Assembly: GCF_041222825.1 (NCBI RefSeq)
Contig: NZ_CP139482.1
Coordinates: forward strand, 62,001-126,000
DNA: 64,000 bases
Origin: Candidatus Thalassolituus haligoni
GTDB lineage: Bacteria; Pseudomonadota; Gammaproteobacteria; Pseudomonadales; Oceanobacteraceae
Reading direction: 5' to 3'
The notes below the pieces were generated by a model. The model had not been told where the DNA came from and ran no database searches. It saw only the letters and a program-made list of their open reading frames with translations. Of this stretch, positions 1 to 64,000 are shown piece by piece (position 1 is the stretch's first letter; each line of letters begins with the position of its first letter). Position numbers and translations under genes: made by a program.

Positions 1-2
1 AA

Positions 3-3000
3 AATTCCAGTGACTGGGAAATCCACTACCACACAGGCACTATTGCTGGCTATGTGACCCCTACCAGCCCGGCCGACAGCGATGGCAGTCTGACACCCGC
101 CGCCGGAGTGACTGAGCCGGTGGGGCTGGATACCACTGTGGATAGCGTTGGCGAAGCAGTGGATCTGTTCGACTTTACGCTCTCCGATGGCGCCAGCAGT
201 GACGGTCTGGCAATGGAAATCAGCCAGCTGGTGGTCAATGTATCGGGCACCAGTAGCGATGCCGAACGGGCTAAGGTCACTTGGCGTTTGAACGGCGCAG
301 ATGCCAGCAACGTCACTGGGGTTTATAGCAGCGCGAACGACACCATTACCTTTTCAGGTCTGAGTCTTTCGATTGCCGATGGTGGCAGCGAGATCTACAC
401 AATTAATGGCTATTACAACGACAACACCGGCTTGACCGAAGATCACACCATGATCCTCAGTATGGATGGCGACACCGACGTCACCATATCCGGCGGGACC
501 TCCATGGGGGCCACCAGTGCCGTTTCCAACAGCTCCGGCACCACAGTTGATGTCACCGCCACCGGCTTGAGGCTCACAACCCAGGCTGCGGGGCTGGTGT
601 CCGGTATGGCCATGACCACCCAGCCGGTTGTCGCTGCGGAAGATGCGTTCGGCAATATCGATAGCGATTTTACCGAAGTGGTAACAGGCGCCGACGAAGG
701 CATAAACCCCGGTAATGTGCTCACCAATAACAGCGTCACGGCAGTGGCCGGGGTAGCGACATTCACCAGTCTGACCAATACCACCGCCACCGATGGCCAG
801 GCGCTGATCGTAACGTTTAATGATCAGGATGGTATCGGCAGTAATTTAAGCACCGTGAGTACCAGCCTGCTGTTTACCGATGTGGTGGCCACGCAACTGC
901 AATTGACCACTCAGCCTGCGCCGTTAACGGTCAGCAGTGGCGAAGCCAAAAGCCTGACGACCGTGCCGGTGGTGAAAGCCGTCGATGCCAACGGTTATGT
1001 CGATACCGGCTATAGCAGCGATATCCGTTTGGCGGAAGTGAACGGCGCTGGCTCAGCGCTGATGACGACCACTGGCGATACCGATGGCAGTGCTGCCACG
1101 GTTAGCCTGACCCCGTCGTCCGGGGTCGCTACCTTTACAGCGATGCAAATTACCTACACCACCTCGGGCAGCAGTAGCGAAACCTTTAACCTGCAGGCCA
1201 GTTCCGGCAGCTTGACAACCACCAACAGCAGCCAGCTGACGGCGACCAATGTGCCGACGTTAACAGATGCTCATATCAGCATCTCGGGTGCCTCCGGTAC
1301 CGGCGGAACTTACGTCATTGGCGATACCATTTCCGCCAGCTGGAACAACACCAGCAGTGGCGACAACAATACCGGCGTCAGCGCTGTGACGGTCGACTTC
1401 AGCCCGTTTGGCGGTGGCGCTGCCATCAGTGCGAGTGAGTCATCGGGCAGCTGGATTGCCACTTATACCCTCACCGCCGGAGCCATCGACAGCAGCAATC
1501 GTAATGTCTCAGTGACAGCGACCAACAGCAGCGGTCATGCCACGACAGCGGATACGACCAACGCCAGCGTAGATAATATTGCTCCCATCGTCACCGACAC
1601 TAACCTGTCGATCTCTGGCGCCTCCGGTATCGGCGGCGCTTTCCGTGCGGGCGATACCGTTACCGCCCGCTGGAACAACACCGCCGGTGGTGACAACAAC
1701 AGCGACACCATCAGCAGCGTCAGTGTCAATTTCTCCGCCTTTGGTGGTGCCGCCGTAGTGGCATCAAACAGCGCCGGTAGCTGGAGCGCGACTTACACAC
1801 TTGTCAGTGGTGCCATTGACAGCAGTAACCGCAATATTTCCCTGACGGCGATCGACAATGCCGGTAACAGCACCACCAGCGCCGACAGCACCAATGCCAC
1901 AGTGGATAACATGGCTCCCACCATAACGGACGGCAACCTGTCGATCTCCGGTGCATCCGGTAGCGGTGGTGTATTTATTGCCGGAGATACCCTGACCGCC
2001 CGCTGGAACAATACCGCCGCTGGCGACAACAACAGCGACACCATCAGCAGTGTGACGATGAATTTCGTCGCCTTTGGTGGTGGTTCTGCCGTGGTGGCAT
2101 CAAACAACAGCGGTATCTGGAGCGCCAGCTACAGCATTACCAGCAGCTCAACCGATGGCACGCTGCTGAATATCAGCGCCACCGCGACCGACAACGCCGG
2201 TAATAACGCCAGCGCGACAGACAGCAGTAATGCCACGGTCGACACCAGCGCACCCTCCGGCCACAGCGTAGCGTTCGACGACTCTCTGATTGGCTCTGGT
2301 GAATACAGCGCCGTCAGCTTCACCTTTGCCAGCGCCGAAGTCGCTGGCAGTTATAGCTACTCCATCAGCTCCAGTGGTGGCGGTACCGCCGTCACTGGCT
2401 CTGGCACCGTCAGCAGCGCTGCTGAACAGGTTAGCGGTATCGACCTGTCAGGCCTGAATGACGGCACCCTGACCCTCCGCGTGATACTGACCGACGTTGC
2501 GGGTAATAGCGCGACGGCGGTTACCGATACCAGTACGCTGGATGTCGCTGTGCCAACAGGCCATAGCGTCAGCCTGAACGATACGGTGTACAACGCGACC
2601 GAAGTGGGTTCGGTATCCTTCAGTTTCGCCAATGCCGAAACAGGTACCGACTATGAATACAGCTATACCTTGAATGGCATCACCCTGGATGGTCTTACCG
2701 GAACCGTCAGCACTGCAGCGGAGCAGAGCAGCAGTACTAATCTGGCATCCTTTGGTGATGGCACCCTGACCCTGTCTGTCATTCTGACCGACAGCGCCGG
2801 GAATCCGGCCACGGCTGTGACCGATACGGCGACGGTGGATACCACAGTACCTTCCGGTCACAGCATCAGCTTCGACGACAGTCTGATCAACAGCACTGAA
2901 GCCAGCTCGATCAGTGTGACCATGGCCAGCGCCGAAGTCGGAGCGGCTTACCGTTATTCGATCTCATCCAGCGGCGGCGGTACTGCAGTAACCGGCAGCG

Positions 3001-6000
3001 GTACGGTAACCAGTGCCAGCGAACCACTCACCGCAATCGATGTTTCCGGCCTTGCTGACGGCACTCTGACGGTCTCGCTGTTCTTAACCGACAGCGCTGA
3101 CAACGCGGCTGGTGCCGTCACGGCAACCAGTACTCTGGACACCAGCGCACCCTCCGGCCACAGCGTAGCGTTCGACGACTCTCTGATTGGCTCTGGTGAA
3201 TACAGCGCCGTCAGCTTCACCTTTGCCAGCGCCGAAGTCGCTGGCAGTTATAGCTACTCCATCAGCTCCAGTGGTGGCGGTACCGCCGTCACTGGCTCTG
3301 GCACCGTCAGCAGTGCTGCTGAACAGGTTAGCGGTATCGACCTGTCAGGCCTGAATGACGGCACCCTGACCCTCAGCGTGATACTGACCGATGTTGCGGG
3401 TAACAGCGCGACGGCGGTTACCGATACCAGTACGCTGGATGTCGCTGATCCGGTTCTCAGCAGTTCAACCCCGGCGGATGACGCCAGCAGTGTGCAGTAC
3501 AATAGCCGCATTGTGCTGACTCTGAGCGAGGCGGTGAGCGCAACCACGGGCAACTTCCAGCTGTACGATGCGGATGGCGATACGCTGGTGGAAGCCATTG
3601 CCGTTGGCTCTGGGCAGGTGGTTATCAGTGGCACACAAGTGACCATTACCCCGGCGGCTAACTGGACGCCAACCCATCGTTATTACCTGCTGGCTGACAG
3701 TGGCCTGCTGGTGGATGCCGCGCTTAATGGCTGGGCCGGATTGAGTGTCGCCAGCGAACTCAACTTTACGGTGGCCAACAACAACCCGACCGGAGGGGCC
3801 GACAGCGGCAGTACCCAGGAAGATACTGCGGTAGACATTAACGTGTTGGCCAACGATGGCGATGTGGATTCCACGCTCAACGCTGCCAGTGTAACCGTTA
3901 CTCATGCTCCGGCTCATGGTTCGGCCAGTGTCAACACCGCCAACGGTGTGATTACCTATACACCGTTAGCCGACTTTAACGGTGTGGATTCTTTCACCTA
4001 CGCGGTGGATGATATTTACAGTGGCAGTTCGGGTGATATAACCGTCAGCATCGCCGTTGCGGCTGTCAATGACGCCCCCGTCGCTGTCGCCGATGTGGCA
4101 ACGACAGCGGAAGACACCGCAGTGACCATCAACGTTGCTAATAACGACACCGATGTTGATAACAGTGACAGTGTTGATACCACTACCCTGACCATTGTCA
4201 GTGCAGCTGCGGAAGGTAGTGCCAGCGTGGTGTCTGGCCAGATTGAGTACACACCAGCTGCCAACTTTAACGGCTCTGATTCACTGACTTACCAGATCAA
4301 AGACCAGCACGGTGCAACCTCTAATGTCGCGACTCTGATCATCAACGTCAGTGGCGTGAACGATGCGCCAGTGGCGGCTGCCGATACCGGCTCGACCGCC
4401 GAGGACACCGAGCTGGTGATTGACGTTATCGGCAACGACACGGATATCGACGGTACGCTGGACAGCTCGAAGGTAACGGTTGTTAGTTCTCCGGCACACG
4501 GCACTATCACCGTGGATGCCAGCAGCGGTGAAATCACGTATCGCCCTGCGGCAGATTTCAACGGCAGCGACAGCTTTACCTATGTGGTGAAAGACGATAG
4601 CGATGCCACTTCCAATGTCGCGACCGTCAGCCTGACGATTACTGCCGTGAACGATGCCCCTGTCGCCAGCAACGACAACGTGACCCTGCTGGAAGACGCC
4701 AGCCTCAACATCAACGCCTTGGGCAACGACAGCGATGTAGATGGCTCAATACAGGCTGCGACTCTGGTGCTGGTGGAACCACCAGCCCAGGGCATCGCAA
4801 GCGTGCTCAGCGGCGTGATCAACTATACCCCAGATGCCGACTTTAACGGTGCCGACAGCCTCAGCTACCGGGTGCAGGATGACAGTGGTGCCTGGTCAAA
4901 TACGGCGACGGTTGTGATGACAATCACTGCTGTCAACGACGAGCCACTGGCCAATAACGACAGCGCCAGCACCAGCGAAGACAGTGCGGTGGTGATCGAC
5001 GTGGCTGCAAACGACAGCGATATCGATGGTAGCCTCGACCTCAGCAGTATCGTGATTGCTACGGATGTCAGCCACGGAACCCTGGTCGACAACGCCGATG
5101 GCAGCTTGACCTACACACCGGATAGCGACTACTACGGCAGTGACAGCTTTACCTACCAGCTGTCAGATAACGAAGCTGGCACCTCCGCCGTTGCCAGCGT
5201 CAGCCTGAGCGTTGCGGCGGTGAACGATGCGCCGCTGCTATCCGGTACACCGGCCAGCAGCGTTCTGGAAGGAAGTACCTTCAGCTTTACCCCCACCGTG
5301 GTGGATAGCGACAGCAGCAGCTTTAACTTCACACTCAGTGGCGCACCGGCCTGGCTAGTGATCAATTCGACTACCGGTAAGCTGACCGGCACCCCGGCGG
5401 TTGGCGATGAAGGCAGCTACAGCGGTATCGTGATGACGGCAGATGACCGTGGTACGGTGAATCCTACCGGCTCATTGCCCGCCTTCAGCCTTGTCGTGAT
5501 CGGTGATAACGATAGCGATGGCATTGCCAACGCTGACGACAGTGATGACGATAACGACGGCATGTCGGACGACTATGAAACCCGCTACGGTTTTGATCCG
5601 TTCGATGACAGTGATGCCTTGGCCGACAGTGATGGCGATACCATCCCCAATGGCCAGGAACAGCAAGACGGCACTGACCCGAGCAACAGCAGTGACTACC
5701 TCGATACCACGCCGCCAATGATCACACCACCAGCGGATGCCATTGTCGATGCGACCGGAGTCTTCACTCGCGTTAGTGTGGCGGACCTGCTCGGTGTGAG
5801 TGATACCAGTGCAGCCCTGGCAGCAATGACCAGCGACAACGTCGACGGCCCTGGTTGCTGCAACACCAGCGTACTGGGCCTGAAAGGTGGCAGTTTACGG
5901 ATGCGTCCGGGTATTCACACGGTGACCTACAGCGCCACCGATGCCAAGGGTAATACCAGTACCACGACCCAGACCTTGCGGGTACGCCCGCTGGTGTCCT

Positions 6001-8132
6001 TCAGCCGCGATATCGCCAGTGTCGAAGGCGGTAATGTCGAGGTCGACGTAGTACTGAACGGCAGTGCACCGGATTACCCGTTCGAAGTGCCTTATCGGAT
6101 TGACAGTGCCAGCAGTACGGCGGACAGCGCCGACCATAATCTCAGTGCTGGCAGCGTCATTTTCACAGCAGACAGTACCGAGGCCCGGATCAGCTTCCAG
6201 CTCACCGATGATGGCATCTCCGAAGGAGCAGAGATTCTGGTACTGGCCCTGGATGACGACACCACCGAGAGCGACGACCTCGGTGGTGGTTACGACCCAA
6301 GTGCCCCTGATATTCACGACATTAACGCTGGAGCCAGCCACCGCGTGACCATAACGATAGGCGAGCAAAACCTCGCGCCAGCGGCCAGCATGGTGTTGCA
6401 GCAGGGCGGTAGCAATACCGTATTGGTGGCACGTGATGGCGGTATGGTGACGGCGACGGTCCGTGTGACCGACGCCAACCTGCAAGATACCCACCGTTTC
6501 GACTGGGCCAGCAGCCACAGCGCCTTGGTGGATACCGATGGCAGCCTGACCAACACCACACTGGTTTTTGATCCGTCCGAATTAAGCAGTGGTCGTTACA
6601 ACGTGCAGGTACGGGTCGATGACAGCCAGGGTGCTGCCGATATCGCCCGCATCTACTTCCGGGTCGAAGCATCGGCACCGGTACTATCTGGCAGTGATGA
6701 CAGCGATGGTGACGGTATCGTCGATGCCGACGAAGGCACCGCCGACAGCGATGATGACGGCATTCCGGACTACCTCGACAACATTGCCCAGAGCAACCTG
6801 CTGCCAGAAACTGCCAGCGAAACCGACGGCTTCCTGGTGGAATGTGACCCTGGCGTGCTGTGCCGACTGGGTCAGTTCGCCATCATGGGCAGCAGCGGTG
6901 GTGCTCGATTGAGCGATGACGATGTTGCGGCGCAACAGGATCTGGGTGCAGACGACGATTTTGAACCGAAAGGCGGTGTCTTCGATTTCGAAATCCACGA
7001 CCTGCCGACCATGGGCCAGAGCGTCAGCATAGTCGTACCACAAACTCAGCAAATTCCGGCCAATGCCGTCTATCGCAAGTTCCAGAATGGTCGCTGGAAC
7101 AGCTTTGTCAGCGATACCAATAACCACATTTACTCCAGCGCCGGCAGCCTTGGCTATTGCCCACCTCCGGGAGATAGCAGCTGGGTGGCAGGACTGACCG
7201 AAGGAGATTTCTGTGTGCAGCTGACCATTGAAGACGGTGGCCCGAACGACGCCGATAACGAAGTGAACGGTGCAGTAGAAGATCCGGGAGCCGTGTCGAT
7301 ATTACGCGCGGACCAGACCCAAGCGCTGGCAGACATCAGCACCCGAGCCGACCGCAGTGGCGGTAGTTTGGGCGGGCTAGGATTACTGCTGCTGGCTGCT
7401 GTTGCCAGTTGTGGTTACCGCCGTCGTCCAGGGACTCACCGATCCGCGTTGCCTGCGGTGATATTGCCGTTGGCAGGCGTGTTGGGATTGGCGTTACTGA
7501 TGCCAACTGCAACGGTTGAGGCAGCCACACCGGCGAGCGAGTACGACAGCCACTGGCTTGAAGACCTTGGCCTCGACAAAGACAAGGGTTACGTCACCAT
7601 TGGCCTTTACCGGGCGCATAGCAGCCAAAGCGGCGGCGAACTGCAAAGTCAGCTACAGACCGATGGCCTTGATGCCACCGTGACCGACTACGACGCCAAG
7701 CGCACCGCCTTTGATATGGGTATCGGCTATCGCTACTTACCGGGGTATGCCGCAGAAATTCGTTATCTCGACATGGGAGCAGCCAGCACGGATCTCAGTG
7801 CCAACGCCGCCCCCAACGACCTCAAAACCAGCCTGCGCCGACATCACCCGGTGGGCGGCTCCGGCATCGTACTTAGCCAGCGCTTTAGCGACGCCATCAA
7901 TAACCAGCTGACACTCTCGTTTGAACTGGGGCTGTATCGCTGGAGTGGCGAAGTGGATACCCGTCGCGATGACCTCAACAGCCACCTCGACTCCGGCACC
8001 GCCCCGATGGGAGGGCTGGGGCTCGACTACCAGCTCAACACTGAAGTGGGCATTGGCATACGCTACCAGCGCTTCCTGTTCGACCGCCAACAACTCGATC
8101 TGGCCGGAGCCAGCGTACAGATAGGATTTTAA
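3..8132 (+). CDS. Giant repetitive cell-surface protein with GlyGly-CTERM-like anchor fused to an outer-membrane beta-barrel (5' end off-window)
   Basis: The reading frame is open to the window edge, so the true start lies upstream. Domains in order by base position: beta-sandwich and Ig-like units (to about 1250); three units sharing SISGASG and GDT..A.WNNT (1264-2240); four APSGHSVAFDDS-type units (2241-3447); an SbsA-like Ig domain (to 3780); five tandem-95/cadherin-like repeats with EDTAVDINVLANDGD-type motifs (3781-5230); an Ig domain (to 5500); Asp-rich thrombospondin type 3 repeats (5500-5700 and 6690-6790); an HYR-like domain; Calx-beta (about 5985-6330); a PKD-like domain; and a choice-of-anchor-U-like domain with YCPPPGD and CVQLTIEDGGPNDAD (6800-7320). 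The segment at 7350-7435 is GGSLGGLG, a hydrophobic stretch, then RRR. A second hydrophobic stretch ends in VEA before ATPA (7440-7535), followed by a barrel of about 190 residues ending in IGF. The role is inferred to be a calcium-binding adhesin or surface-layer protein. The double C-terminus is unusual. Confidence 0.85.
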   Translation, partial: NSSDWEIHYHTGTIAGYVTPTSPADSDGSLTPAAGVTEPVGLDTTVDSVGEAVDLFDFTLSDGASSDGLAMEISQLVVNVSGTSSDAERAKVTWRLNGADASNVTGVYSSANDTITFSGLSLSIADGGSEIYTINGYYNDNTGLTEDHTMILSMDGDTDVTISGGTSMGATSAVSNSSGTTVDVTATGLRLTTQAAGLVSGMAMTTQPVVAAEDAFGNIDSDFTEVVTGADEGINPGNVLTNNSVTAVAGVATFTSLTNTTATDGQALIVTFNDQDGIGSNLSTVSTSLLFTDVVATQLQLTTQPAPLTVSSGEAKSLTTVPVVKAVDANGYVDTGYSSDIRLAEVNGAGSALMTTTGDTDGSAATVSLTPSSGVATFTAMQITYTTSGSSSETFNLQASSGSLTTTNSSQLTATNVPTLTDAHISISGASGTGGTYVIGDTISASWNNTSSGDNNTGVSAVTVDFSPFGGGAAISASESSGSWIATYTLTAGAIDSSNRNVSVTATNSSGHATTADTTNASVDNIAPIVTDTNLSISGASGIGGAFRAGDTVTARWNNTAGGDNNSDTISSVSVNFSAFGGAAVVASNSAGSWSATYTLVSGAIDSSNRNISLTAIDNAGNSTTSADSTNATVDNMAPTITDGNLSISGASGSGGVFIAGDTLTARWNNTAAGDNNSDTISSVTMNFVAFGGGSAVVASNNSGIWSASYSITSSSTDGTLLNISATATDNAGNNASATDSSNATVDTSAPSGHSVAFDDSLIGSGEYSAVSFTFASAEVAGSYSYSISSSGGGTAVTGSGTVSSAAEQVSGIDLSGLNDGTLTLRVILTDVAGNSATAVTDTSTLDVAVPTGHSVSLNDTVYNATEVGSVSFSFANAETGTDYEYSYTLNGITLDGLTGTVSTAAEQSSSTNLASFGDGTLTLSVILTDSAGNPATAVTDTATVDTTVPSGHSISFDDSLINSTEASSISVTMASAEVGAAYRYSISSSGGGTAVTGSGTVTSASEPLTAIDVSGLADGTLTVSLFLTDSADNAAGAVTATSTLDTSAPSGHSVAFDDSLIGSGEYSAVSFTFASAEVAGSYSYSISSSGGGTAVTGSGTVSSAAEQVSGIDLSGLNDGTLTLSVILTDVAGNSATAVTDTSTLDVADPVLSSSTPADDASSVQYNSRIVLTLSEAVSATTGNFQLYDADGDTLVEAIAVGSGQVVISGTQVTITPAANWTPTHRYYLLADSGLLVDAALNGWAGLSVASELNFTVANNNPTGGADSGSTQEDTAVDINVLANDGDVDSTLNAASVTVTHAPAHGSASVNTANGVITYTPLADFNGVDSFTYAVDDIYSGSSGDITVSIAVAAVNDAPVAVADVATTAEDTAVTINVANNDTDVDNSDSVDTTTLTIVSAAAEGSASVVSGQIEYTPAANFNGSDSLTYQIKDQHGATSNVATLIINVSGVNDAPVAAADTGSTAEDTELVIDVIGNDTDIDGTLDSSKVTVVSSPAHGTITVDASSGEITYRPAADFNGSDSFTYVVKDDSDATSNVATVSLTITAVNDAPVASNDNVTLLEDASLNINALGNDSDVDGSIQAATLVLVEPPAQGIASVLSGVINYTPDADFNGADSLSYRVQDDSGAWSNTATVVMTITAVNDEPLANNDSASTSEDSAVVIDVAANDSDIDGSLDLSSIVIATDVSHGTLVDNADGSLTYTPDSDYYGSDSFTYQLSDNEAGTSAVASVSLSVAAVNDAPLLSGTPASSVLEGSTFSFTPTVVDSDSSSFNFTLSGAPAWLVINSTTGKLTGTPAVGDEGSYSGIVMTADDRGTVNPTGSLPAFSLVVIGDNDSDGIANADDSDDDNDGMSDDYETRYGFDPFDDSDALADSDGDTIPNGQEQQDGTDPSNSSDYLDTTPPMITPPADAIVDATGVFTRVSVADLLGVSDTSAALAAMTSDNVDGPGCCNTSVLGLKGGSLRMRPGIHTVTYSATDAKGNTSTTTQTLRVRPLVSFSRDIASVEGGNVEVDVVLNGSAPDYPFEVPYRIDSASSTADSADHNLSAGSVIFTADSTEARISFQLTDDGISEGAEILVLALDDDTTESDDLGGGYDPSAPDIHDINAGASHRVTITIGEQNLAPAASMVLQQGGSNTVLVARDGGMVTATVRVTDANLQDTHRFDWASSHSALVDTDGSLTNTTLVFDPSELSSGRYNVQVRVDDSQGAADIARIYFRVEASAPVLSGSDDSDGDGIVDADEGTADSDDDGIPDYLDNIAQSNLLPETASETDGFLVECDPGVLCRLGQFAIMGSSGGARLSDDDVAAQQDLGADDDFEPKGGVFDFEIHDLPTMGQSVSIVVPQTQQIPANAVYRKFQNGRWNSFVSDTNNHIYSSAGSLGYCPPPGDSSWVAGLTEGDFCVQLTIEDGGPNDADNEVNGAVEDPGAVSILRADQTQALADISTRADRSGGSLGGLGLLLLAAVASCGYRRRPGTHRSALPAVILPLAGVLGLALLMPTATVEAATPASEYDSHWLEDLGLDKDKGYVTIGLYRAHSSQSGGELQSQLQTDGLDATVTDYDAKRTAFDMGIGYRYLPGYAAEIRYLDMGAASTDLSANAAPNDLKTSLRRHHPVGGSGIVLSQRFSDAINNQLTLSFELGLYRWSGEVDTRRDDLNSHLDSGTAPMGGLGLDYQLNTEVGIGIRYQRFLFDRQQLDLAGASVQIGF
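2241..2550 (+). repeat. 310-bp near-identical intragenic repeat, copy 1
   Basis: This segment encodes the first APSGHSVAFDDS unit. It recurs 897 bp downstream with only a handful of substitutions, for example CGC versus AGC near 2478. The units between the copies have diverged much more, so this pair reflects a recent segmental duplication or gene conversion inside the surface protein gene. Confidence 0.9.
3138..3447 (+). repeat. 310-bp near-identical intragenic repeat, copy 2
   Basis: Second copy of the segment at 2241-2550, in frame and in the same orientation. Recombination between the copies would remove 897 bp (299 codons) without a frameshift. Confidence 0.9.
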
Positions 8133-8157
8133 CCGCACCGCACAAACACATGAGTCC

Positions 8158-8220
8158 GGGAGTGCCAGCTGCCACGCTGGCCAAAACCGTCCTCTGGGAG
8201 TGCCAGCTGCCACGCTGGCC
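8158..8220 (+). repeat. Two REP palindromes upstream of the RAYT gene
   Basis: Two 25-bp units (8158-8182 and 8196-8220) begin GGGAG and contain a hairpin with stem GCCAGC / GCTGGC and loop TGCCAC. They lie in direct orientation between the surface-protein stop and the RAYT start. A GGAG-type tetranucleotide 5' of a short stem-loop is the usual layout of REP sequences recognised by RAYT transposases. Confidence 0.8.
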
Positions 8221-8315
8221 AAAATGTTGCGTTTGTATCAATGTGCCACTTGTAACTCTGGCCTGCCATGCTTTCCAACGCTATATTGTGCGTACCATGA
8301 ATCAAGGACGATGCC

Positions 8316-8870
8316 ATGAGTCGAACACACTATCGTACGAGCCTGCCGCATCTGGATGGGCCAATCCATCAAATGATCACTTACCGCCTGGCTGACTCGC
8401 TGCCACTGAAAACCCTCAACCTTGCCCCGAAAAATACTCCTGCTTATCGCCAATATATCGAACGGCAGTTGGATGCTGGTTATGGCTCATGCCTCCTCAA
8501 AATTCCCTCAATCGCGACCACTATTCTCAATAACTGGCAATATTTTCACGGCCAACGTTATCGACTGCTTGGCGGCGTGATCATGCCGAACCACGTACAT
8601 GTGCTGATTGAAGTCATCGACGACGTGTCGTTAACAACCATTGTTCATAGCTGGAAAACATGGAGTGGCAAGCACATTCGTGAGTACCTCACTGCAAACG
8701 GTATTCAATATCCCCCCGGCATTTGGCAGCGTGACTACTGGGACCGATATATCCGTAGCCAACAGCACCTTGATGCCGCCATGCGGTATATCCAGGAAAA
8801 TCCGCTAAAAGCCGGATTGGTGGATCATGCGGAGGATTGGCCATGGAAGGTAAACAGCCCGCTTGAATAG
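8316..8870 (+). CDS. REP-associated tyrosine transposase (RAYT, Y1/HUH family)
   Basis: The 184-aa protein carries the HUH-type metal-binding motif MPNHVHVL (His93 and His95). The C-terminal helix RYIQENPLKAGL holds the probable catalytic tyrosine, Tyr158. These are the hallmarks of single-domain RAYT proteins related to the IS200/IS605 transposases. RAYTs are host-encoded nucleases that act on REP hairpins. The start at 8316 follows an AAGGA ribosome site at 8305-8309. Two REP copies sit just upstream and four just downstream, with matching stem and loop, so gene and substrate appear to be linked. The gene looks intact. Whether it still mobilises REPs cannot be told from sequence. Confidence 0.9.
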   Translation: MSRTHYRTSLPHLDGPIHQMITYRLADSLPLKTLNLAPKNTPAYRQYIERQLDAGYGSCLLKIPSIATTILNNWQYFHGQRYRLLGGVIMPNHVHVLIEVIDDVSLTTIVHSWKTWSGKHIREYLTANGIQYPPGIWQRDYWDRYIRSQQHLDAAMRYIQENPLKAGLVDHAEDWPWKVNSPLE

Positions 8871-8900
8871 CATGGTGGCGAAGAACGGCTCTCAGCCATG

Positions 8901-8920
8901 GGCGGGCGCAGCGGCCCGCC
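8901..8920 (+). terminator. GC-rich hairpin after the RAYT gene
   Basis: Perfect 7-bp arms GGCGGGC / GCCCGCC enclose the loop GCAGCG, 30 bp after the RAYT stop. There is no T-run, so it may be a short dispersed palindrome rather than an intrinsic terminator. A closely similar sequence lies at 11009-11029, after another plus-strand gene. Confidence 0.4.
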
Positions 8921-8933
8921 TTCCCGGATGCCT

Positions 8934-9198
8934 GGGAGTGCCAGCTGCCACGCTGGCCTTAACGTCGGCTATCAGCCTCGCGTATTTATCGCAGCCGCTG
9001 GCGGACACCGTCCTCTGGGAGTGCCAGCTGCCACGCTGGCCAAACGGCTATCAGCCTTGCGTATTTTCGCAGCCGCTGGCGGATACCGTCCTCTGGGAGT
9101 GCCAGCTGCCACGCTGGCCAAACGGCTATCAGCCTCGCGTATTTATCGCAGCCGCTGGCGGACACCGTCCTCTGGGAGTGCCAGCTGCCATGCTGGCC
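8934..9198 (+). repeat. Cluster of four REP units in tandem-like 78-83 bp spacing
   Basis: Units at 8934-8958, 9017-9041, 9095-9119 and 9174-9198 repeat the GGGAG + GCCAGC/GCTGGC hairpin. The last unit has loop TGCCAT instead of TGCCAC. The sequences between units are themselves near-identical (GGCTATCAGCC followed by GCAGCCGCTGGCGGA), so a REP plus its spacer was duplicated several times. The cluster fills the gap between the RAYT gene and the regulator gene on the opposite strand. Frames that stay open here are repeat-derived. Confidence 0.85.
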
Positions 9199-9211
9199 AA
9201 AACACCAGCTA

Positions 9212-9919
9212 TCAGCCTTGCGTCTGCTTGTTGTGATACTGGGCTTTCACTAATTCAAGATAATGAGGCAAGCTTTTACTGGCATCGGTTGTGAAGTGTT
9301 GCTCCAGCGGCTCCAGCTGCTGAATCCGATCAAGCCGGAATTCCCGATAACTATCACGTAAGCAACACCAGGCAATCAGCGTCCATTTGCCACCCCAAAA
9401 GATCTGGCCCAGCGGCTCTAACGTCCGTTCAGAGAACTCACCATCGGCGCGAATATACTGAATGCGCACCTGCAATTGTCGTTCAATGGCTTTGCGTAAT
9501 ATCAGCGCTCGCGCAGCGGCTTCTGGCTCACTACTGAAATTCGGCACAATCAGGCTTTGCTGCTCGGCGATTTGCTTGAGGGAATCCGGCAATATCGACT
9601 GAATTTTTGCCAACGCCCGGCTGGCACCAGCGGCCAGACCGGCATCTGCCCAAGCTCGAACCATACGGCTGCCCAGTAACAACGCCAGAATTTCCTCGGC
9701 ATCGAACATCAATGGCGGCAACTCGAAGTTATGACGAATGCGATAGCCGACCCCGGCTTCCCCCTCGATCGGAATGCCCGATAGCTCCAGCGACTGGATA
9801 TCCCGGTAAATCGTGCGCTCACTGACTCCCAACCGTTCTGCTAACTCACGTGCGGTGATCACCGTACGTTTACTGCGCAGCAAATTGGTTAATAAAAACA
9901 GCCGTTCGGCCTTATTCAT
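9212..9919 (-). CDS. YafY-family transcriptional regulator (HTH + WYL domain)
   Basis: The 235-aa protein begins with a DeoR/HTH_11-type helix-turn-helix (ARELAERLGVSERTIYRDI, within residues 1-60). The C-terminal half resembles a WYL ligand-sensing domain (SERTLEPLGQIFWGGKWTLI, then YREFRLDRI). The start at 9919 is preferred because AGGA lies about 9 nt upstream; an in-frame start at 9985 would add 22 residues that do not fit the family. It follows the DUF3224 remnant on the same strand, 71 bp away, and may once have been co-transcribed with it. Such regulators often control small neighbouring enzymes; the target is unknown. Confidence 0.85.
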   Translation of the reverse strand: MNKAERLFLLTNLLRSKRTVITARELAERLGVSERTIYRDIQSLELSGIPIEGEAGVGYRIRHNFELPPLMFDAEEILALLLGSRMVRAWADAGLAAGASRALAKIQSILPDSLKQIAEQQSLIVPNFSSEPEAAARALILRKAIERQLQVRIQYIRADGEFSERTLEPLGQIFWGGKWTLIAWCCLRDSYREFRLDRIQQLEPLEQHFTTDASKSLPHYLELVKAQYHNKQTQG

Positions 9920-9990
9920 ACTCAATTCCTGCAGAAAACCCAGTGCCAGCAGCGGATGACCACCAGGGTCATACCACTCCTGCATACACC

Positions 9991-10188
9991 TTACAACTGA
10001 TAGACAAATTCATAGAGATGTTGGTTGTCCATCATCTCGATAGACATCTGCCCGGTTATCCCACACAACTCTCCCGTGGCAGAATCGGGCACTACCTCCA
10101 GCGTTAAATGGCTATCTTTACCTTCACCGGACACCGTACTGCAATCCAGCGGCTGCAATGACACCTCAAAATTCCCTGATACTCGCAC
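9991..10188 (-). pseudogene. Internally deleted DUF3224 gene
   Basis: The 65 residues combine a family-like start (VSGNFEVSLQPLD) with a family-like end (LTLEVVPDSATGEL, then a QHLYEFVYQL tail). DUF3224 proteins are normally about 120-150 aa. The central half, including the usual GRSGSF-type stretch, is missing without loss of frame. The only start is GTG at 10188 with a weak ribosome site. The lipocalin-like fold could hardly form from what is left, so a pseudogene is more likely than a small functional protein. It sits between the 112-aa gene and the YafY-type regulator on the same strand. Confidence 0.6.
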
Positions 10189-10221
10189 AGGTGATTCTCA
10201 CTGTTGATAAACCCTAACAGG

Positions 10222-10560
10222 CTAACTGGCTAACCGCTCTGCCAGCTTGGCAAACATTACCTCACTGTGTTGCATATTAATGCTGGCTGGATCAATCATC
10301 GCCAGCCAGGTCACACAGGCCTCACTTTTCATAAACAACTGCTGGGCATGTAGTGCTGCCACTCGGTCTTGCCAGAATACGATATCCTGCCAAATACCAT
10401 CGGATTGTTTACATAACGCTCGATAGACAAAACCAGGCAAGGTATTGATATAGGTTTGAACGGTTGCATTTAATGCCAGAAAAGCGACTTCATCGGTATC
10501 TGGCTTCAGTGAAAACAACACCAGCTCTACAGCCTGGCGAACAGGATTGACTACTTCCAT
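10222..10560 (-). CDS. Small protein resembling the ABM (antibiotic biosynthesis monooxygenase) fold
   Basis: The 112-aa protein has the pattern of a dimeric alpha/beta-barrel: a beta strand (VELVLFSLKP), a helix with a TLPGFVYRALC turn, a WQDIVFW strand, and a C-terminal helix. This pattern is common in ABM-like proteins that bind heme or small substrates. No catalytic residue can be assigned. GGAG lies 7 nt before the ATG at 10560. It heads a minus-strand run with the DUF3224 remnant and the YafY-type regulator. Function not recognised. Confidence 0.65.
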   Translation of the reverse strand: MEVVNPVRQAVELVLFSLKPDTDEVAFLALNATVQTYINTLPGFVYRALCKQSDGIWQDIVFWQDRVAALHAQQLFMKSEACVTWLAMIDPASINMQHSEVMFAKLAERLAS

Positions 10561-10632
10561 CCGGTGACTCCTTCAAAAGGTAAAAATCAGCAAAATAAAT
10601 GTCCAGTGGACGCAAATAAGTCTGGGGCAGGG

Positions 10633-10655
10633 GTACTGACAGGGAATGTCAGTAC
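10633..10655 (+). terminator. Perfect hairpin followed by GGTTTT
   Basis: Nine-bp arms GTACTGACA / TGTCAGTAC enclose a GGGAA loop, and GGTTTTG follows. It lies 60 bp upstream of the 92-aa plus-strand gene, where it could act as an attenuator or as a remnant terminator. No plus-strand gene ends just before it. Confidence 0.45.
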
Positions 10656-10716
10656 GGTTTTGATGGCCAAGCCCGCATGCCGCAAGGCACACTGAACCAA
10701 ATGACCGGAGAGCCGT

Positions 10717-10995
10717 ATGAGTACCATTACCCGCCAGGAATTTTTTGACGAATACCGCCCGATAACCAACGTCTTTAACCAACAGGCCGACTACAACGGT
10801 TGCCTGATGGCGACCACCGGGCAGGAATACCAACGAGTGCTGCTGATTATGCAAGAATCCCCGGAATGCGTCTGGACCTGCCTGGAAGGCAGCGATGGCT
10901 TACCGGTACTGAACAACGGTTTTACCGCGCTAAACAGCAAAGGCTATGTGGTGACCGAAGAAGCCGCCGAGATGTTTGTGGAAGTGCTGGGGTAG
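10717..10995 (+). CDS. Hypothetical protein, 92 aa
   Basis: A small soluble protein beginning MSTITRQEFFDEY, with no signal peptide or membrane segment and a fairly acidic composition. GGAGAG lies 4-9 nt upstream of the ATG, which supports translation. No family was recognised. It stands alone between two hairpins (10633-10655 and 11009-11022) in the accessory islet. Confidence 0.6.
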   Translation: MSTITRQEFFDEYRPITNVFNQQADYNGCLMATTGQEYQRVLLIMQESPECVWTCLEGSDGLPVLNNGFTALNSKGYVVTEEAAEMFVEVLG

Positions 10996-11167
10996 TAGCC
11001 AGCGCGTCGGGCACAGTGGCCCGCCCTCCCAGACAGGGGTCAAGCTATCTTCAACGTTAAGGTCTGACGTGCTGATTGAGGGGGTGGGGAAGAAAGCGTC
11101 ACCACAAATTATTTTCTCCATCGAGTGGTGGTGTTAGCCTGATTCATCACCTTGAAAGGACTTTGCC

Positions 11168-11971
11168 GTGGCTGCTGTTAATCTCTGGACTCGTGAACAA
11201 CTGCTGGTCGCCTTTTTCCTTTACTGTCGGATTCCATTCGGGAAATTTCATGCACGTAACACAGAAATTATCCGTTACGCCCAGCTGATTAGCCGGACTC
11301 CTGATGCGCTTGTTTTGAAGCTGACGAATCTTGCTAGTCTTGATCCTGCCATTCGGCGTTCTGGCCGCAAAGGGATGTCGAATACATCCAAAGCCGATAG
11401 AGCGATGTGGGACGAGATGAATGCCGACTGGGAGGCTTTCGCACTCGGTTCTCGGCAAGCGATAGAGCAGTTGGATCAGACTCATGAGTTGGTTAACGAA
11501 CTGAATGTAGAAATAGAAGAGGGCTGTGAAGTACAAGGTGAGCCGGTCAGTTATGCAGGCGACGATCGAATAGTCGCGACTAAAGCCCGAGTAGGCCAGT
11601 CGCTGTTTCGCCAAGCTGTACTGAGTGCCTACCAAAGCCGCTGCTGCATCAGTGGGTTATCGCATCCTAAATTTTTGATCGCGAGCCATATTGTTCCCTG
11701 GCGCGATGACCCAAAAAATCGTTTAAATCCTCATAACGGACTGTGCTTGTCTGTGTTGCACGATCGGGCATTTGATCAAGGCTTGATTGCTATTACAGAT
11801 AATTTGACCGTGATCGTATCAACGCAGCTCAAAAAAGCGCCAGATAATTTTATAAAAGCAACCGTGTTGGCGTACGAAGGTAAACGACTTGAATTACCAG
11901 GGAAGTTTCAGCCGGATGCCGAGTTACTTCGGTATCATCGTTGCTCAATCTATTCTTCGGATGCCATATAA
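11168..11971 (+). CDS. HNH endonuclease, restriction-type
   Basis: The 267-aa protein has an N-terminal helical region and a C-terminal HNH_2-like nuclease domain. The visible motifs are SHIVPW (His174), NPHNGL (His189-Asn190) and LHDRAFD (His198), so the catalytic set looks complete. A Cys pair occurs upstream at RCCISGLS. The start is GTG at 11168 with AAAGGA at 11155-11160. Relatives are usually annotated as putative restriction endonucleases; no methyltransferase or specificity gene is present nearby. It converges on the Fic gene with 5 bp between stops. Function as a nuclease is well supported, a defence role is inference. Confidence 0.8.
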   Translation: MAAVNLWTREQLLVAFFLYCRIPFGKFHARNTEIIRYAQLISRTPDALVLKLTNLASLDPAIRRSGRKGMSNTSKADRAMWDEMNADWEAFALGSRQAIEQLDQTHELVNELNVEIEEGCEVQGEPVSYAGDDRIVATKARVGQSLFRQAVLSAYQSRCCISGLSHPKFLIASHIVPWRDDPKNRLNPHNGLCLSVLHDRAFDQGLIAITDNLTVIVSTQLKKAPDNFIKATVLAYEGKRLELPGKFQPDAELLRYHRCSIYSSDAI

Positions 11972-11976
11972 GAGTA

Positions 11977-13092
11977 TTAACTAGTTCTATATCTCGTACT
12001 CCGCCCACCACCAGGCAGTTTTTTAATACACCCTTTAACCAACAGGTCGGCCAGATGGCGGGTGGCCGTGGCTTTGCTCACCTTGGCGACTTTCTGATAC
12101 TGGCTGGCACTGATGCCGTTTTCAAAGCCTTTTTCTCCTCCATCCAGCAGACGGTTCAGGACTTTTATTTGTTCCGGGCTTAGCCCTGTGTGGCGGAATT
12201 GTTGCCAATATTGGGCTTTGGCCAGCGTGTGTTCAATATCGTTCAAGGCTTGGTCGAGGGTGTGTTGCAGAATATCGAGAAACCACATCAGCCATTCAGT
12301 GATGTCCATATCGCCGCGCTGGGTGGTTTCCAGTCTGTCGTAGTATTCGGTGCGATGAGTCAGTATGGCCGCCGACATGGCGTACAGACGAATGCTTTGC
12401 TGGTCGGCTTGCGCCAGTGCCATGTCCGTGAGGGCGCGGGTAATGCGACCGTTACCGTCGTCGAAGGGGTGCAGGGTGACAAACCATAGGTGTGCCAGCG
12501 CTGCGCGCAGCAGTGGGTCGAGCAATGGATCGGTCTGGCTGTTTTGAAACCATTGCAGGAAGGCGTCGACTTCTGCGTTCAGGGTGGTGCGGGGGGGCGC
12601 TTCGAAGTGGACGACTGGCTGGTCAATGCGGCCAGATACCACTTGCATCGGTTCGTCGCCGCGTAGTGTTCCGACCAGTACCGGTCTGCTTGTGAGTACC
12701 GATTCTGGCGCCGGAAATAACCACCGGTGCCATTGGCACAAACGTTTTAGTGTTAACGGTAATTGCACGTTCTGGATGGCATCAAGCAGCATTTGACTGA
12801 TGCCTTCGGATTGGTCGGTTACCGGGTACGGTTGTGCTTCGTCGACGCCCAGCCGCCGGGCCAGCGAAGAGCGTACGGAGCTGGCGTTGAGGGTTTCATT
12901 TTCAATCGCCGAGGATGACAGGATGTTGTTCAGCAAGGTGTCGAGGGTTTGTTGCTCTCCTGGGTGCATTGTTGTCTTGCCTAACAGGATGCCAAGCTGC
13001 AGACGTACTTGGCGTAGACGCGGCTGTATCCGGCTGTCATCCCATAAAAAGTGTGGCCATGTTGGCTGTTGCCAGATCCAGGTGGTGTCCAT
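11977..13092 (-). CDS. Fic family AMP-transferase with C-terminal HTH
   Basis: The 371-aa protein starts with a DUF4172-like segment (TWIWQQPTWPHF). It contains the Fic core motif HPFDDGNGR (encoded near 12440-12472), and its C-terminus is a winged-helix-like segment (ASQYQKVAKVSKATATRHL). The upstream SSAIEN matches the class II inhibitory motif [S/T]xxxE[G/N], so autoinhibition is expected. Fic proteins transfer AMP or related groups to target hydroxyls. The start at 13092 is chosen because the family begins here; an in-frame start at 13146 would add 18 unrelated residues and run into the promoter. The HTH and the palindrome at its promoter suggest autoregulation. Confidence 0.85.
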   Translation of the reverse strand: MDTTWIWQQPTWPHFLWDDSRIQPRLRQVRLQLGILLGKTTMHPGEQQTLDTLLNNILSSSAIENETLNASSVRSSLARRLGVDEAQPYPVTDQSEGISQMLLDAIQNVQLPLTLKRLCQWHRWLFPAPESVLTSRPVLVGTLRGDEPMQVVSGRIDQPVVHFEAPPRTTLNAEVDAFLQWFQNSQTDPLLDPLLRAALAHLWFVTLHPFDDGNGRITRALTDMALAQADQQSIRLYAMSAAILTHRTEYYDRLETTQRGDMDITEWLMWFLDILQHTLDQALNDIEHTLAKAQYWQQFRHTGLSPEQIKVLNRLLDGGEKGFENGISASQYQKVAKVSKATATRHLADLLVKGCIKKLPGGGRSTRYRTS

Positions 13093-13123
13093 TGAGTGTG
13101 TTCGTTTTTTAGTCGGTGAGCCA

Positions 13124-13177
13124 ATTATTACGGGTATTCGGCTCAAAATTCAAGCCGAATGCCGCATGTATTCGGCT
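13124..13177 (-). promoter_or_regulatory. Fic promoter overlapped by ATTCGGCT/AGCCGAAT palindromic sites
   Basis: On the minus strand TTGAAT (13153-13148) and AATAAT (13129-13124) form a sigma-70-like pair with 18-bp spacing. The arms ATTCGGCT (13136-13143) and AGCCGAAT (13153-13160) form an inverted repeat spanning the -35 and spacer. A third ATTCGGCT lies at 13170-13177. Three copies of one 8-mer around a promoter point to an operator, plausibly for the HTH of the Fic protein itself. Confidence 0.6.
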
Positions 13178-13195
13178 CATCTTTGTGTTTGGCCG

Positions 13196-13837
13196 TTATC
13201 CAATACGGATCAGCAGTTCCAGTGCTTGTTCGAGCCGGTCGGTGATGTTGTCCATTTCCAGTATGTGTTGCTGGATGTCTGCTCCGAAAGCAATCAGTCC
13301 GAACAATTGGAAGCTGAATTCGTTGACGGGTTTGACCTGCCAGTCGTTGGCTTTATAGACGTCGAGGAATTCCGGTTGCTGGAAAGCGAGGGCGTCCAGT
13401 CGTTTGAGAATGCGTTGTTTGAGTTCTTCATGGTAGTCGAGGTCTTCCGGGTCGATTGTGCGGTCGAGGAAGGGTTCGCAGTCGTAGATCATGTAGGGCA
13501 GTGTTTGTTTTTCGGTGATGGCTCGGTAACGCTGGCGAATATGAATGTTCAGCAGCATTCGGCCGTCGTCGAGGGTTTCGAGCAGTTGTGGTTGGCCGGC
13601 CGAAAATATCGGGTAGGGTTTGTAGGTGGCTTGGTTGCTATGCAGCGCTGTTTCCAGATCTTGGTTGGGTTTGGCCGGGCTGAGTAGTTTTTGGGTATGG
13701 CAGATGGCAACGGGGGTGTGGCTGTCGAGGCAGTGTTGAATCATGTTGCGGTAGCGCGGTTCGAACACATGCAAGGGGAATACGGTGCCGGGGAAGGTAA
13801 CGCAGTCCGGGATGGGGAAGATACAAATCTCAGTCAT
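13196..13837 (-). CDS. LON peptidase substrate-binding (N-terminal) domain protein
   Basis: The 213-aa protein resembles the stand-alone Lon N-terminal (LAN/PUA-like) family: it opens ICIFPIPDCVTFPGTVFPLHVFEPRYRNM, split here as FPIPDCVTFPG and PLHVFEPRYRNM, the family signature. It has no ATPase or protease domain, so it is not Lon itself. GGAGG lies 6 nt upstream of the ATG at 13837. Such proteins may bind substrates or partners; their role is not established. It is transcribed towards the Fic gene, ending about 100 bp before the Fic start and its operator region. Confidence 0.85.
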   Translation of the reverse strand: MTEICIFPIPDCVTFPGTVFPLHVFEPRYRNMIQHCLDSHTPVAICHTQKLLSPAKPNQDLETALHSNQATYKPYPIFSAGQPQLLETLDDGRMLLNIHIRQRYRAITEKQTLPYMIYDCEPFLDRTIDPEDLDYHEELKQRILKRLDALAFQQPEFLDVYKANDWQVKPVNEFSFQLFGLIAFGADIQQHILEMDNITDRLEQALELLIRIG

Positions 13838-14222
13838 GGGTGGCCTCCGGAGCGGGTGTGGGCAAGTGTGACTCTATGGCAATCTCTCTTTATATCCTGA
13901 TGACTGCGGTTGGACGATTAAGGATCGCTATGGCGGGATAAATCAGGAACTCTGGTATTGGGGTATGCTTCCAGGGTGCACAGGGCATTGATCACTTCAG
14001 TCTGATCTCTGAACACAGTGACCCAAACCGACCCAACCAGTAGCCGGAGGCAGCCATCAGTGTATGTCTTCGAGGGAGGTGTAGGTCTGCTGATATATCC
14101 TCAACGCTGAGCTCTTTGTTCAGGTTGGGGTTCCTCGAAATTGCTCTGTGATCATGGCTAATTCATGGATGCAATATGGCGGAACTTGGCGGCTTGGCGA
14201 ACTCCAGTGTCAAATTATTTCC
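13838..14222. other. 385-bp gap without a recognisable gene
   Basis: This lies between the start of the Lon-N-like gene and the stop of the yrdA-like gene, both on the minus strand. No open frame with a credible ribosome site, no RNA gene and no terminator hairpin with a T-run was recognised. Confidence 0.5.
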
Positions 14223-14771
14223 CTACGCTTGGTCATAACCCTCGGCCAGGTGTTTGTCCTTCAGTTTTACGTAGTTCCCGGCTCCGTAAGTGAAAAAACT
14301 GCGTTCCTTGGCGGTGATTTCCCGTACCGGTTTGGCGGGCGTTCCCATGTAGACCCAACCACTTTTGAGTACCTTGCCGGGGGTGACGGTGGCACCGGCA
14401 CCAACGATAACGTCGTCTTCCACTATGGCACCGTCCATGATCATGGATTTCATCCCGACCAGAACGCGGTTACCGATGGTACAGCCGTGCAGCATGGCTT
14501 GGTGGCCGATGGTGACGTCGTCACCGATGATTAGCGGGTAGCCTCCGGGGTTGTAGTCGCTGGCGTGGGTGATGTGGAGCACTGCGCCATCCTGCACGCT
14601 GGTGCGGGCACCAATGCGGATGTGGTGCATATCGCCACGAATCACCGCCAGTGGCCAAACCGAACTGTCATCGCCCAGTTGTACGTCGCCAATCACTACG
14701 GCACTGATGTCGACAAAGGCGCGTTGGCCGAGTGTGGGGATCTGACCCTGATAGCTGCGTACGCTTTTCAT
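14223..14771 (-). CDS. yrdA: Gamma-class carbonic anhydrase family protein (YrdA-like)
   Basis: The 182-aa protein is a left-handed beta-helix built of hexapeptide repeats (VVIGDVQLGDDSSVWPLAVIRGD, seen in pieces as VVIGDV and VWPLAVIRGD). The metal-ligand histidines follow the family pattern in HITHASD and IGHQAMLHGC. The length matches YrdA/CaiE-like proteins. The start at 14771 has AGGAG about 9 nt upstream; a longer version to 14837 lacks support. YrdA-type proteins bind zinc, and carbonic anhydrase activity is variable within the family. The divergent Old Yellow Enzyme gene begins about 180 bp away. Confidence 0.9.
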   Translation of the reverse strand: MKSVRSYQGQIPTLGQRAFVDISAVVIGDVQLGDDSSVWPLAVIRGDMHHIRIGARTSVQDGAVLHITHASDYNPGGYPLIIGDDVTIGHQAMLHGCTIGNRVLVGMKSMIMDGAIVEDDVIVGAGATVTPGKVLKSGWVYMGTPAKPVREITAKERSFFTYGAGNYVKLKDKHLAEGYDQA

Positions 14772-14953
14772 CGCGCGGTACTCCTGTGTTGTTGGTCGGA
14801 TGTTGTGGAGGCGGTATTGTGAATATTGTGTTGTCAATTACCCGCTGGCTGATCTGCTGGTGCAACAATGTGTCTCGAGTCGGGCGGGTGAAATCCGTCG
14901 TTACTGTACTCATATTAGAGCTTCCCCACCATTCACTTGCTAGAGATCTGTTT

Positions 14954-16027
14954 ATGTCGAATCTGGATGTGTTGTTTACTCCTGTGTCATTGGGTGACGT
15001 TGAAATTGCCAACCGGTTTGTAATGGCGCCACTGACCCGCTGCCGGGCAATTGACCACCTGCCTAACGCATTGATGGCAGAATATTATTCCCAACGTGCC
15101 AGCGCCGGTCTGGTGATTACCGAATGCACGATGGTCACGGAAGCAACGTCGGCGTTTGGTAATGACCCTGGCGTGTATTCTGCCGAGCAAGTAGAAGGCT
15201 GGAAGCAAACAGCCGCTGCGGTACACGCCAAAGGCGGCAAGATTTTTATGCAGATATGGCACGCTGGCCGGGCTGCGCATCCTTTGTTGAACGGTGGCAA
15301 GGAAGCAGTCTCTGCCAGCGCAATTGCGATTGAAGATGAAGTCCACACGCCGGAAGGCAAAAAGCCTTATACCGTACCGCGTGCACTGACAAAAGATGAA
15401 ATCGCCAGCATCGTGCAAGATTTTCGCCGCGCCGCCGCGAATGCGATCAGCGCCGGTTTTGATGGTATCGAAGTGCATGGCGCCAATGGCTATCTGATCG
15501 ACCAGTTCCTGCGCGACAAGGCCAACCAGCGTACCGATGAATACGGCGGCCCGTTGGAAAATCGCGCGCGTTTGCTGTTTGAAGTACTGGAAGCGGTGAC
15601 GGCTGAAATTGGCAGTCGCCGGGTGGGTTTACGCTTGTCGCCGCTAAACAGTTTTAACAGCATGGCCGACAGCGACCCGATGGGCTGGATGCAATATCTG
15701 GCCACCGAGTTGAATCGTTTTGATCTGGCGTATTTGCATGTTATGCGGGCGGATTTTTTTGGCATACAAAGTGGCGACGTGCTGACGGTTGCCCGTGAGT
15801 ACTATAACGGCCAACTGATGGTCAATATGGGTTACAGCCCGGAAGAAGCGGCGGCGACTGTAGCGGCCAACAAGGCTGATGTGGTGGCATTTGGTACTGG
15901 TCTGCTGGCCAATCCGGATTTGCCTGAGCGCGTCAAGGCGGGTGCCGAGTTGAACACACCCAACCCGGACACTTTTTACAGCTCCGGGGTGGAAGGTTAT
16001 ACCGACTATCCGTTTATGAACGCCTGA
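14954..16027 (+). CDS. Old Yellow Enzyme-type alkene reductase (NemA-like)
   Basis: The 357-aa protein is an FMN-dependent TIM-barrel ene-reductase. It opens with LFTPVSLGDVEIANRFVMAPLTR, visible as FTPVSLGDVEIANR and VMAPLTRCR. It carries the substrate-binding HGANGYL (His-Asn pair) and the signature QRTDEYGGPLENR, and ends with the phosphate-binding region VAFGTGLLANPDLPER. It probably reduces the activated C=C bonds of enones, nitro compounds or maleimides with NADPH. The start at 14954 begins MSNLDVLF as in the family, although the ribosome site is weak (GAGA). No partner gene is adjacent; a REP-like element and the prlC promoter follow. Confidence 0.92.
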   Translation: MSNLDVLFTPVSLGDVEIANRFVMAPLTRCRAIDHLPNALMAEYYSQRASAGLVITECTMVTEATSAFGNDPGVYSAEQVEGWKQTAAAVHAKGGKIFMQIWHAGRAAHPLLNGGKEAVSASAIAIEDEVHTPEGKKPYTVPRALTKDEIASIVQDFRRAAANAISAGFDGIEVHGANGYLIDQFLRDKANQRTDEYGGPLENRARLLFEVLEAVTAEIGSRRVGLRLSPLNSFNSMADSDPMGWMQYLATELNRFDLAYLHVMRADFFGIQSGDVLTVAREYYNGQLMVNMGYSPEEAAATVAANKADVVAFGTGLLANPDLPERVKAGAELNTPNPDTFYSSGVEGYTDYPFMNA

Positions 16028-16070
16028 GTCCGAGGCGTTATACCGACAGGTTCATGGAGGCGCGTATCCT

Positions 16071-16098
16071 GGGAGTGCCTGCTGCCATGCAGGCTCCC
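16071..16098 (+). repeat. Variant REP palindrome with compensated stem
   Basis: GGGAG is followed by GCCTGC, loop TGCCAT and GCAGGC, then TCCC. Compared with the REPs around the RAYT gene, both stem arms changed together (CCAGC to CCTGC, GCTGG to GCAGG), while the GGGAG head and the loop are kept. It lies between the Old Yellow Enzyme gene and prlC, almost 7 kb from the RAYT gene. Confidence 0.75.
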
Positions 16099-16111
16099 GC
16101 TGGATTGAACC

Positions 16112-16145
16112 CTGCAACACTGATAGCGAAAATGTATCGTTGCAG
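16112..16145 (+). other. Imperfect hairpin before the prlC promoter
   Basis: Arms CTGCAAC (16112-16118) and GTTGCAG (16139-16145) enclose an inner GATA/TATC pair with an ACT bulge. There is no T-run. It lies immediately upstream of the sigma-32-type promoter. It may end the Old Yellow Enzyme transcript or be a protein-binding site. Confidence 0.4.
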
Positions 16146-16152
16146 GATTCTC

Positions 16153-16179
16153 CTTGAATTGTCGCGTATTGCCCCAAAT
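16153..16179 (+). promoter_or_regulatory. Sigma-32 (RpoH) type heat-shock promoter of prlC
   Basis: CTTGAA (16153-16158) and CCCCAAAT (16172-16179) are separated by 13 bp. This matches the RpoH consensus CTTGAA-N(11-16)-CCCCATnT with one mismatch in the -10 box. It lies 38 bp before the prlC ATG. prlC is a heat-shock gene in Escherichia coli, and rpoH itself is in this window at 59985. Confidence 0.75.
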
Positions 16180-16217
16180 ACTCTGTCTATTGCCCCTTCG
16201 ATTACGGATGACTATTC

Positions 16218-18308
16218 ATGACCAATCCTTTGCTTGAAGATCAGCTGTTGCCAGCGTTTTCGGCGATTCAGCCTGAGCATATACAGCCTGCTATTGAATC
16301 CCTGTTGAACCGTAATCGCGAGCGTCTGGCACAATTACTGGCCGATCTCAAAGCGTCGGGTGCGGCACCGGGTTGGGATAATCTGGCGGCTCCGCTGGAG
16401 CAGTGGGATGACGAGCTGAACAAGGCCTGGTCGCCCGTCGGGCATTTGAATGGCGTGCAAAACTCGGATGAGTTACGCGCAGCCTACAACGCCTGTTTGC
16501 CGTTATTGAGCCAGTACAGCACCGAAATCGGTCAAAATGCCGAGTTGTGCAATGCCTACAAAGCGCTGAAGGCGTCAGCGGAATTTGCGTCGTTGAGTGT
16601 GCAGCAGCAAACCACGATCAATAATGAACTGCGTGATTTCCACCTTGCCGGTGTCGATTTACCCGCCGAGAAAAAGCAGCGTTTTGGCGACATCAGCCAG
16701 CGGCTGTCGGAAATTACCAGCAAGTTCAGCGAGAATGTGCTGGATGCGACCCATGCCTGGCACAAACACATCACCGATGAAGCCGAGTTGGCGGGCTTGC
16801 CCGACAGCGCCAAATCCCTGCTGGCGCAACTGGCGCAGCAGAAAGAGCTGGACGGTTACCTGATTACACTGGATTTTCCGTCTTTCTATCCGGTGCTGAC
16901 CTATGCCGATAACCGTGAGCTGCGTAAAGAGGTGTATACCGCCAACGTCACCCGAGCCTCAGACGTTGGCCCGAATGCCGGTGAATTTGATAACTCCGGG
17001 CTGATGCTGGAAATCCTGCAATTGCGTTATGAGCAGGCGCAGCTGCTGGGCTACGAGAGTTATGCGGCGTTGTCGTTGGCGAGTAAAATGGCTGAGTCAC
17101 CCGCTCAGGTACTGGAATTTCTTGATGATCTGGCGAAAAAAGCCAAGCCGCAGGCGGAGCGCGAAATAGCGGAACTGAAGCAATTTGCCAAAGACGACTA
17201 CAACGCCGACGATCTGCAGCCCTGGGATGTGGGCTATTACGCCGAAAAGTTGCGGCAACAGCGTTACGCCATTTCGCAGGAAGACATTCGCCCGTACTTG
17301 CCGGTTAATACCGTGATCAAGGGGATGTTTGAAACGGTCTCGCGTTTGTTCGACCTGGAGTTTGTCGAGCAGCAGGATTTTGACAGCTATCATCCAGATG
17401 TGCGTTTTTTTGAAATTCACAAAGATGGCCAGCATCTGGCGTCTTTCTATCTCGATCTTTACGCCCGTGCGAAAAAACGCGGGGGTGCCTGGATGGATGT
17501 TTGCCGGACGCGCCGCCAGACTGCAGCGGGACTGCAACTGCCGGTCGCTTATCTGGTGTGTAACTTCACCCCGCCGGTGGGTGAACAGCCAGCGCTGCTA
17601 ACCCATGACGAGCTGACCACCTTGTTCCACGAATTTGGCCATGGCTTGCACCATATGCTGACCCGTATGGACGTCGCGGCGGTGAGTGGTATTTCCGGCG
17701 TTGCCTGGGATGCGGTGGAGCTGCCAAGCCAGTTTCTGGAAAACTGGTGTTACGAGCCGGAGGCGCTGGCGTTTATTTCTGGACACTATTTGCATAAAAA
17801 CGGGCAACCTGGCGAGCCGCTGCCAAAAGCGCTGCTCGACAAGTTGCTGGCCGCGAAGAATTTCCAGAGCGCCATGGGCACCATGCGGCAGATCGAATTT
17901 TCGTTGTTTGATTTCCGCCTGCATCACGAATTCCGTGATCAGGGTGCGGATGTTCAGGCGTTGCTGAATGATGTACGCAGCCAGGTAACCGTCGTGCCGA
18001 TTGTGCCGTTCAGCCGTTTCCAGCACAGCTTTACCCATATTTTTGCGGGTGGCTACGCGGCGGGTTATTACTCCTACAAGTGGGCCGAGGTGTTGAGTGC
18101 CGATGCCTTTTCGCGCTTTGAAGACGAAGGTATTTTTAACAAGCAGACGGGCTTGAGCTTTCTTGATGAGATCCTCAGCCAGGGCGGCAGTCGCGAAGCG
18201 GCGCAGTTGTTCGAGAACTTCCGCGGCCGTGCGCCATCGGTCGAGCCACTGTTGCGCCACTGCGGTATCGACCTGCCACAATCCACCACTGAAGACGAGA
18301 TTGCCTGA
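16218..18308 (+). CDS. prlC: Oligopeptidase A (M3 family zinc metallopeptidase)
   Basis: The 696-aa protein has the length of bacterial PrlC/OpdA. The thimet-oligopeptidase zinc motif HEFGHGLHH starts at His471; the third ligand region follows in the WDAVELPSQFLENW segment. The N-terminal NPLLEDQLLPAFSAIQPEHI is typical. It is a cytoplasmic enzyme that degrades peptides, including cleaved signal peptides and products of larger proteases. The start ATG at 16218 comes 38 bp after a sigma-32-type promoter. yheV overlaps its stop by one base (TGATG), so the two are translationally coupled, as in other gammaproteobacteria. Confidence 0.96.
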   Translation: MTNPLLEDQLLPAFSAIQPEHIQPAIESLLNRNRERLAQLLADLKASGAAPGWDNLAAPLEQWDDELNKAWSPVGHLNGVQNSDELRAAYNACLPLLSQYSTEIGQNAELCNAYKALKASAEFASLSVQQQTTINNELRDFHLAGVDLPAEKKQRFGDISQRLSEITSKFSENVLDATHAWHKHITDEAELAGLPDSAKSLLAQLAQQKELDGYLITLDFPSFYPVLTYADNRELRKEVYTANVTRASDVGPNAGEFDNSGLMLEILQLRYEQAQLLGYESYAALSLASKMAESPAQVLEFLDDLAKKAKPQAEREIAELKQFAKDDYNADDLQPWDVGYYAEKLRQQRYAISQEDIRPYLPVNTVIKGMFETVSRLFDLEFVEQQDFDSYHPDVRFFEIHKDGQHLASFYLDLYARAKKRGGAWMDVCRTRRQTAAGLQLPVAYLVCNFTPPVGEQPALLTHDELTTLFHEFGHGLHHMLTRMDVAAVSGISGVAWDAVELPSQFLENWCYEPEALAFISGHYLHKNGQPGEPLPKALLDKLLAAKNFQSAMGTMRQIEFSLFDFRLHHEFRDQGADVQALLNDVRSQVTVVPIVPFSRFQHSFTHIFAGGYAAGYYSYKWAEVLSADAFSRFEDEGIFNKQTGLSFLDEILSQGGSREAAQLFENFRGRAPSVEPLLRHCGIDLPQSTTEDEIA

Positions 18309-18595
18309 TGACAGTCATCCAACGTCAACGTCCGCGCCGTTTTATTGCCGGTGCGGTCTGTCCCAAATGCGCCGAGATGGATCGGCTGGTGATGTTCAGC
18401 AATGAAGCCGGGGAAGAAGTGCGTGAATGCGTGAGCTGCGGTTACACGCAAACCACCTCGGAACAGGCTGTTGAAGATGAGCAGAATAACCTCGCCACCG
18501 AACTTGCCACTCGGGTAACACCGCTGGATGGCAAGGCGCTGCTGGATGAGGAAGAGCAGCCGCTGAAAATTATCGGCCTGACGCCTGACGCCTGA
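18308..18595 (+). CDS. yheV: YheV-family putative zinc-ribbon protein
   Basis: The 95-aa protein has two Cys pairs, VCPKC near residue 18 and CVSCGY near residue 41, a zinc-ribbon arrangement, and a C-terminal acidic tail. It overlaps the prlC stop codon by one base. The prlC-yheV pairing is known from other gammaproteobacteria; the function of YheV is unknown. The stop codon lies within a run of 7-bp repeats (CTGACGC), so slippage there would change the C-terminal residues. Confidence 0.85.
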   Translation: MTVIQRQRPRRFIAGAVCPKCAEMDRLVMFSNEAGEEVRECVSCGYTQTTSEQAVEDEQNNLATELATRVTPLDGKALLDEEEQPLKIIGLTPDA

Positions 18596-18602
18596 CGCCT
18601 GA
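18577..18602 (+). repeat. Short tandem repeat (7-bp unit) spanning the yheV stop codon
   Basis: Three and a half copies of CCTGACG run from the last codons of yheV through its TGA. Further GGTCTGACG words follow at 18613 and 18650, and the same word occurs at about 11067. Confidence 0.7.
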
Positions 18603-18749
18603 TTGTCGTCAAGGTCTGACGTACGTCTGCTGCTGAACGTTGGGCGTTAGGTCTGACGCCCGACATCCGACCGCTGGAGCACATTTTAACTTGGTCGCGG
18701 CGGCTTCGGTCGTTAGACTGGCGCTCTTGCCAACATGGAGTTGTTTGTT

Positions 18750-20435
18750 GTGATCAGGTGTCAGGCGCGCAATGTTTTGCCAGTTATTCTCTTGCTGTTA
18801 CTTCAGGGCTGCGCCACCTATGGGGCGGGTTTGAGTGCCGTATTGCAGGATGTCAAACAAGGCAACTTCGCCACCTCCGAAGCGCAACTCAAACAGGCGC
18901 TCTCTCCCAGCGGCAGTGACCGCTTGCTCTATTATCTCGAACTGGGTGTTATCCGCCATCTGAATGCCGATTATCCCGGCAGTAACCAGGCCTTTGAAGA
19001 GGCTGAGCGTATCAGCGAGCAGCTGGAAACCACCAGTGTGGTTAATAGTACGCTGGCGATGTTTACCAATGCCCGTCAGGCTGACTATGCCGGACAACCC
19101 CATGAAAAACTGCTGATCAATTATTATAAAGCGTTGAATTATCTCTCAATGGCAGCGGCTCAAAGCAGCCGTGACAAGCGTCTGGATGCGTTGGACGACG
19201 CCCGTGTCGAAGCCCGTCGGCTGGTGATCAAACTGAATGATATGCGTGACCAGAAAGGCAGTTACGCCGACAAAAATGAGCAGGCTGACAGTACTTATGG
19301 CGAGTTGAAAAGCCTGTTCCGGGTGTTGTCTGGCAGCGTGATCAACAAGGATAATCTGACCTATCGCGACGATGCCCTGGCGCACTATCTTACCGGCCTC
19401 AGTTTTGAAATGAACCGGGAGTACGATGATGCCCGCATCAGCTACCAGAAAGCCGCTGAAACCTACGAACAGGGTTATGCCAAACAGTATCGGTTAGGGG
19501 GTGGAATGGCGCAGCAGGCCTGGTTTGATACCGTGCGCATGATGACGTTGGCCGGTGGCTACGGTGCGGAACTGACTCGCCTGACGCAAGACAAGCTGAC
19601 CGCCTCCCAGCGCCAGCAGTTGGATCAGCTCGACCCGCAGCAGGCGCAAGTTGTGGTGATTGAACACAAGGGACTGGCTCCGGAACTGGAAGAGCTGAAT
19701 GTGAATATGTGGGCCGACCCCAATACCCGTTCCATCAAGTTGCAGCCCTACCTTGGTGCGAATGATCGCGATGCCTGGGCCTGGTTTTATTTGCTTTACG
19801 CTGACAAGGGTATCTACAACATCCTTACGGCTTATCTGGATGGCACCCGTAATGGCTTTGTTTTCAGTCCTTTTACCAAAACCATTTTACTGGGGCCAGC
19901 CTGGAAACAGATCGAAGATCTGGGCCTCGACAAGGCCATTGGCACTTCGTTACGCGTAACGGTGCCCTACTATCGGCCGCCAACCTTGCTGGGTGAATCG
20001 ACACTGGTGGTGAATACGCCGGGTCAAGCACGGTCGTTGCCGCTGGACAAAGCGGCCAGCCCGGCACAGCTGGCGATTCAGGAGCGGCTGCTGAAGTCAT
20101 CGTCTGATATCCAGCAAGCATTGGCGCGCTCGGCACTAAAAGCCGTGTCGGCTCAAGCGCTGGGTAACAGTGTTGATTCCCAGGGAGTGATGTCGTTTAT
20201 TGGCAAGCTGGCGGCGCAACTGAGCGAAGCCGCTGAAACCCGCAGCTGGATTCTGTTGCCCAGTGATATTCGTATCCGGCGCTTGACCTTGCCAGCGGGC
20301 GACAATGAACTGACCTTGACGTCAACGCTGGAACCCGGCGTGGTCGATACCCATCAAACCCGGATGACGTTGCAGCCGGGCCAGATTGCTCTGTGGCAGG
20401 TACGCTCGCTGGGGAATATATCAACAACCAGATAA
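18750..20435 (+). CDS. COG3014-family lipoprotein
   Basis: The 561-aa protein has a lipoprotein signal ending in the lipobox LLQGC (Cys21), followed by TPR-like helical repeats across the first 250 residues (NADYPGSNQAFEEAERI, DDARISYQKAAETYEQ) and a C-terminal beta-rich region. It matches COG3014 proteins, which sit next to LpoB and LPP20 lipoproteins. GTG at 18750 is preferred because GGAG lies 9 nt upstream; ATG at 18735 would add five residues. It is probably the first gene of a three-lipoprotein operon on the inner face of the outer membrane, linked by context to peptidoglycan synthesis. The exact role is unknown. Confidence 0.8.
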   Translation: MIRCQARNVLPVILLLLLQGCATYGAGLSAVLQDVKQGNFATSEAQLKQALSPSGSDRLLYYLELGVIRHLNADYPGSNQAFEEAERISEQLETTSVVNSTLAMFTNARQADYAGQPHEKLLINYYKALNYLSMAAAQSSRDKRLDALDDARVEARRLVIKLNDMRDQKGSYADKNEQADSTYGELKSLFRVLSGSVINKDNLTYRDDALAHYLTGLSFEMNREYDDARISYQKAAETYEQGYAKQYRLGGGMAQQAWFDTVRMMTLAGGYGAELTRLTQDKLTASQRQQLDQLDPQQAQVVVIEHKGLAPELEELNVNMWADPNTRSIKLQPYLGANDRDAWAWFYLLYADKGIYNILTAYLDGTRNGFVFSPFTKTILLGPAWKQIEDLGLDKAIGTSLRVTVPYYRPPTLLGESTLVVNTPGQARSLPLDKAASPAQLAIQERLLKSSSDIQQALARSALKAVSAQALGNSVDSQGVMSFIGKLAAQLSEAAETRSWILLPSDIRIRRLTLPAGDNELTLTSTLEPGVVDTHQTRMTLQPGQIALWQVRSLGNISTTR

Positions 20436-20526
20436 TCCGTGCCTGCTATGGTTGGTGTGCGGGTGTTGCGGCTTCTGTTGCAAAATACTGATCGGTAAAT
20501 ATTTATTGGAAAGGGAGAGGATGACC

Positions 20527-21204
20527 ATGTTTATGCATATGTTGCGAAAGTCTGCGTTTATCAAAGCACCGTTTATCAAAGCACCGTTTATCAAAGCACC
20601 GTTTGTAAAAGCACCGCAGACGCTGCTGATTGGCTGTGTGGTACTTGCTACCGTGGCCGTGACGGGTTGTAGTACTCAGGTCAAGCGTGTTGACAGCAAT
20701 GAAGAAATTGCCCTGTCGGATCGCTGGAATGCTACTGATTCACGCCTGGTTGCTGAAGAAATGGTCGCCGATATGGTGTCATTCCCTTGGGCGACCGAGT
20801 TCGAGATGAACAACGGCCGCAAGCCTACGGTGATTATCCAGCGCATCAGCAATAAGTCCCATGAGCATATCGCGGTGGATACCTTTATCAATGATATCAA
20901 GCGCAGCATTATTCGTTCTGGCAAAGCCAGCTTTGTTGCTGGTGGCGAAGAACGTGAATCAGTACGGGATGAACGTTCTGATCAGGAGCTGAATGCCAAG
21001 GATGCCAAGGCACAGGGGCAGGAAAAAGCCGCCGATTATGCCCTGTCCGGGACGCTGAATTCGATTGTGGATCAGGCCGACAAGGAACGCGTTACTTTTT
21101 ATCAGGTGGATCTGAAGCTGATCGATATGGAATCCAATATCGAAGTCTGGAATGGCCAGAAGAAGATTCAGAAGTACCAGAAAAAGTCGTCGTTCGGGTT
21201 GTAA
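20527..21204 (+). CDS. lpoB: LpoB-like penicillin-binding protein activator lipoprotein
   Basis: The protein (225 aa) is exported as a lipoprotein (lipobox VTGC, Cys48). The mature part matches the LpoB fold: SDRWNATDSRLVAEEMVADM, then RKPTVIIQRISNKS, visible as RWNATDSRLVAEEM and PTVIIQRISN. LpoB spans the periplasm and stimulates PBP1b. The n-region of the signal is stretched by four copies of a FIKAP-type pentapeptide (15-bp repeats at 20556-20615), so the signal is over 45 residues. GGGAGAGG at 20513-20520 is best placed for ATG 20527, although ATG 20521 is in frame. It lies in an operon with the COG3014 and LPP20-like genes. Confidence 0.85.
   Translation: MFMHMLRKSAFIKAPFIKAPFIKAPFVKAPQTLLIGCVVLATVAVTGCSTQVKRVDSNEEIALSDRWNATDSRLVAEEMVADMVSFPWATEFEMNNGRKPTVIIQRISNKSHEHIAVDTFINDIKRSIIRSGKASFVAGGEERESVRDERSDQELNAKDAKAQGQEKAADYALSGTLNSIVDQADKERVTFYQVDLKLIDMESNIEVWNGQKKIQKYQKKSSFGL
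20556..20615 (+). repeat. Four 15-bp tandem repeats in the LpoB signal peptide
   Basis: Three identical copies of GTTTATCAAAGCACC and a fourth with two changes (GTTTGTAAAAGCACC) encode FIKAP, FIKAP, FIKAP, FVKAP. The unit is in frame, so copy number can change without breaking the gene. Confidence 0.95.
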
Positions 21205-21207
21205 CGC

Positions 21208-22287
21208 ATGATTCATCAAGCACACTGCCATACGCTCAAAAACCTGGTCGTCGCCGGGTGTTGCCTGTTGCTGGCGGCCTGTGCCTCCTCACCGAGCCAG
21301 CCGGACAACAGCATGGCGGATAACGACACCCGCTTGTCGCGGGACGGTACTCCCGTTTGGGCGGTGACGCCGCCCTCTGCTGCTGGAATGGCTTACGGCG
21401 TAGGCAGTATCGAGGTGTACGGTGATCCGGCCAGTGCGGTCAAGCGTGCCAGCGAGCTGGCGCGAGTGGATCTGGTCAGTCAGTTACGGGTGACCATCAG
21501 TGGTGATTTTTCTTCCACCGTCACGGAAACCGCTGCGACCGGTACAGCAACCCGTGTGCAGCGGAGCGTCAGCCAATACGCTCGCAGTCAGGTTGCCGAA
21601 GTACAGCTCGATGAGGTCAGCATTACCGATGCCAGCGTGGCCAATGGCTACGCCTATGCGCTGGCGGAGCTGGATCGTACAGCGGCATCTGCCCGTTTGC
21701 GCCAGCAAATGGCCGAAGTAGAGCAACAACTGGATCAGTACGGCAATGTCCAGCCTCAGGGTGATACCTTGCAACAACTGCGTGTGATGCTGCCAATCCT
21801 GGGCCTGATTGCCGAACGGCAGGCGTTTGCGGAGAAGCTGGGTCTGGTCAGTGTGCAGCATCGGATACCGGCGTTATCCGCTGAGCACAAGGCTTTGCAG
21901 CAGCGGGTTTACATGCTGCTGGATCAGTTAACAGTGCGCTTGTCGTTTGACAATGATGATGCCCGGCTGATGCAGGGCGCGTTGATCGAAACGCTGACGT
22001 CACAGGGATTGCGCATGCAGACACCTGGGCAGCCACAAAACAATGTTGACTTGGTGTTTGGCGTCAGTGCCGAACGCAGTTCGCGCCAGCAAGGTGGTCG
22101 TTTTTATGCGTTTGTGCAGGCGCGGATCACCATAGCGGATCGCGATGGTCGGGTATTGTCGTCATTCAGTGACACGGCCCGTGGGGTCTCGGGTCTAGAG
22201 GCTAATGCCTGGCAAGGGGCGGCCGAGGCGGTGGCCGACAAACTCCAGCAGGAGCTAGCGCAAACCCTGGCAGAGCGGTTGCAATAA
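21208..22287 (+). CDS. LPP20-family outer-membrane lipoprotein
   Basis: The 359-aa protein begins with a long signal and lipobox LLAAC (Cys25). The next 130 residues fit the LPP20 family: GTPVWAVTPPSAAGMAYGVG, then a helix-rich ASELARVDLVSQLRV stretch and a YAYALAELDR strand. A second alpha/beta region follows at residues 230-355. It starts 3 bp after the lpoB stop and closes the operon, ahead of a strong terminator at 22296. Its function is unknown; the link to LpoB is by context. Confidence 0.8.
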   Translation: MIHQAHCHTLKNLVVAGCCLLLAACASSPSQPDNSMADNDTRLSRDGTPVWAVTPPSAAGMAYGVGSIEVYGDPASAVKRASELARVDLVSQLRVTISGDFSSTVTETAATGTATRVQRSVSQYARSQVAEVQLDEVSITDASVANGYAYALAELDRTAASARLRQQMAEVEQQLDQYGNVQPQGDTLQQLRVMLPILGLIAERQAFAEKLGLVSVQHRIPALSAEHKALQQRVYMLLDQLTVRLSFDNDDARLMQGALIETLTSQGLRMQTPGQPQNNVDLVFGVSAERSSRQQGGRFYAFVQARITIADRDGRVLSSFSDTARGVSGLEANAWQGAAEAVADKLQQELAQTLAERLQ

Positions 22288-22295
22288 GCCGGAAT

Positions 22296-22354
22296 TCTGG
22301 CTCCCGTGTGGGAGCCAGATCAGCCTCTGGCCAGCCGCGAGGCTGGGCCAGAGG
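22296..22354. terminator. Two strong hairpins between convergent genes
   Basis: The first hairpin (22296-22319) has 10-bp arms TCTGGCTCCC / GGGAGCCAGA. The second (22324-22354) has 9-bp arms CCTCTGGCC / GGCCAGAGG. They lie between the LPP20-like gene and the convergent yceI, and could end transcription from both sides. Confidence 0.7.
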
Positions 22355-22382
22355 CGGTGGAAGTTCTAAAAAGTTCGAAGAG

Positions 22383-22952
22383 TTACTGGCGAACACCTTC
22401 CACGTTTAATTCCAGTTCGACCGGCAAGTTACCCAGGTAACCATCCATGTTGTAGTCCTTCAGCATGATGGTGGTGGTACCGGTAAATCCAGCGCGATAG
22501 CCGCCCCATGGGTCGTCGCCTTCACCGATCTGGCTAACCGGGAAGGTAATGGTTTTGGTCACGCCGCGCAGGTTGAATTCACCGCTCAGCTCACCCTTGC
22601 CGTCTCCTGTTGGCTTGTAGCTGGTGCTTTTGAACGTCGCAGTCGGGTATTTGTCGACGGCGAGGAAGTCTTTACTGCGCAGGTGTTTGTCACGTTCCGC
22701 ATGGTTGGAGTCGATCGAGGTGGTATCAATCTTGATCTCGATGTCGGAAGCGGCTGGCTTGGCCTTGTCCCAGTCGAATTTGCCTTCAAAAGTATTGAAG
22801 CGGCCTGTCAGCCAGCTGTAACCCAGATGCTTGACCTTGAAGTTGATGGAGGCATGGGCACCTTTGGTATCCACTACATAGTCAGCGGCGTTGGCGACAG
22901 TGGCCGTCATGGCTGCGGCAGCAACAGACAGGGCTATCAGCAGTTTTTTCAT
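22383..22952 (-). CDS. yceI: YceI-family periplasmic protein
   Basis: The 189-aa protein has a cleavable signal peptide (ending ANA|ADYVVDTKGAH) and the YceI lipocalin-like fold: HASINFKVKHLGYSWLTGRF, visible as INFKVKHLGYSW, then FDWDKAKPAASDIEIKID and HAERDKHLRSKDFL. Such proteins bind isoprenoid lipids such as polyprenyl chains. AAGGAG precedes the ATG at 22952. It is downstream of the cytochrome b561 gene on the same strand, the same pairing as yceJ-yceI of Escherichia coli. Confidence 0.93.
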   Translation of the reverse strand: MKKLLIALSVAAAAMTATVANAADYVVDTKGAHASINFKVKHLGYSWLTGRFNTFEGKFDWDKAKPAASDIEIKIDTTSIDSNHAERDKHLRSKDFLAVDKYPTATFKSTSYKPTGDGKGELSGEFNLRGVTKTITFPVSQIGEGDDPWGGYRAGFTGTTTIMLKDYNMDGYLGNLPVELELNVEGVRQ

Positions 22953-23046
22953 GGTCGAGCTCCTTGGGGGTCTGATAATTAATGGTTGGTTAAATCGTTG
23001 TTTGATCGGTTGATCAATTTGTTAAAAAGATAGCCAGTGGCCGGGT

Positions 23047-23586
23047 TTACGGCCGGAGCATACGCTTCAGGGTGTTATCCCGGTTAATAAGCTGGTGTTT
23101 TAACGCCGCGAGGGCGTGTAAAGCCACCATTCCGATCAGTAACCAGGCGAGTAGCTCGTGCACCTTGCCAGCAATTTCTTCCTGGCTGCCACGGTCGGTC
23201 AGGGTGGCGGGGACAGAAAACACACCAAACACATCGACGGCGCGGCCATCGGCGGTAGAAATCAGATAGCCGCTGACAAACAGGGCCGCCATCACCAGAT
23301 ACAGGCCTAAATGAACCAGGTGGGCAGCCTGATTCTCGATTTTTTTGTCCGACAGGCCGGTCGGTACGGTGTTGATTTGCCGCCACAGCAGTCGGGCTAA
23401 AAATACCAGTGCCAGCAGCACACCAGAGGCCTTGTGAAATTCCAGCGAGCCGTGATACCAGCTGTCGTAGTAGGTCAGTTCAACCATGTACAGGCCAAGG
23501 CCGAACATGCCAAAAATGCCCACTGCCATTAGCCAATGCAAGGCGATGGCGATCAGTCCGTAGCGACTGGAGGTGTTGGTGATCAT
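23047..23586 (-). CDS. Cytochrome b561 family protein (YceJ-like)
   Basis: The 179-aa protein has four predicted membrane segments and the heme-ligand histidines of the b561 family (ALHWLMA near residue 17, EFHKASG, VHELLAW, ALHALAALKH). It would move electrons between the quinone pool and a periplasmic partner. GAGGGAG lies upstream of the ATG. It is followed by yceI 94 bp later and probably shares a transcript. The divergent LysR gene starts about 210 bp away and is a candidate regulator. Confidence 0.9.
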   Translation of the reverse strand: MITNTSSRYGLIAIALHWLMAVGIFGMFGLGLYMVELTYYDSWYHGSLEFHKASGVLLALVFLARLLWRQINTVPTGLSDKKIENQAAHLVHLGLYLVMAALFVSGYLISTADGRAVDVFGVFSVPATLTDRGSQEEIAGKVHELLAWLLIGMVALHALAALKHQLINRDNTLKRMLRP

Positions 23587-23753
23587 AACGCTCCCTCTTG
23601 TCCTTTCCGCTTGTATTGTTGCCTTGCTTGTCTCATTGCTGTGTGGCTCGGCTCACTATCAAAGCAAAAGCGGTGAATGGTATTCACTCGTTGTACGCCG
23701 CCTACATTACGCAATATTGAATGTGGTAAAAATAGCGATTACTCGACAATTAT

Positions 23754-23769
23754 TGTGCAAAAATGCACA
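23754..23769. promoter_or_regulatory. Palindrome TGTGCA-N4-TGCACA, candidate LysR operator
   Basis: The perfect inverted repeat lies 28 bp before the LysR start, in the gap to the divergent cytochrome b561/yceI pair. A further half site TTGTGCAAAA overlaps the GTG start at 23797. Its size (16 bp, T...A symmetry) fits a LysR-type site. Confidence 0.55.
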
Positions 23770-23796
23770 TTGATATGGTGGCTCGAGAGTCCAATT

Positions 23797-24708
23797 GTGC
23801 AAAACGACGATTTCAGCTGGGATGATCTCTATGTTGCTTACCGGGTGGCGGAACTGGGCACCCTGAGCAAGACCGGAGAACGCTTGGGGCTGAACCATTC
23901 CACTGTGCTGCGGCGTATCTCCCGGCTGGAGCAGCAGTTGGGAGTGAAGCTGTTTATCCGCCATCAGCGTGGTTATCGGTTAACGGATGCCGGTCAGTTG
24001 ATGCTGCAACGGATGCAACCGATTGCGGATGAAATGCTGCGGTTATATTCCGGCCTGACGTCATTTGAGGCATCGCCGTCCGGCACGCTGCGGATTTCGA
24101 CGGTGTCTGATTTTTCGCTGTTTTTTGCTCCCTTGTTACATACCTTTCGGGAGCAGTATCCGCACATCCGGGTGCAGGTGGTAGCCACCGATGACCGGAT
24201 GTCGCTGGTCAGTGGTGATGTGCATGTGGCCATCCGCATGGGCAGCCAACCGCAGGAGCCGGATCTGATTGCACGCCGGTTGCTGCCTGCCACTATGGAG
24301 TACTATGCCGCCAAACGTTATATCCAGCGTTATGGTACGCCGAGGTCGCTGGCGGATGTGAATCGTCATCAGTGGGTGCTGCCGTCGGGTAACAAGCGTC
24401 AGATTTCCGGTATCTGGCAATTGCTGGAACGCCTTGACCCTCATCAGATCGTATTTGAGAGCAACAGCTTTACCGATATTTATTCAGCAGTCTCTGCGGG
24501 AATGGGCATTGGTCCGATCGGCATGTTACAGCGCTCGGGCAATAGTCATGAAGCGCTGCAGTTGGTTGAGTTTGGTCTCCATGCGGAGCCTTCTTATATG
24601 TGGTTTGTGTATCACAAGGACATGCGAGGCAGCGGCAGAATCAAGGCTCTGCAGAGTTTTGTGCTGGAGCATGTGTCAGCCATGATGCCGGGCGTAGTGG
24701 GTCAGTAG
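23797..24708 (+). CDS. LysR-family transcriptional regulator
   Basis: The 303-aa protein has the N-terminal winged HTH (WDDLYVAYRVAELGTLSKTGERLGLNHSTVLRRISRLE, seen as GTLSKTGERLGLNHSTVLRR) and a periplasmic-binding-like effector domain (SGTLRISTVSDFS onward). The GTG at 23797 gives the usual LysR length; an in-frame start at 23677 would add 40 residues of intergenic character. The ribosome site is weak (GAGAG). It is divergent from the cytochrome b561/yceI operon with a palindrome between them, so control of those genes and itself is likely. The inducer is unknown. Confidence 0.88.
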   Translation: MQNDDFSWDDLYVAYRVAELGTLSKTGERLGLNHSTVLRRISRLEQQLGVKLFIRHQRGYRLTDAGQLMLQRMQPIADEMLRLYSGLTSFEASPSGTLRISTVSDFSLFFAPLLHTFREQYPHIRVQVVATDDRMSLVSGDVHVAIRMGSQPQEPDLIARRLLPATMEYYAAKRYIQRYGTPRSLADVNRHQWVLPSGNKRQISGIWQLLERLDPHQIVFESNSFTDIYSAVSAGMGIGPIGMLQRSGNSHEALQLVEFGLHAEPSYMWFVYHKDMRGSGRIKALQSFVLEHVSAMMPGVVGQ

Positions 24709-24719
24709 TCGGTCCGAGG

Positions 24720-24915
24720 CTACAGGGCATCTGAAAATGCAGCGAACGCTGAAAGGACAAGGCAAAAATCGGCGAAAAAGCGCACGCCTGCACGGATGCC
24801 GGCGTTAGAGCGACACAGGAAGCCAACGCCGAGTTGATGAGTGATAAATGAGCATTTTGAGTCGATATTTAACACTGTCATTTCGAGTGCAGTCATTTAT
24901 AGATGTGCCCTACAG
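24720..24915. mobile_element. MITE-like element with imperfect terminal inverted repeats
   Basis: The ends are similar when read inwards: CTACAGGGCATCTGAAAATG on the left, and CTGTAGGGCACATC then TATAAATG on the right (minus strand). The element is about 196 bp and encodes no transposase. It fills the gap between the LysR gene and the opposing 194-aa gene, and the last codon and stop of that gene (CTG TAG) lie inside the right end. No target duplication is visible. Confidence 0.5.
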
Positions 24916-25494
24916 TAACTGGCTCGACAGTCCCAGGCTGGCCGACAGACAGGGCCATGGCTGACAGATCCGGGTCACTGTGGTTGCGCTCGCGCCGGAA
25001 GGATAATGATTGATCAGGGCATCCGGGTTGTGGATCAGGGCTTCAATCTGCTCGTCAATACGTATTGCATCGTCACCCAGCAGTGTCTGTATAACGATGT
25101 TAGCGGTGGCGGGGTCATGATCGATCAATGGTTGGCCATAACGGCTAATAAAGGCGTCATTGCAGGTTTCCAAGATCCTCAGGGTGAAATAGGCCTGCCG
25201 CAAGGCGATCAGGCTGCCAGAGGCACCGGCAGGTATCGAAAGTTCGAGCAGTGGCAGAGTGTTTTCAATGCGCCGGTGCAGACGCGGCGCACTGTTCTTG
25301 AGCGGTGGCAGAACCAGACGCTGATAGACGCAATAGGCCAGGGTGTACTGACAAAGCTGGCTGACGGCGGCTTCACTGGCCAAATGAACGATACGGCTCA
25401 GGCTGTTGAGGCTCGCGGTGATGCGCGCTTCCAGATCAGATCCTTGTTGCAGATCGTTCTGTACACGCGGGCTGGTTACGGCCATAGGCGTCAT
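24910..25494 (-). CDS. Hypothetical helical protein, 194 aa, 3' end inside a MITE-like element
   Basis: No family was recognised. The protein is mostly helical and Leu/Ala-rich without a signal peptide, and is soluble in character (LEARITASLNSLSRIVHLA; ALRQAYFTLRILETCNDAFI). AGAGG precedes the ATG at 25494. The stop codon is supplied by the right end of the MITE-like element, so the natural C-terminus may have been lost. An inverted repeat TAGTAAA-N8-TTTACTA lies upstream at 25521-25542. A plus-strand frame covering the same bases (25006-25680) lacks a ribosome site and is rejected. Confidence 0.6.
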   Translation of the reverse strand: MTPMAVTSPRVQNDLQQGSDLEARITASLNSLSRIVHLASEAAVSQLCQYTLAYCVYQRLVLPPLKNSAPRLHRRIENTLPLLELSIPAGASGSLIALRQAYFTLRILETCNDAFISRYGQPLIDHDPATANIVIQTLLGDDAIRIDEQIEALIHNPDALINHYPSGASATTVTRICQPWPCLSASLGLSSQLL

Positions 25495-25520
25495 TATTAC
25501 CTCTGTATTTTTAGTTATTG

Positions 25521-25542
25521 TAGTAAAATCAATGATTTACTA
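25521..25542. promoter_or_regulatory. Inverted repeat upstream of the 194-aa gene
   Basis: Arms TAGTAAA and TTTACTA are separated by 8 bp, in an AT-rich stretch about 30 bp before the minus-strand start. This position fits an operator overlapping the promoter. No protein can be assigned to it. Confidence 0.4.
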
Positions 25543-25599
25543 ATAGATGTAGGTGCTGATCAAAAAAGTATAGTAAATATTGACGGACTGGCCAGTCGA

Positions 25600-27024
25600 T
25601 TAGTGCTCTGGTGCAAAAGAGACAGGTTCGCGATAAAGCTGAAGTGTGAAGCGCATCACAAATACCGCCCTGGCCAATAAAAACGCATAAAAACTCAGCC
25701 ATAAACCGGTGTTGCCCAGCTCGCTGGTGAGCCACCAAAGCGGCATGAAGACCAGTAATGCGGCAGTTAACATGGCATTACGCATGGTACTGGCGGCACC
25801 GGCACCGATACACAACCCATCCAGCCAGTAGCTCCAGAAGCCCACCAGAGGCAAACCAATCAGCCAGATTTGATACTCATCCAATAGTGGTAACAGCGCC
25901 GGGTTGTTCGTAAACAGTGGCCATAACCAGTTGCCCGCAGCGGTAAAGGTCAGGCTCAGCAGGATTGCCAATGTCAGAGAATTGACGCCAGTAATAATAA
26001 CGATGCGTTGAACGTTAACAGACAGGCGTTCGATAGCATCGCGGCTGCGTCGCTGGTGTGCGGTTTGACCGGTCTGCGCCAGTGCTTGTCCAGTCAGACT
26101 TTCTGCCGCATGGGCAATGCCGTCCAGGGCGTTGGAAATCAGCAACAGCAAGGTGATCATCAGGCTGTTGGCCGCCAGAATCAGCTCGCCTTGACGTGCA
26201 CCCTGGGCGTTAAAAAAGGCAAACACCAAGAGCAGCGTCAGCGTTCTTACAAACAGCTGGCGGTTGATGCGGATCATGGGCTGTAGTTGCTGCCAGGACG
26301 GGCGGCGGTGCCAACGCTGTAGGACTTTGTGAATCAGGCAGTGCTGGTCAGCGAGAGCCTCAACGCCACTCTGTTGCCGCCAGACAAACCACAACCCGGT
26401 GACGAGACCGAGGTAGTCGGCAATAACGCTGCCGAGGGCAACCCCGTCAGTGGTCATGTCCATACCATAGACAAACAAGGCATCCAGGCCACCATTCGCC
26501 AGGTTGGTGACGGTCATAATGATCAGTGGTACACGGGTTTGGCCACGGCCGATAAACCAGCCCAACAGCGCATACTGGGCGAAGACTGCCGGCACCGAAA
26601 TGACTCGAATACTGAGGTACAGTTGGGCACCGTCAGAGACCGCTTGCGTCGCCCCCATCCAGGGGATTACCTGAGGTAACAGCAGCCAGCCACAGCAGCC
26701 AATAATGGCGCTCAGGGGAAGAGCCAGCCAGAATGCATGGCCCAATACCCCGGTCTGTTCGGCGGTCGAGCGGCTGCGCGCAGTCAGCGCGGTTGTACCC
26801 ATCCGTAAAAAGCCGAAGCTCCAGCACAGCAGGGTAAACAGCTGGGCACCAATTGAGACGGCGCCGAGGTAGGCGGCGTCGGGCAGATGGCCGAGAATCG
26901 CGCTGTCGACCAGACCCAGCAGTGGAACGGTGATATTGCTCAGCATCACCGGCCAGGCAATGGCGAGGATGCGACCTTGTGTCGCGGCCCAGCCGGGGGC
27001 TGGCACAGCGGATGTAAACGACAT
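25600..27024 (-). CDS. MATE-family efflux transporter (DinF-like)
   Basis: The 474-aa protein has about twelve hydrophobic segments. It has the MATE/DinF signatures AWPVMLSNITVPLLGLVDSAILGHL (visible as NITVPLLGLVDSAILGHL) and GFLRMGTTALTAR. It is an inner-membrane Na+ or H+ antiporter for cationic drugs or metabolites; the substrate is unknown. The ATG at 27024 is chosen; a GTG at 27039 is also in frame, and neither has a clear ribosome site. It is divergent from the SCO gene with fewer than 40 bp between starts, so the promoters must overlap coding sequence. Confidence 0.92.
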   Translation of the reverse strand: MSFTSAVPAPGWAATQGRILAIAWPVMLSNITVPLLGLVDSAILGHLPDAAYLGAVSIGAQLFTLLCWSFGFLRMGTTALTARSRSTAEQTGVLGHAFWLALPLSAIIGCCGWLLLPQVIPWMGATQAVSDGAQLYLSIRVISVPAVFAQYALLGWFIGRGQTRVPLIIMTVTNLANGGLDALFVYGMDMTTDGVALGSVIADYLGLVTGLWFVWRQQSGVEALADQHCLIHKVLQRWHRRPSWQQLQPMIRINRQLFVRTLTLLLVFAFFNAQGARQGELILAANSLMITLLLLISNALDGIAHAAESLTGQALAQTGQTAHQRRSRDAIERLSVNVQRIVIITGVNSLTLAILLSLTFTAAGNWLWPLFTNNPALLPLLDEYQIWLIGLPLVGFWSYWLDGLCIGAGAASTMRNAMLTAALLVFMPLWWLTSELGNTGLWLSFYAFLLARAVFVMRFTLQLYREPVSFAPEH

Positions 27025-27062
27025 GGCTGGTATACTCACGAATCAGCAACAGGAGAACGTAA

Positions 27063-27701
27063 ATGAACAATCGGGTGTCTGCAGCGTCCCGCGTCGGCGC
27101 TATCTTACTCTTCGTGGTGCTGGCTGTATCGGCTGCCGTGGGGATGTTGATGGCTCATCTGGCCGATCCGGCAGCGCGACTGGGCTCCACCAGTGGGGTG
27201 ATGTTGTTTAATCACAGCAGTCCGGTCAGTGACTTCAAATTTATTGACCAGCATGGCGAACACCGTGATCAGGCCAGTTTCTCCTCGGGCTGGAAGCTGG
27301 TGTTTTTTGGCTATACCTTTTGCCCGGATATCTGCCCAACCACGCTGGCGGATCTGAACCGGGTCTGGAAAGCGCTGCCGGATGAGGCTCGTCAACGTCT
27401 GGACGTGGTGTTTGTGTCGGTGGATCCACAACGGGATCGACCCGCCAGCCTGGCGCCTTATCTACAATATTTTAACCCGGCGTTTGTCGGTCTGACCGGC
27501 AATCCCCAGGCGCTGGCGCAGCTGGCGCAGGAGATCAATGGCTTCTACGCCAGGGTTGATCGCGGCGAGGCGCCATATTTGATGGATCATTCGGCCAACT
27601 TGATGTTGGTGGATGCACAGTGGCAATTCAGAGGTTATATCGAGCCTCCGTTTCGTCCTGGGCGTTTGACGCCTATTCTGGCCGCGCTGGCCGGAATGTA
27701 A
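27063..27701 (+). CDS. SCO1/SenC family copper chaperone
   Basis: The 212-aa protein has an N-terminal membrane anchor (residues 10-32) and a thioredoxin-like domain. It has the SCO copper-binding motif FCPDICPTT (Cys-X3-Cys) and the distal histidine in YLMDHSANL. SCO proteins deliver copper to, or reduce, the CuA centre of cytochrome c oxidase, or act as periplasmic thiol reductants. AGGAGA precedes the ATG at 27063. No oxidase gene is near, so the partner is elsewhere. Confidence 0.92.
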   Translation: MNNRVSAASRVGAILLFVVLAVSAAVGMLMAHLADPAARLGSTSGVMLFNHSSPVSDFKFIDQHGEHRDQASFSSGWKLVFFGYTFCPDICPTTLADLNRVWKALPDEARQRLDVVFVSVDPQRDRPASLAPYLQYFNPAFVGLTGNPQALAQLAQEINGFYARVDRGEAPYLMDHSANLMLVDAQWQFRGYIEPPFRPGRLTPILAALAGM

Positions 27702-27854
27702 CCAATGGATTGCACGGGCATACATTAACCCCAACAGGGAAGGCAGGGATTGCATGGCAGCGCTCCGCCGCTTCCGTTTGATACCCGCCTGGCAGTACTG
27801 CCTGTTTCACTCCTGGCGTTGGGGTCTCGACGACAACCCCTGTAGTAGCGATGA

Positions 27855-28072
27855 CAGCAGCCAGTGCAGCACGGCGATTGTGCTGACCCGGGAGGAGTGG
27901 CGCTTGACGGAGATAACCTGTTTGTCTGTTATGCGGGTGGCTTGAAACGTTTTGATGTCTCCGGTAGCTGGTCTGCGGTTGAAACCGGTGATTTTACCGA
28001 TCTGGCGTGTTGCTGGTGAACCTGTCGGATGACACACCGGTGCTGCTGTCGACGATCAGTGAGGGTCAGTAA
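27855..28072 (+). pseudogene. Decayed fragment of a secreted, propeller-like protein gene
   Basis: In one frame, 27900-28005 reads LDGDNLFVCYAGGLKRFDVS and continues SGSWSAVETGDFTDLA, then breaks. A neighbouring frame from 28007 continues LLVNLSDDTPVLLSTISEGQ to a TAA at 28070. Several stops lie just upstream (27843-27854). A single shift near 28006 would restore one coherent run, typical of beta-propeller repeats. There is no start or ribosome site, so this is a remnant between the SCO gene and znuB. Confidence 0.4.
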
Positions 28073-28105
28073 GCACGCCCAGTACCGCAGTTGCCCCGAA
28101 CCTGA

Positions 28106-28903
28106 TCAGCGTCTGGTAACCGCCATGCTGGCGACAAACAGCAGTGTGGCGGCGACCACCACACTTGGCCCGGCCGGGGTATCCCACCAGAACGAAGCCG
28201 TCATGCCCATCAGTACCGACAGAATGCCGACCAGGCTGGCGAACAGGGCCATCTGCTCGGGGGTGCGTGACAGGCTACGGGCTGCCGCCGGGGGAATAAT
28301 CAGCATGGCGCTGACCAGCAGGATGCCGACAATTTTCATCGCCAGGGCAATCACCAACGCCAACATCAGAATCAGCAATAACTGCAATCGTGCCACCGGA
28401 TAGCCGTCAATAGTGGCCAATTCCGGGCTGACGGTGGTCGCCAGCAAACCGCGCCATTGCCAGATAATCAGGCCGATACAGACCACCGCCGCTAGCGCGA
28501 CCAGCAAGGTATCGTTACTGGTCACCGCCAGCAAATCGCCAAACAGGTAACCCATCAGATCAACCCGCACATCCTGCGCCAGGCTCAGTACCACCAGCCC
28601 GACAGCCAGCATGCTGTGGGAAATAATCCCCAGCAAGGTATCGGAAGAGAGCGACGCGACACGTTGCATCGGATACAGCAATAGCGCCAGTACCAGCGAG
28701 CTGAGCAGCAGCGCCAGGGTTGGGTGAATATCGGAAATTACCCCCAGGGTAATCCCCAGCAGCGCTCCGTGTGCCAGCGTATCGCCAAAAAACGCCATCC
28801 GTCGCCATACAACAAAGCTGCCCAGTGGCCCGGTGACGCAAGCCAGCAGCAAACCACTGAAGAGTGGCATCAGCCACCAGTAAGACATCATCAGAGCGTT
28901 CAT
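28106..28903 (-). CDS. znuB: Zinc ABC transporter permease
   Basis: The 265-aa protein is an ABC-3 family permease with about eight hydrophobic segments. Conserved stretches include WRRMAFFGDTLAHGALLG and LLVSAMLIIPPAAARSLSR. It is the inner-membrane channel for zinc handed over by ZnuA and driven by ZnuC. Its start overlaps the znuC stop by 4 bp (ATGA), so translation is coupled. It is the last gene of the zur-znuC-znuB operon. Confidence 0.95.
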   Translation of the reverse strand: MNALMMSYWWLMPLFSGLLLACVTGPLGSFVVWRRMAFFGDTLAHGALLGITLGVISDIHPTLALLLSSLVLALLLYPMQRVASLSSDTLLGIISHSMLAVGLVVLSLAQDVRVDLMGYLFGDLLAVTSNDTLLVALAAVVCIGLIIWQWRGLLATTVSPELATIDGYPVARLQLLLILMLALVIALAMKIVGILLVSAMLIIPPAAARSLSRTPEQMALFASLVGILSVLMGMTASFWWDTPAGPSVVVAATLLFVASMAVTRR

Positions 28904-29667
28904 GGCTGGCCGGTTTCCGCAGTCTGGTCGTGATCGATATGGCCATCCAGACAGTGCTGGTGGTCGTGATGGTGGGTGTAGTGGGCAATCGGCGCGGTAC
29001 GTTGGCCAAACAGTTGTTGGTACGCCTCACTGCCGGAGACATGATCCGGGTGACCAGAACAGCAGATATGGCCATTCATGCAGATCACTTCGTCGGTGGC
29101 CGCCATCACCAGATGCAGATCGTGAGAGACCATTAATACGCCGCAACCGAGTTCGTCACGCAGGGTAGGGATCAGCTGGTAAAGTTCGTGCTGACCCTGA
29201 ACATCGACACCCTGGACGGGTTCATCCAGCACCAGCAGGTCGGGCTTGAGTAACAGCGCCCTGGCCAGTAACACCCGTTGCCATTCGCCACCGGATAAAT
29301 CCTGAATATCCTGATCGGTCAGTCGTTGGATGCCCAGTCGCTGGATCCAGCCGTGGATGGCGCTGTCACGCGCTCCCCGAGCCAGCCGCAAAAATCCGAG
29401 CACGGTCAGGGGCAGTCGTGGTTCCAGTTGTAATTGTTGCGGCATATAACCGACGGTGAGGGGTTTGCGGCGCCAGACCGAGCCGGAATCGATGCTTTCC
29501 AGTCCCAGCAAGACGCGGATCAGCGTCGACTTGCCACAGCCGTTGGGGCCAATCAGCGTCAGGATCTGACCAGCATGCAACTCCAGGTCAATATCGGTTA
29601 ATACTTGTTTGTGGCGGCGTTTGAGGTTTAGTCCGGTTGCTTTTAACAGCAGGGTCGCTTCAGGCAT
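28900..29667 (-). CDS. znuC: Zinc ABC transporter ATP-binding protein
   Basis: The 255-aa ATPase has a Walker A GPNGCGKST, a signature LSGGEWQR, a Walker B LLVLDEPVQGVD and the switch histidine in VSHDLHL. The His-rich C-terminus (HYTHHHDHQH) is typical of ZnuC and could sense zinc. The start at 29667 has AGGCGG 9 nt upstream and overlaps the zur stop by 8 bp; the ATG at 29676 is an alternative. It is co-transcribed with zur and znuB. Confidence 0.95.
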   Translation of the reverse strand: MPEATLLLKATGLNLKRRHKQVLTDIDLELHAGQILTLIGPNGCGKSTLIRVLLGLESIDSGSVWRRKPLTVGYMPQQLQLEPRLPLTVLGFLRLARGARDSAIHGWIQRLGIQRLTDQDIQDLSGGEWQRVLLARALLLKPDLLVLDEPVQGVDVQGQHELYQLIPTLRDELGCGVLMVSHDLHLVMAATDEVICMNGHICCSGHPDHVSGSEAYQQLFGQRTAPIAHYTHHHDHQHCLDGHIDHDQTAETGQP

Positions 29668-30160
29668 GAGGGGCATCCGCCTGTCCGGATTCGGCCTGGC
29701 AGCCGGGGCAGAGGCCGGTCAGCTCGGTCAGCTGGTGGCGGACCTGCACTCCGAGGACTTGCTCCACCTGTCGGGTCAGAGCCTGCAGTTTGTCGTCCGG
29801 TAATTCCTGCGCCCGGCCGCAGCGTTCGCAAATAAAAAAACAAACGGGATGGCTTGAACCCGGATGGCTGCAACCGACATAGGCATTGAGTGAATGCAGG
29901 CGATGCACCAACCCCAGATCGAGCAGGAAATCCAGTGCCCGATAGACAGTGGGTGGCGCGGAATTAAAGCCATCACTGGCCAGTGCGGGCAACAATTCAT
30001 AAGCGCCAACCGGTTTGTGGCTTTGCCAGATCAGTTCCAGTACCCGTTGCCGTACTCGGGTCAGGCGCGCCCCTTTGTCGTCGCACAGTGCCTGGGCCTG
30101 ACTCAGTGCCTTTGTGACGCAGTGCGTATGATTGTGGGGTTGGTACACATTCTGGCTCAT
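29660..30160 (-). CDS. zur: Zinc uptake regulator (Fur family)
   Basis: The 166-aa protein has the Fur-type winged helix (GARLTRVRQRVLELIWQ, then APPTVYRALDFL) and two Cys pairs for structural zinc (CERC and CPGC). In the zinc-replete state Zur represses znuABC. It is first in the zur-znuC-znuB operon and divergent from znuA. A Zur-box-like palindrome sits in the 57-bp gap, so it probably regulates itself too. The N-terminus carries several His residues (HNHTH), not usual in all Zur proteins. Confidence 0.93.
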   Translation of the reverse strand: MSQNVYQPHNHTHCVTKALSQAQALCDDKGARLTRVRQRVLELIWQSHKPVGAYELLPALASDGFNSAPPTVYRALDFLLDLGLVHRLHSLNAYVGCSHPGSSHPVCFFICERCGRAQELPDDKLQALTRQVEQVLGVQVRHQLTELTGLCPGCQAESGQADAPHA

Positions 30161-30166
30161 GGACGG

Positions 30167-30189
30167 GCAACCTTAGGTTATAATGTTGC
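30167..30189. promoter_or_regulatory. Candidate Zur box between zur and znuA
   Basis: The 23-bp palindrome reads GCAAC-N-TTA-N5-TAA-N-GTTGC. Its length and its GTTATAA-type core resemble gammaproteobacterial Zur sites. It lies in the divergent gap and could serve both zur-znuCB and znuA. Confidence 0.65.
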
Positions 30190-30217
30190 AATTTTACGAA
30201 AGACTGAACGAGACACA

Positions 30218-31192
30218 ATGAAGAAAGTGATATTTTTGCTGTTATTGGTACTTCTTGGTGCCACTACGCCAGCGTTTGCCGATACCGTCATAGCCAGCTC
30301 ATCCGGGCAAACTGCCAAACCGGTGCCGATGGTACTGGCCAGTGTGCATCCGTTGGCGCTGGTCGCCGCCTCGGTGATTCCGGCTGAGCGGCTGCGGGTA
30401 CTGGTGCCACCCGGTATGACACCGCACGATTTTGCCCTGCGTCCTTCCGACATTGATCTGATCCAGAGCGCCGATATCATTCTCTGGGCCGGGCCAGTGA
30501 CCGAGCCTTATCTGAAAGGCTTTGCCACCCGCTGGCCTGATAAAGTGTGGATTAATGTTGCCGAGCTGGGCCAGCAGAGTCCGATTCAAGATCCACACTG
30601 GTGGCTGTCGCCCGACATCATGAAGCAGGCTCAGCAGCAGTTGGCGCAGCGGGTGGGTCGTGATCCTGCGGTGTTTGCCAACGCGGTGGATCTGGCGGTA
30701 GCGGCGGCGCGGCAATTACTGCAGCCGGTGCAGCAGCGAGGCTTTTTTGTCTTTCACCGCGCCTACGACCACTGGGTCGCCGCCATGGGCCTGAATCAGG
30801 TGGGTTCCTTTACTCTCAGCCCAGAACAAAAGCCGGGCATCCGCACACTGCAGACCATGCGTTCACAGTTATTGAGCGGTGAAGTGGTGTGTGTTTTCAG
30901 TGAGCCGGAATTCTCCCCGGCGCTGGTAGATCGGATTGTTGAGGGGATTAACGTTGGTCGTGGTGAGCTGGATCCGATGGCGTTGCAAATTGATATTGCC
31001 AGCGATGCCTATCCGGCGCTGATTGCTGATATGGCCCAACGCGCCAAAACCTGTCTGGAAGCCGTAGCGGTGAATGCTGCTGGCTTACCGGACACCGAAC
31101 TCGACAAGGCGTCACTGATCTTGCAAGAGCAGGATGACAGTATCGATTTGCCACTTCACAGCCATACCCATGAAGCTGGCCACAGCCATTAA
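30218..31192 (+). CDS. znuA: Periplasmic zinc-binding protein of the Znu transporter
   Basis: The 324-aa protein has a signal peptide cleaved after residue 21 (AFA|DT) and the cluster A-1 solute-binding fold. Probable zinc ligands include His44 (ASVHPLA) and the histidine in VFHRAYDHW. The central His-rich loop found in many ZnuA proteins is absent; instead the protein ends in a His-rich tail (HSHTHEAGHSH). It captures periplasmic zinc for ZnuBC. It is divergent from zur across a Zur-box-like site, 57 bp apart. Confidence 0.93.
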   Translation: MKKVIFLLLLVLLGATTPAFADTVIASSSGQTAKPVPMVLASVHPLALVAASVIPAERLRVLVPPGMTPHDFALRPSDIDLIQSADIILWAGPVTEPYLKGFATRWPDKVWINVAELGQQSPIQDPHWWLSPDIMKQAQQQLAQRVGRDPAVFANAVDLAVAAARQLLQPVQQRGFFVFHRAYDHWVAAMGLNQVGSFTLSPEQKPGIRTLQTMRSQLLSGEVVCVFSEPEFSPALVDRIVEGINVGRGELDPMALQIDIASDAYPALIADMAQRAKTCLEAVAVNAAGLPDTELDKASLILQEQDDSIDLPLHSHTHEAGHSH

Positions 31193-31243
31193 CGAACAGC
31201 CATTAACAGATCGGCCAGTATAATCTAGCGAAGCGGGACACCC

Positions 31244-31267
31244 AGGCTGGCTGCAAGATGCCAGCCT
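31244..31267 (+). terminator. Hairpin after znuA
   Basis: Perfect 8-bp arms AGGCTGGC / GCCAGCCT with an 8-nt loop, about 50 bp after the znuA stop and before glmU. There is only GTT after the stem, so this is a weak terminator or a REP-like palindrome. Confidence 0.5.
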
Positions 31268-31317
31268 GTTAGAATGACGCCCAATTCAGGCAGCTATCCG
31301 GTAAGCGAGCACCCTTC

Positions 31318-32721
31318 ATGTCTCAGCCATCTCCTTCCTTCGATCTCCCGTTAGCGATTATCACTCTGGCCGCAGGCAAAGGTTCGCGGATGCGATCCGA
31401 CTTGCCCAAAGTGCTGCACACGCTGGCTGGCAAGCCCATGCTGCAACACGTGCTGGACAGCGCCAGTCAGCTCGCCGGTGCTCGTCAGTATGTGGTTATT
31501 GGTCACGGTGCCGAACAGGTGCAAGCGGCCATTGCGCAGGACGTTTGCTGGGCCATACAGCAACAACAACAAGGGACTGGCCACGCGGTTGCCCAAGCGC
31601 TGCCGGAGGTGCCGGACGATGCGCTGGTGCTGGTGTTATACGGTGACGTCCCCTTGATCACCCCCGCAACGTTGTCGGCGCTGCTGCAACAAACCCATGC
31701 CTCCAAAGGACAGGACGGCGGCTTGGCATTACTGACGATTGAGCTGGTTGATGCCACCGGGTATGGCCGTATTGTGCGCGACGAAAGCGGCAACATTCAG
31801 GCGATCGTGGAACATAAAGAGGCGACCCCGGAGCAGCGTATTATTCGGGAGGTGAACACCGGTATTCTGGCGGTGGCAGCCAGGCATCTGCGACGCTGGC
31901 TGCCGTTGTTGTCGGCCAACAATGTGCAGGGCGAATATTACCTGACCGATATTGTGGCGCTGGCCGTGGCAGAAGGTATTGCGGTGCGGGCAATCCATCC
32001 ACAGCATGAGCACGAGGTTCAGGGTGTGAATGACCGACTGCAATTGGCCGGACTGGAACGGGTGTTTCAACGGCAGCAGGCGGATGATCTGCTGCGACTC
32101 GGCGTCGCATTGGCAGATCCAGCCCGGCTGGATATTCGGGGTTCACTGACGGTGGGGCACGATGTGGCGATAGATGTAGGCTGTATCTTTGAAGGCGATG
32201 TCATCCTGGGCGATGGGGTGACGATTGGTCCTTACTGTGTGATACGCAATAGCCAGCTGGCAGCAGCAACACGAGTTGAAGCCTATTGCCATATTGATGA
32301 AGCCGCCGTGGCGCAAGCCTGTGTGGTTGGCCCTTATGCCCGCTTGCGGCCAGGGGCAGATCTGGCTAATGGCGCAAGGGTCGGTAATTTCTGCGAAGTA
32401 AAAAAAGCCCACATCGGGGCGGGCTCGAAGGTGAATCACCTTAGCTATATTGGTGATGCCGAGGTTGGTACCAACGTCAATATTGGCGCTGGCACCATCA
32501 CTTGTAACTACGATGGCGTGAACAAGGCATTAACCCGTATTGGTGACAACGCCTTTATTGGTTCCAACTCGGCGCTGGTGGCGCCGGTTGCTATTGGAGC
32601 CAATGTCACCATCGGCGCGGGATCTGTGATTGTCAGCCCGGTCGCTGATCACCAACTGGCGATTGCGCGCGGCAAGCAACGAAATATCGATGGCTGGCAG
32701 CGGCCGGTGAAAAAGTGCTGA
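31318..32721 (+). CDS. glmU: Bifunctional GlmU (GlcNAc-1-P uridyltransferase / GlcN-1-P acetyltransferase)
   Basis: The 467-aa protein has the pyrophosphorylase motif LAAGKGSRM (residues 17-25) and the signature VLYGDVPLI. Its C-terminal half is a left-handed beta-helix with acetyltransferase features (RLRPGADLANGARVGNF, VNHLSYIGDA, GAGTITCNYDG). It makes UDP-GlcNAc for peptidoglycan and lipopolysaccharide. Length fits the family (about 455). It stands alone, bounded by a hairpin upstream and a bidirectional terminator downstream. Confidence 0.97.
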   Translation: MSQPSPSFDLPLAIITLAAGKGSRMRSDLPKVLHTLAGKPMLQHVLDSASQLAGARQYVVIGHGAEQVQAAIAQDVCWAIQQQQQGTGHAVAQALPEVPDDALVLVLYGDVPLITPATLSALLQQTHASKGQDGGLALLTIELVDATGYGRIVRDESGNIQAIVEHKEATPEQRIIREVNTGILAVAARHLRRWLPLLSANNVQGEYYLTDIVALAVAEGIAVRAIHPQHEHEVQGVNDRLQLAGLERVFQRQQADDLLRLGVALADPARLDIRGSLTVGHDVAIDVGCIFEGDVILGDGVTIGPYCVIRNSQLAAATRVEAYCHIDEAAVAQACVVGPYARLRPGADLANGARVGNFCEVKKAHIGAGSKVNHLSYIGDAEVGTNVNIGAGTITCNYDGVNKALTRIGDNAFIGSNSALVAPVAIGANVTIGAGSVIVSPVADHQLAIARGKQRNIDGWQRPVKKC

Positions 32722-32767
32722 AAACACTGAACTGATGGAAATCAGACTACGGATCCGCGTAGGCGTA

Positions 32768-32789
32768 GGGCGGGCTTTATTCCCCGCCC
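32768..32789. terminator. Bidirectional terminator between glmU and tolC
   Basis: Seven-bp arms GGGCGGG / CCCGCCC enclose an AT-rich loop, between two convergent genes 85 bp apart. Confidence 0.6.
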
Positions 32790-32806
32790 ACCTTGCCTTG
32801 CGCTGT

Positions 32807-34159
32807 TTAGACCTTCAGCCAGCTGTTTAACACATCAATATCCTGTTCACTCAGGGTTCCGGCGTAAAACTTCAGATTGAGCAAGTTAATGATGTAGTCA
32901 TAACGGGCATTGGCGTAATCACGTTGGGCACTGAACAGGTTTTTCTGTGCGTTCAGTACCTCGACGATGTTACGGGTGCCGACCTGATAGCCGGTTTCAG
33001 TGGCTTTCAGGGCACTTTGTGCTGAGGTGATGACTTGCTTGCGGGCGTTGATGTTCTGGACGCTGGTTTGCAATTGGCGGAACAGGCTGCGGATGTTCTG
33101 TTTTACGCCGCGACGCTGTTGTTCCAGTTGGTAGTCGGCGGTAGCCAGGTTGCTGGCGGACTGTTTACTCTGCGCGTACAGGGAACCACCGGTAAACAAT
33201 GGCATGGAAACCGTCAGGCCAATGGTGCTGACCGTTGAATCGGTCGGGTCAGGCGTATAGGCTGGTGCTGGTGCACTGTCGCCAGTAGTATAGCTGGCGC
33301 TGAGATTGACGGTTGGCAGCCGATTGGAGCGGGTTGCATTACGCTGCAGACGTACGCCTTCTTTTTGTGCGATCGCCATGCGAATACCGGCGTATTTCTC
33401 CAGACCTGATTCGACCCAGGAGGAGACATCCGCAGGAGCAGGCATCTGCATTTTGACATCGCTCTGCAAGCTGGCAATGTCGTCGTAACGCTGGCCAGTC
33501 AGGACTTCCAGAGCTTCATAGCTGACGTCCAGGGCCGCCTGCAGGCTCAGCAGGTTGACGGCAGACAGGTCGTAGCTGGCCTGTGCTTCATGAACGTCGG
33601 TAATGGCAATCAGGCCGACATCAAAACGCTGGCGGGTTTGTTCCAGTGAGCGCTTGACAGCACGTTCTTCGGCTTTGCCGGTTTCAAGGTTGTCGGCCGC
33701 CCGCAGGATATCAAAATAGGCTTGGGCAGTACGTACCAGCAGTTGTTGCTCCGCCAGTTGCAGCTGTGATTCGTAGCTGTTATCCACGGTTTTGGCAGCT
33801 TGATAGGTATACCAGCTGTTGAGGTTAAACAGCGTTTGGGAGGCTGACAGTTGGAGTGAACCGAGCTCGTAATCGGCCTTGTTGGTCGATACTGAATAGT
33901 CGTTATTCTGGATGATATTAACGATGCTGGCACTATCGGCTTCAACGTCATAGTGGGTGTAACTATAAGACGCCTGTGCTTGGGGCAAGATAGCACCGCG
34001 AGCAATCATCACGTTATAGCTATTTGCTTCCCGCGTTGCTCTGGCGGCGGCAATTTCCGCGTCGTTGCTGGCCGCCTGGCGGTAAATGGTGCTAAGGTCA
34101 CTCGCTGTAGCGACACTGGATGCCAGTACCAGGGCTGAGATGGAAAGCAGTTTTTTCAT
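32807..34159 (-). CDS. tolC: TolC-family outer-membrane channel protein
   Basis: The 450-aa protein has a signal peptide (SVATA|SDL) and the TolC pattern of paired coiled-coil repeats: LSTIYRQAASNDAEIAAARA at the start and GTRNIVEVLNAQKNLFSAQRDY near the end. It forms a trimeric channel for type I secretion and RND/MFS efflux. It is divergent from the nudF-yqiB-cpdA-yqiA-parE block, the same order as in Escherichia coli, which supports tolC rather than another OEP paralogue. Confidence 0.93.
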   Translation of the reverse strand: MKKLLSISALVLASSVATASDLSTIYRQAASNDAEIAAARATREANSYNVMIARGAILPQAQASYSYTHYDVEADSASIVNIIQNNDYSVSTNKADYELGSLQLSASQTLFNLNSWYTYQAAKTVDNSYESQLQLAEQQLLVRTAQAYFDILRAADNLETGKAEERAVKRSLEQTRQRFDVGLIAITDVHEAQASYDLSAVNLLSLQAALDVSYEALEVLTGQRYDDIASLQSDVKMQMPAPADVSSWVESGLEKYAGIRMAIAQKEGVRLQRNATRSNRLPTVNLSASYTTGDSAPAPAYTPDPTDSTVSTIGLTVSMPLFTGGSLYAQSKQSASNLATADYQLEQQRRGVKQNIRSLFRQLQTSVQNINARKQVITSAQSALKATETGYQVGTRNIVEVLNAQKNLFSAQRDYANARYDYIINLLNLKFYAGTLSEQDIDVLNSWLKV

Positions 34160-34240
34160 GGCAAAACCTTTGCTGAATCCTGGAAAGTAGACGTGCCAAC
34201 GAGTCTATCAGAAAAAAACCGGTGGCCCGCAGTGGCATTG

Positions 34241-34266
34241 TGCACGCGTTCAGAACAGTGCGTGCA
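34241..34266. promoter_or_regulatory. Inverted repeat in the tolC-nudF gap
   Basis: Arms TGCACGC (34241-34247) and GCGTGCA (34260-34266) are separated by 12 bp. It lies about 50 bp before nudF and 80 bp before tolC, a position that could affect both. No regulator is assigned. Confidence 0.4.
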
Positions 34267-34314
34267 TGTGGCTAATTACAAATATTCTTGTCCAGTAATA
34301 TAGTCAGGTCAAGT

Positions 34315-34929
34315 ATGGATTACGAAGATACGACGCCAGGTCATGAAGATTGGGTACTAACACGCAAGGATGTGGCTTATCAGGGCTTCTTTCGTATCGA
34401 ACGCCTGTGGCTGCGTCACAAGACCTTTGCGGGTGGCTGGACCGACACTTTTTGCCGCGAGTTATTTGAACGTGGAGAAGTGGTGTGCGTGCTGTTGTAT
34501 GACCCCAAACAGGATTTACTGGTATTAACCGAACAGTTTCGGGTTGGTGCCCTCGCTGATGATGAGACACCCTGGTTGACTGAGCTGGTAGCAGGGATGA
34601 TCGAACCCGGAGAGTCGGTGGAGCAAGTGGCTGCCCGCGAGACGATGGAAGAGGCCGGTTGTCAGTTTGATCAGTTACTGCCGATCTGCCGTTATTGGTC
34701 TTCTCCTGGGGGAACGAGCGAAAGGGTCCATCTCTATTGCGGGTTACTGGATAGCAGTGGCGTTGGCGGTATTCATGGTTTGCCAGACGAGCATGAAGAT
34801 ATCCGTTTGCGCCTGATGAGTTTTGAAGCCGCCTGGCAGGCGTTTGAAACAGGCAAAATTAACAATGCAGCCACTATTATTGCGCTGCAGTGGATGAAAA
34901 TTCATCACAGTGAATTACGCCAGTGCTGA
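34315..34929 (+). CDS. nudF: ADP-ribose pyrophosphatase (Nudix)
   Basis: The 204-aa protein carries a complete Nudix box, from GMIEPGESVEQVAARE to TMEEAG. It also has the NudF-type SSPGGTSERVHLY stretch. It hydrolyses ADP-ribose to AMP and ribose-5-phosphate. ATG 34315 is preferred; an in-frame TTG at 34288 would add nine residues and neither has a strong ribosome site. It heads the run nudF-yqiB-cpdA-yqiA-parE. Confidence 0.92.
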   Translation: MDYEDTTPGHEDWVLTRKDVAYQGFFRIERLWLRHKTFAGGWTDTFCRELFERGEVVCVLLYDPKQDLLVLTEQFRVGALADDETPWLTELVAGMIEPGESVEQVAARETMEEAGCQFDQLLPICRYWSSPGGTSERVHLYCGLLDSSGVGGIHGLPDEHEDIRLRLMSFEAAWQAFETGKINNAATIIALQWMKIHHSELRQC

Positions 34930-34974
34930 GCGACTGCTGCAGTGCTGATTCATTGTGCAACCTTGATTGTGATT

Positions 34975-35460
34975 ATGAGCAACCGCACACGACAACGTTA
35001 TGTTCCTGACCTGTCTGTCTTATCCTCTCTTGGACAGGCCAATTATGCACGTCTGCAAAAACTGGTGCCAGATCACACTGTCGGTGTACAACATACGTAC
35101 AGCATGAGTAATGGCTCGCAACCCGCGCTCAGAATATCCGTTAAAATTGAGGCAAGTCACCGATACACCACTATGCTGAAAGTTGCCCAGTTTGATGAAA
35201 CGGCCAATTGGGTGGCTCCGCCGGTTATGAGTGTGCGCATGTACCACGATGTGCGCCTCGCGGAAGTGATTGGGTTTCAGAACGAGCGTGTCCGTGAAGG
35301 ACGCTACGACTATCCGAATGACAGGATGCGTTTGCCGGATGAAAAAACCCAGTTAAATCGCTTTCTGGCTGACTGGCTGGAACATTGTATTAAATTCGGA
35401 CATATTGATCAGGAAGTCGTATTGAGTCCTGGCAGGCATTCGCCAGCTGACGGCGTATAA
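34975..35460 (+). CDS. yqiB: YqiB-like DUF1249 protein
   Basis: The 161-aa protein matches DUF1249: it begins RYVPDLSVLSSLGQANYARL, then SVRMYHDVRLAEV, and a conserved NDRMRLPDEKTQLNRFLADW tail. It is soluble and of unknown function. The ATG at 34975 gives the family's start; a longer frame from 34942 adds unrelated residues. Position between nudF and cpdA is conserved in gammaproteobacteria. Confidence 0.92.
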   Translation: MSNRTRQRYVPDLSVLSSLGQANYARLQKLVPDHTVGVQHTYSMSNGSQPALRISVKIEASHRYTTMLKVAQFDETANWVAPPVMSVRMYHDVRLAEVIGFQNERVREGRYDYPNDRMRLPDEKTQLNRFLADWLEHCIKFGHIDQEVVLSPGRHSPADGV

Positions 35461-35507
35461 GGAAATTTCCGGCTGGCAGGTAGCCTGGTATTTGATGGGA
35501 GTGGCGT

Positions 35508-36314
35508 TTGGTCTTTTTTGATAGAACATCAACCTTCCGGTTGATCCAGATTACAGATACCCACCTGAGTGCGACGAAGGATGGACACTTGCTGGGTATG
35601 AATACGCTGGACAGCTTGCGTTGTGTGCTGGATATCATTCGTGCTGATCATCAGGATATGGATGCCATGCTGGTGACCGGTGACCTTTCCCAGGATGGGA
35701 GCAGCGAGTCTTACCGTTATTTGAAAGCTGAACTGGAGCCCTTCGCAGCCCCCAGTTTCTGGATCCCCGGCAATCACGATGACCTGGACAATATGGCGGC
35801 AGTGACTGATGGCACTGGCCTGCAGGATCGAATATTGCGCACCCCTCATTGGCAGGTGGTGATGCTTGACAGCCGTGTTGCGGGCAAGGTGTACGGTGAA
35901 TTACCTGATACGGAGCTCGCCCGGCTCGAATCCGCGCTGTCCGAAGCCCCCGAATTGCACACGCTTGTGTGCTTTCATCATCATCCGGTTTCCATGCAGT
36001 GTCGCTGGATTGATAATATCGGCCTCCGTAATTCAGCTGAACTGATGTCTGTTGTCTCCCGGTTTGCTAATGTACGAGGTCTGCTTTGGGGCCACGTACA
36101 TCAGCAGAGCGATCAGATGGTCGGCGATCTGCGCCTGCTGTCGACGCCTTCAACCTGCGTTCAGTTTGCACCCACTACCGATGAATTTACGATTGATCGT
36201 CTCAGTCCCGGATTTCGCTGGTTGAATCTGCTGCCCGATGGCCGTATCGAAACCGATATCAAGCGGGTTGAGCATATTGAATTTGAAGTTGATTATTCCG
36301 TTAAGGGATACTGA
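35508..36314 (+). CDS. cpdA: 3',5'-cyclic-AMP phosphodiesterase
   Basis: The 268-aa class III phosphodiesterase has all the calcineurin-like metal motifs: DTHL, TGDLSQDG, GNHDD, FHHHP and GHVHQ. It hydrolyses cAMP and so tunes the Crp signal. The start is TTG at 35508, supported by GGGAG at 35497-35501 with 6-nt spacing. No ATG or GTG in frame lies nearer. Confidence 0.93.
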   Translation: MVFFDRTSTFRLIQITDTHLSATKDGHLLGMNTLDSLRCVLDIIRADHQDMDAMLVTGDLSQDGSSESYRYLKAELEPFAAPSFWIPGNHDDLDNMAAVTDGTGLQDRILRTPHWQVVMLDSRVAGKVYGELPDTELARLESALSEAPELHTLVCFHHHPVSMQCRWIDNIGLRNSAELMSVVSRFANVRGLLWGHVHQQSDQMVGDLRLLSTPSTCVQFAPTTDEFTIDRLSPGFRWLNLLPDGRIETDIKRVEHIEFEVDYSVKGY

Positions 36315-36334
36315 TTTAAGGAACCTACCTGACG

Positions 36335-36943
36335 GTGACTCACCTCGACGGCCTCGGCTGCTTGTACTTGCATGGATTTCTCAGCTCCCCCCAGTCGCTC
36401 AAGGCTCAGGAAACTCTGGCCTATTTCCGTCGGCAAGGACTGGAGTCGGCGTTGCGTCTACCCGAATTACCCTTCGCTCCGGCTGATGCCATTACGCTGG
36501 CAGCGGATCAATTACAACAATTACAGCAGCGTTATGAGCGTGTATGTGTCATTGGCAGCTCGCTCGGGGGCTTTTATGCGACCTGGCTGGCTGAGGCCTA
36601 TCGGGTTCCGGCCGTGCTGGTTAATCCTGCGGTTCAGCCACATAAACTGTTCCGTCATTATGTTGGTCCTAACCGGCACTATTATTCTGGCCAGTCATTT
36701 GAGCTGACGGATATCCACCTGGATCAATTGGCGGCATTGGATGTTACCTCCGTCGCCCGCCCGGAGGATCTGCTGGTACTGCTGCAAACGGCGGATGAGA
36801 CGCTGGACTATCGTCATGCTGCGCAACTGTATCGTCATTGCCCTGGCTGGAGCCAGGCTGGTGGAACGCATAGCTTTGAAGGCTATGGCCAGTTTTTGCC
36901 ACGCATCATGGCATTTGTTGCCAGTCGCCAGCTATTTCACTGA
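36335..36943 (+). CDS. yqiA: YqiA-like esterase (alpha/beta hydrolase)
   Basis: The 202-aa protein has the YqiA opening LYLHGFLSSPQSLKAQ, the nucleophile elbow GSSLGG, an acid in LLQTADETLDY, and the catalytic His in GGTHSFEGY. It is a cytoplasmic esterase. The start is GTG at 36335 with AAGGA 12 nt upstream. It lies 20 bp after cpdA and 81 bp before parE. Confidence 0.93.
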   Translation: MTHLDGLGCLYLHGFLSSPQSLKAQETLAYFRRQGLESALRLPELPFAPADAITLAADQLQQLQQRYERVCVIGSSLGGFYATWLAEAYRVPAVLVNPAVQPHKLFRHYVGPNRHYYSGQSFELTDIHLDQLAALDVTSVARPEDLLVLLQTADETLDYRHAAQLYRHCPGWSQAGGTHSFEGYGQFLPRIMAFVASRQLFH

Positions 36944-37024
36944 CGAGAGAGCACACCATCCGGATGCTGTTGGCCTGCTGGCTGGGTATACTCCGTGCCT
37001 GCCGTATCGTTCACAGAGGTCATC

Positions 37025-38959
37025 ATGTCCGACACCCGCAAAACACCTGGTCAATACACCGCAGCGTCAATTGAAGTTCTTAGTGGACTTGACCCGGTGC
37101 GCAAACGTCCGGGTATGTACACGGATACAACCCGCCCTAACCATCTTGCCCAGGAAGTAATTGATAACTCGGTGGATGAGGCTCTGGCTGGCCATGCTTC
37201 CCGTATTGATGTCACGTTGCATGCGGATGGCTCCATGACCGTGCTGGATGATGGCCGTGGTATGCCAACGGATATTCACCCGGAGCATGGCGTCTCTGGC
37301 GTCGAGCTGATTCTTAGCCAACTGCATGCGGGTGGCAAATTTTCTAATGACAGTTACCAGTTTTCTGGTGGTTTACACGGCGTTGGGGTATCTGTTGTTA
37401 ACGCTTTGTCCAAGGCGCTGGAGGTGACTATCTGGCGTGATGGCCAGGTGCACCGTATCGGTTTCAAGGATGGCTACAAGGTTGCCGACCTGCAGATTAT
37501 TGATAGTTGTGGCAAGAAAAAAACCGGCAGCAGTGTACGGTTTTTGCCGGATGAATCGTATTTCGATAGCCCGCGCTTTTCCGTGGTTCGCCTGAAACAC
37601 GTGTTGCGTGCCAAAGCGGTGCTTTGTCCTGGGCTGCGGATTGTTTTTGTTGCGCCTGACAGCGCCGATAGTGATGAGTGGTATTACGAAGACGGCCTCA
37701 AGGATTATCTGGTTAATGCTGCCAGTGGTTATGAAGTCGTGCCTGCAACGCCATTTACCGGTTCGATGTCCGGGCCCAGTGAGGGTGTGGATTGGGCGGT
37801 GCACTGGTTACCGGATGGCGGCGAGCTGTTGCAGGAGAGTTACGTTAACCTGATTCCTACGGCCCAGGGTGGGACGCATGTGAATGGTTTCCGATCCGGG
37901 TTGCTGGATGCGTTGCGGGAGTTTTGTGAGTTTCGTAATTTGCTGCCTAGAGGCATCAAACTGACACCGGACGACCTCTGGGAGCGATGTTCTTACGTCG
38001 TCTCCGCCAAGCTCTCCGACCCCCAGTTTGCTGGCCAGACAAAAGAACGGTTGTCGTCACGAGAAGCATCGGCCTTTATCTCCGGTGTTGTAAAAGATGC
38101 TTTTGCATTGTGGCTGAATGATCATATTTCCGCTGCAGAACAACTTGCTGAATTGGCGATAACGAGTGCCCAGACCCGCTTGCGCAAATCGAAAAAAGTG
38201 GCCCGCAAGAAAATCACCCAGGGGCCGGCGCTGCCTGGAAAACTGGCTGATTGTACCGGCCAGGATGGTGAGCGGACGGAATTGTTCCTGGTCGAGGGAG
38301 ACTCGGCTGGCGGTTCCGCCAAACAAGCGCGTGATCGTGAGTTTCAGGCGATCATGCCGCTACGGGGCAAAATCCTCAACACCTGGGAAATCGATTCAGA
38401 TCAGATCCTGGCGTCGCAGGAAGTCCACCATATTGCCATTGCCCTGGGGATTGATCCTGGCTCGGATGATCTCTCCGGATTACGTTACGGCAAGGTGTGT
38501 ATTCTTGCCGATGCAGATTCTGATGGATTGCACATCGCTACCTTGTTGTGCGCACTGTTCCTCCGTCACTTCCCGGCGCTGGTAGCAAACGGTCACGTGT
38601 ATGTTGCCATGCCACCCCTGTACCGGATCGATATCGGCAAGGATGTTTATTATGCACTGGACGAAGCGGAGCGCAGCGGGATTGTTGAACGTATCGAAGC
38701 GGAGAAAAAGCGTGGCAAAATTAACGTGCAGCGTTTCAAGGGGCTGGGCGAGATGAATCCGATGCAGTTGCGTGAAACCACCATGGATCCGAATACTCGC
38801 CGTCTGGTGCAACTGGTGCTGGAAGCTGACGATCCTGGATCTGAGATCCAGCAAACTTCGGAGACGCTGGAGTTGATGGATATGCTGCTGGCCAAAAAAC
38901 GTTCAGGGGATCGTAAGTTATGGCTTGAACGGCGTGGTAATGAGGCTGAACTGGCTTGA
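37025..38959 (+). CDS. parE: DNA topoisomerase IV subunit B
   Basis: The 644-aa GHKL ATPase has VIDNSVDEALAG, DDGRGMP and GLHGVG, followed by the TOPRIM motifs EGDSAGGSAKQARDR, PLRGKILN and ILADADSDG. With ParC (53714) it decatenates daughter chromosomes. The start at 37025 has AGAGGT just upstream; a longer frame from 36995 lacks support. Its stop is one base from the convergent nsrR stop. Confidence 0.97.
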   Translation: MSDTRKTPGQYTAASIEVLSGLDPVRKRPGMYTDTTRPNHLAQEVIDNSVDEALAGHASRIDVTLHADGSMTVLDDGRGMPTDIHPEHGVSGVELILSQLHAGGKFSNDSYQFSGGLHGVGVSVVNALSKALEVTIWRDGQVHRIGFKDGYKVADLQIIDSCGKKKTGSSVRFLPDESYFDSPRFSVVRLKHVLRAKAVLCPGLRIVFVAPDSADSDEWYYEDGLKDYLVNAASGYEVVPATPFTGSMSGPSEGVDWAVHWLPDGGELLQESYVNLIPTAQGGTHVNGFRSGLLDALREFCEFRNLLPRGIKLTPDDLWERCSYVVSAKLSDPQFAGQTKERLSSREASAFISGVVKDAFALWLNDHISAAEQLAELAITSAQTRLRKSKKVARKKITQGPALPGKLADCTGQDGERTELFLVEGDSAGGSAKQARDREFQAIMPLRGKILNTWEIDSDQILASQEVHHIAIALGIDPGSDDLSGLRYGKVCILADADSDGLHIATLLCALFLRHFPALVANGHVYVAMPPLYRIDIGKDVYYALDEAERSGIVERIEAEKKRGKINVQRFKGLGEMNPMQLRETTMDPNTRRLVQLVLEADDPGSEIQQTSETLELMDMLLAKKRSGDRKLWLERRGNEAELA

Positions 38960-38960
38960 A

Positions 38961-39398
38961 TCAGCTGGCGTGCTCTGGCAATGGGACGAGCAACCAGTGA
39001 ATATCCTGCTGGCTGATATCTTCCAGGCAGTACTGCTCTAGCACCTGCATGAAGGCCGCCGCTGCATCGGCCAGAACGCCTTGTAAGCGGCAGTGACCTG
39101 TCATAGGACAGTCAATGCCGCCACAATCAATAGGATCCAGCTGGAGTTCCAGCTCCCTGACAATATCGGCAATACTTAATTGTCGGGTAGTCGCCGCCAG
39201 AGTAATGCCGCCCATCTTGCCTCTTGTGCTGTGTATCCAGCCAAGCCCGGCCAGCTTTTGGCTGACCTTGTTGACGTGGTTATGATTCATGTTAAATCGA
39301 TGCGCAAGGATGGAGAGCGATACTTTTTCATTCGCCGGTGTTTGGCATAAATACACCAAAATACGAAGGCCGTAGTCAGTAAATCGGGTTAACTGCAT
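38961..39398 (-). CDS. nsrR: Rrf2-family iron-sulfur regulator, NsrR type
   Basis: The 145-aa protein has the Rrf2 winged helix (TRFTDYGLRILVYL; MNHNHVNKVSQKLAGLGWI) and three cysteines, Cys92, Cys97 and Cys103, in the spacing of NsrR (C-X4-C-X5-C). NsrR carries an iron-sulfur cluster that reacts with nitric oxide and releases its repressor function. Only one base separates its stop from the parE stop. No target gene such as hmp is adjacent. Confidence 0.9.
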   Translation of the reverse strand: MQLTRFTDYGLRILVYLCQTPANEKVSLSILAHRFNMNHNHVNKVSQKLAGLGWIHSTRGKMGGITLAATTRQLSIADIVRELELQLDPIDCGGIDCPMTGHCRLQGVLADAAAAFMQVLEQYCLEDISQQDIHWLLVPLPEHAS

Positions 39399-39656
39399 AG
39401 TGTAACGTCAATATTCAGCACATTTACTGCAATATACCGCGTGTTCAGCGGGTGTAAATACAAGGATCTCAGTAAAAAGGCATTTCATGACTTCAGATGC
39501 CGATAATTGAGCTGCTTTCGTCTCTGGGGTAGATGATGCCATGACGGGATATACAGAGCTGACTCGTTTAAGTTGTCCAGTCAGGGTTTTTGGAGGGGTG
39601 GGGGAGCTGGACGTTAGCCATGGTTTGCCGTGCTGTTGTCATAATCTCCGTAAAGA
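39399..39656. other. Gap between nsrR and the operon terminator
   Basis: It contains the nsrR upstream region. No credible gene, RNA or repeat was seen; an open frame at 39541 on the plus strand runs into the opposite-strand TonB-like gene and lacks a ribosome site. Confidence 0.5.
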
Positions 39657-39684
39657 AATAAGGGCTGCTAATGCAGCCCTTATT
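39657..39684 (-). terminator. Strong intrinsic terminator of the ExbB/ExbD/TonB-like operon
   Basis: Twelve-bp arms AATAAGGGCTGC / GCAGCCCTTATT with a TAAT loop (ATTA on the transcribed strand), then a T-rich TTTCTTT on the minus strand. It lies 24 bp after the last gene of the operon. Confidence 0.9.
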
Positions 39685-39707
39685 CTTATGCCTCAATCAG
39701 TATCAGG

Positions 39708-40637
39708 TTACGGTACAAAGTTGATGGGGAACTCAACACTGGCCGTATCCACTTCTGGACGATCTTTGAATCGCATGCGACGGCATTGTGACAGCAGGCG
39801 CTTGTGAAGATCATCATCGTTCAGCTCACTGCGACCAATCTCGCAAGACTCAACCGCACCGGTTGGCGCAATTTTCAAAGCCAGTACCACTGTACCTGCC
39901 AGAGTCGGGTTTTTCTGCTGGGCGCGGCGATAGGCATTGAAGAAGCTTTGCTTGCTGGTTTCGAACACCAGACGCATTTCTTCCTGAGTCCGTTTGGTGG
40001 CGGCTTCCTCGGTCTTGCGAATTTCTTCGCTGGAGACTTCGACGGCCGTTGTCGCACGTTCACCCAATTGCTCGCCACTGGTGGCTGCTGTCAGGGTTGA
40101 CTCATCAATACCGTTCAAGGCAACTACTGCATTTGGATCCACAACGCTGCCAGCACCGACCGAGGCTTTACCATTATTGCTCAGTGCTGCACTGTTGGTA
40201 TCCAACTTGACGTTCGGGATCGCCGCAGCCAAGGCTGCCAACGAGTTCAGAGCGTCTGCTCCCAAAGCTTCCTTGACCTTATCCTGAGCTTTTTTACGCT
40301 CTTCTGGCTTCGCTTCTACCTTGGGTTTCGGTTTTGGCTTCGGTTTTTCTTCCGGTTTTGGAACTTCCGGTTTGGGTTCCTCTTTTTTCTCTTCCTTTGG
40401 CGGAGGAGGTGGCGGAGGTGGCGGAACCGGTTTTTTCTGTTCCAGCAGCTTGGCCAGGGTGGGCGGAATTTTTTCCAACTCACTCCGATCCGGCTCGGGT
40501 ACATCCATCATCGGGATCAAAACTCCGAGGATTGCGGTTAGCAACAGGGCTCCAATCAGGATGGGGATGTAACGCTTTTCACCTGTATCAACCCAGGGCA
40601 AGACAGGGATATGTCGATTTATGAGTGCTTCGCTCAT
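39708..40637 (-). CDS. TonB-like protein with AgmX/PglI-type C-terminal domain
   Basis: The 309-aa protein has a cytoplasmic N-terminus, one membrane segment (YIPILIGALLLTAILGVLI), a run of nine prolines and a long Pro/Lys/Glu-rich linker. Its C-terminal domain has GTVVLALKIAPTGAVESCEI then RMRFKDRPEVDTASVEFPINF, a TonB/AgmX-like pattern. It would carry motor movement from the inner membrane across the periplasm. It is the last gene of the operon, overlapping the ExbD-like stop by 4 bp, with a terminator behind. The linker is long enough to reach the outer membrane; that it does so is inference. Confidence 0.85.
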   Translation of the reverse strand: MSEALINRHIPVLPWVDTGEKRYIPILIGALLLTAILGVLIPMMDVPEPDRSELEKIPPTLAKLLEQKKPVPPPPPPPPPKEEKKEEPKPEVPKPEEKPKPKPKPKVEAKPEERKKAQDKVKEALGADALNSLAALAAAIPNVKLDTNSAALSNNGKASVGAGSVVDPNAVVALNGIDESTLTAATSGEQLGERATTAVEVSSEEIRKTEEAATKRTQEEMRLVFETSKQSFFNAYRRAQQKNPTLAGTVVLALKIAPTGAVESCEIGRSELNDDDLHKRLLSQCRRMRFKDRPEVDTASVEFPINFVP

Positions 40638-41140
40638 GGCGTACCTCCCTCATCGACTTTGTTAACCGCCAGTGAAATATTACTGAACGTCGCTTTTGAA
40701 CAGGTGTTCATCACTTTTTTCAGCAGCTGGTAGGGGGTGTCTTTATCACCGACGATGGTAATAAAACGACCCAACTCCAACATTTCTGGCGACAGTGGTG
40801 AGCGCTCAGCCATGTATTGCAGTTCGGTAAGAAGTGCATCAATGGTTTCGCCTTCTGTCGCTTCAGCCTGCGGTATGCCTATAACGGCACGACCCTGAAC
40901 CAGAATTTCCTGCTTGTTGACCATCACGACCAGATTTTCTTCTGGCATGTTTTCGGCAATCGAAGCGGGTAACTCGATTTGTTCACTGTCTTCAACTTTC
41001 ACATCGTTCTGGTTAACCATAAGGAAAAACACCAGGATGGTGAAAATATCCATCAATGCGGTCAGGTTCAGCGTGCTGCCACCTTTGTTACGCTTGTGGC
41101 TGCGAGCCATGCGCTTGGCGCGGCGGGACGTTTTTTTCAT
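40634..41140 (-). CDS. ExbD/TolR-like protein with the catalytic aspartate
   Basis: The 168-aa protein has one N-terminal membrane segment, LNLTALMDIFTILVFFLMV, in which the Asp of LMD corresponds to the proton-carrying Asp of ExbD/TolR. The periplasmic domain follows. It overlaps its ExbD-like neighbour by 4 bp (ATGA) on one side and the TonB-like gene on the other. The AglQ and AglS proteins of Myxococcus are comparable ExbD-type pairs. Confidence 0.9.
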   Translation of the reverse strand: MKKTSRRAKRMARSHKRNKGGSTLNLTALMDIFTILVFFLMVNQNDVKVEDSEQIELPASIAENMPEENLVVMVNKQEILVQGRAVIGIPQAEATEGETIDALLTELQYMAERSPLSPEMLELGRFITIVGDKDTPYQLLKKVMNTCSKATFSNISLAVNKVDEGGTP

Positions 41141-41655
41141 GGTGTCACCTCCGTTGCGGTCGCCAGATCAGGCGCTGCTCCGAGGGAAATGTCCGGAAAC
41201 AGGGCTGCATCAACCACTGACGTCACAACAACGGCAGGGTATATACGAACCGTATCCATCACTGATACCAGGGTCTGGTAATCAATACCTGGCTCTGGGA
41301 GCAGATTGATGTCGGTTTTCTCAGCAAATACGGGATCTTTTTTGATCTCTTGCAGGATGGTCGACAGTCCTTCGAAGTCGTAGCTTTCGCCTTCCTTCGG
41401 GAACGTCGCATGCACCACCGTTTGCAACAGATAGCTATGAGAAACTTGTATGCTGTCTGAGCGGATGATGACCTCGAGCGTCACATCTTTTGGGTCTACA
41501 ACACTAGGCTGATCGCCCGCCGGCAACTTGAGATCGATTACGGACAGCTGTGAGAACACCATGTTCATCAGCAGTACTGGTACCAGTACGATCATCAGGT
41601 TCATAAAAGATGTAACGTTGAGCTCCGCCTGTTCTTGATTGCGTTGGCGTCTCAT
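41137..41655 (-). CDS. ExbD/TolR-like protein with Asn in place of the catalytic Asp
   Basis: The 172-aa protein has the same single-span layout (LNVTSFMNLMIVLVPVLLM), but the residue aligned with the ExbD catalytic Asp is Asn (FMN). The periplasmic domain differs strongly from its neighbour's. It starts 13 bp after the ExbB-like stop. If its fold is ExbD-like it cannot carry protons in the usual way, so it may be a structural partner of the Asp-containing protein in a mixed dimer. Confidence 0.88.
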   Translation of the reverse strand: MRRQRNQEQAELNVTSFMNLMIVLVPVLLMNMVFSQLSVIDLKLPAGDQPSVVDPKDVTLEVIIRSDSIQVSHSYLLQTVVHATFPKEGESYDFEGLSTILQEIKKDPVFAEKTDINLLPEPGIDYQTLVSVMDTVRIYPAVVVTSVVDAALFPDISLGAAPDLATATEVTP

Positions 41656-41668
41656 TGGAAATTACATC

Positions 41669-42319
41669 TCACTTGTTGCCGGGAGTGGATTGGCCTTGCT
41701 TGCGCTCGGTAATGATGTTCAAAAACTTCACTCCGGCCATTTCAATGCTGTCGACAATCTCATTGGTTTTGGTCTGCAGATAAGTATGCAGTAACAACAG
41801 TGGAATCGCTGCCATCAAACCAAATGCGGTGGTGTTCATCGCAACCGAAATACTCTGCGACAGCAGGGTGGCTTTTTCTGCTGGTGCGGCGTTGGCAACA
41901 GCGGTAAAAGCAGCAATAAGACCCATGATAGTTCCAAGCAGCCCCATCAGGGTGGCAATGTTCGCCAAAGTGGCGACGTACTGGGTGCGTTTTTCAAGCT
42001 GGGGTACCGCTTCCATCAGACCTTCTTCAAGAGCGTATTCAATTTCTTCGCGACGCTGGCTGCCTGGAATTCGGGCAATGGCGGCAGAGAAAATATCGCC
42101 CAGTTTGGTACTGGATTCGTTGGCATAGTTCAGGGCTGCGCGCATATCACGGCTTTCCAGCATTGGCAGGATTTCGTCAAAAGCCTTGCGGTTACTCGAC
42201 TTTTCCTTGGTCAGGTAGAGCAAACGCTCCAGCGCAATGGCAATACCCACAGCCATGATAATGGCAATCGGGTACATAAATACGCCGCCTTCTTGAAAAA
42301 AACGTACGATGGAATCCAT
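41669..42319 (-). CDS. ExbB/TolQ/MotA-like channel protein
   Basis: The 216-aa protein has the three-span ExbB layout: FMYPIAIIMAVGIAIALERLLYL, a cytoplasmic helical loop, then ATLMGLLGTIMGLIAAF and NTTAFGLMAAIPLLLLH. It should form the proton channel around the two ExbD-like proteins. Its start is preceded by GGGG-rich DNA at 42325 and by a 161-bp gap with a hairpin, so the motor genes may have separate control inside the operon. Similar to AglR of Myxococcus at family level. Confidence 0.92.
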   Translation of the reverse strand: MDSIVRFFQEGGVFMYPIAIIMAVGIAIALERLLYLTKEKSSNRKAFDEILPMLESRDMRAALNYANESSTKLGDIFSAAIARIPGSQRREEIEYALEEGLMEAVPQLEKRTQYVATLANIATLMGLLGTIMGLIAAFTAVANAAPAEKATLLSQSISVAMNTTAFGLMAAIPLLLLHTYLQTKTNEIVDSIEMAGVKFLNIITERKQGQSTPGNK

Positions 42320-42480
42320 AGAATTTCCCCCAGATTTATTACGTGGTAGATAGTATTTTACTGTTAGCTTTCAAGCTGTTGTTGGTATTCAACAGCAGGA
42401 AAATTGCATTTAATCGACAACCGGCCATGCAAATACAGCTAATTTCACTGATTTGTCAGCCTACGCGATCCTTGTGTGAA
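42320..42480 (-). promoter_or_regulatory. Intra-operon gap with hairpin and possible promoter
   Basis: Arms GCTGTTG / CAACAGC (42375-42396) form a hairpin. Closer to the ExbB-like start, TTGAAA and TATCTA with 16-bp spacing could be a sigma-70 promoter. This is the only sizeable gap in an otherwise coupled operon, so expression of the motor genes may be adjusted here. Confidence 0.4.
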
Positions 42481-42777
42481 CTAATTCGCTTTCCTTTCCG
42501 TTGCCTGATTTCCGAAACCGTCTCTGAAACGTTTGGCATATTCAACTTCTAGCTGAAATTGTTTCGGTTGCAGCGGCTCGAAGCGTTCTTCCTCATAGCC
42601 ATTAATAGGTTCGAACGGTATTTCCACGTCGGGTGGGCTTTTCCATGAAGTAATTGTCATGATGCCGGCGTCTTCCGTACTGCCAAGGATGGAGATCCCT
42701 TCCAGTTGAATAACATCTGCTGCAATAGCGGTTACCGGAGAAAGCAAGGCCAGCAGTGCGAATAACCATGTTTTCAT
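42481..42777 (-). CDS. Small exported protein of the motor operon, 98 aa
   Basis: A signal peptide (TAIAA|DVIQ) is followed by about 78 residues with a beta-strand start (VIQLEGISILG) and Pro/Glu-rich middle (PPDVEIPFEPINGYEEERFEPL). No family was recognised. Its start overlaps the stop of the 248-aa lipoprotein gene by one base (TGATG). It probably is a periplasmic adaptor of the machine; this is inference from context. Confidence 0.75.
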   Translation of the reverse strand: MKTWLFALLALLSPVTAIAADVIQLEGISILGSTEDAGIMTITSWKSPPDVEIPFEPINGYEEERFEPLQPKQFQLEVEYAKRFRDGFGNQATERKAN

Positions 42778-43523
42778 CAGGAGTCTCCTTCCGAATCTGC
42801 AGCAGCCGCAGGCTGCTGGGTTGGCGCTTCACTAGGCTGGCTGGCTGCTTCGGCGGCAGCGGCAGCTTCTTGTGCCTGGGTGTTTTTGATGCGTTTGTCG
42901 AGATCCTGTATCCAGATTGTCAGTAGTGGATCTTCTTTCTTGTTCAGCTGCTGTGCTGTGCGGTACTGGAGCAATGCTTTCCCGTACTGCCTCATATACA
43001 GATCGTACAATATGCCCAGGTTATAGTGCAGATCGGGGTTGGGCACTGAGCACTGAATGGCTTTGGAATAGCTTTGTTCTGCCAGGGTAAAATCACCAAG
43101 TTCCCGTGCTACTGGCCCCATAGCCTGAAACGCAGGACAAAATTCGCTATTCAATACCAAGGCCTGATCAATGCTGGATTTACTGCCTTCAAAATCCCCG
43201 GTCTGGTATTGGGATAAACCCAGATTGACCCAGACGCCCGGATATTCCGGAAAACGCTCAGACATGATGATCCAGTGCTTCAAAGCCTGGTCATAGCGTT
43301 TTGATTTGAGCAAAATCAGGCCATGCTTGAACAGCCCCTTGGTTTCTGCATCAAGGTCAGCATCAGCAGAGTCATCCGGCCCGGTTTCTGCTTCTGTCTC
43401 TGCAGCTACTTGTTGTTGTGTTTCTTCTGGTTGGTCGGCGTTATCCTCGCCGTCGCTCTTCATCAACGAGCTACAGCCTGCCAGCACCATCACCAAGAGA
43501 AAACTAGCGAATCTCACTAACAT
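42777..43523 (-). CDS. TPR lipoprotein of the motor operon
   Basis: The 248-aa protein has the lipobox VLAGC (Cys17), an acidic Asp/Glu-rich linker, then TPR repeats (KRYDQALKHWIIMSERFPEYPGVWVNLG, visible as KRYDQALKHWI; GDFTLAEQSYSKAIQ), and an Ala/Gln tail. It is probably anchored to the outer membrane and acts as a scaffold. It overlaps the end of the 943-aa gene by 20 bp. Comparable TPR lipoproteins (GltE/AglT type) belong to the Myxococcus gliding machine. Confidence 0.85.
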   Translation of the reverse strand: MLVRFASFLLVMVLAGCSSLMKSDGEDNADQPEETQQQVAAETEAETGPDDSADADLDAETKGLFKHGLILLKSKRYDQALKHWIIMSERFPEYPGVWVNLGLSQYQTGDFEGSKSSIDQALVLNSEFCPAFQAMGPVARELGDFTLAEQSYSKAIQCSVPNPDLHYNLGILYDLYMRQYGKALLQYRTAQQLNKKEDPLLTIWIQDLDKRIKNTQAQEAAAAAEAASQPSEAPTQQPAAAADSEGDS

Positions 43524-46335
43524 AGCTCAATTCCTTTTCGTCCTTACGGTATTGGGTCGGTGCCAGGTCAGCCATGACATCGAAGCTCTTTTTGATCCAT
43601 TCATCGTAAATGCCGTCGTAGGTACGATTGATGTTTTTCATCTGCACGTCCATCGCGGCCTGCTCAAACGGGTAGGCCTGGTCTTCAAGCAGGAATTGGT
43701 ATTCCTCGAGTTCCAGCTCATCCAGTCCTTTTGGTCGTTCTGAGTCCAATAGCGCCTTGCTCAGTTGGGTATAGAGCTGACCAATACGATAGGTCGAGGA
43801 GGTGGTAAATTCGAGCACGCCCATCTCGACGGATTGGGTATACAACTCCTGAGCTTCTTGCATGGCCTTGTTCTTGATCGGAATACTCTTGTTGAGTGGC
43901 AAGGTCAGCGGCAGACTCTCGTATTTCAGTCGTGAAAACTCTGCCAACTCGTAGGAGGCACCAGCAGCCAAGTACTTCGAGCGTTCGGTTTGCTTGTCCC
44001 CGGCATTGGCATTCAGGGTAATGATTTTATCAAGCCAGAAACGACGCTTGTCTTCGTCCTTTTCATTGCCTTCCATGCCATACAGTTGCTCCAGCTTGTA
44101 GTGGGCTTCGATGGCGGGATCGAAAGGTTCCGAGTAGTTGTTGGCATAGCGCTTGAACATGACGATGGCGCTGCCAATGTCACCGGCTTTTTCATAATAT
44201 TCACCGGATTGGAAACAGGCGATGCGCTGTTCTTTCTTGTCTTTGGATGTACGCCATACATCCGCCAGAGCATTGGCTGCCGTCGCCCATTTTTCCTGCT
44301 TTTCATAGGTGAAAATCAGCTTGGTGGGAATATCCTGACTGAGTTTATGGTTGGGATATTTACGCTGGAATGCTTTTAGCGCTTTCTCTGCCCCGGCATA
44401 GTCCTCTATTTCAAACAGCATGGTGGCGGCATCGTATTCGGCAATGATGGAGTTTTCGCTGCCAGGAGTGACATCACCAATGCGATTCCAGCTGGCGGCT
44501 GCCAACTCGTAATCACCGGCTTCGCGGGCCTGCTCACCTTGTTTGTAGATCGCCGCCGCGAGTTTTTCGCGAATATCCTTGCGGGTTTTGCCATCAATCT
44601 TGTTGTACTTCAGTGCTTGCTGAAACGCTTCTTCTGCTTCGGTGTAATATCCCAGCTCAAATGCCGAGTGTCCTCGAACCAGTGCAGCACCATAGCGATG
44701 TTTGTCTGACAGATTATCCTGAATGCCCCAGGCCATGCGGGAAACAGACAGTGCCTCTTCATAGTTTTTGTCAGCCAGGAACAGCTCGGAAGTACTTACC
44801 AGAACCTTGCCACGCTCTTCATGCTCGGGGAAGGTATTGATAAAGCGCATGGAGTTTTCAGCACTTTGCTGACGCCATTCTGCTGCTTCATCTTCGTTGG
44901 TTGGTTTGTATTTGTTATAAGCCAATACCGTTGCATAGGCAGCCTCCGAGGCTCGCGGATGATCGGGGTATTGATAGGCTACGATTTCGTAATGATCACG
45001 GGCTTGCTTGTAGTTGCCGAGCTCGTAGGCGATCTCTGCCAGCAAGAAATGCGCTTCGGCGGCATCGGCGGCATCCGGGACACTACGTAAATAAATGTCG
45101 TACCACTTCGCCGCTTCGGCATAACGTGCTGCTTTTTCCGCACTGTCTTTGGTCTGTTGTGCCCAGCCGTGATTAAACTTGGCTAAATCCATAATATAGC
45201 CAGCGAGGGGTTCGCGAATCGTGGCGTGTACTTCTTCACCATGGTTAGCCCAATACTCACTGTCGATACCGAAACGGTCTATATAGTCTGCTTCGCTTTG
45301 ACGTTGCAGTACGGGGTAGCCTGCAGCAGCGTACTGGTCAACCATGTGCTGGTAATAAACCGGTGCCCGGTCACTATCGGGGTAGCGCTCGACATAGGCG
45401 GCCAGCGTCGACGCGCCACTCTGGTAGTATTTTTGCTCGTAGTAGAAGTCAGCCAGGCGATCATAAATCAGGTATTCGTAGTGGCGACGACCGTAGTGAT
45501 CAAAGAATTCGCCGACCTCTTCCCATTCACCACGGTAACTGAAAGCGACTGCCATGGTGTAAACGCTGTCCTTGAGGATTTCAAGGTCGGCACCACTGGC
45601 GTTATCAATCGCACTCTGGGTTGGGTAGTCTTCGTCAATCAGCCGAGCAAACGCCAGCAGGCTGTCATCGTAACGGCTTTGTTTAAACAGCGACCAGCCC
45701 AGCATGTAGCCAGCATTGCTGTAGTATTTATTGCCAATACGACCATGTTTTACCAGGCGCTGGAACGATTGTTCTGCTGCGACATAGTCGCTCATGGCAT
45801 AGCGCAGTTCACCAAGGCGGAATTCGGCATCAAGATAATAGAGGGAGTCCGGGTAGCGTTCGACCAGCTGTTCAAGAACCCTGGCGGTTTCTTCCGGCTC
45901 AGCTGCGATGTTGTAAGCTTTGGCTAGCTGATAGAGTATTTCATCATTGCTGGCGTTGTCTGGATGATCGGCCAGTAATGATTCGAAATCACGAATGGAG
46001 GCGGCAAGCACCTCCGGATCAACGGCTTCTTCTTCATCGGAAGTAAAGCTGTCGCCGGTCCAAGCTGCTTCTTGCTCGTTCAGGCGCAGCGCAGCAATAC
46101 GGCGGGAAGCCAGCATTGCGTATTGGTGGTGATCTGCGACTTCAATGTAAGCCCGATAACGTGCCACGACGTCTTCATTGGTGACAATCAGTGGCTCATT
46201 GGAAGGCGCTTTCAGTCCGTAATATGTGAGATCCGATATGGTGCCAGCCTGGTGTGGTTGTACCTGGGCGCAGCCAGCAGTTACAAGCAGACAGGACACG
46301 ACAGAGGACCATATCAGTGAGCGCCGGTCATTCAT
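43504..46335 (-). CDS. Large TPR lipoprotein of the motor operon
   Basis: The 943-aa protein begins with a lipoprotein signal (lipobox VTAGC, Cys22). The rest is a chain of TPR-like repeats (YRAYIEVADHHQYAM, then pairs such as SDYVAAEQSFQRL and GNYKQARDHYEIVAYQYPDHP), well over a dozen. The start at 46335 is chosen because it gives the lipobox and couples to the previous stop (ATGAATGA); an in-frame start at 46395 would bury the signal. It is likely an outer-membrane-anchored scaffold facing the periplasm, like the giant TPR proteins of the Agl-Glt machine. Confidence 0.88.
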   Translation of the reverse strand: MNDRRSLIWSSVVSCLLVTAGCAQVQPHQAGTISDLTYYGLKAPSNEPLIVTNEDVVARYRAYIEVADHHQYAMLASRRIAALRLNEQEAAWTGDSFTSDEEEAVDPEVLAASIRDFESLLADHPDNASNDEILYQLAKAYNIAAEPEETARVLEQLVERYPDSLYYLDAEFRLGELRYAMSDYVAAEQSFQRLVKHGRIGNKYYSNAGYMLGWSLFKQSRYDDSLLAFARLIDEDYPTQSAIDNASGADLEILKDSVYTMAVAFSYRGEWEEVGEFFDHYGRRHYEYLIYDRLADFYYEQKYYQSGASTLAAYVERYPDSDRAPVYYQHMVDQYAAAGYPVLQRQSEADYIDRFGIDSEYWANHGEEVHATIREPLAGYIMDLAKFNHGWAQQTKDSAEKAARYAEAAKWYDIYLRSVPDAADAAEAHFLLAEIAYELGNYKQARDHYEIVAYQYPDHPRASEAAYATVLAYNKYKPTNEDEAAEWRQQSAENSMRFINTFPEHEERGKVLVSTSELFLADKNYEEALSVSRMAWGIQDNLSDKHRYGAALVRGHSAFELGYYTEAEEAFQQALKYNKIDGKTRKDIREKLAAAIYKQGEQAREAGDYELAAASWNRIGDVTPGSENSIIAEYDAATMLFEIEDYAGAEKALKAFQRKYPNHKLSQDIPTKLIFTYEKQEKWATAANALADVWRTSKDKKEQRIACFQSGEYYEKAGDIGSAIVMFKRYANNYSEPFDPAIEAHYKLEQLYGMEGNEKDEDKRRFWLDKIITLNANAGDKQTERSKYLAAGASYELAEFSRLKYESLPLTLPLNKSIPIKNKAMQEAQELYTQSVEMGVLEFTTSSTYRIGQLYTQLSKALLDSERPKGLDELELEEYQFLLEDQAYPFEQAAMDVQMKNINRTYDGIYDEWIKKSFDVMADLAPTQYRKDEKELSYVSEIR

Positions 46336-48262
46336 ATTCACCCAGGCCTCCGCTGTTGGTGTTGCGACGCAGCTCGTTGTCGTAAAGTCGGGCAATAGAC
46401 AGGCGAGTGGTCGCGAGGTAATCCTTGAGTCGGTCTTTCAACATGCCGATATGGCTCTGAGCAACGGTGACAATTTGCTGCTGCTGTTTGGTGTGGAGTG
46501 CTGTCAGTGTTTGTTCCAGCTGGCTGAGTTTGCTGGCGGCGGCTTCGATGGTTGCCAGGTGCGCTTCAGAGTGGGCGTGAAAGGTACCCACCTGTTCCCG
46601 TAGTCCATTGACATTGGTCAGCTGGGTATTTAAATCCTGATATTGCTGCTGCAATAGAAGTTGCTGTTTTTTGAGTGTCCATGCCCTTTGTGGTAAAGAC
46701 TTGCTCAGCTGCCACTGGGAAATGCCTTGCAGGAGCGCGGCCTGCTCACGGATATCTTGTTCCATGGGCGTTTCGCCACTGGATTCCTTGGCAATAGCGA
46801 CCAGCTTATTCAGCTGCTGTAACTCTGATTCATTGGCAAAACCAAACGCTTGGCGCCGCTGTTCCTGAATGCGCTGGTCGATCAGTGCGATCTGTTGTTG
46901 CAGCTGCCTGGAGCTGCTTTCTACCTGCTCCAGTCTGCCGGACTGTGCGACCTGAACATAAGCCGCCAGATTGGCGAGCTTCTCAGCCTGTGCAAGAGAC
47001 AGCTGTTGTTGTTGCCGTTGAACCCAGTCCAGCATGCTGCGAATGTCCAGCAGACGCTGCTGCTCCTGGATGAAGGCGCTGGTACTGAGCAATCCTTCAA
47101 GGTTGCGGCTAGTGGGTGATTCGGTGACGCCCTGAGGGTCAGCACTGAGTATATTGTCAGAGGTTGCCGACTGGCGAGCTTCCCAGCGCGCTACCCACTG
47201 AAGTAAGGTTGCCGGATTGTTGAGATTATTGAGCTGCTCAAGTGCCAACGTCATACGGTTTTCTGTGTATTCGTAGACGGGCAGGGAGGGCACCCCACCA
47301 TTCATTAGTTCGGCAAGGTAGGATGTTGCCATCAATGATTCGAGTGCATGAATGTCCAGCAGGGGGAAGTGCTCCTGCAATACCCGCCATGGCTGTAATG
47401 CCTGGTCGTATTGCCAGCGCTTTGACAATGCCCAGCCATATTGCAGCAATGCATCGGAGGTGTAGGGGCCATCCTTGGATACCTGACGCAAATAACCAAT
47501 GGCTTCGTCATAATGTTTGTTGCGTAACTCGTATTTTCCCGCCGTTAAACGGAAGCGATCATTCAGCGCAGTTTGCTGTTCATTTTCCGGATCATTGACC
47601 AGAAAATCGGACACCCACTGCTGCAAGTCGTCAGCAGATATTCCCTGGCGCATTTTTGTCAGCATCAGGTTATAACCGGCAAACCGGTACCAGTGGCTAT
47701 CCTCATCAATCTGACTAAAAGCCTCTTCAGCTTGCGGGGTCTGATCTCGATTGGCGTATGAGGTGGTGGCTATAAAGGCTGCTTCGGCTTCATCTGCCGG
47801 GTTCAGCAAAGCGTCGCCGGCCATCGCCTTACTGACCAGTTGGCCAGCTTGCAGCCAGTTACTTCGGTCGGAGGCGTTACGGGCCAGCATGAACCAGGTA
47901 TTTCCCATTCCTGGAGAGTGACTGAGTGACGGATCACGGAGCAACGCACTGGCGTAGGAATCCATGCCCAAGTCTGACAACCCGGCGGGTAGTGTGTACA
48001 TGATGTCCATATCGGCGAGCGTTGGTTCTGCGTCACTGTCTGACATGGCAACCAGAGGGTTGCTGGTCAGATAGTGGAAGAAATACACACGCTTGCCCAG
48101 CTCGTGATTCAGCACATCGATTGGGGTTTTCAGTACCGGAGCTGTGGCACTTAGCGCAGATACAATGCTGTTATCTGACGCCGTAGGCTGCGCTGCACAG
48201 GTAGTACTGCTTACCCAAGCGGTAGCCGCTACGGCCAGAGCGAGTAATCCTGACTTTTGCAT
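46328..48262 (-). CDS. Exported helical/coiled-coil protein of the motor operon, 644 aa
   Basis: A signal peptide (STTCA|AQP) is followed by TPR-like helices in the first 330 residues (YDEAIGYLRQVSKDG; YDQALQPWRVLQEHFP), then a Gln/Leu-rich coiled coil of about 250 residues (QQLALIDQRIQEQRRQAF type). Its stop overlaps the start of the 943-aa gene by 8 bp. No named family was recognised. It is probably periplasmic and could bridge to the cell wall or outer membrane. Confidence 0.82.
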   Translation of the reverse strand: MQKSGLLALAVAATAWVSSTTCAAQPTASDNSIVSALSATAPVLKTPIDVLNHELGKRVYFFHYLTSNPLVAMSDSDAEPTLADMDIMYTLPAGLSDLGMDSYASALLRDPSLSHSPGMGNTWFMLARNASDRSNWLQAGQLVSKAMAGDALLNPADEAEAAFIATTSYANRDQTPQAEEAFSQIDEDSHWYRFAGYNLMLTKMRQGISADDLQQWVSDFLVNDPENEQQTALNDRFRLTAGKYELRNKHYDEAIGYLRQVSKDGPYTSDALLQYGWALSKRWQYDQALQPWRVLQEHFPLLDIHALESLMATSYLAELMNGGVPSLPVYEYTENRMTLALEQLNNLNNPATLLQWVARWEARQSATSDNILSADPQGVTESPTSRNLEGLLSTSAFIQEQQRLLDIRSMLDWVQRQQQQLSLAQAEKLANLAAYVQVAQSGRLEQVESSSRQLQQQIALIDQRIQEQRRQAFGFANESELQQLNKLVAIAKESSGETPMEQDIREQAALLQGISQWQLSKSLPQRAWTLKKQQLLLQQQYQDLNTQLTNVNGLREQVGTFHAHSEAHLATIEAAASKLSQLEQTLTALHTKQQQQIVTVAQSHIGMLKDRLKDYLATTRLSIARLYDNELRRNTNSGGLGEYE

Positions 48263-48265
48263 GAC

Positions 48266-48772
48266 TTACCAAGCCTTCAGAGTAGCAACTGCGCTGCGTT
48301 GGGCGGTGTTGTCCGTAATAGAAAGCAAGAGTTTGAGATGGTCGCCGTTTTTACGGAAAACCCCCTCATAGACCAGATCACGAACACGCTTGTTTTCGTC
48401 ACGTCCACGCACGACAACTTTCAACAGGTGATTGCCGGGTGCCACTTCAAGGTCGGCCAGCGGCTGGACAGCACCAAACTGAAGGGCCTGGATTTCTTTT
48501 TCCGTATAAAGATAGTTAACGGGAGTAATACCATTGCCAGACACTGTGATTGACATGGGGGTAAAGAATTTACCGTTACTGAGTGCCAAATACAGTGACG
48601 CCTTGGTACTAATCGGGCTGATCAGTTGCTTTTCGATGGCCGAGAGCTCGCTGCTCAACTCAATCACCGAGCGTTTGGCTGAATCGATTTCAAGCTGAAT
48701 GTCTTCTGGGGTCGCTGCCACGGCTTGGAAAATACCGAAGAACCATAGCATCCCTGCAACTAAAAACTTCAT
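48266..48772 (-). CDS. Exported protein with coiled coil and beta domain, 168 aa
   Basis: A signal peptide (FQAVAA|TPE) is followed by a short coiled coil (DIQLEIDSAKRSVIELSSEL) and a beta-rich domain with the pattern ADLEVAPGNHLLKVVVRGRD, like domains that decorate cell-wall proteins. The ATG at 48772 has GAGG 5 nt upstream; GTG at 48778 is two codons earlier. Its stop is 3 bp before the start of the 644-aa gene. Function not recognised. Confidence 0.78.
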   Translation of the reverse strand: MKFLVAGMLWFFGIFQAVAATPEDIQLEIDSAKRSVIELSSELSAIEKQLISPISTKASLYLALSNGKFFTPMSITVSGNGITPVNYLYTEKEIQALQFGAVQPLADLEVAPGNHLLKVVVRGRDENKRVRDLVYEGVFRKNGDHLKLLLSITDNTAQRSAVATLKAW

Positions 48773-48782
48773 AACCACCTCA

Positions 48783-49301
48783 TCAACGTTGATGTACTAC
48801 GCCGTCCCCGGATAACCAGTGACTCAGGGCGCGGCGAGTGAATTCCATATTTCTGAAAAGGCTACCTGCGTACAGGTAATCCAGTGTTCCGTCAGGGCTA
48901 ACCAGCATTACGGCGGGCAATGGGTTGATTTGCCATGCCCTGGTCAGTTTCTGGTTGTATGCCAGTAACGGCAGACTTGTATGGGGAGCATCCTTGACCA
49001 ACTGATCATCGGTATCCCATATCACCCAGGTAACCAGGCCGTTTTTGCTGTACTGACGTGCCAGTTGCTCATACTGCTCCAGTGCTTCCCGGCATTGGTG
49101 ACATGGGCCGACCCAAATCAGCATTACCGGCTTGCCGCGCTGCTCATTCAAGCTTTTTGCGTAGCCGCCCATGACCGGAGGAAGCGCCAGCTCGGCCAGC
49201 GTGTCTCCAATCGACAGTTTGCTCGAGGCTGTGTCAGCAACGGAAAAACTGGCGATCAGAGCGGCCAGGACTAGTAGTAAAATCCGACTGCTATGCTCCA
49301 T
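48783..49301 (-). CDS. Thioredoxin-like (TlpA/AhpC-type) exported protein of the motor operon
   Basis: The 172-aa protein has an N-terminal signal or anchor and a thioredoxin fold with active site VGPCHQCREALEQY (CHQC), a cis-Pro region PLPAVMLVSPDGTLDYLYAG, and GDTLAELALPPVMGG at the start. It is probably a periplasmic thiol-disulfide protein. It overlaps the barrel gene before it by 31 bp. A redox protein inside a motor operon suggests that some partner needs disulfide handling, or that it acts as a non-catalytic scaffold. Confidence 0.85.
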   Translation of the reverse strand: MEHSSRILLLVLAALIASFSVADTASSKLSIGDTLAELALPPVMGGYAKSLNEQRGKPVMLIWVGPCHQCREALEQYEQLARQYSKNGLVTWVIWDTDDQLVKDAPHTSLPLLAYNQKLTRAWQINPLPAVMLVSPDGTLDYLYAGSLFRNMEFTRRALSHWLSGDGVVHQR

Positions 49302-50248
49302 TGCAGACCTCGGTGCGAACCTTCTTGGTTAAGTACTTCGTCATCGACGTGGTAGTAGCGGGTATCGGTACCAATCCAGTAGTCGCCCATCATCACCTGA
49401 AGAGATGTCCCTACGCCGAGGTACATGCCATGGCTGCTGCCAGTGAACTGTTCACCGATAACGCCATCTACGTTCAACTGCCATGGCAGAAACGTTTCGC
49501 CATCAACACTGGTAATACCTTTGAGCAGTGAATAGCCGATTCCGGCGGTAATGACACGGAAGGCTGCATGCTCCTTCAACTCGGTATTACCGTTATCATC
49601 CTTGATGGTCTGGTTGCCAAACGAGGTCAGGCCCAAATCGATACTGGCCAGGGCATCCATACGGTCGGTCAGGTGATAACGGACAGAGCCGCCAAACAAC
49701 AGGCTGTCGCCATATTCCGCAGACGTTTGCTGACCCAGTGACATGCCAATCAGAGCTTTCTGTTCCGGAATACCATCGGAAAAATCAAATGTGCGGGGGA
49801 TCGGTTCAAAGATCTCTGCCGTTCGGGGAACCGCAGATACGCCAACGAGGGGCAGCAACCCTTGCATCACGCTGGCTCCGTCCAGAGCCGAGCTGGTATT
49901 GACGGCTACTTCGTCTGCCATATAGCTCTTTTCTGTGCCCATTTGCGCCATTCGGGACAACAGTTTTTCCATCATCGCCGGGTTGTCAAAGGCAGACGAT
50001 GCCGGAGGCGTTTCCTTTTGAACCATGTGCAACAGCTTTTCGAGCACTTTCGGATCGTTCAGAGCCTCGGCATTGCCCGGAGCCAGTTTGGCGTCAGATT
50101 TGGCCTTGTCGGCGACCATACCCAGCAGCTTTTGCAATACGGCAGGGTCGTCAAAGGTCGATGGAGAAGTCTCGGCAGCTGCAATTGACGACGCTGCCAG
50201 GAGGAAACCCAGTGCAAGACTGGATCTTTTCAGAAACGAATTTTCCAT
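49271..50248 (-). CDS. Outer-membrane beta-barrel protein with N-terminal KLL repeats
   Basis: The 325-aa protein has a signal peptide (SIAAA|ETS) and three to four N-terminal repeats of the form DP.VL.KLL.MV (DDPAVLQKLLGMV, NDPKVLEKLLHMV, DNPAMMEKLLSRM). A barrel domain follows from about residue 150 and ends in aromatic residues (VGFYY), as expected for BAM substrates. Its barrel resembles the Myxococcales-type CglE/OMP_myx_plus family. It overlaps the first gene of the operon by 19 bp. The repeats may bind a periplasmic partner. Confidence 0.85.
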   Translation of the reverse strand: MENSFLKRSSLALGFLLAASSIAAAETSPSTFDDPAVLQKLLGMVADKAKSDAKLAPGNAEALNDPKVLEKLLHMVQKETPPASSAFDNPAMMEKLLSRMAQMGTEKSYMADEVAVNTSSALDGASVMQGLLPLVGVSAVPRTAEIFEPIPRTFDFSDGIPEQKALIGMSLGQQTSAEYGDSLLFGGSVRYHLTDRMDALASIDLGLTSFGNQTIKDDNGNTELKEHAAFRVITAGIGYSLLKGITSVDGETFLPWQLNVDGVIGEQFTGSSHGMYLGVGTSLQVMMGDYWIGTDTRYYHVDDEVLNQEGSHRGLQWSIAVGFYY

Positions 50249-50964
50249 ACTAGGGCCAACGCTCCATGATTTGCACTATTGCCAGACAAGGCTTGCTGGA
50301 CTTGAACCCGGCCGCCGATACTGACGTTGTAAGCTATATTCCAGTTGATATCGGTTGTGGCTGAAAGCAGCGGCACGGTTGTGTCGTCACCCTCGTCGTC
50401 CCAGCGGGTTGAACCGCCTGAACTCTTGCCAACACCAACTCCCAAATATCCATCCCATGACCAGCGACCGTTCTCGGCGAAAGGAAAGCGCTTTCCTGCC
50501 TCCAGAGAGTACCAGTCATCATTCGTGTCGGTAGAACGGGTAATGCGTACAGCCGCTGCCTGATCAAACAAAATAAAGTTGGCACCGAGTGTCAGAGCGG
50601 TTTCAGAGGTTGCAGCCAGTTCAAACTGGGGATTGTTTTCGTCACTATTGTCACGAAACTGCAGTGGCTCCAGGCGCTTGATGTTTTCTGGCAACGCTTC
50701 GAGCGAGTCGATACTGATCCAGCCCTGATACTCTCCAGCCTGTACATACAACCAGTCGAGCTGGCGTTTCAGGGGGATAAGCGCCGTATCAGACGGTATG
50801 TCCGTCGAAACCGGATAGGTATCTGCTGGACCCATTCTTAACTGAATGGGTGCTGCGGTCGCAACAGAAACGAGGCCGACACTCAGTGCCAGAGCCTTGG
50901 TCAGCATGAGCAGTCTGCCGAGATGGAACATCGGACGCTGCTTTGTTTCTGGATTCGCCTGCAT
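50230..50964 (-). CDS. Outer-membrane beta-barrel protein with SH3-like domain (first gene of the motor operon)
   Basis: The 244-aa protein has a signal peptide (ATAA|PIQL), an SH3b-like domain (LRMGPADTYPVSTDIPSDT, then LDWLYVQAGEYQGWISIDSL) that could touch peptidoglycan, and a C-terminal barrel ending ALVWKIRF. It is a second member of the same outer-membrane family as its neighbour. ATG 50964 has AAGGAA 11 nt upstream; ATG 50931 is a possible later start. It is preceded by a good sigma-70 promoter. Confidence 0.85.
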   Translation of the reverse strand: MQANPETKQRPMFHLGRLLMLTKALALSVGLVSVATAAPIQLRMGPADTYPVSTDIPSDTALIPLKRQLDWLYVQAGEYQGWISIDSLEALPENIKRLEPLQFRDNSDENNPQFELAATSETALTLGANFILFDQAAAVRITRSTDTNDDWYSLEAGKRFPFAENGRWSWDGYLGVGVGKSSGGSTRWDDEGDDTTVPLLSATTDINWNIAYNVSIGGRVQVQQALSGNSANHGALALVWKIRF

Positions 50965-51023
50965 ATCGGCACTAGTTCCTTGTGTGAGTTACCAGTATTC
51001 GTGGCGGTGGCACAACGGCGGGC

Positions 51024-51052
51024 AGTATGCTTAGCCAGTTAGTGCTCGTCAA
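51024..51052 (-). promoter_or_regulatory. Sigma-70 promoter of the motor operon
   Basis: On the minus strand TTGACG (51052-51047) and CATACT (51029-51024) are 17 bp apart, about 60 bp before the first start codon. Confidence 0.7.
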
Positions 51053-51741
51053 CACAGTGTATCAATTATGTTACATCACGTTAATTCAGACACGTTTTGT
51101 GCACTTCGTCGACCAAAATAAAAATAATGGGCAGATGACGAGGTGGCGAGCCTAGCAGCCTAATTGGACGGTTTTATGTCAGTTGGAATACAAATAGAAG
51201 GGGCAGCGGTGATTGTCCGACATGGCGATTCAGAGCAAATTTCCTGACAAATGCTCATTTTATGGCACCGTTGCTGCCCTGAAGGCAGGCAAGCGCGTTC
51301 GCACCCCAATAATATTAATCCCTGCGGTGATCAGAGCTGCTGGTCATTTGCTTGTATTCAACAAAGACAACTAAATATGAGTTGAGGCTGGAATATTGGG
51401 CGTTGCTATCTGTTTTTGAGCTAACAAAAGCGATTATCTGAACGGATTAATTTCACAAAATGTGAATTGATTCCGGTTCAGTGGGCATGCCTTTGCTCTC
51501 TTGAGTCGTCAGAATATAGATAAATTGTCGGATTGCTTGCCGATCCAAAAAGCCGCGTTGGCGGCGTGATAGCGCGCTATCTGGCTGAAACACGGTTAGC
51601 GGCAATGGCAATAAGGACAGTCGCGGCCGATATCCAATCAATCTGAAAAAGTTGTTACATAAATTTACATAAACGGGGATATTATGCGGTAACAGGGTTC
51701 CGAGCGGGATCGGTTCATGTGCTTCTGTGGCGGGAAAATGG
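51053..51741. other. Long gap with a perfect palindrome
   Basis: About 690 bp AT-richer than its surroundings, between the divergent motor operon and the PAS-GGDEF-EAL gene. It holds TTCACA-N3-TGTGAA at 51452-51466, a perfect inverted repeat. A minus-strand open frame at 51453-51752 has no ribosome site and overlaps the start of the GGDEF gene, so it is not called. No RNA gene was recognised. Confidence 0.5.
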
Positions 51742-53640
51742 ATGTCTTTCACCTCATCGCGTATTACTGATAATTATGGTTGGCTGGAAAACTACAGCCA
51801 GCTGATTTTACTGCTAATGGTCGGAATTATCTTGGCTATGCCCTTGATGAGTGGGGCAGGTGTGCGGTATTGGCTGATGTTCTGGGGGCTGACGACAGCG
51901 CTGCTAGTGACTTATCGTGCCCGGCTGTTACAGCGTACCCAGAGTCATTTGCAGCAGCAAAGCGAGTTGTTGCAGGCCATTTGTGATGGCCTGCCCGATG
52001 GGGTGTTTTTCAAGGATCGTCGCGGGGTGTACTGCTACGTTAATGAACAAATATCTCAAGGAATTGGCCGCGACCCTGTGGGTAAAACAGACTTTGAGCT
52101 GTTTGATGCCGATGTTGCCCGGCGGCACCAGAGTGTTGATGAGGAAACGATTCATCAAGGTGCTCGTTACCGTAATGAGGAATGGGTAACGTCGGCAAAT
52201 GGTGAGCGTATTCTGATGGAAATCAGCAAGTCGCCACTTTTTGACCGTCAGGGGCAATGTCTGGGGGTGCTCGGTGTAAGTCGTGATGTGACCGAGTTAC
52301 GCAAGATTCAGAACAACCTTGAATTTATTGCTCATCATGATGCCCTCACTGGGTTGGCCAATCGTACCCTGTTGTCGAAAAAATTCGATTATGCGTTACG
52401 TCTGGCACGACGACAGGGAGGAAATCTGGCGGTGCTGTTTTTTGATCTCGATCAGTTCAAGGGGATCAATGACACCTTTGGCCACGATGTCGGGGATCTG
52501 CTGCTACAGGACGTTGCCCGTCGTTTCTGCAGTAATCTGAGAGATTCTGATCTGTGCGCCCGTCTTGGCGGCGATGAATTTATTCTTGTGCTACCGGAGT
52601 CAGGAACGCGTGCCAGCCTGACTTCCAAGGCTGAACAGCTGTTATCAGTTATTTCCGAACCGTACCAACTGAATGGTCATCTGCTTTCCCTTAGTAGTAG
52701 TGTTGGCATCAGCCAATTTCCTCAAGATGGCGACAATTTTACGATGCTGGTTCGTCATGCCGACGCCGCCTTGCACCAAGCCAAGCAAAATGGCCGCAAT
52801 GGATTTTGCTTCTATGAACCGTCGATGCTTGAAACTCTAAACGATCGATCGACCCTGGATCATGATTTGCGTGATGCGGTCAGCCTCAGTCAGCTGGCGA
52901 TGATGTATCAGCCACAATTTCGTTTTGGTGACAACCAGCCGCGACGGGTCGAGGCGCTGATGCGATGGTTGCATCCGCAGCTGGGTAATGTGTCACCGGT
53001 GGAATTTATTCCTATCGCAGAAACGACTGGCCAGATTCACAGCATGGGCCAGTGGGCACTGGAGCAGGCTTGTAAGCAGTTTTTGGCCTGGCGTGAACAG
53101 GGGTTATTGCTGGAAAAAATCGCCATTAACGTGTCGGCGATTCAGATCAACGCCGGATTTGCCTCACGGCTGATGGCGTCGCTGGCAGACATGGCATTTG
53201 ATCCGGCCTGGTTGGAGTTGGAAATTACTGAGACGGCGATGATGAGTGGTATTACGGAAGTCACCCGTCAGATCAGCTTGCTGCGTAATCAGGGGGTCGA
53301 ATTCTCGATTGATGACTTTGGCACCGGCTACTCATCTTTAAGCAAACTCAAATCCATGCCGGTGACGGTGCTGAAGATAGATCAGTCGTTTGTGCGGGAT
53401 ATCAACGACGATATCAGTGATTATGAAATCGCCCGGGCCATTATTCTGATGGCCAAAAGCCTTGGCTTAACGGTGGTGGCTGAAGGGGTGGAATCGCGTG
53501 CGCAAGCTGCGATTCTTCAGCGGCTGGGATGTGACTGGGGGCAGGGGTTTCTGTTCAGTCCACCCTTAACGGGCGACGATTTTTTAAATCGATACGCCGA
53601 CAGTGCACTCCGTCGACCCTCTGTGGTCGGGATCGAATAG
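51742..53640 (+). CDS. Membrane PAS-GGDEF-EAL protein (c-di-GMP metabolism)
   Basis: The 632-aa protein has two membrane segments in its first 65 residues, a PAS domain (AICDGLPDGVFFKDRRGVYCYV), a GGDEF domain with intact RLGGDEF, and an EAL domain with intact EALMRW, ITET, DDFGTGYSS and KIDQSFV. Both activities could exist, so it may make or break c-di-GMP according to the PAS signal. The ATG at 51742 is preferred over the GTG at 51727. It is divergent from the motor operon across 780 bp; a shared function is only a guess. Confidence 0.92.
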   Translation: MSFTSSRITDNYGWLENYSQLILLLMVGIILAMPLMSGAGVRYWLMFWGLTTALLVTYRARLLQRTQSHLQQQSELLQAICDGLPDGVFFKDRRGVYCYVNEQISQGIGRDPVGKTDFELFDADVARRHQSVDEETIHQGARYRNEEWVTSANGERILMEISKSPLFDRQGQCLGVLGVSRDVTELRKIQNNLEFIAHHDALTGLANRTLLSKKFDYALRLARRQGGNLAVLFFDLDQFKGINDTFGHDVGDLLLQDVARRFCSNLRDSDLCARLGGDEFILVLPESGTRASLTSKAEQLLSVISEPYQLNGHLLSLSSSVGISQFPQDGDNFTMLVRHADAALHQAKQNGRNGFCFYEPSMLETLNDRSTLDHDLRDAVSLSQLAMMYQPQFRFGDNQPRRVEALMRWLHPQLGNVSPVEFIPIAETTGQIHSMGQWALEQACKQFLAWREQGLLLEKIAINVSAIQINAGFASRLMASLADMAFDPAWLELEITETAMMSGITEVTRQISLLRNQGVEFSIDDFGTGYSSLSKLKSMPVTVLKIDQSFVRDINDDISDYEIARAIILMAKSLGLTVVAEGVESRAQAAILQRLGCDWGQGFLFSPPLTGDDFLNRYADSALRRPSVVGIE

Positions 53641-53713
53641 CTGCAGAGTGATTGCCCATCTTGCAGGCCTCAGTCACAATCGCCCTACCTGAACTCAGTC
53701 GTATCCAATTCCA

Positions 53714-55966
53714 ATGACGCAAACCAGCTATACCGATGATGGCGTAGAACGCCAGTCGCTGCGACAGTACACCGAGAATGCCTACCTCAACTACTCCATG
53801 TACGTCATTCTTGATCGTGCCTTGCCCCATGTAGGAGACGGACTCAAACCGGTACAGCGTCGTATTATTTATGCAATGAGCGAGCTGGGCCTGAAAGCAA
53901 CGGCCAAGTACAAAAAATCCGCCAGAACCGTGGGGGATGTGCTGGGCAAATACCACCCGCATGGTGATAGCGCCTGCTACGAAGCGATGGTGTTGATGGC
54001 GCAGCCGTTTTCCTATCGTTACCCGCTGATTGATGGCCAGGGTAACTGGGGTGCACCCGACGATCCGAAATCCTTTGCGGCGATGCGTTATACCGAGGCC
54101 AAATTGTCCCCCTTTGCGGACGTATTGTTATCCGAACTTGGTCAGGGGACGGTGAATTGGCAGCCCAACTTTGATGGCACCATGGACGAGCCGACCACCC
54201 TGCCGGCGCGTTTGCCCCATGTGCTGTTGAATGGAACAACCGGCATTGCCGTTGGTATGGCAACGGATATTCCTCCGCACAACATTCGCGAAGTGGCCAG
54301 TGCCTGCATTCACCTGCTGGATAATCCGGGCGCCAGCAGTGACGATTTGTGCCAGCTGGTACAAGGGCCTGATTTTCCCACCGAGGCGGAAATCATTACC
54401 CCGCGTGACGAGTTGCGCAAACTTTACCAATCGGGCCGTGGCAGTATCAGAATGCGAGCGGTCTACACCCGTGAAGACGGTGATATTGTGATTACCGCCC
54501 TGCCACATCAGGCTTCCGGTTCCAAAATCATGGAGCAGATCGCCGCCCAGATGCAGGCGAAAAAGCTGCCGATGGTGGCTGATCTGCGGGATGAATCCGA
54601 TCATGAAAATCCGACCCGGCTGGTGATTGTGCCGCGTACTCGCAAAGTGGATGCGGAAGCCGTGATGGCGCACTTGTTTGCGACCACCGATCTGGAGCGT
54701 AACTACCGTGTCAATATGAACGTTATCGGTCTGGATGGTCGACCGCAGGTAAAAAACCTGCTCACCATGCTGAACGAATGGCTGACCTATCGAACAGCAA
54801 CCGTCCGTCGTCGGCTCCAGTTTCGTCTCGACAAGGTACTTGCCCGGCTGCATATCCTCGAAGGTTTGCTGGTTGCCTTCCTTAATATCGATGAAGTGAT
54901 CGAGATTATTCGTCAAGAAGAGCAGCCCAAGCCGGCGCTGATGCAACGTTTTGGCATTTCGGACATACAGGCCGAAGCGATTCTGGAATTAAAACTGCGA
55001 CACCTGGCCAAGCTCGAAGAGATGAACATTCGTGGTGAGCAGGATGAACTGGAAAAGGAACGCCAGCAGTTGGAGAAGACGCTTGGCTCCGAGCGGCGGT
55101 TGAAAACCCTGATTAAAAAAGAGATCAGTGCCGATGCCGAGAAATACGGCGATGATCGTCGCTCCCCGCTGGTGCTGCGCTCGGAAGCCAGAGCGCTGAC
55201 GGAAGCTGAGCTACTGAGCTCTGACCCCATCGTGGTGGTACTGTCTCAAAAAGGCTGGATACGGGCGGCGAAAGGCCATGATGTGGATCCAGAAAAGCTG
55301 AGTTACAAGTCAGGGGATGCGTTTCTTCAAGCCATTCCGGGCAAGAGTAATGAGCCCGTTGTGTTACTGGACGACACTGGCCGCAGCTATAGCCTGATTG
55401 CCCATACGTTGCCGAGTGCTCGTGGCCAGGGAGAACCCTTGACTGGGCATTTGAACCCTCCGGCGGGTGCGGTATTTGAGCACATGCTCATGGGGCAGGA
55501 CAGTGACGAATACCTGTTATGCAGTGATGCGGGCTACGGATTCATTACCCGCTTTGCCGATATGCAAAGCAAGAACAAGGCTGGCAAGGCATTGATCACA
55601 TTGCCTCCGAATGCCCGTGTGCTGGCACCAGGTCTGCTGCCTGCGGGTAGTGATGTATGGATCGCGACGGTGACGAATGAAGGCCGATTACTGGTCTTCC
55701 CGGCTGCCGATTTACCTCGGCTGGGCAAGGGCAAGGGCAATCGACTGATCAATATCAGTGCTGCTCGCGCCTCTGCGGCAGAAGAGCTGATGGTATCGGT
55801 GCGGGCATTCCACACGACAGATATCCTGCTGGTGTATTCCGGCAAGCGCCATCTGAAATTGAAGTTCAGCGATCTGGAGCATTATCTGGGTGAACGCGGG
55901 CGGCGAGGCAACAAGCTGCCACGGGGTTTCCAGAGCGTTGACCGGCTGGATATTGTGCAACCATAA
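53714..55966 (+). CDS. parC: DNA topoisomerase IV subunit A
   Basis: The 750-aa protein has the catalytic tyrosine in MRYTEA (Tyr126) and the quinolone-pocket sequence [12 protein letters not shown] with Ser86 and Glu90, the wild-type residues at the classic resistance sites. The C-terminal beta-pinwheel repeats follow from about residue 500. It cuts and rejoins DNA with ParE (37025) to unlink chromosomes. It starts 73 bp after the GGDEF-EAL gene. Length fits ParC (about 750) rather than GyrA. Confidence 0.97.
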
Positions 55967-56047
55967 GGCTGATTCGAGCGGACAATGTGAAGTGTTGTAA
56001 GGCCACGCAGGTGCAGGGTGGCCGTGCTGTATCCGTATCTGAAACAA

Positions 56048-56614
56048 TCAGTCAGTTACCACAAACAGCCGGAAACAGAACTCTTTGGTGGTTTTGCTTT
56101 TACGCTCTTGCCAGTTGGCGGGCCAGGCTGGCGCTAGCACCGTCTCGTATTCGGTGTAGATCAAGGCGCCAGGGAGGAGCGTAAGAGCGTCAATGGCGGG
56201 CTGCAGCAGGTTTTTGCCGAACGGTGGATCCAAAAAAACCAGATCAAAAGGTTGTGGATTCTGCTGCAACCAGAGTAAGGCATCACCAGCCCACACCTGG
56301 GCATGGGTTGCGTTCAGCGTCCCAAGGTTATCTTTCAGTTGAATAGCAGCCTTCGGGTGCTTTTCCAGAAAAACGACATCTTTGGCACCTCGGGACAGCG
56401 CCTCGATACCGAGCGCACCACTCCCGGCAAAAGCGTCCAGTACGCGTGCGCCTGCCACGTCAAACTGCAACCAGTTAAAGATGGTTTCACGCACTCTGTC
56501 CATGGTTGGGCGCAGGCCATCCACTGCCGGAAAACGCAGCCGACGGGAACGCCATTCGCCGCCAATAATTCTCAGTTGTTGGGTGGGTGACTTGCTCACG
56601 CGGAATCTCATCAA
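56048..56614 (-). CDS. rsmD: 16S rRNA guanine-966 N2-methyltransferase
   Basis: The 188-aa protein has the RsmD pattern: IIGGEWRSRRLRFP, then RPTMDRVRETIFNWL, the SAM motif VLDAFAGSGALGIEALSRG and the catalytic FLDPPFG. It methylates G966 of 16S rRNA in the 30S assembly. It is divergent from ftsY, the standard arrangement in gammaproteobacteria. Confidence 0.95.
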   Translation of the reverse strand: MMRFRVSKSPTQQLRIIGGEWRSRRLRFPAVDGLRPTMDRVRETIFNWLQFDVAGARVLDAFAGSGALGIEALSRGAKDVVFLEKHPKAAIQLKDNLGTLNATHAQVWAGDALLWLQQNPQPFDLVFLDPPFGKNLLQPAIDALTLLPGALIYTEYETVLAPAWPANWQERKSKTTKEFCFRLFVVTD

Positions 56615-56768
56615 TGACTACGGATATCGGCGGATGGTATCAAGCACAGCCTGAATGTCGACATCCATATTGCAACCAGACACATCAAAAACGCTGGAAT
56701 AGTGGTAGCATAGCCGCCAATTTCAGCCGTTTCCGGCTCCTCCCCCAGCCACGCTGACAGTGAACGCC

Positions 56769-58112
56769 ATGTTTGATTTTTTTAAGCGCAAAAAGAAAAA
56801 CCCGCAAGTCACCGAATCATCGGCAGAGGCCGAGCAGATCACCAGCCCGGACGTTGTTGCTGATCCGGAATTGACCGGGATAGATAGTGAAGCCGACGTT
56901 GTCGACAGCGCCCCAGCGCCAGAACCGGCTGCTGCCGATGCAAAAGCGACGATTGGAAAGGCAATGGATGTTGAGTCGCCTGCCAATGCCACCGAAAATG
57001 ACAGCAGCACTGAATCAGTGCTTGCAAGCCATGACGAAAGCCCCGAAGAGGTTATGCCTGAACCGGTTGCTGCCGGCACGAAAGCGGCCCTCGCACCGGA
57101 TGCTGATGAGCCGGAGAGCGACCCGATCGATACGGGCAGTCAGCCCAGTTCTGTTGTTGAAGTAGAGGTGGCACCTAAACAGGGCTTTTTTGCCCGTATC
57201 AAGGCTGGCCTGAGTCGCACTCGCAGCAACCTGACCGATGGTCTGGCTAACTTGCTGTTGGGTAAAAAGGCCATCGACGATGATTTGCTGGAAGAGCTGG
57301 AAACCCAGTTGATCATGGCGGATGTCGGTGTGGAAGCGACGGCCGATATTATGGCCCGCCTGACGGAGCGCGTTAGCCGCAAGGAACTGAAAGACTCTGA
57401 TGCCCTGTACGATGCCCTGATCGATGAATTGAAAGGCGCACTGTCACCGGTCGAAGCACCGCTGACCGTGACGACCAGTAAGGCTCCCTTTGTGATTCTG
57501 ATGGTGGGTATTAATGGTGTCGGTAAAACCACCACCATTGGCAAGTTGGCCCGTCAATTCCAGAGTGAAGGCAAAAGTGTGATGCTGGCCGCCGGCGATA
57601 CCTTTCGGGCTGCTGCGGTGGAACAATTACAGGTCTGGGGTGAACGCAACCAGGTGCCGGTGATTGCCCAACATACCGGGGCTGATTCTGCCTCGGTGAT
57701 TTTTGATGCCCTGCAAGCTGCTCAAAGCCGCAAGGTAGATGTACTGATTGCGGATACAGCGGGGCGACTGCACAACAAAGACAACCTGATGCAGGAGCTG
57801 GAAAAGGTCGTTCGGGTGATGAAAAAACTGGATCCGGCAGCCCCTCATGAAGTCATGTTGGTACTGGATGCCGGTACCGGCCAGAATGCGATTAACCAGA
57901 CCCGGCAATTCCTCCAGACGGTCGGTGTAACGGGGCTGACCCTGACCAAACTGGACGGTACCGCCAAGGGCGGGGTTATCTTCGCGTTGGCGAAGCAGTT
58001 TGGGATACCGGTGCGCTTTATTGGTGTCGGTGAAGGCATTGAGGATCTGCGTCCGTTTCATGCGGGCCAGTTTATCGACGCCCTGTTTCAGCGCGACAGC
58101 AGCGGAGACTGA
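56769..58112 (+). CDS. ftsY: Signal recognition particle receptor FtsY
   Basis: The 447-aa GTPase has an acidic A domain (residues 1-130, many Glu/Asp/Ala), then the N and G domains with GVNGVGKTTTIGKLA, DTAGRLHNKDNLM, LTKLDGTAKGG and GVGEGIEDLRPF. It receives SRP-bound ribosomes at the membrane. ATG 56769 (MFDFFKRKKK) fits the family; GTG 56760 is three codons earlier. ftsE follows after 3 bp, so ftsY-ftsE-ftsX is one operon. Confidence 0.97.
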   Translation: MFDFFKRKKKNPQVTESSAEAEQITSPDVVADPELTGIDSEADVVDSAPAPEPAAADAKATIGKAMDVESPANATENDSSTESVLASHDESPEEVMPEPVAAGTKAALAPDADEPESDPIDTGSQPSSVVEVEVAPKQGFFARIKAGLSRTRSNLTDGLANLLLGKKAIDDDLLEELETQLIMADVGVEATADIMARLTERVSRKELKDSDALYDALIDELKGALSPVEAPLTVTTSKAPFVILMVGINGVGKTTTIGKLARQFQSEGKSVMLAAGDTFRAAAVEQLQVWGERNQVPVIAQHTGADSASVIFDALQAAQSRKVDVLIADTAGRLHNKDNLMQELEKVVRVMKKLDPAAPHEVMLVLDAGTGQNAINQTRQFLQTVGVTGLTLTKLDGTAKGGVIFALAKQFGIPVRFIGVGEGIEDLRPFHAGQFIDALFQRDSSGD

Positions 58113-58115
58113 TCG

Positions 58116-58799
58116 ATGAGCATGGTTCGCTTTGATCAGGTGAGCAAACGCTACGCTGGGGGAAAGGAAGCGCTCAGTGGTGTCAGTTTTGAACTGGAAC
58201 GCGGTGAGCTGGCTTTTCTTACTGGCCACAGCGGGGCCGGTAAAAGCACCTTACTGAAGCTGATGATGTTGATGGAACGTCCGTCTCGTGGTCAGGTGTT
58301 TGTTGATGGCCAGAATCTCAATCGATTGCGCCAGGGGCAGGTACCCTATCATCGTCGCAAGGTTGGTGTGGTCTTCCAGAACCATCAGTTGCTGTTTGAT
58401 CGACCGGTTTACGACAACGTTGCATTACCCTTGCAGATTGCGGGCTATTCACCACTCGACTGCGCCAGGCGAGTACGTGCCGCGCTGGATTCCGTTGGAC
58501 TGTTGCATCTGGAGCAGCGTAATCCCATTGAATTATCTGGTGGTGAGCAGCAGCGCGTCGGTATCGCCCGTGCGGTTGTCAATAAACCATCGTTATTACT
58601 GGCCGATGAGCCGACAGGTAACCTCGACCCGGAGTTATCAGCAGAAATCATGAATCTGTTTGTACGCTTCCAGCAAGTCGGCGTGACGGTATTGATAGCG
58701 ACTCACGATATCGCCCTGATCGAGCGTATGGGCAAGCGCCGCCTGATTCTTGATCACGGTCAGATGGGAGGTGATCTCCATGTCGGCAACGCCGGATAA
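58116..58799 (+). CDS. ftsE: Cell-division ABC ATPase FtsE
   Basis: The 227-aa ATPase has a Walker A GHSGAGKSTLLK, signature LSGGEQQRVGIARA, and Walker B LLLADEPTG. With FtsX it controls peptidoglycan hydrolases at the septum via a periplasmic partner such as EnvC. Its stop overlaps ftsX by 20 bp. Confidence 0.96.
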   Translation: MSMVRFDQVSKRYAGGKEALSGVSFELERGELAFLTGHSGAGKSTLLKLMMLMERPSRGQVFVDGQNLNRLRQGQVPYHRRKVGVVFQNHQLLFDRPVYDNVALPLQIAGYSPLDCARRVRAALDSVGLLHLEQRNPIELSGGEQQRVGIARAVVNKPSLLLADEPTGNLDPELSAEIMNLFVRFQQVGVTVLIATHDIALIERMGKRRLILDHGQMGGDLHVGNAG

Positions 58800-59820
58800 A
58801 AAGCGCGGAGCGGTAGCCTCTTCCCGTCGAACCGCAGTTGGCAATCAAACAGCCCGATCGGCCGGTACCTCCTCGGGGGCATCGGCACAGAAAATCGGCA
58901 TCGGACATCGTGTTGTTGCCTGGCTGGCCCATAACCAGCTGGTGGCAGTGGAGACGCTGCTGACATTACTGGCCCGTCCTGCCTCCAGTCTACTCACTTG
59001 GCTGGTTGTTGCCATCGCCTTGACGTTGCCCGGAGCGTTGTGGATGTCGTTAACCAATGTTGAACAGTTAAGCGGCAATTTTCAGCAGTCTGGGCGCATC
59101 ACCTTGTATTTACAGTCGGGCACAACCACCGCAGACGGGCTGGCATTGGAGCAACGGATCCAGCAGTTGGGGTCTGTTGTTGAGACTGAATATGTCAGTG
59201 CCGATCAGGCCCTGGCACAATTCAGCGAAGCCAGCGGACTGTCGAATGCCCTGGATATGCTCTCAGAAAATCCCTTGCCAGCGACCATTCTGGTCGAGCC
59301 ACCACTAGGGCTGCCAGCCGAGCAGTTGCAACGCTTGCTGGAACAGCTGGAATCGTTCCAAATTGTAGCAAGAGCACAGCTGGATATGGCCTGGTTGGAG
59401 CGACTGCGTTCCATTCTGGCGTTAGGGCAAAGATTGATCTGGGTGTTGGGTATTATGCTGGCGCTGGCTATTTTGCTGGTGGTGGGCAATACCATCCGTT
59501 TATCTATTGCTGCACGAGTAGATGAAATTCGAGTGATCAAGCTGGTGGGGGGAACCGATGCCTATGTGCGCCGTCCCTTCCTTTATACCGGTTTGTGGTA
59601 TGGCATGGTTGGAGGGCTGCTGGCCTGGTTGATGTTGATTGGTTGCTGGCTACTGCTCAGAAATCCGGTGGCGGAGCTGTCATCCTTATACGGTTCCGGA
59701 TTTGAGTTACAACCCTTGTCTGCCAGTGCCGCTCTGACACTGTTGCTCGGGGCCATGTTACTGGGCTGGTTAGGCGCGTGGTGGTCGGTCAGTCGCCATT
59801 TACATGAGATAGAACCCTGA
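58780..59820 (+). CDS. ftsX: Cell-division permease FtsX
   Basis: The 346-aa protein has an N-terminal cytoplasmic region, four membrane segments (starting LTWLVVAIALTLPGALWMSL) and a large periplasmic loop between the first two, with the FtsX signature EIRVIKLVGGTDAYVRRPFLYTG (as VIKLVGGTDAYVRRPF). ATG 58780 overlaps ftsE; GAGGTG lies just upstream. Confidence 0.95.
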   Translation: MSATPDKKRGAVASSRRTAVGNQTARSAGTSSGASAQKIGIGHRVVAWLAHNQLVAVETLLTLLARPASSLLTWLVVAIALTLPGALWMSLTNVEQLSGNFQQSGRITLYLQSGTTTADGLALEQRIQQLGSVVETEYVSADQALAQFSEASGLSNALDMLSENPLPATILVEPPLGLPAEQLQRLLEQLESFQIVARAQLDMAWLERLRSILALGQRLIWVLGIMLALAILLVVGNTIRLSIAARVDEIRVIKLVGGTDAYVRRPFLYTGLWYGMVGGLLAWLMLIGCWLLLRNPVAELSSLYGSGFELQPLSASAALTLLLGAMLLGWLGAWWSVSRHLHEIEP

Positions 59821-59869
59821 TGTACGGGTTTGTGGTGAGATTGTTCCTGCAATGGAACTCAGTGCTGGC

Positions 59870-59899
59870 TTGGATGTCGGAGAAACCGGGTGCTACACT
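59870..59899 (+). promoter_or_regulatory. Sigma-70-like promoter of rpoH
   Basis: TTGGAT (59870-59875) and TACACT (59894-59899) are 18 bp apart and 85 bp before the rpoH start. The 5' leader could fold into a temperature-sensing structure, as in Escherichia coli, but this cannot be judged by eye. Confidence 0.55.
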
Positions 59900-59984
59900 G
59901 CCCTGTAAATTCAGATTTTGTAGCGACCCCACTGCAGTTTGCGTGGTCAATTGATTCGCTACCTTGTCGCTTATGGAGTATGTA

Positions 59985-60857
59985 ATGAACAAAGGCTTGC
60001 AAGCCGTCGATGCGCTGTCTCCGGGAGCCAATCTCGAGGCTTACATCTCAACGGTTAATGCGATTCCTATTCTGAGTATTGAAGAAGAACGTGAGTTGGC
60101 CAATCGCCTGCACTATCAGGAAGATCTGGAAGCTGCGCGCCGTCTGGTTATGGCTCATCTGCGCTTCGTTGTTCATATTGCCCGCAGTTATTCCGGTTAC
60201 GGACTGAACCAGTCTGATCTGATCCAGGAAGGTAACGTTGGCTTGATGAAAGCGGTTAAGCGTTTTAATCCGGAAGTTGGTGTTCGACTTGTGTCGTTTG
60301 CTGTGCACTGGATCAAGGCCGAGATTCACGAGTTTATCTTGCGCAACTGGCGCATTGTTAAAGTGGCAACCACCAAGTCACAGCGCAAACTGTTCTTTAA
60401 CCTGCGTAGCCAGAAAAAGCGTCTGGGCTGGTTGAGTCAGGATGAAGCCAAATCCATAGCAGCCGATCTGGGTGTTGAAACCCGTACAGTTTTCGAAATG
60501 GAAGGTCGTTTGAATGCTTATGACGCTGCGTTTGACGCTGGCGTTGATGACGACGACGAATCGGCCTATCAGGCTCCAGCTTATTATCTGGAAGACAAAA
60601 GTGCTGACCCGGCACTGACGGTAGAAACCGAGAATTTTGAGCAGGATGCCAGTGAGCGTCTGGCCTCGGCACTGAGTGACCTGGACGACCGGAGCCGGGC
60701 TATTCTTCAACAACGCTGGCTGAGTGACGATAAAGCCACACTGCACGAGCTGGCTGCCATGTACAACGTATCTGCTGAACGTATTCGTCAGCTGGAAAAG
60801 AATGCGATGAAAAAACTTAAAAATGCGATGGGTGGGGCCTTGGTTCCGGCCGTATGA
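59985..60857 (+). CDS. rpoH: Heat-shock sigma factor sigma-32
   Basis: The 290-aa sigma factor has conserved region 2 ([35 protein letters not shown]), the RpoH box QRKLFFNLR that marks the family, and region 4 ([25 protein letters not shown]). ATG 59985 is preferred since GGAG ends 6 nt before it; ATG 59973 and TTG 59964 lie in frame upstream. It directs transcription of heat-shock genes such as prlC, whose promoter at 16153 fits its consensus. Confidence 0.97.
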
Positions 60858-60919
60858 TTCCGTTACATAAAAACTGAGACATCAAAAGAGTCATCTCGGA
60901 TTGGCGTGAAACAAGGAAC

Positions 60920-60958
60920 GCGGCAGTAAAAACGGCTCAACGTTGAGCGGACTGCCGC
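60920..60958 (+). terminator. Nested hairpin after rpoH
   Basis: Outer 8-bp arms GCGGCAGT / ACTGCCGC enclose an inner CTCAACGTTGAG hairpin, 62 bp after the rpoH stop. It is followed by CTTATATA rather than a T-run. The rest of the gap to 61226 shows no gene. Confidence 0.55.
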
Positions 60959-61226
60959 CTTATATACATTAATCCTCCCGCTCTGGACGGGATTCGCCAG
61001 CTTGATGCAACGCCATTCTCATCATGCGTAGCCATCTGCCTGCATTTGATGCTGTTGTGTTGTGAGGCATTGTGACGAGGCAACAAACCATTGCCGAATT
61101 CTGGTGGTTGATGGTACTGTTTATACCCCCTAGGTGTTGCTGACCGGCATATTCCCCCATGATTTCCTGCTTAAAAGCGTTTCTGAAAAAACAATTTATC
61201 CTCTCCATCTGTTCAGGAACCTGCCC

Positions 61227-61559
61227 ATGTCCGGCTTGCTGATCCTGCTTGCCTTTCTGATGGGTGGCACTCTTATTCAATATTGGACGTCAGCTCCGAT
61301 TCCCGCTGCGATTATTGGCATGCTGTTGTTGCTGGTTTTTCTGATGATCCGGCGCAAGGTTCCTGCCGCGCTGGAAGGTATCACCAAAGTACTTGCCCCT
61401 ATTTTGCCGCTGTTTTTAATCCCGGTGAGCGTCGGCATTGTCACCCATGAACAGTTGGTTAAGGAGCACGGCCTGGTGCTGTTGCTCATTCTAGCGATCA
61501 GTCTGATACCTGGTACGCTGGTGTGTGGTTGGATCATGTCGCAAGGCAAGCGCTCATGA
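61227..61559 (+). CDS. CidA/LrgA-family holin-like membrane protein
   Basis: The 110-aa protein has four hydrophobic segments and the CidA/LrgA pattern: MGGTLIQYWTSAPIPAAIIGMLLL, as TSAPIPAAIIGMLLL, and ALEGITKVLAPILPLFLIPVSVGI, as LPLFLIPVSVGI. ATG 61227 has AGGAAC 7 nt upstream; frames starting at 61134 add unrelated residues. It overlaps its LrgB partner by 4 bp. The pair is proposed to affect murein hydrolase release or to transport small molecules. Confidence 0.9.
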   Translation: MSGLLILLAFLMGGTLIQYWTSAPIPAAIIGMLLLLVFLMIRRKVPAALEGITKVLAPILPLFLIPVSVGIVTHEQLVKEHGLVLLLILAISLIPGTLVCGWIMSQGKRS

Positions 61560-62248
61560 CGGTGTTGCTGCATACTCCGTTGTTCTGGACGGCATTAACC
61601 ATTGGCTGTTTTTTACTGGGCCAGCATGTGTACCGGCTGACCGGTAACCTGGTGCTGCTGCCTCCGATTCTGACTGGCTTTGGTCTGGTGATTATGACCT
61701 TGAAGCTGACCGACACGCCGTACTCTGTATATATGGAAGGTGGACGGTATCTGCACGATATGCTGGGGCCAGTTATCGTGATGCTTGCGGTGCCGCTATT
61801 CCAGCAATTAAAAGCGCTGCGCCAGGATGCTATCCGTATTGCTCTGGCGGTCACGCTGGGCAGTGCTACGACGTTGGCCTGTGCTTGGGGGCTGACGATC
61901 TGGTGGATTGGTGATCCGATGCTGGCGCAGACGATTCTGACCAAGTCTATTACGACCCCGGTTGCGGTTGCTATTACCAGTCAGCTGGGTGGTGATCCGT
62001 CGCTGGCGGCTGCCTTCGTTATTCTGACGGGGTTGCTGGGAGTGATTTTGATATTGCCGACTATGACCTTGCTACGCATACGCCAGCCCGAGGCCATCGG
62101 GATAACACTGGGAGTCTGTGCTCATGCGATTGGCACCAGCCGGGCACTGGAGCTGGGTGAGCGGGAAGCGGCCTACGCGGTAACCGCCATGACCCTGACT
62201 GCCACGCTGCATGCGATTGTATTACCCCTGGTGGCCGGTCTGCTCTAG
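61556..62248 (+). CDS. LrgB-family membrane protein
   Basis: The 230-aa protein has six to seven membrane segments and LrgB signatures: SITTPVAVAITSQLGGDPSLAA (TKSITTPVAVAI) and GVCAHAIGTSRALELGERE, shown as CAHAIGTSRALE. ATG 61556 overlaps the CidA-like stop (ATGA). It works with the preceding protein. Confidence 0.92.
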   Translation: MTVLLHTPLFWTALTIGCFLLGQHVYRLTGNLVLLPPILTGFGLVIMTLKLTDTPYSVYMEGGRYLHDMLGPVIVMLAVPLFQQLKALRQDAIRIALAVTLGSATTLACAWGLTIWWIGDPMLAQTILTKSITTPVAVAITSQLGGDPSLAAAFVILTGLLGVILILPTMTLLRIRQPEAIGITLGVCAHAIGTSRALELGEREAAYAVTAMTLTATLHAIVLPLVAGLL

Positions 62249-62445
62249 CCAGAGGGCGCATTTATCAATGACGGCGCTCGAAATGACGAGGATACCTTTC
62301 TTCGCTCGCGACATGTTTCGATGCACCCTATACTGGGCGAATGGGTGTACTGCGACCAGGTGCTCCCGATTCTGTCGGCCTGACGCTTGGCGTTTGAACC
62401 TACGTCATTGCTACTCGCGGGCGCATGATCGCTCAAGGAATATCG

Positions 62446-64000
62446 ATGTCGTTTAGCTCTCGCCAACAGCTGATTCTGACTGCCACCGCCCTGATTGTGG
62501 GAGCCGGCGGCATCATGGGTGTAACGGCTTTCTTGCTTGCCAGGGGTGCTCCGGACGTCAGCGCGCTGAAAATACTGGCAGGCGTGGCCATTCTGGCATT
62601 GGTGTTTGTCGGTGCCTTGGTGAGTGTTATCAGCTACCACCTGACCCGCCCGGTTACCGATCACTATAAACAGCAGCTACTGCAGCAGGGTTTTACCTGG
62701 GAACACGTCAGCGGCATTGTGCTGCGCGTCAATGTGCAGCAGCTGATTCTGGATGCCAATCCGAACTTCCAGCAGCTGTTCGATCTTCGCCCTGGCTCTT
62801 ACCTTCCCAGCATTCAGCGGCGTAATGAGCGAGAGTTAATTCAACAAAGGATCAATCAGTCTCTGAGCAGCCAGTCGATGGTTGATTTCGAGGCCAGCCT
62901 GCTTGACCGTTACGGCGAATGGGGCCGCTGGGCGCTGCAGGTTCGTCCCTGGCAACAAGACGACAATCATCAGATATGGCTACTGGTGACCGGTGATGAC
63001 ATTACCCAGCGTTATTTTATGGAAGCTCAGTTGCGCGAAGAGCAGCAACGGCTGTCGACTTATCTCAACACCATGCAAACCCTGCTGATCATTTGTGATG
63101 AAAATGGTCACGTGACGCGTATTAACCCGCAAGCACAGCAACTGCTACAAATACCGGATGAACAGATTAATGGCTATCCGCTTAGCTACCTGATCCCGAG
63201 GCAAGCCACTCTTGCTGTTGAACGCGAATGGCAAAATCTGCTCAGCCGTCACAATGGCAGTTTGTCGCTGGAGTTTCCGGTACTGTCCTCGACGGGTAAA
63301 GAGCACACTATCAGCTGGCGTATGACGCGTCTGACCAGCGCCAATGCCATTCAGGGAGAGGTCTTGCTGGCAGGCCTGGACATCACCGAATCCGTAGCCA
63401 ACCGCCTCGCCCTCGAAACGGCCAATAGCCGAATCCGCGAAGCGCTGACCCAGGCAGAGCAGGCGAACCACTCAAAGTCCATTTTTCTCGCTAACATGAG
63501 CCACGAAATTCGCACGCCCATGAACGGTATTCTGGGTGCGACCGAATTAATTCTTGATTCCAGCCTGAGCACAGAGCAACGCCACTATCTCGACATTATC
63601 TATAACTCATCGCAAACCCTGCTGGAAATCCTCAATGATATTCTGGATCTGTCAAAAATCGAATCGGGCAATCTGGAACTGGAACATATTGATTTTGACC
63701 TGAACCAGCAACTCAGTGATCTCAAACAACTGTTTGATGAACCCATCCGACGCAAGGGACTGGCGTTTATCTATTATTACGACGGTGATATTCCTCAGTA
63801 CTGGAATGGCGACCCCAAGCGTATTCGCCAGATCATCACCAACCTGATCAGTAATGCGATGAAATTTACCGAACATGGCCAGATTGAGGTGCGGGTTACC
63901 GGCAGCCAAGCGGAAGGCCCTCGCTACGATATCCATATTGCCGTCGCGGATACCGGTATCGGCATTGCCAAAAGCAAGCAGGAACAGGTCTTTTCGGCCT
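62446..64000 (+). CDS. Sensor histidine kinase with PAS domains (3' end off-window)
   Basis: At least 518 residues are visible and the frame is still open at the edge. Two membrane segments lie in the first 70 residues (TATALIVGAGGIMGVTAFLL; ILAGVAILALVFVGALVSVI), followed by two PAS-like regions and a HisKA domain with phospho-acceptor His353 in MSHEIRTPMNG. The HATPase N-box NLISNAMKF and DTGIGI follow. AAGGA precedes the ATG. The downstream part probably carries receiver or Hpt domains, since this kinase type is usually hybrid; that is not visible here. Confidence 0.92.
   Translation, partial: MSFSSRQQLILTATALIVGAGGIMGVTAFLLARGAPDVSALKILAGVAILALVFVGALVSVISYHLTRPVTDHYKQQLLQQGFTWEHVSGIVLRVNVQQLILDANPNFQQLFDLRPGSYLPSIQRRNERELIQQRINQSLSSQSMVDFEASLLDRYGEWGRWALQVRPWQQDDNHQIWLLVTGDDITQRYFMEAQLREEQQRLSTYLNTMQTLLIICDENGHVTRINPQAQQLLQIPDEQINGYPLSYLIPRQATLAVEREWQNLLSRHNGSLSLEFPVLSSTGKEHTISWRMTRLTSANAIQGEVLLAGLDITESVANRLALETANSRIREALTQAEQANHSKSIFLANMSHEIRTPMNGILGATELILDSSLSTEQRHYLDIIYNSSQTLLEILNDILDLSKIESGNLELEHIDFDLNQQLSDLKQLFDEPIRRKGLAFIYYYDGDIPQYWNGDPKRIRQIITNLISNAMKFTEHGQIEVRVTGSQAEGPRYDIHIAVADTGIGIAKSKQEQVFSA

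Follow-up and report, generated by a model that had tools for sequence, protein, structure and literature searches.

An Agl-Glt core complex with an altered motor in Candidatus Thalassolituus haligoni

The genome of Candidatus Thalassolituus haligoni contains a 12-gene operon for envelope proteins, which raises the question of what kind of machine it encodes and what work that machine could do. The operon runs from 50964 to 39708 on the minus strand of the window, the whole stretch of 64,000 nucleotides that was analysed (contig NZ_CP139482.1). The initial annotation likened it to the Myxococcus Agl-Glt motor, assigned it no job and named surface motility among its possible roles. The Agl-Glt link in gammaproteobacteria is right. 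It is not new, since a gammaproteobacterial core complex had been described in 2011 (PMC3169522, in part). The function of that core was unknown to Luciano et al. in the same text, in agreement with the absence of an assigned job.

Operon layout and encoded proteins

The single operon of near-overlapping genes first proposed was recovered in full, each gene at the same position (Table 1). Most junctions overlap or are separated by no more than 13 nt. From the coordinates, the overlaps are 19 nt (bar1/bar2), 31 nt (bar2/trx), 20 nt (GltD/GltE), 1 nt (GltE/p98) and 4 nt each for ExbD1/ExbD2 and ExbD2/linker. The gaps are 4 nt (trx-p170), 3 nt (p170-GltC), 161 nt (p98-AglR) and 13 nt (AglR-ExbD1). 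The lipobox Cys of the GltD-like protein is residue 42 of the open reading frame, and the true start is probably an inner ATG at about 46335; provided that GltD begins there, GltC and GltD overlap by 8 nt. Promoter-like sites numbered 9, versus 11.5 in shuffles.

Table 1. Genes of the operon in order of transcription, with positions in the window
Gene	Position	Strand	Product
bar1	50230..50964	-	First gene; exported, SH3-like N-terminal part, probable C-terminal barrel
bar2	49271..50248	-	Putative outer-membrane barrel, GltA/GltB/NfsA/NfsB family; N-terminal repeat extension
trx	48783..49301	-	Thioredoxin-like protein, exported; active site CHQC
p170	48266..48778	-	Small exported protein, 170 aa
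GltC-like	46328..48262	-	Exported TPR/coiled-coil protein
GltD-like	43504..46395	-	TPR lipoprotein
GltE-like	42777..43523	-	TPR lipoprotein, Cys17
p98	42481..42777	-	Small exported protein, 98 aa; GltF position
AglR-type channel	41669..42319	-	ExbB/TolQ family; Val at ExbB Glu176 position
ExbD1	41137..41655	-	AglQ counterpart; Asn replaces proton-carrying Asp
ExbD2	40634..41140	-	AglS counterpart; Asp kept
GltG-like linker	39708..40637	-	TonB/AgmX type

Family matches bear out the ExbB-like channel (MotA_ExbB, 8e-28), the two ExbD-like proteins (ExbD, 9e-13 for ExbD1 and 8e-16 for ExbD2) and the AgmX/TonB linker (NF033768, the AgmX/PglI C-terminal domain, 5.3e-15). The TPR proteins and the thioredoxin-like protein also stand, the latter with AhpC-TSA at 3.9e-7 and ResA at 5e-9, below the ResA cut-off; its CxxC motif is present in 19/20 members, that of the window included.

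The two proposed beta-barrels fared differently. On sequence grounds, bar2 is assigned to the GltA/GltB/NfsA/NfsB barrel family, a point not made by the initial annotation. It matches TIGR04565 at 3.2e-6, below the family cut-off, and is the only TIGR04565 match in the window's genome. Its homologues match at 1e-50 and 1e-48, and an hhalign comparison with the barrels of the Myxococcus G2 and nfs clusters gave 95.7% and E 9e-9. The sole family match of bar1 in the family search is a weak one to SH3 (0.022). The bar1 homologues L059 and L060 match TIGR04565 at 1.5e-9 and 5e-5 (below cut-off), together with TIGR04211 SH3. The profiles of bar1 and bar2 match each other (89%, E 2e-6), and bar1 matches the Myxococcus GltA/GltB-type barrels weakly (82% over 37 columns). 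To judge from these homologues, the C-terminal part of bar1 is a probable barrel. TIGR04565 was rejected as a marker specific to glt clusters, as Nannocystis has 8 matches, 2 of them above cut-off in L267, where GltD was not found. In the one Myxococcus-type genome followed up, 5/5 matches lie within glt clusters.

Neither p98 nor p170 has a family match at E 0.1 or better. p170 is present in 37/37 uncut loci. In the Myxococcus cluster next to mglA, its profile matches proteins in the same place (3.6e-3 and 9e-4), with hhalign giving 84.7% and E 6.7e-6, so that p170 likely has a homologue there. The 2011 paper counts one extra core gene without naming it, and p170 is probably that gene (PMC3169522, in part). 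A single-sequence AlphaFold2 model of p170 had a mean pLDDT of 38.6, too low to use. p98 occupies the GltF position and is at most a candidate GltF. Its profile gives weak matches in the clusters next to mglA (1.5e-3 and 0.055). NF033764, which served as the GltF test, had no match in the three gammaproteobacterial p98 proteins scanned, and hhalign against GltF gave 4.6% and 6.6%, not significant and near the 4.4% of an unrelated control. The same model matches four myxobacterial proteins (2e-42, 1e-19, 1.4e-7 and 2e-5), with the Nannocystis one unmatched.

Membership of the gammaproteobacterial core complex

Trees of the motor proteins place all three with the Agl motor. Forty core channels and the myxobacterial M1- and M2-type channels form one AglR clade (support 100/98), separate from the other channels of the same genomes. 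ExbD1 joins AglQ (90/79) and ExbD2 joins AglS (100/97).

The best named families are TolQ and ExbB for the channel, ExbD for ExbD1 and TolR for ExbD2, and the linker C-terminus is of TonB type. Such matches would suit a standard paralogue of TonB or Tol-Pal that powers uptake receptors or envelope constriction, and the channel, ExbD and linker C-terminus of both systems are homologous to those of the window. However, no motor protein is above the TolQ, ExbB, ExbD or TolR equivalog cut-off; the channel scores 67 bits for TolQ (cut-off 221) and 45.5 bits for ExbB (cut-off 206). The AglR and AglS proteins of Myxococcus likewise fall below these cut-offs. Tol-Pal and TonB-ExbB-ExbD occupy separate tree branches, without the paired AglQ/AglS-type ExbDs and the TPR/barrel set, and neither Pal nor TolB is among the twelve genes. 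The His by which TonB and TolA linkers are reported to bind the motor (PMC12204202, in part) is found in 1/39 linker helices and is missing from 38/39. The paralogue reading is contradicted by the channel and ExbD trees and is highly improbable overall, as the initial annotation had supposed.

The periplasmic proteins match their Myxococcus counterparts. The GltD-like profile matches four GltD homologues, best in the cluster beside mglA (1.7e-85), then in G1 (9e-66), nfs (1e-62) and a fourth cluster (7e-47). The GltE-like protein matches NF033758 GltE at 5.4e-8, below the family cut-off, and its profile matches GltE-slot proteins of Myxococcus and Hyalangium (7e-29 to 5e-50). The linker has one inner-membrane helix, a Pro-rich spacer and the AgmX/PglI domain with two Cys. 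It matches NF033760 GltG at 8.4e-5, below cut-off, and its profile matches GltG-slot proteins of the same two genera (2e-15 to 4e-21). The GltC-like protein has weak TPR matches, and its profile matches proteins in the GltC slot at myxobacterial loci (6e-11 to 2e-3). The GltC of G2 scores slightly better with the GltD profile than with the GltC-like profile; among the assignments to GltC, GltD, GltE and GltG, that of GltC is the weakest.

The set is kept as a unit, as initially proposed. GltD homologues were found in 90/370 genomes sampled from Gammaproteobacteria, and the usual order is p170-GltC-GltD-GltE-p98-AglR-ExbD1-ExbD2-GltG. This nine-gene block is whole and in a single order in 37/40 fetched loci, the remaining 3 ending at contig ends. 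In a second sample, with a single locus from each of 40 further families of the class, it is complete and in order in 29/40. Such co-occurrence is far beyond chance. GltD is absent from two of the 34 family members (G001 and G011), and the machine is therefore dispensable. GltD had no match in the plasmid collection.

The core complex of Luciano et al. comprises GltC, GltD, GltE, GltG, AglR, AglQ and AglS with one extra conserved gene (PMC3169522, in part). The operon carries the same seven proteins in one cluster: a channel of the AglR clade, ExbDs of AglQ and AglS type and GltC, GltD, GltE and GltG beside the motor, with p170 as the probable extra gene. It is firmly identified as the gammaproteobacterial Agl-Glt core complex. 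Unlike the core as described, it has an additional barrel of the GltA/B family and a small protein in the place of GltF, although GltA/B-type barrels were held to be confined to Myxococcales and Bdellovibrionales (PMC3169522, in part). The core is thus larger than described, by bar2 and by p170 with its likely Myxococcus homologue.

Three Myxococcus systems offer a comparison. The gliding machine of M. xanthus (G1, G2, M1) shares with the operon the channel, two ExbDs, TPR proteins, a GltG-like linker and a GltA/B-type barrel, but is spread over three clusters rather than one operon. None of the twelve genes was recognised as GltH, GltI, GltJ or GltK. The cluster beside mglA, which we take to be G4 of the 2011 paper, has the order p170-like, GltC, GltD, GltE, GltF-like, GltG, as in the window. 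It differs in a longer linker (445 aa), and motor genes were not found there. Its function was unassigned in 2011 (PMC3169522, in part). The Nfs spore-coat machine (G3) has barrels of the same family, TPR proteins and GltF- and GltG-type proteins. It borrows AglRQS, the gliding-cluster motor with two aspartates, whereas the motor of the window has one. Agl-Nfs is reported to travel around the spore surface (PMC3858216, in part), rather than moving the cell.

Residue states of the motor

The M. xanthus motor has Asp28 in AglQ and a Glu in TM3 of the channel; the corresponding residues in the window are Asn and Val. ExbD1 has Asn at this site in 39/39 loci, the window included, and in 35/36 loci of a second set from other families of the class. 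The Asp of ExbD2 is kept in 39/39 and 37/37, respectively. The states of channel and ExbD1 are linked in 82/82 loci (Val/Ile with Asn in 75, Glu/Lys with Asp in 7), although this linkage reflects no more than two or three independent changes. By these counts, the usual gammaproteobacterial Agl motor is a one-aspartate form. The loss of the proton-carrying Asp goes beyond the initial annotation, and the Asn is not mentioned in the available part of the 2011 account (PMC3169522).

It has been reported that AglQ D28N in M. xanthus abolishes proton conductance and paralyses both the gliding and the spore machines (PMC3858216, in part). The conserved motor therefore bears by nature a substitution that halts its Myxococcus counterpart, plus a matched channel change, and is a good test case for motor operation.

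The Asn could be irrelevant to the motor if ExbD2 homodimers made an ordinary two-aspartate motor and ExbD1 were a separate structural part. ExbD2 might form homodimers, and the available part of PMC9389320 treats the pairing of AglQ and AglS, as hetero- or homodimers, as unsettled. With that question goes another, whether such motors need two aspartates, and the motor with its matched changes makes this directly testable. This alternative is possible but doubtful: the AglQ Asp is essential by itself in M. xanthus (PMC3858216, in part), and the Asn is nearly fixed and coupled to the TM3 residue in all 82 loci, which would be unexpected were ExbD1 outside the channel.

Possible function and cargo

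From membership, gene set, gene order and residue states, a function may be inferred. There is about an even chance that the operon encodes a stand-alone core machine that moves, exports or energises cargo of the outer membrane or surface and does not move the cell. Protons would cross the AglR-ExbD1-ExbD2 complex and cause it to turn or step. The sole aspartate available would be that of ExbD2, with an ExbD1/ExbD2 heterodimer as axle being the simplest form, since ExbD1 has Asn and the channel lacks the polar TM3 residue that accompanies a two-aspartate motor. Motion would pass through the periplasm by way of the GltG-like linker and reach GltD, GltE and GltC as well as the GltA/B-type barrels of the outer membrane, where the cargo would be acted upon. 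A 2013 paper, in the part available, regards the core as a possible basal transport machine (PMC3858216).

A role in gliding or surface motility, as in Agl-Glt itself and as raised initially, would account for the shared core parts, the GltA/B-type barrel among them, but is very unlikely. MglA, which M. xanthus has, was found in 0/50 relatives, the window's genome included, in a search without an internal positive control; the same query protein retrieved Myxococcus loci in a separate search. Luciano et al. argue that the core alone is insufficient for motility (PMC3169522, in part), and the motor lacks the AglQ Asp required for Myxococcus gliding. The available part of an alkane proteome study of Thalassolituus oleivorans mentions neither gliding nor TPR (PMC6304351).

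For the stand-alone cargo machine, many relatives encode candidate cargo at the locus: a large propeller/heme-type lipoprotein, a giant repeat protein or a fibro-slime protein. Large surface-type proteins or flavin/redox genes occur at 41/81 loci. A large HZS-type lipoprotein is found at 22/81, following TonB in 12 loci of clade B and lying upstream of bar1 in the other 10. A giant DUF11-type protein follows TonB at 8/81; both types are missing from 51/81. These recurrent neighbours are concrete candidates for a core without known function since 2011. The window's locus has neither surface-type nor flavin/redox genes, and its cargo would be encoded away from the operon; the absence of a cargo gene was counted against the cargo-machine reading.

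The same neighbours could instead indicate an extracytoplasmic redox machine, whose motor would work for a flavinylated barrel (DUF3570), a thioredoxin and heme lipoproteins, the window's trx being a remnant of the module. DUF3570 and DUF4266 occur at 12/81 loci and ApbE at 13/81, beside the HZS-type lipoproteins, and locus L279 has a 21-CxxCH MtrC/F-like protein after TonB. A flavinylation cluster made up of ApbE, DUF3570, DUF4266 and thioredoxin-like genes has been described (PMC8238504, in part). However, none of DUF3570, DUF4266 and ApbE was found within the stretches fetched for 21 clade A and 13 clade B loci. DUF3570 also occurs unlinked to the operon; it is present in 34/50 relatives, with the window's genome copy far away at 3366237. 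As a redox partner of the linker Cys pair, the trx product suits clade A, where two Cys are present in 21/21 loci and trx in 17/21, but the gene tracks the pair poorly over 76 loci: 16/33 with trx have fewer than two Cys within the last 100 linker residues. The redox machine is an unlikely reading.

A wider reading of the cargo machine, offered tentatively, is that two natural forms of the Agl motor exist. The two-aspartate form would serve gliding and the spore coat, and the gammaproteobacterial one-aspartate form, an obligate heterodimer, would be a general mover of surface cargo. AglS would hold the sole Asp, AglQ would be a fixed natural D28N and AglR would be altered to match. The cargo would be heme/flavin redox proteins in some lineages and giant adhesin-like fibres in others.

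In clade A the operon has vWA (15/21 loci) and MoxR and CoxE (16/21) as neighbours. In the window's genome the vWA gene is away from the operon, and two other operon-bearing genomes have no match (G002) or a weak partial one (G003). The vWA-MoxR-CoxE set is thus not needed as a partner, and its proximity can be put down to a conserved neighbourhood.

The gene set and its placement

The operon belongs to a known yet uncharacterised type of system; the variant of the motor that it carries was not found in print. This Agl-Glt core, together with one extra gene, is described for gammaproteobacteria by Luciano et al. 2011 (PMC3169522), who give its function as unknown, and a passage of a 2013 paper (PMC3858216) proposes a basal transport machine for it. 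The open-access literature, with subscription papers and preprints outside the scope, yielded no later paper on the function of the core in gammaproteobacteria, and none on an Asn in AglQ.

All twelve genes of the initial annotation are present. Adjacent genes overlap or are separated by short gaps throughout, apart from the 161 nt that precede the channel gene. The families are MotA_ExbB, ExbD (twice), the AgmX/PglI C-terminal domain, TPR proteins and a thioredoxin-like protein. Downstream, the operon is followed by an Rrf2/NsrR-like regulator and, as judged by eye, a ParE-like gene; upstream, it is preceded by a GGDEF/EAL protein and parC.

Forty loci from relatives were collected via the GltD-like protein, and gene profiles were then built from them. 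The full set p170-GltC-GltD-GltE-p98-AglR-ExbD1-ExbD2-TonB, in this order, occurs in 37/40 loci, the remaining three (L063, L077, L078) being truncated by contig ends. With the window included, the barrel-type genes bar1 and bar2 are recognised in 29/41 and 30/41 loci, and the thioredoxin-like gene in 20/41. The relatives search gave GltD matches below 1e-50 in 40 of 55 genomes (32/34 within the window's family) and none in G001, of the same genus as the window, or G011. GltD at 1e-30 or better is found in 90/370 genomes of the class (88/364 good genomes; 70/273 genera). A wider set of one locus per family, for 40 families, was drawn from this class-wide list. All nine genes are present in 29 of these loci; among the other 11, two are truncated by contig ends (L283, L296), seven are without one or two genes by profile search, and L285 and L298 have no motor genes after GltD within the fetched stretch.

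A maximum-likelihood tree built from 70 channels unites the 40 core channels with eight myxobacterial AglR-type rows (M1, M2 and others, one entered as a paralogue but of M2 type) in one clade (100/98). Another 22 channel rows from these genomes fall outside the clade; they were picked through AglR-profile matches and not sorted into TolQ, ExbB or MotA; the window's genome has ten MotA_ExbB matches, some outside these 22 rows. In a tree of 57 ExbDs, ExbD1 groups with AglQ (90/79) and ExbD2 with AglS (100/97), and the two groups are jointly separate from 13 ordinary ExbD rows (99/98); several branches are long. The initial annotation had proposed a link to the Agl-Glt type, as opposed to an ordinary Tol-Pal or TonB system or genes that do not form a unit, and the two trees and the conservation of the nine-gene block bear this out.

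Coordinates of the operon and of associated features
Feature	Sequence	Coordinates	Strand	Remarks
Twelve-gene operon	window	39708-50964	-	
bar2	window	49271-50248	-	in the window's genus longer than elsewhere; ahead of the barrel, an N-terminal extension in which a motif resembling DDPxVLQKLLxMV recurs several times (by eye), possibly a periplasmic arm
GGDEF/EAL protein	window	51727-53640	+	divergent to operon; L039 has an ORF at this position comparable in length alone, L040 and L041 are without
Giant surface protein	window	54-8132	+	2692 aa; bacterial Ig and cadherin-like repeats, C-terminal OmpA-like barrel
Second ExbB-ExbD-ExbD set (L328, L338, L006)	G000:C1, window's genome	1125289-1126517		outside the Agl branches
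Agl-Glt core of a gammaproteobacterium	L305	5727-13564		Myxococcus-like Glu-Asp-Asp motor; p170 and GltC apparently fused in a single 757-aa frame
Myxococcus p170-like-GltC-GltD-GltE-GltF-like-GltG cluster	L189 (also L195)	4337-14599		begins about 125 nt downstream of mglA, same strand
Protein stretch after TonB gene of a core	L279	2-2176	-	725 aa; 21 CxxCH motifs, MtrC/MtrF-type domain

Motor residues

The alignment references were Myxococcus AglQ Asp28 (counted on L230) and E. coli ExbD Asp25, the latter placed on what we take to be the E. coli ExbD sequence. At this position ExbD1 carries Asn in 39/39 loci (35/36 in the wider set) and ExbD2 carries Asp in 39/39 (37/37 in the wider set), and myxobacterial AglQ-type proteins have Asp in six of seven. 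The channel has Val or Ile in 40/40 loci (wider set 36/37) at the transmembrane position that is presumably ExbB Glu176. His is absent from 38/39 linker helices.

The joint states of channel, ExbD1 and ExbD2 in the 82 loci having all three motor genes (two more are short of one) are Val-Asn-Asp in 69, Ile-Asn-Asp in 6, Glu-Asp-Asp in 5 and Lys-Asp-Asp in 2, the majority of these rows not being independent. The seven Asp-Asp loci are M1-type (two), M2-type (two), Sorangium (two) and the gammaproteobacterial L305, and the Nannocystis motor is Ile-Asn-Asp. From this distribution, the channel/ExbD1 residue pair perhaps changed jointly at two or three points in the tree. The second ExbB set of the window's genome combines one Asp ExbD and one Asn ExbD; an Asp/Asn pair of ExbDs is therefore not peculiar to Agl motors.

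According to the section of PMC3858216 available, AglQ D28N in M. xanthus abolishes proton conductance, paralyses the gliding machinery and stops sporulation. An excerpt of PMC9389320 gives formation of an AglQ-AglS heterodimer as not known, and a passage of a review (PMC9120999) states that the two could be coupled subunits of one motor. The variant described here makes this open question on paired ExbD subunits testable.

Myxococcus counterparts and the enlarged core

Named genomes were reached via MglA, and nine were searched with GltD: six myxobacterial and three of Geobacteraceae, the latter with weak TPR-level matches only (best 8e-9). The AglR search covered five of the myxobacterial genomes and the window's genome. 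The myxobacterial loci correspond in size and content to the published M1, G2, G1 and nfs clusters and to the one directly downstream of mglA, with AglR of 245 aa and AglQ of 162 aa (M1-type), GltC of 673 aa (G2-type), and NF033760 GltG (1083 bits), NF033758 GltE (741 bits) and NF033764 CglF (143 bits) in the G1-type locus. The GltD profile matches all four Myxococcus GltD homologues, the top match being the copy beside mglA (1.7e-85). Record BNCN01000011.1 (L080), labelled Comamonas sp. KCTC 72670, contains an MglA 99% identical to the query; this MglA and the glt, agl and nfs clusters are those of a Myxococcus relative, and the record is probably mislabelled.

In the available text of Luciano et al. 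(PMC3169522), GltA, GltB and GltF are held restricted to Myxococcales and Bdellovibrionales, and the extra core gene is reported without a myxobacterial homologue. This gene is probably p170, which matches the gene at the equivalent place in the cluster beside mglA (84.7%, 6.7e-6). Profile comparison links bar2 to the Myxococcus barrels (95.7%, E 9e-9) and bar1 to bar2 (89%, 2e-6); bar1 against the Myxococcus barrels has just 37 matched columns. The small exported protein p98 holds a gene position equivalent to that of Myxococcus GltF, but the sequence match is not significant (control run alongside).

The bar2 proteins of gammaproteobacterial L059 and L066 are full members of the NCBI barrel family TIGR04565 (1e-50 and 1e-48), and that of the window is the sole match in its genome, though under the cut-off. 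In the Myxococcus-type genome G056 the family comprises the two G2 barrels, the two nfs barrels and a fifth member located in another glt-type cluster; 14 control genomes have none. Of eight Nannocystis matches, the two above the cut-off are in L267, a stretch that lacks GltD, and these matches rule out the family as a universal glt marker.

Neighbouring genes and predicted function

Neighbours were counted in 81 loci (the window and both sets of 40): 21 of clade A, which holds the window, and 13 of clade B in the AglR tree, and 47 others, among them the 40 loci of the wider set, which have no tree placement. The counts are approximate: members of the set counted also supplied the sequences for the profiles, and many of the stretches stop inside the locus. 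An HZS_alpha/propeller-type lipoprotein occurs in 22/81 loci, directly after TonB in 12/13 clade B loci and upstream of bar1 in 10/47 others. The occurrence of one lipoprotein family at both positions favours a functional link with the core. A giant DUF11/isopeptide-repeat-type protein follows TonB in 8/81 loci, a fibro-slime protein is present in 12/13 of clade B, and outside both clades DUF3570 with DUF4266 occurs in 12/47 and ApbE in 13/47. In 41/81 loci at least one of the HZS-type, giant, DUF3570 and ApbE genes is found. Clade A has vWA (15/21) and MoxR/CoxE (16/21) neighbours and, by these profile counts, none of the large proteins.

Support at the family level was examined in selected examples only. 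HZS_alpha is above cut-off in L060, L270 and L302, under it in L066 of clade B and absent in L072; DUF11 repeats are above it in L284, L290 and L280 and under it in L286. The upstream lipoproteins of the wider set have two to three CxxCH motifs each.

By analogy with Agl-Nfs, the parts of the operon are predicted to make up an envelope-spanning, proton-driven machine. Homology to Nfs and Glt, together with the neighbour genes, suggests that it may move surface or outer-membrane cargo. Surface motility, also raised in the initial annotation, would have the operon drive movement of the cell; this is unlikely, as MglA is found in 0/50 genomes.

A term search of the accessible text of a flavinylation paper (PMC8238504) returned neither ExbB nor gliding. 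DUF3570, DUF4266 and mostly thioredoxin-like genes share the core locus in L059, L060, L270, L272, L278 and L281, and also in L282, L287, L294, L295, L302 and L303.
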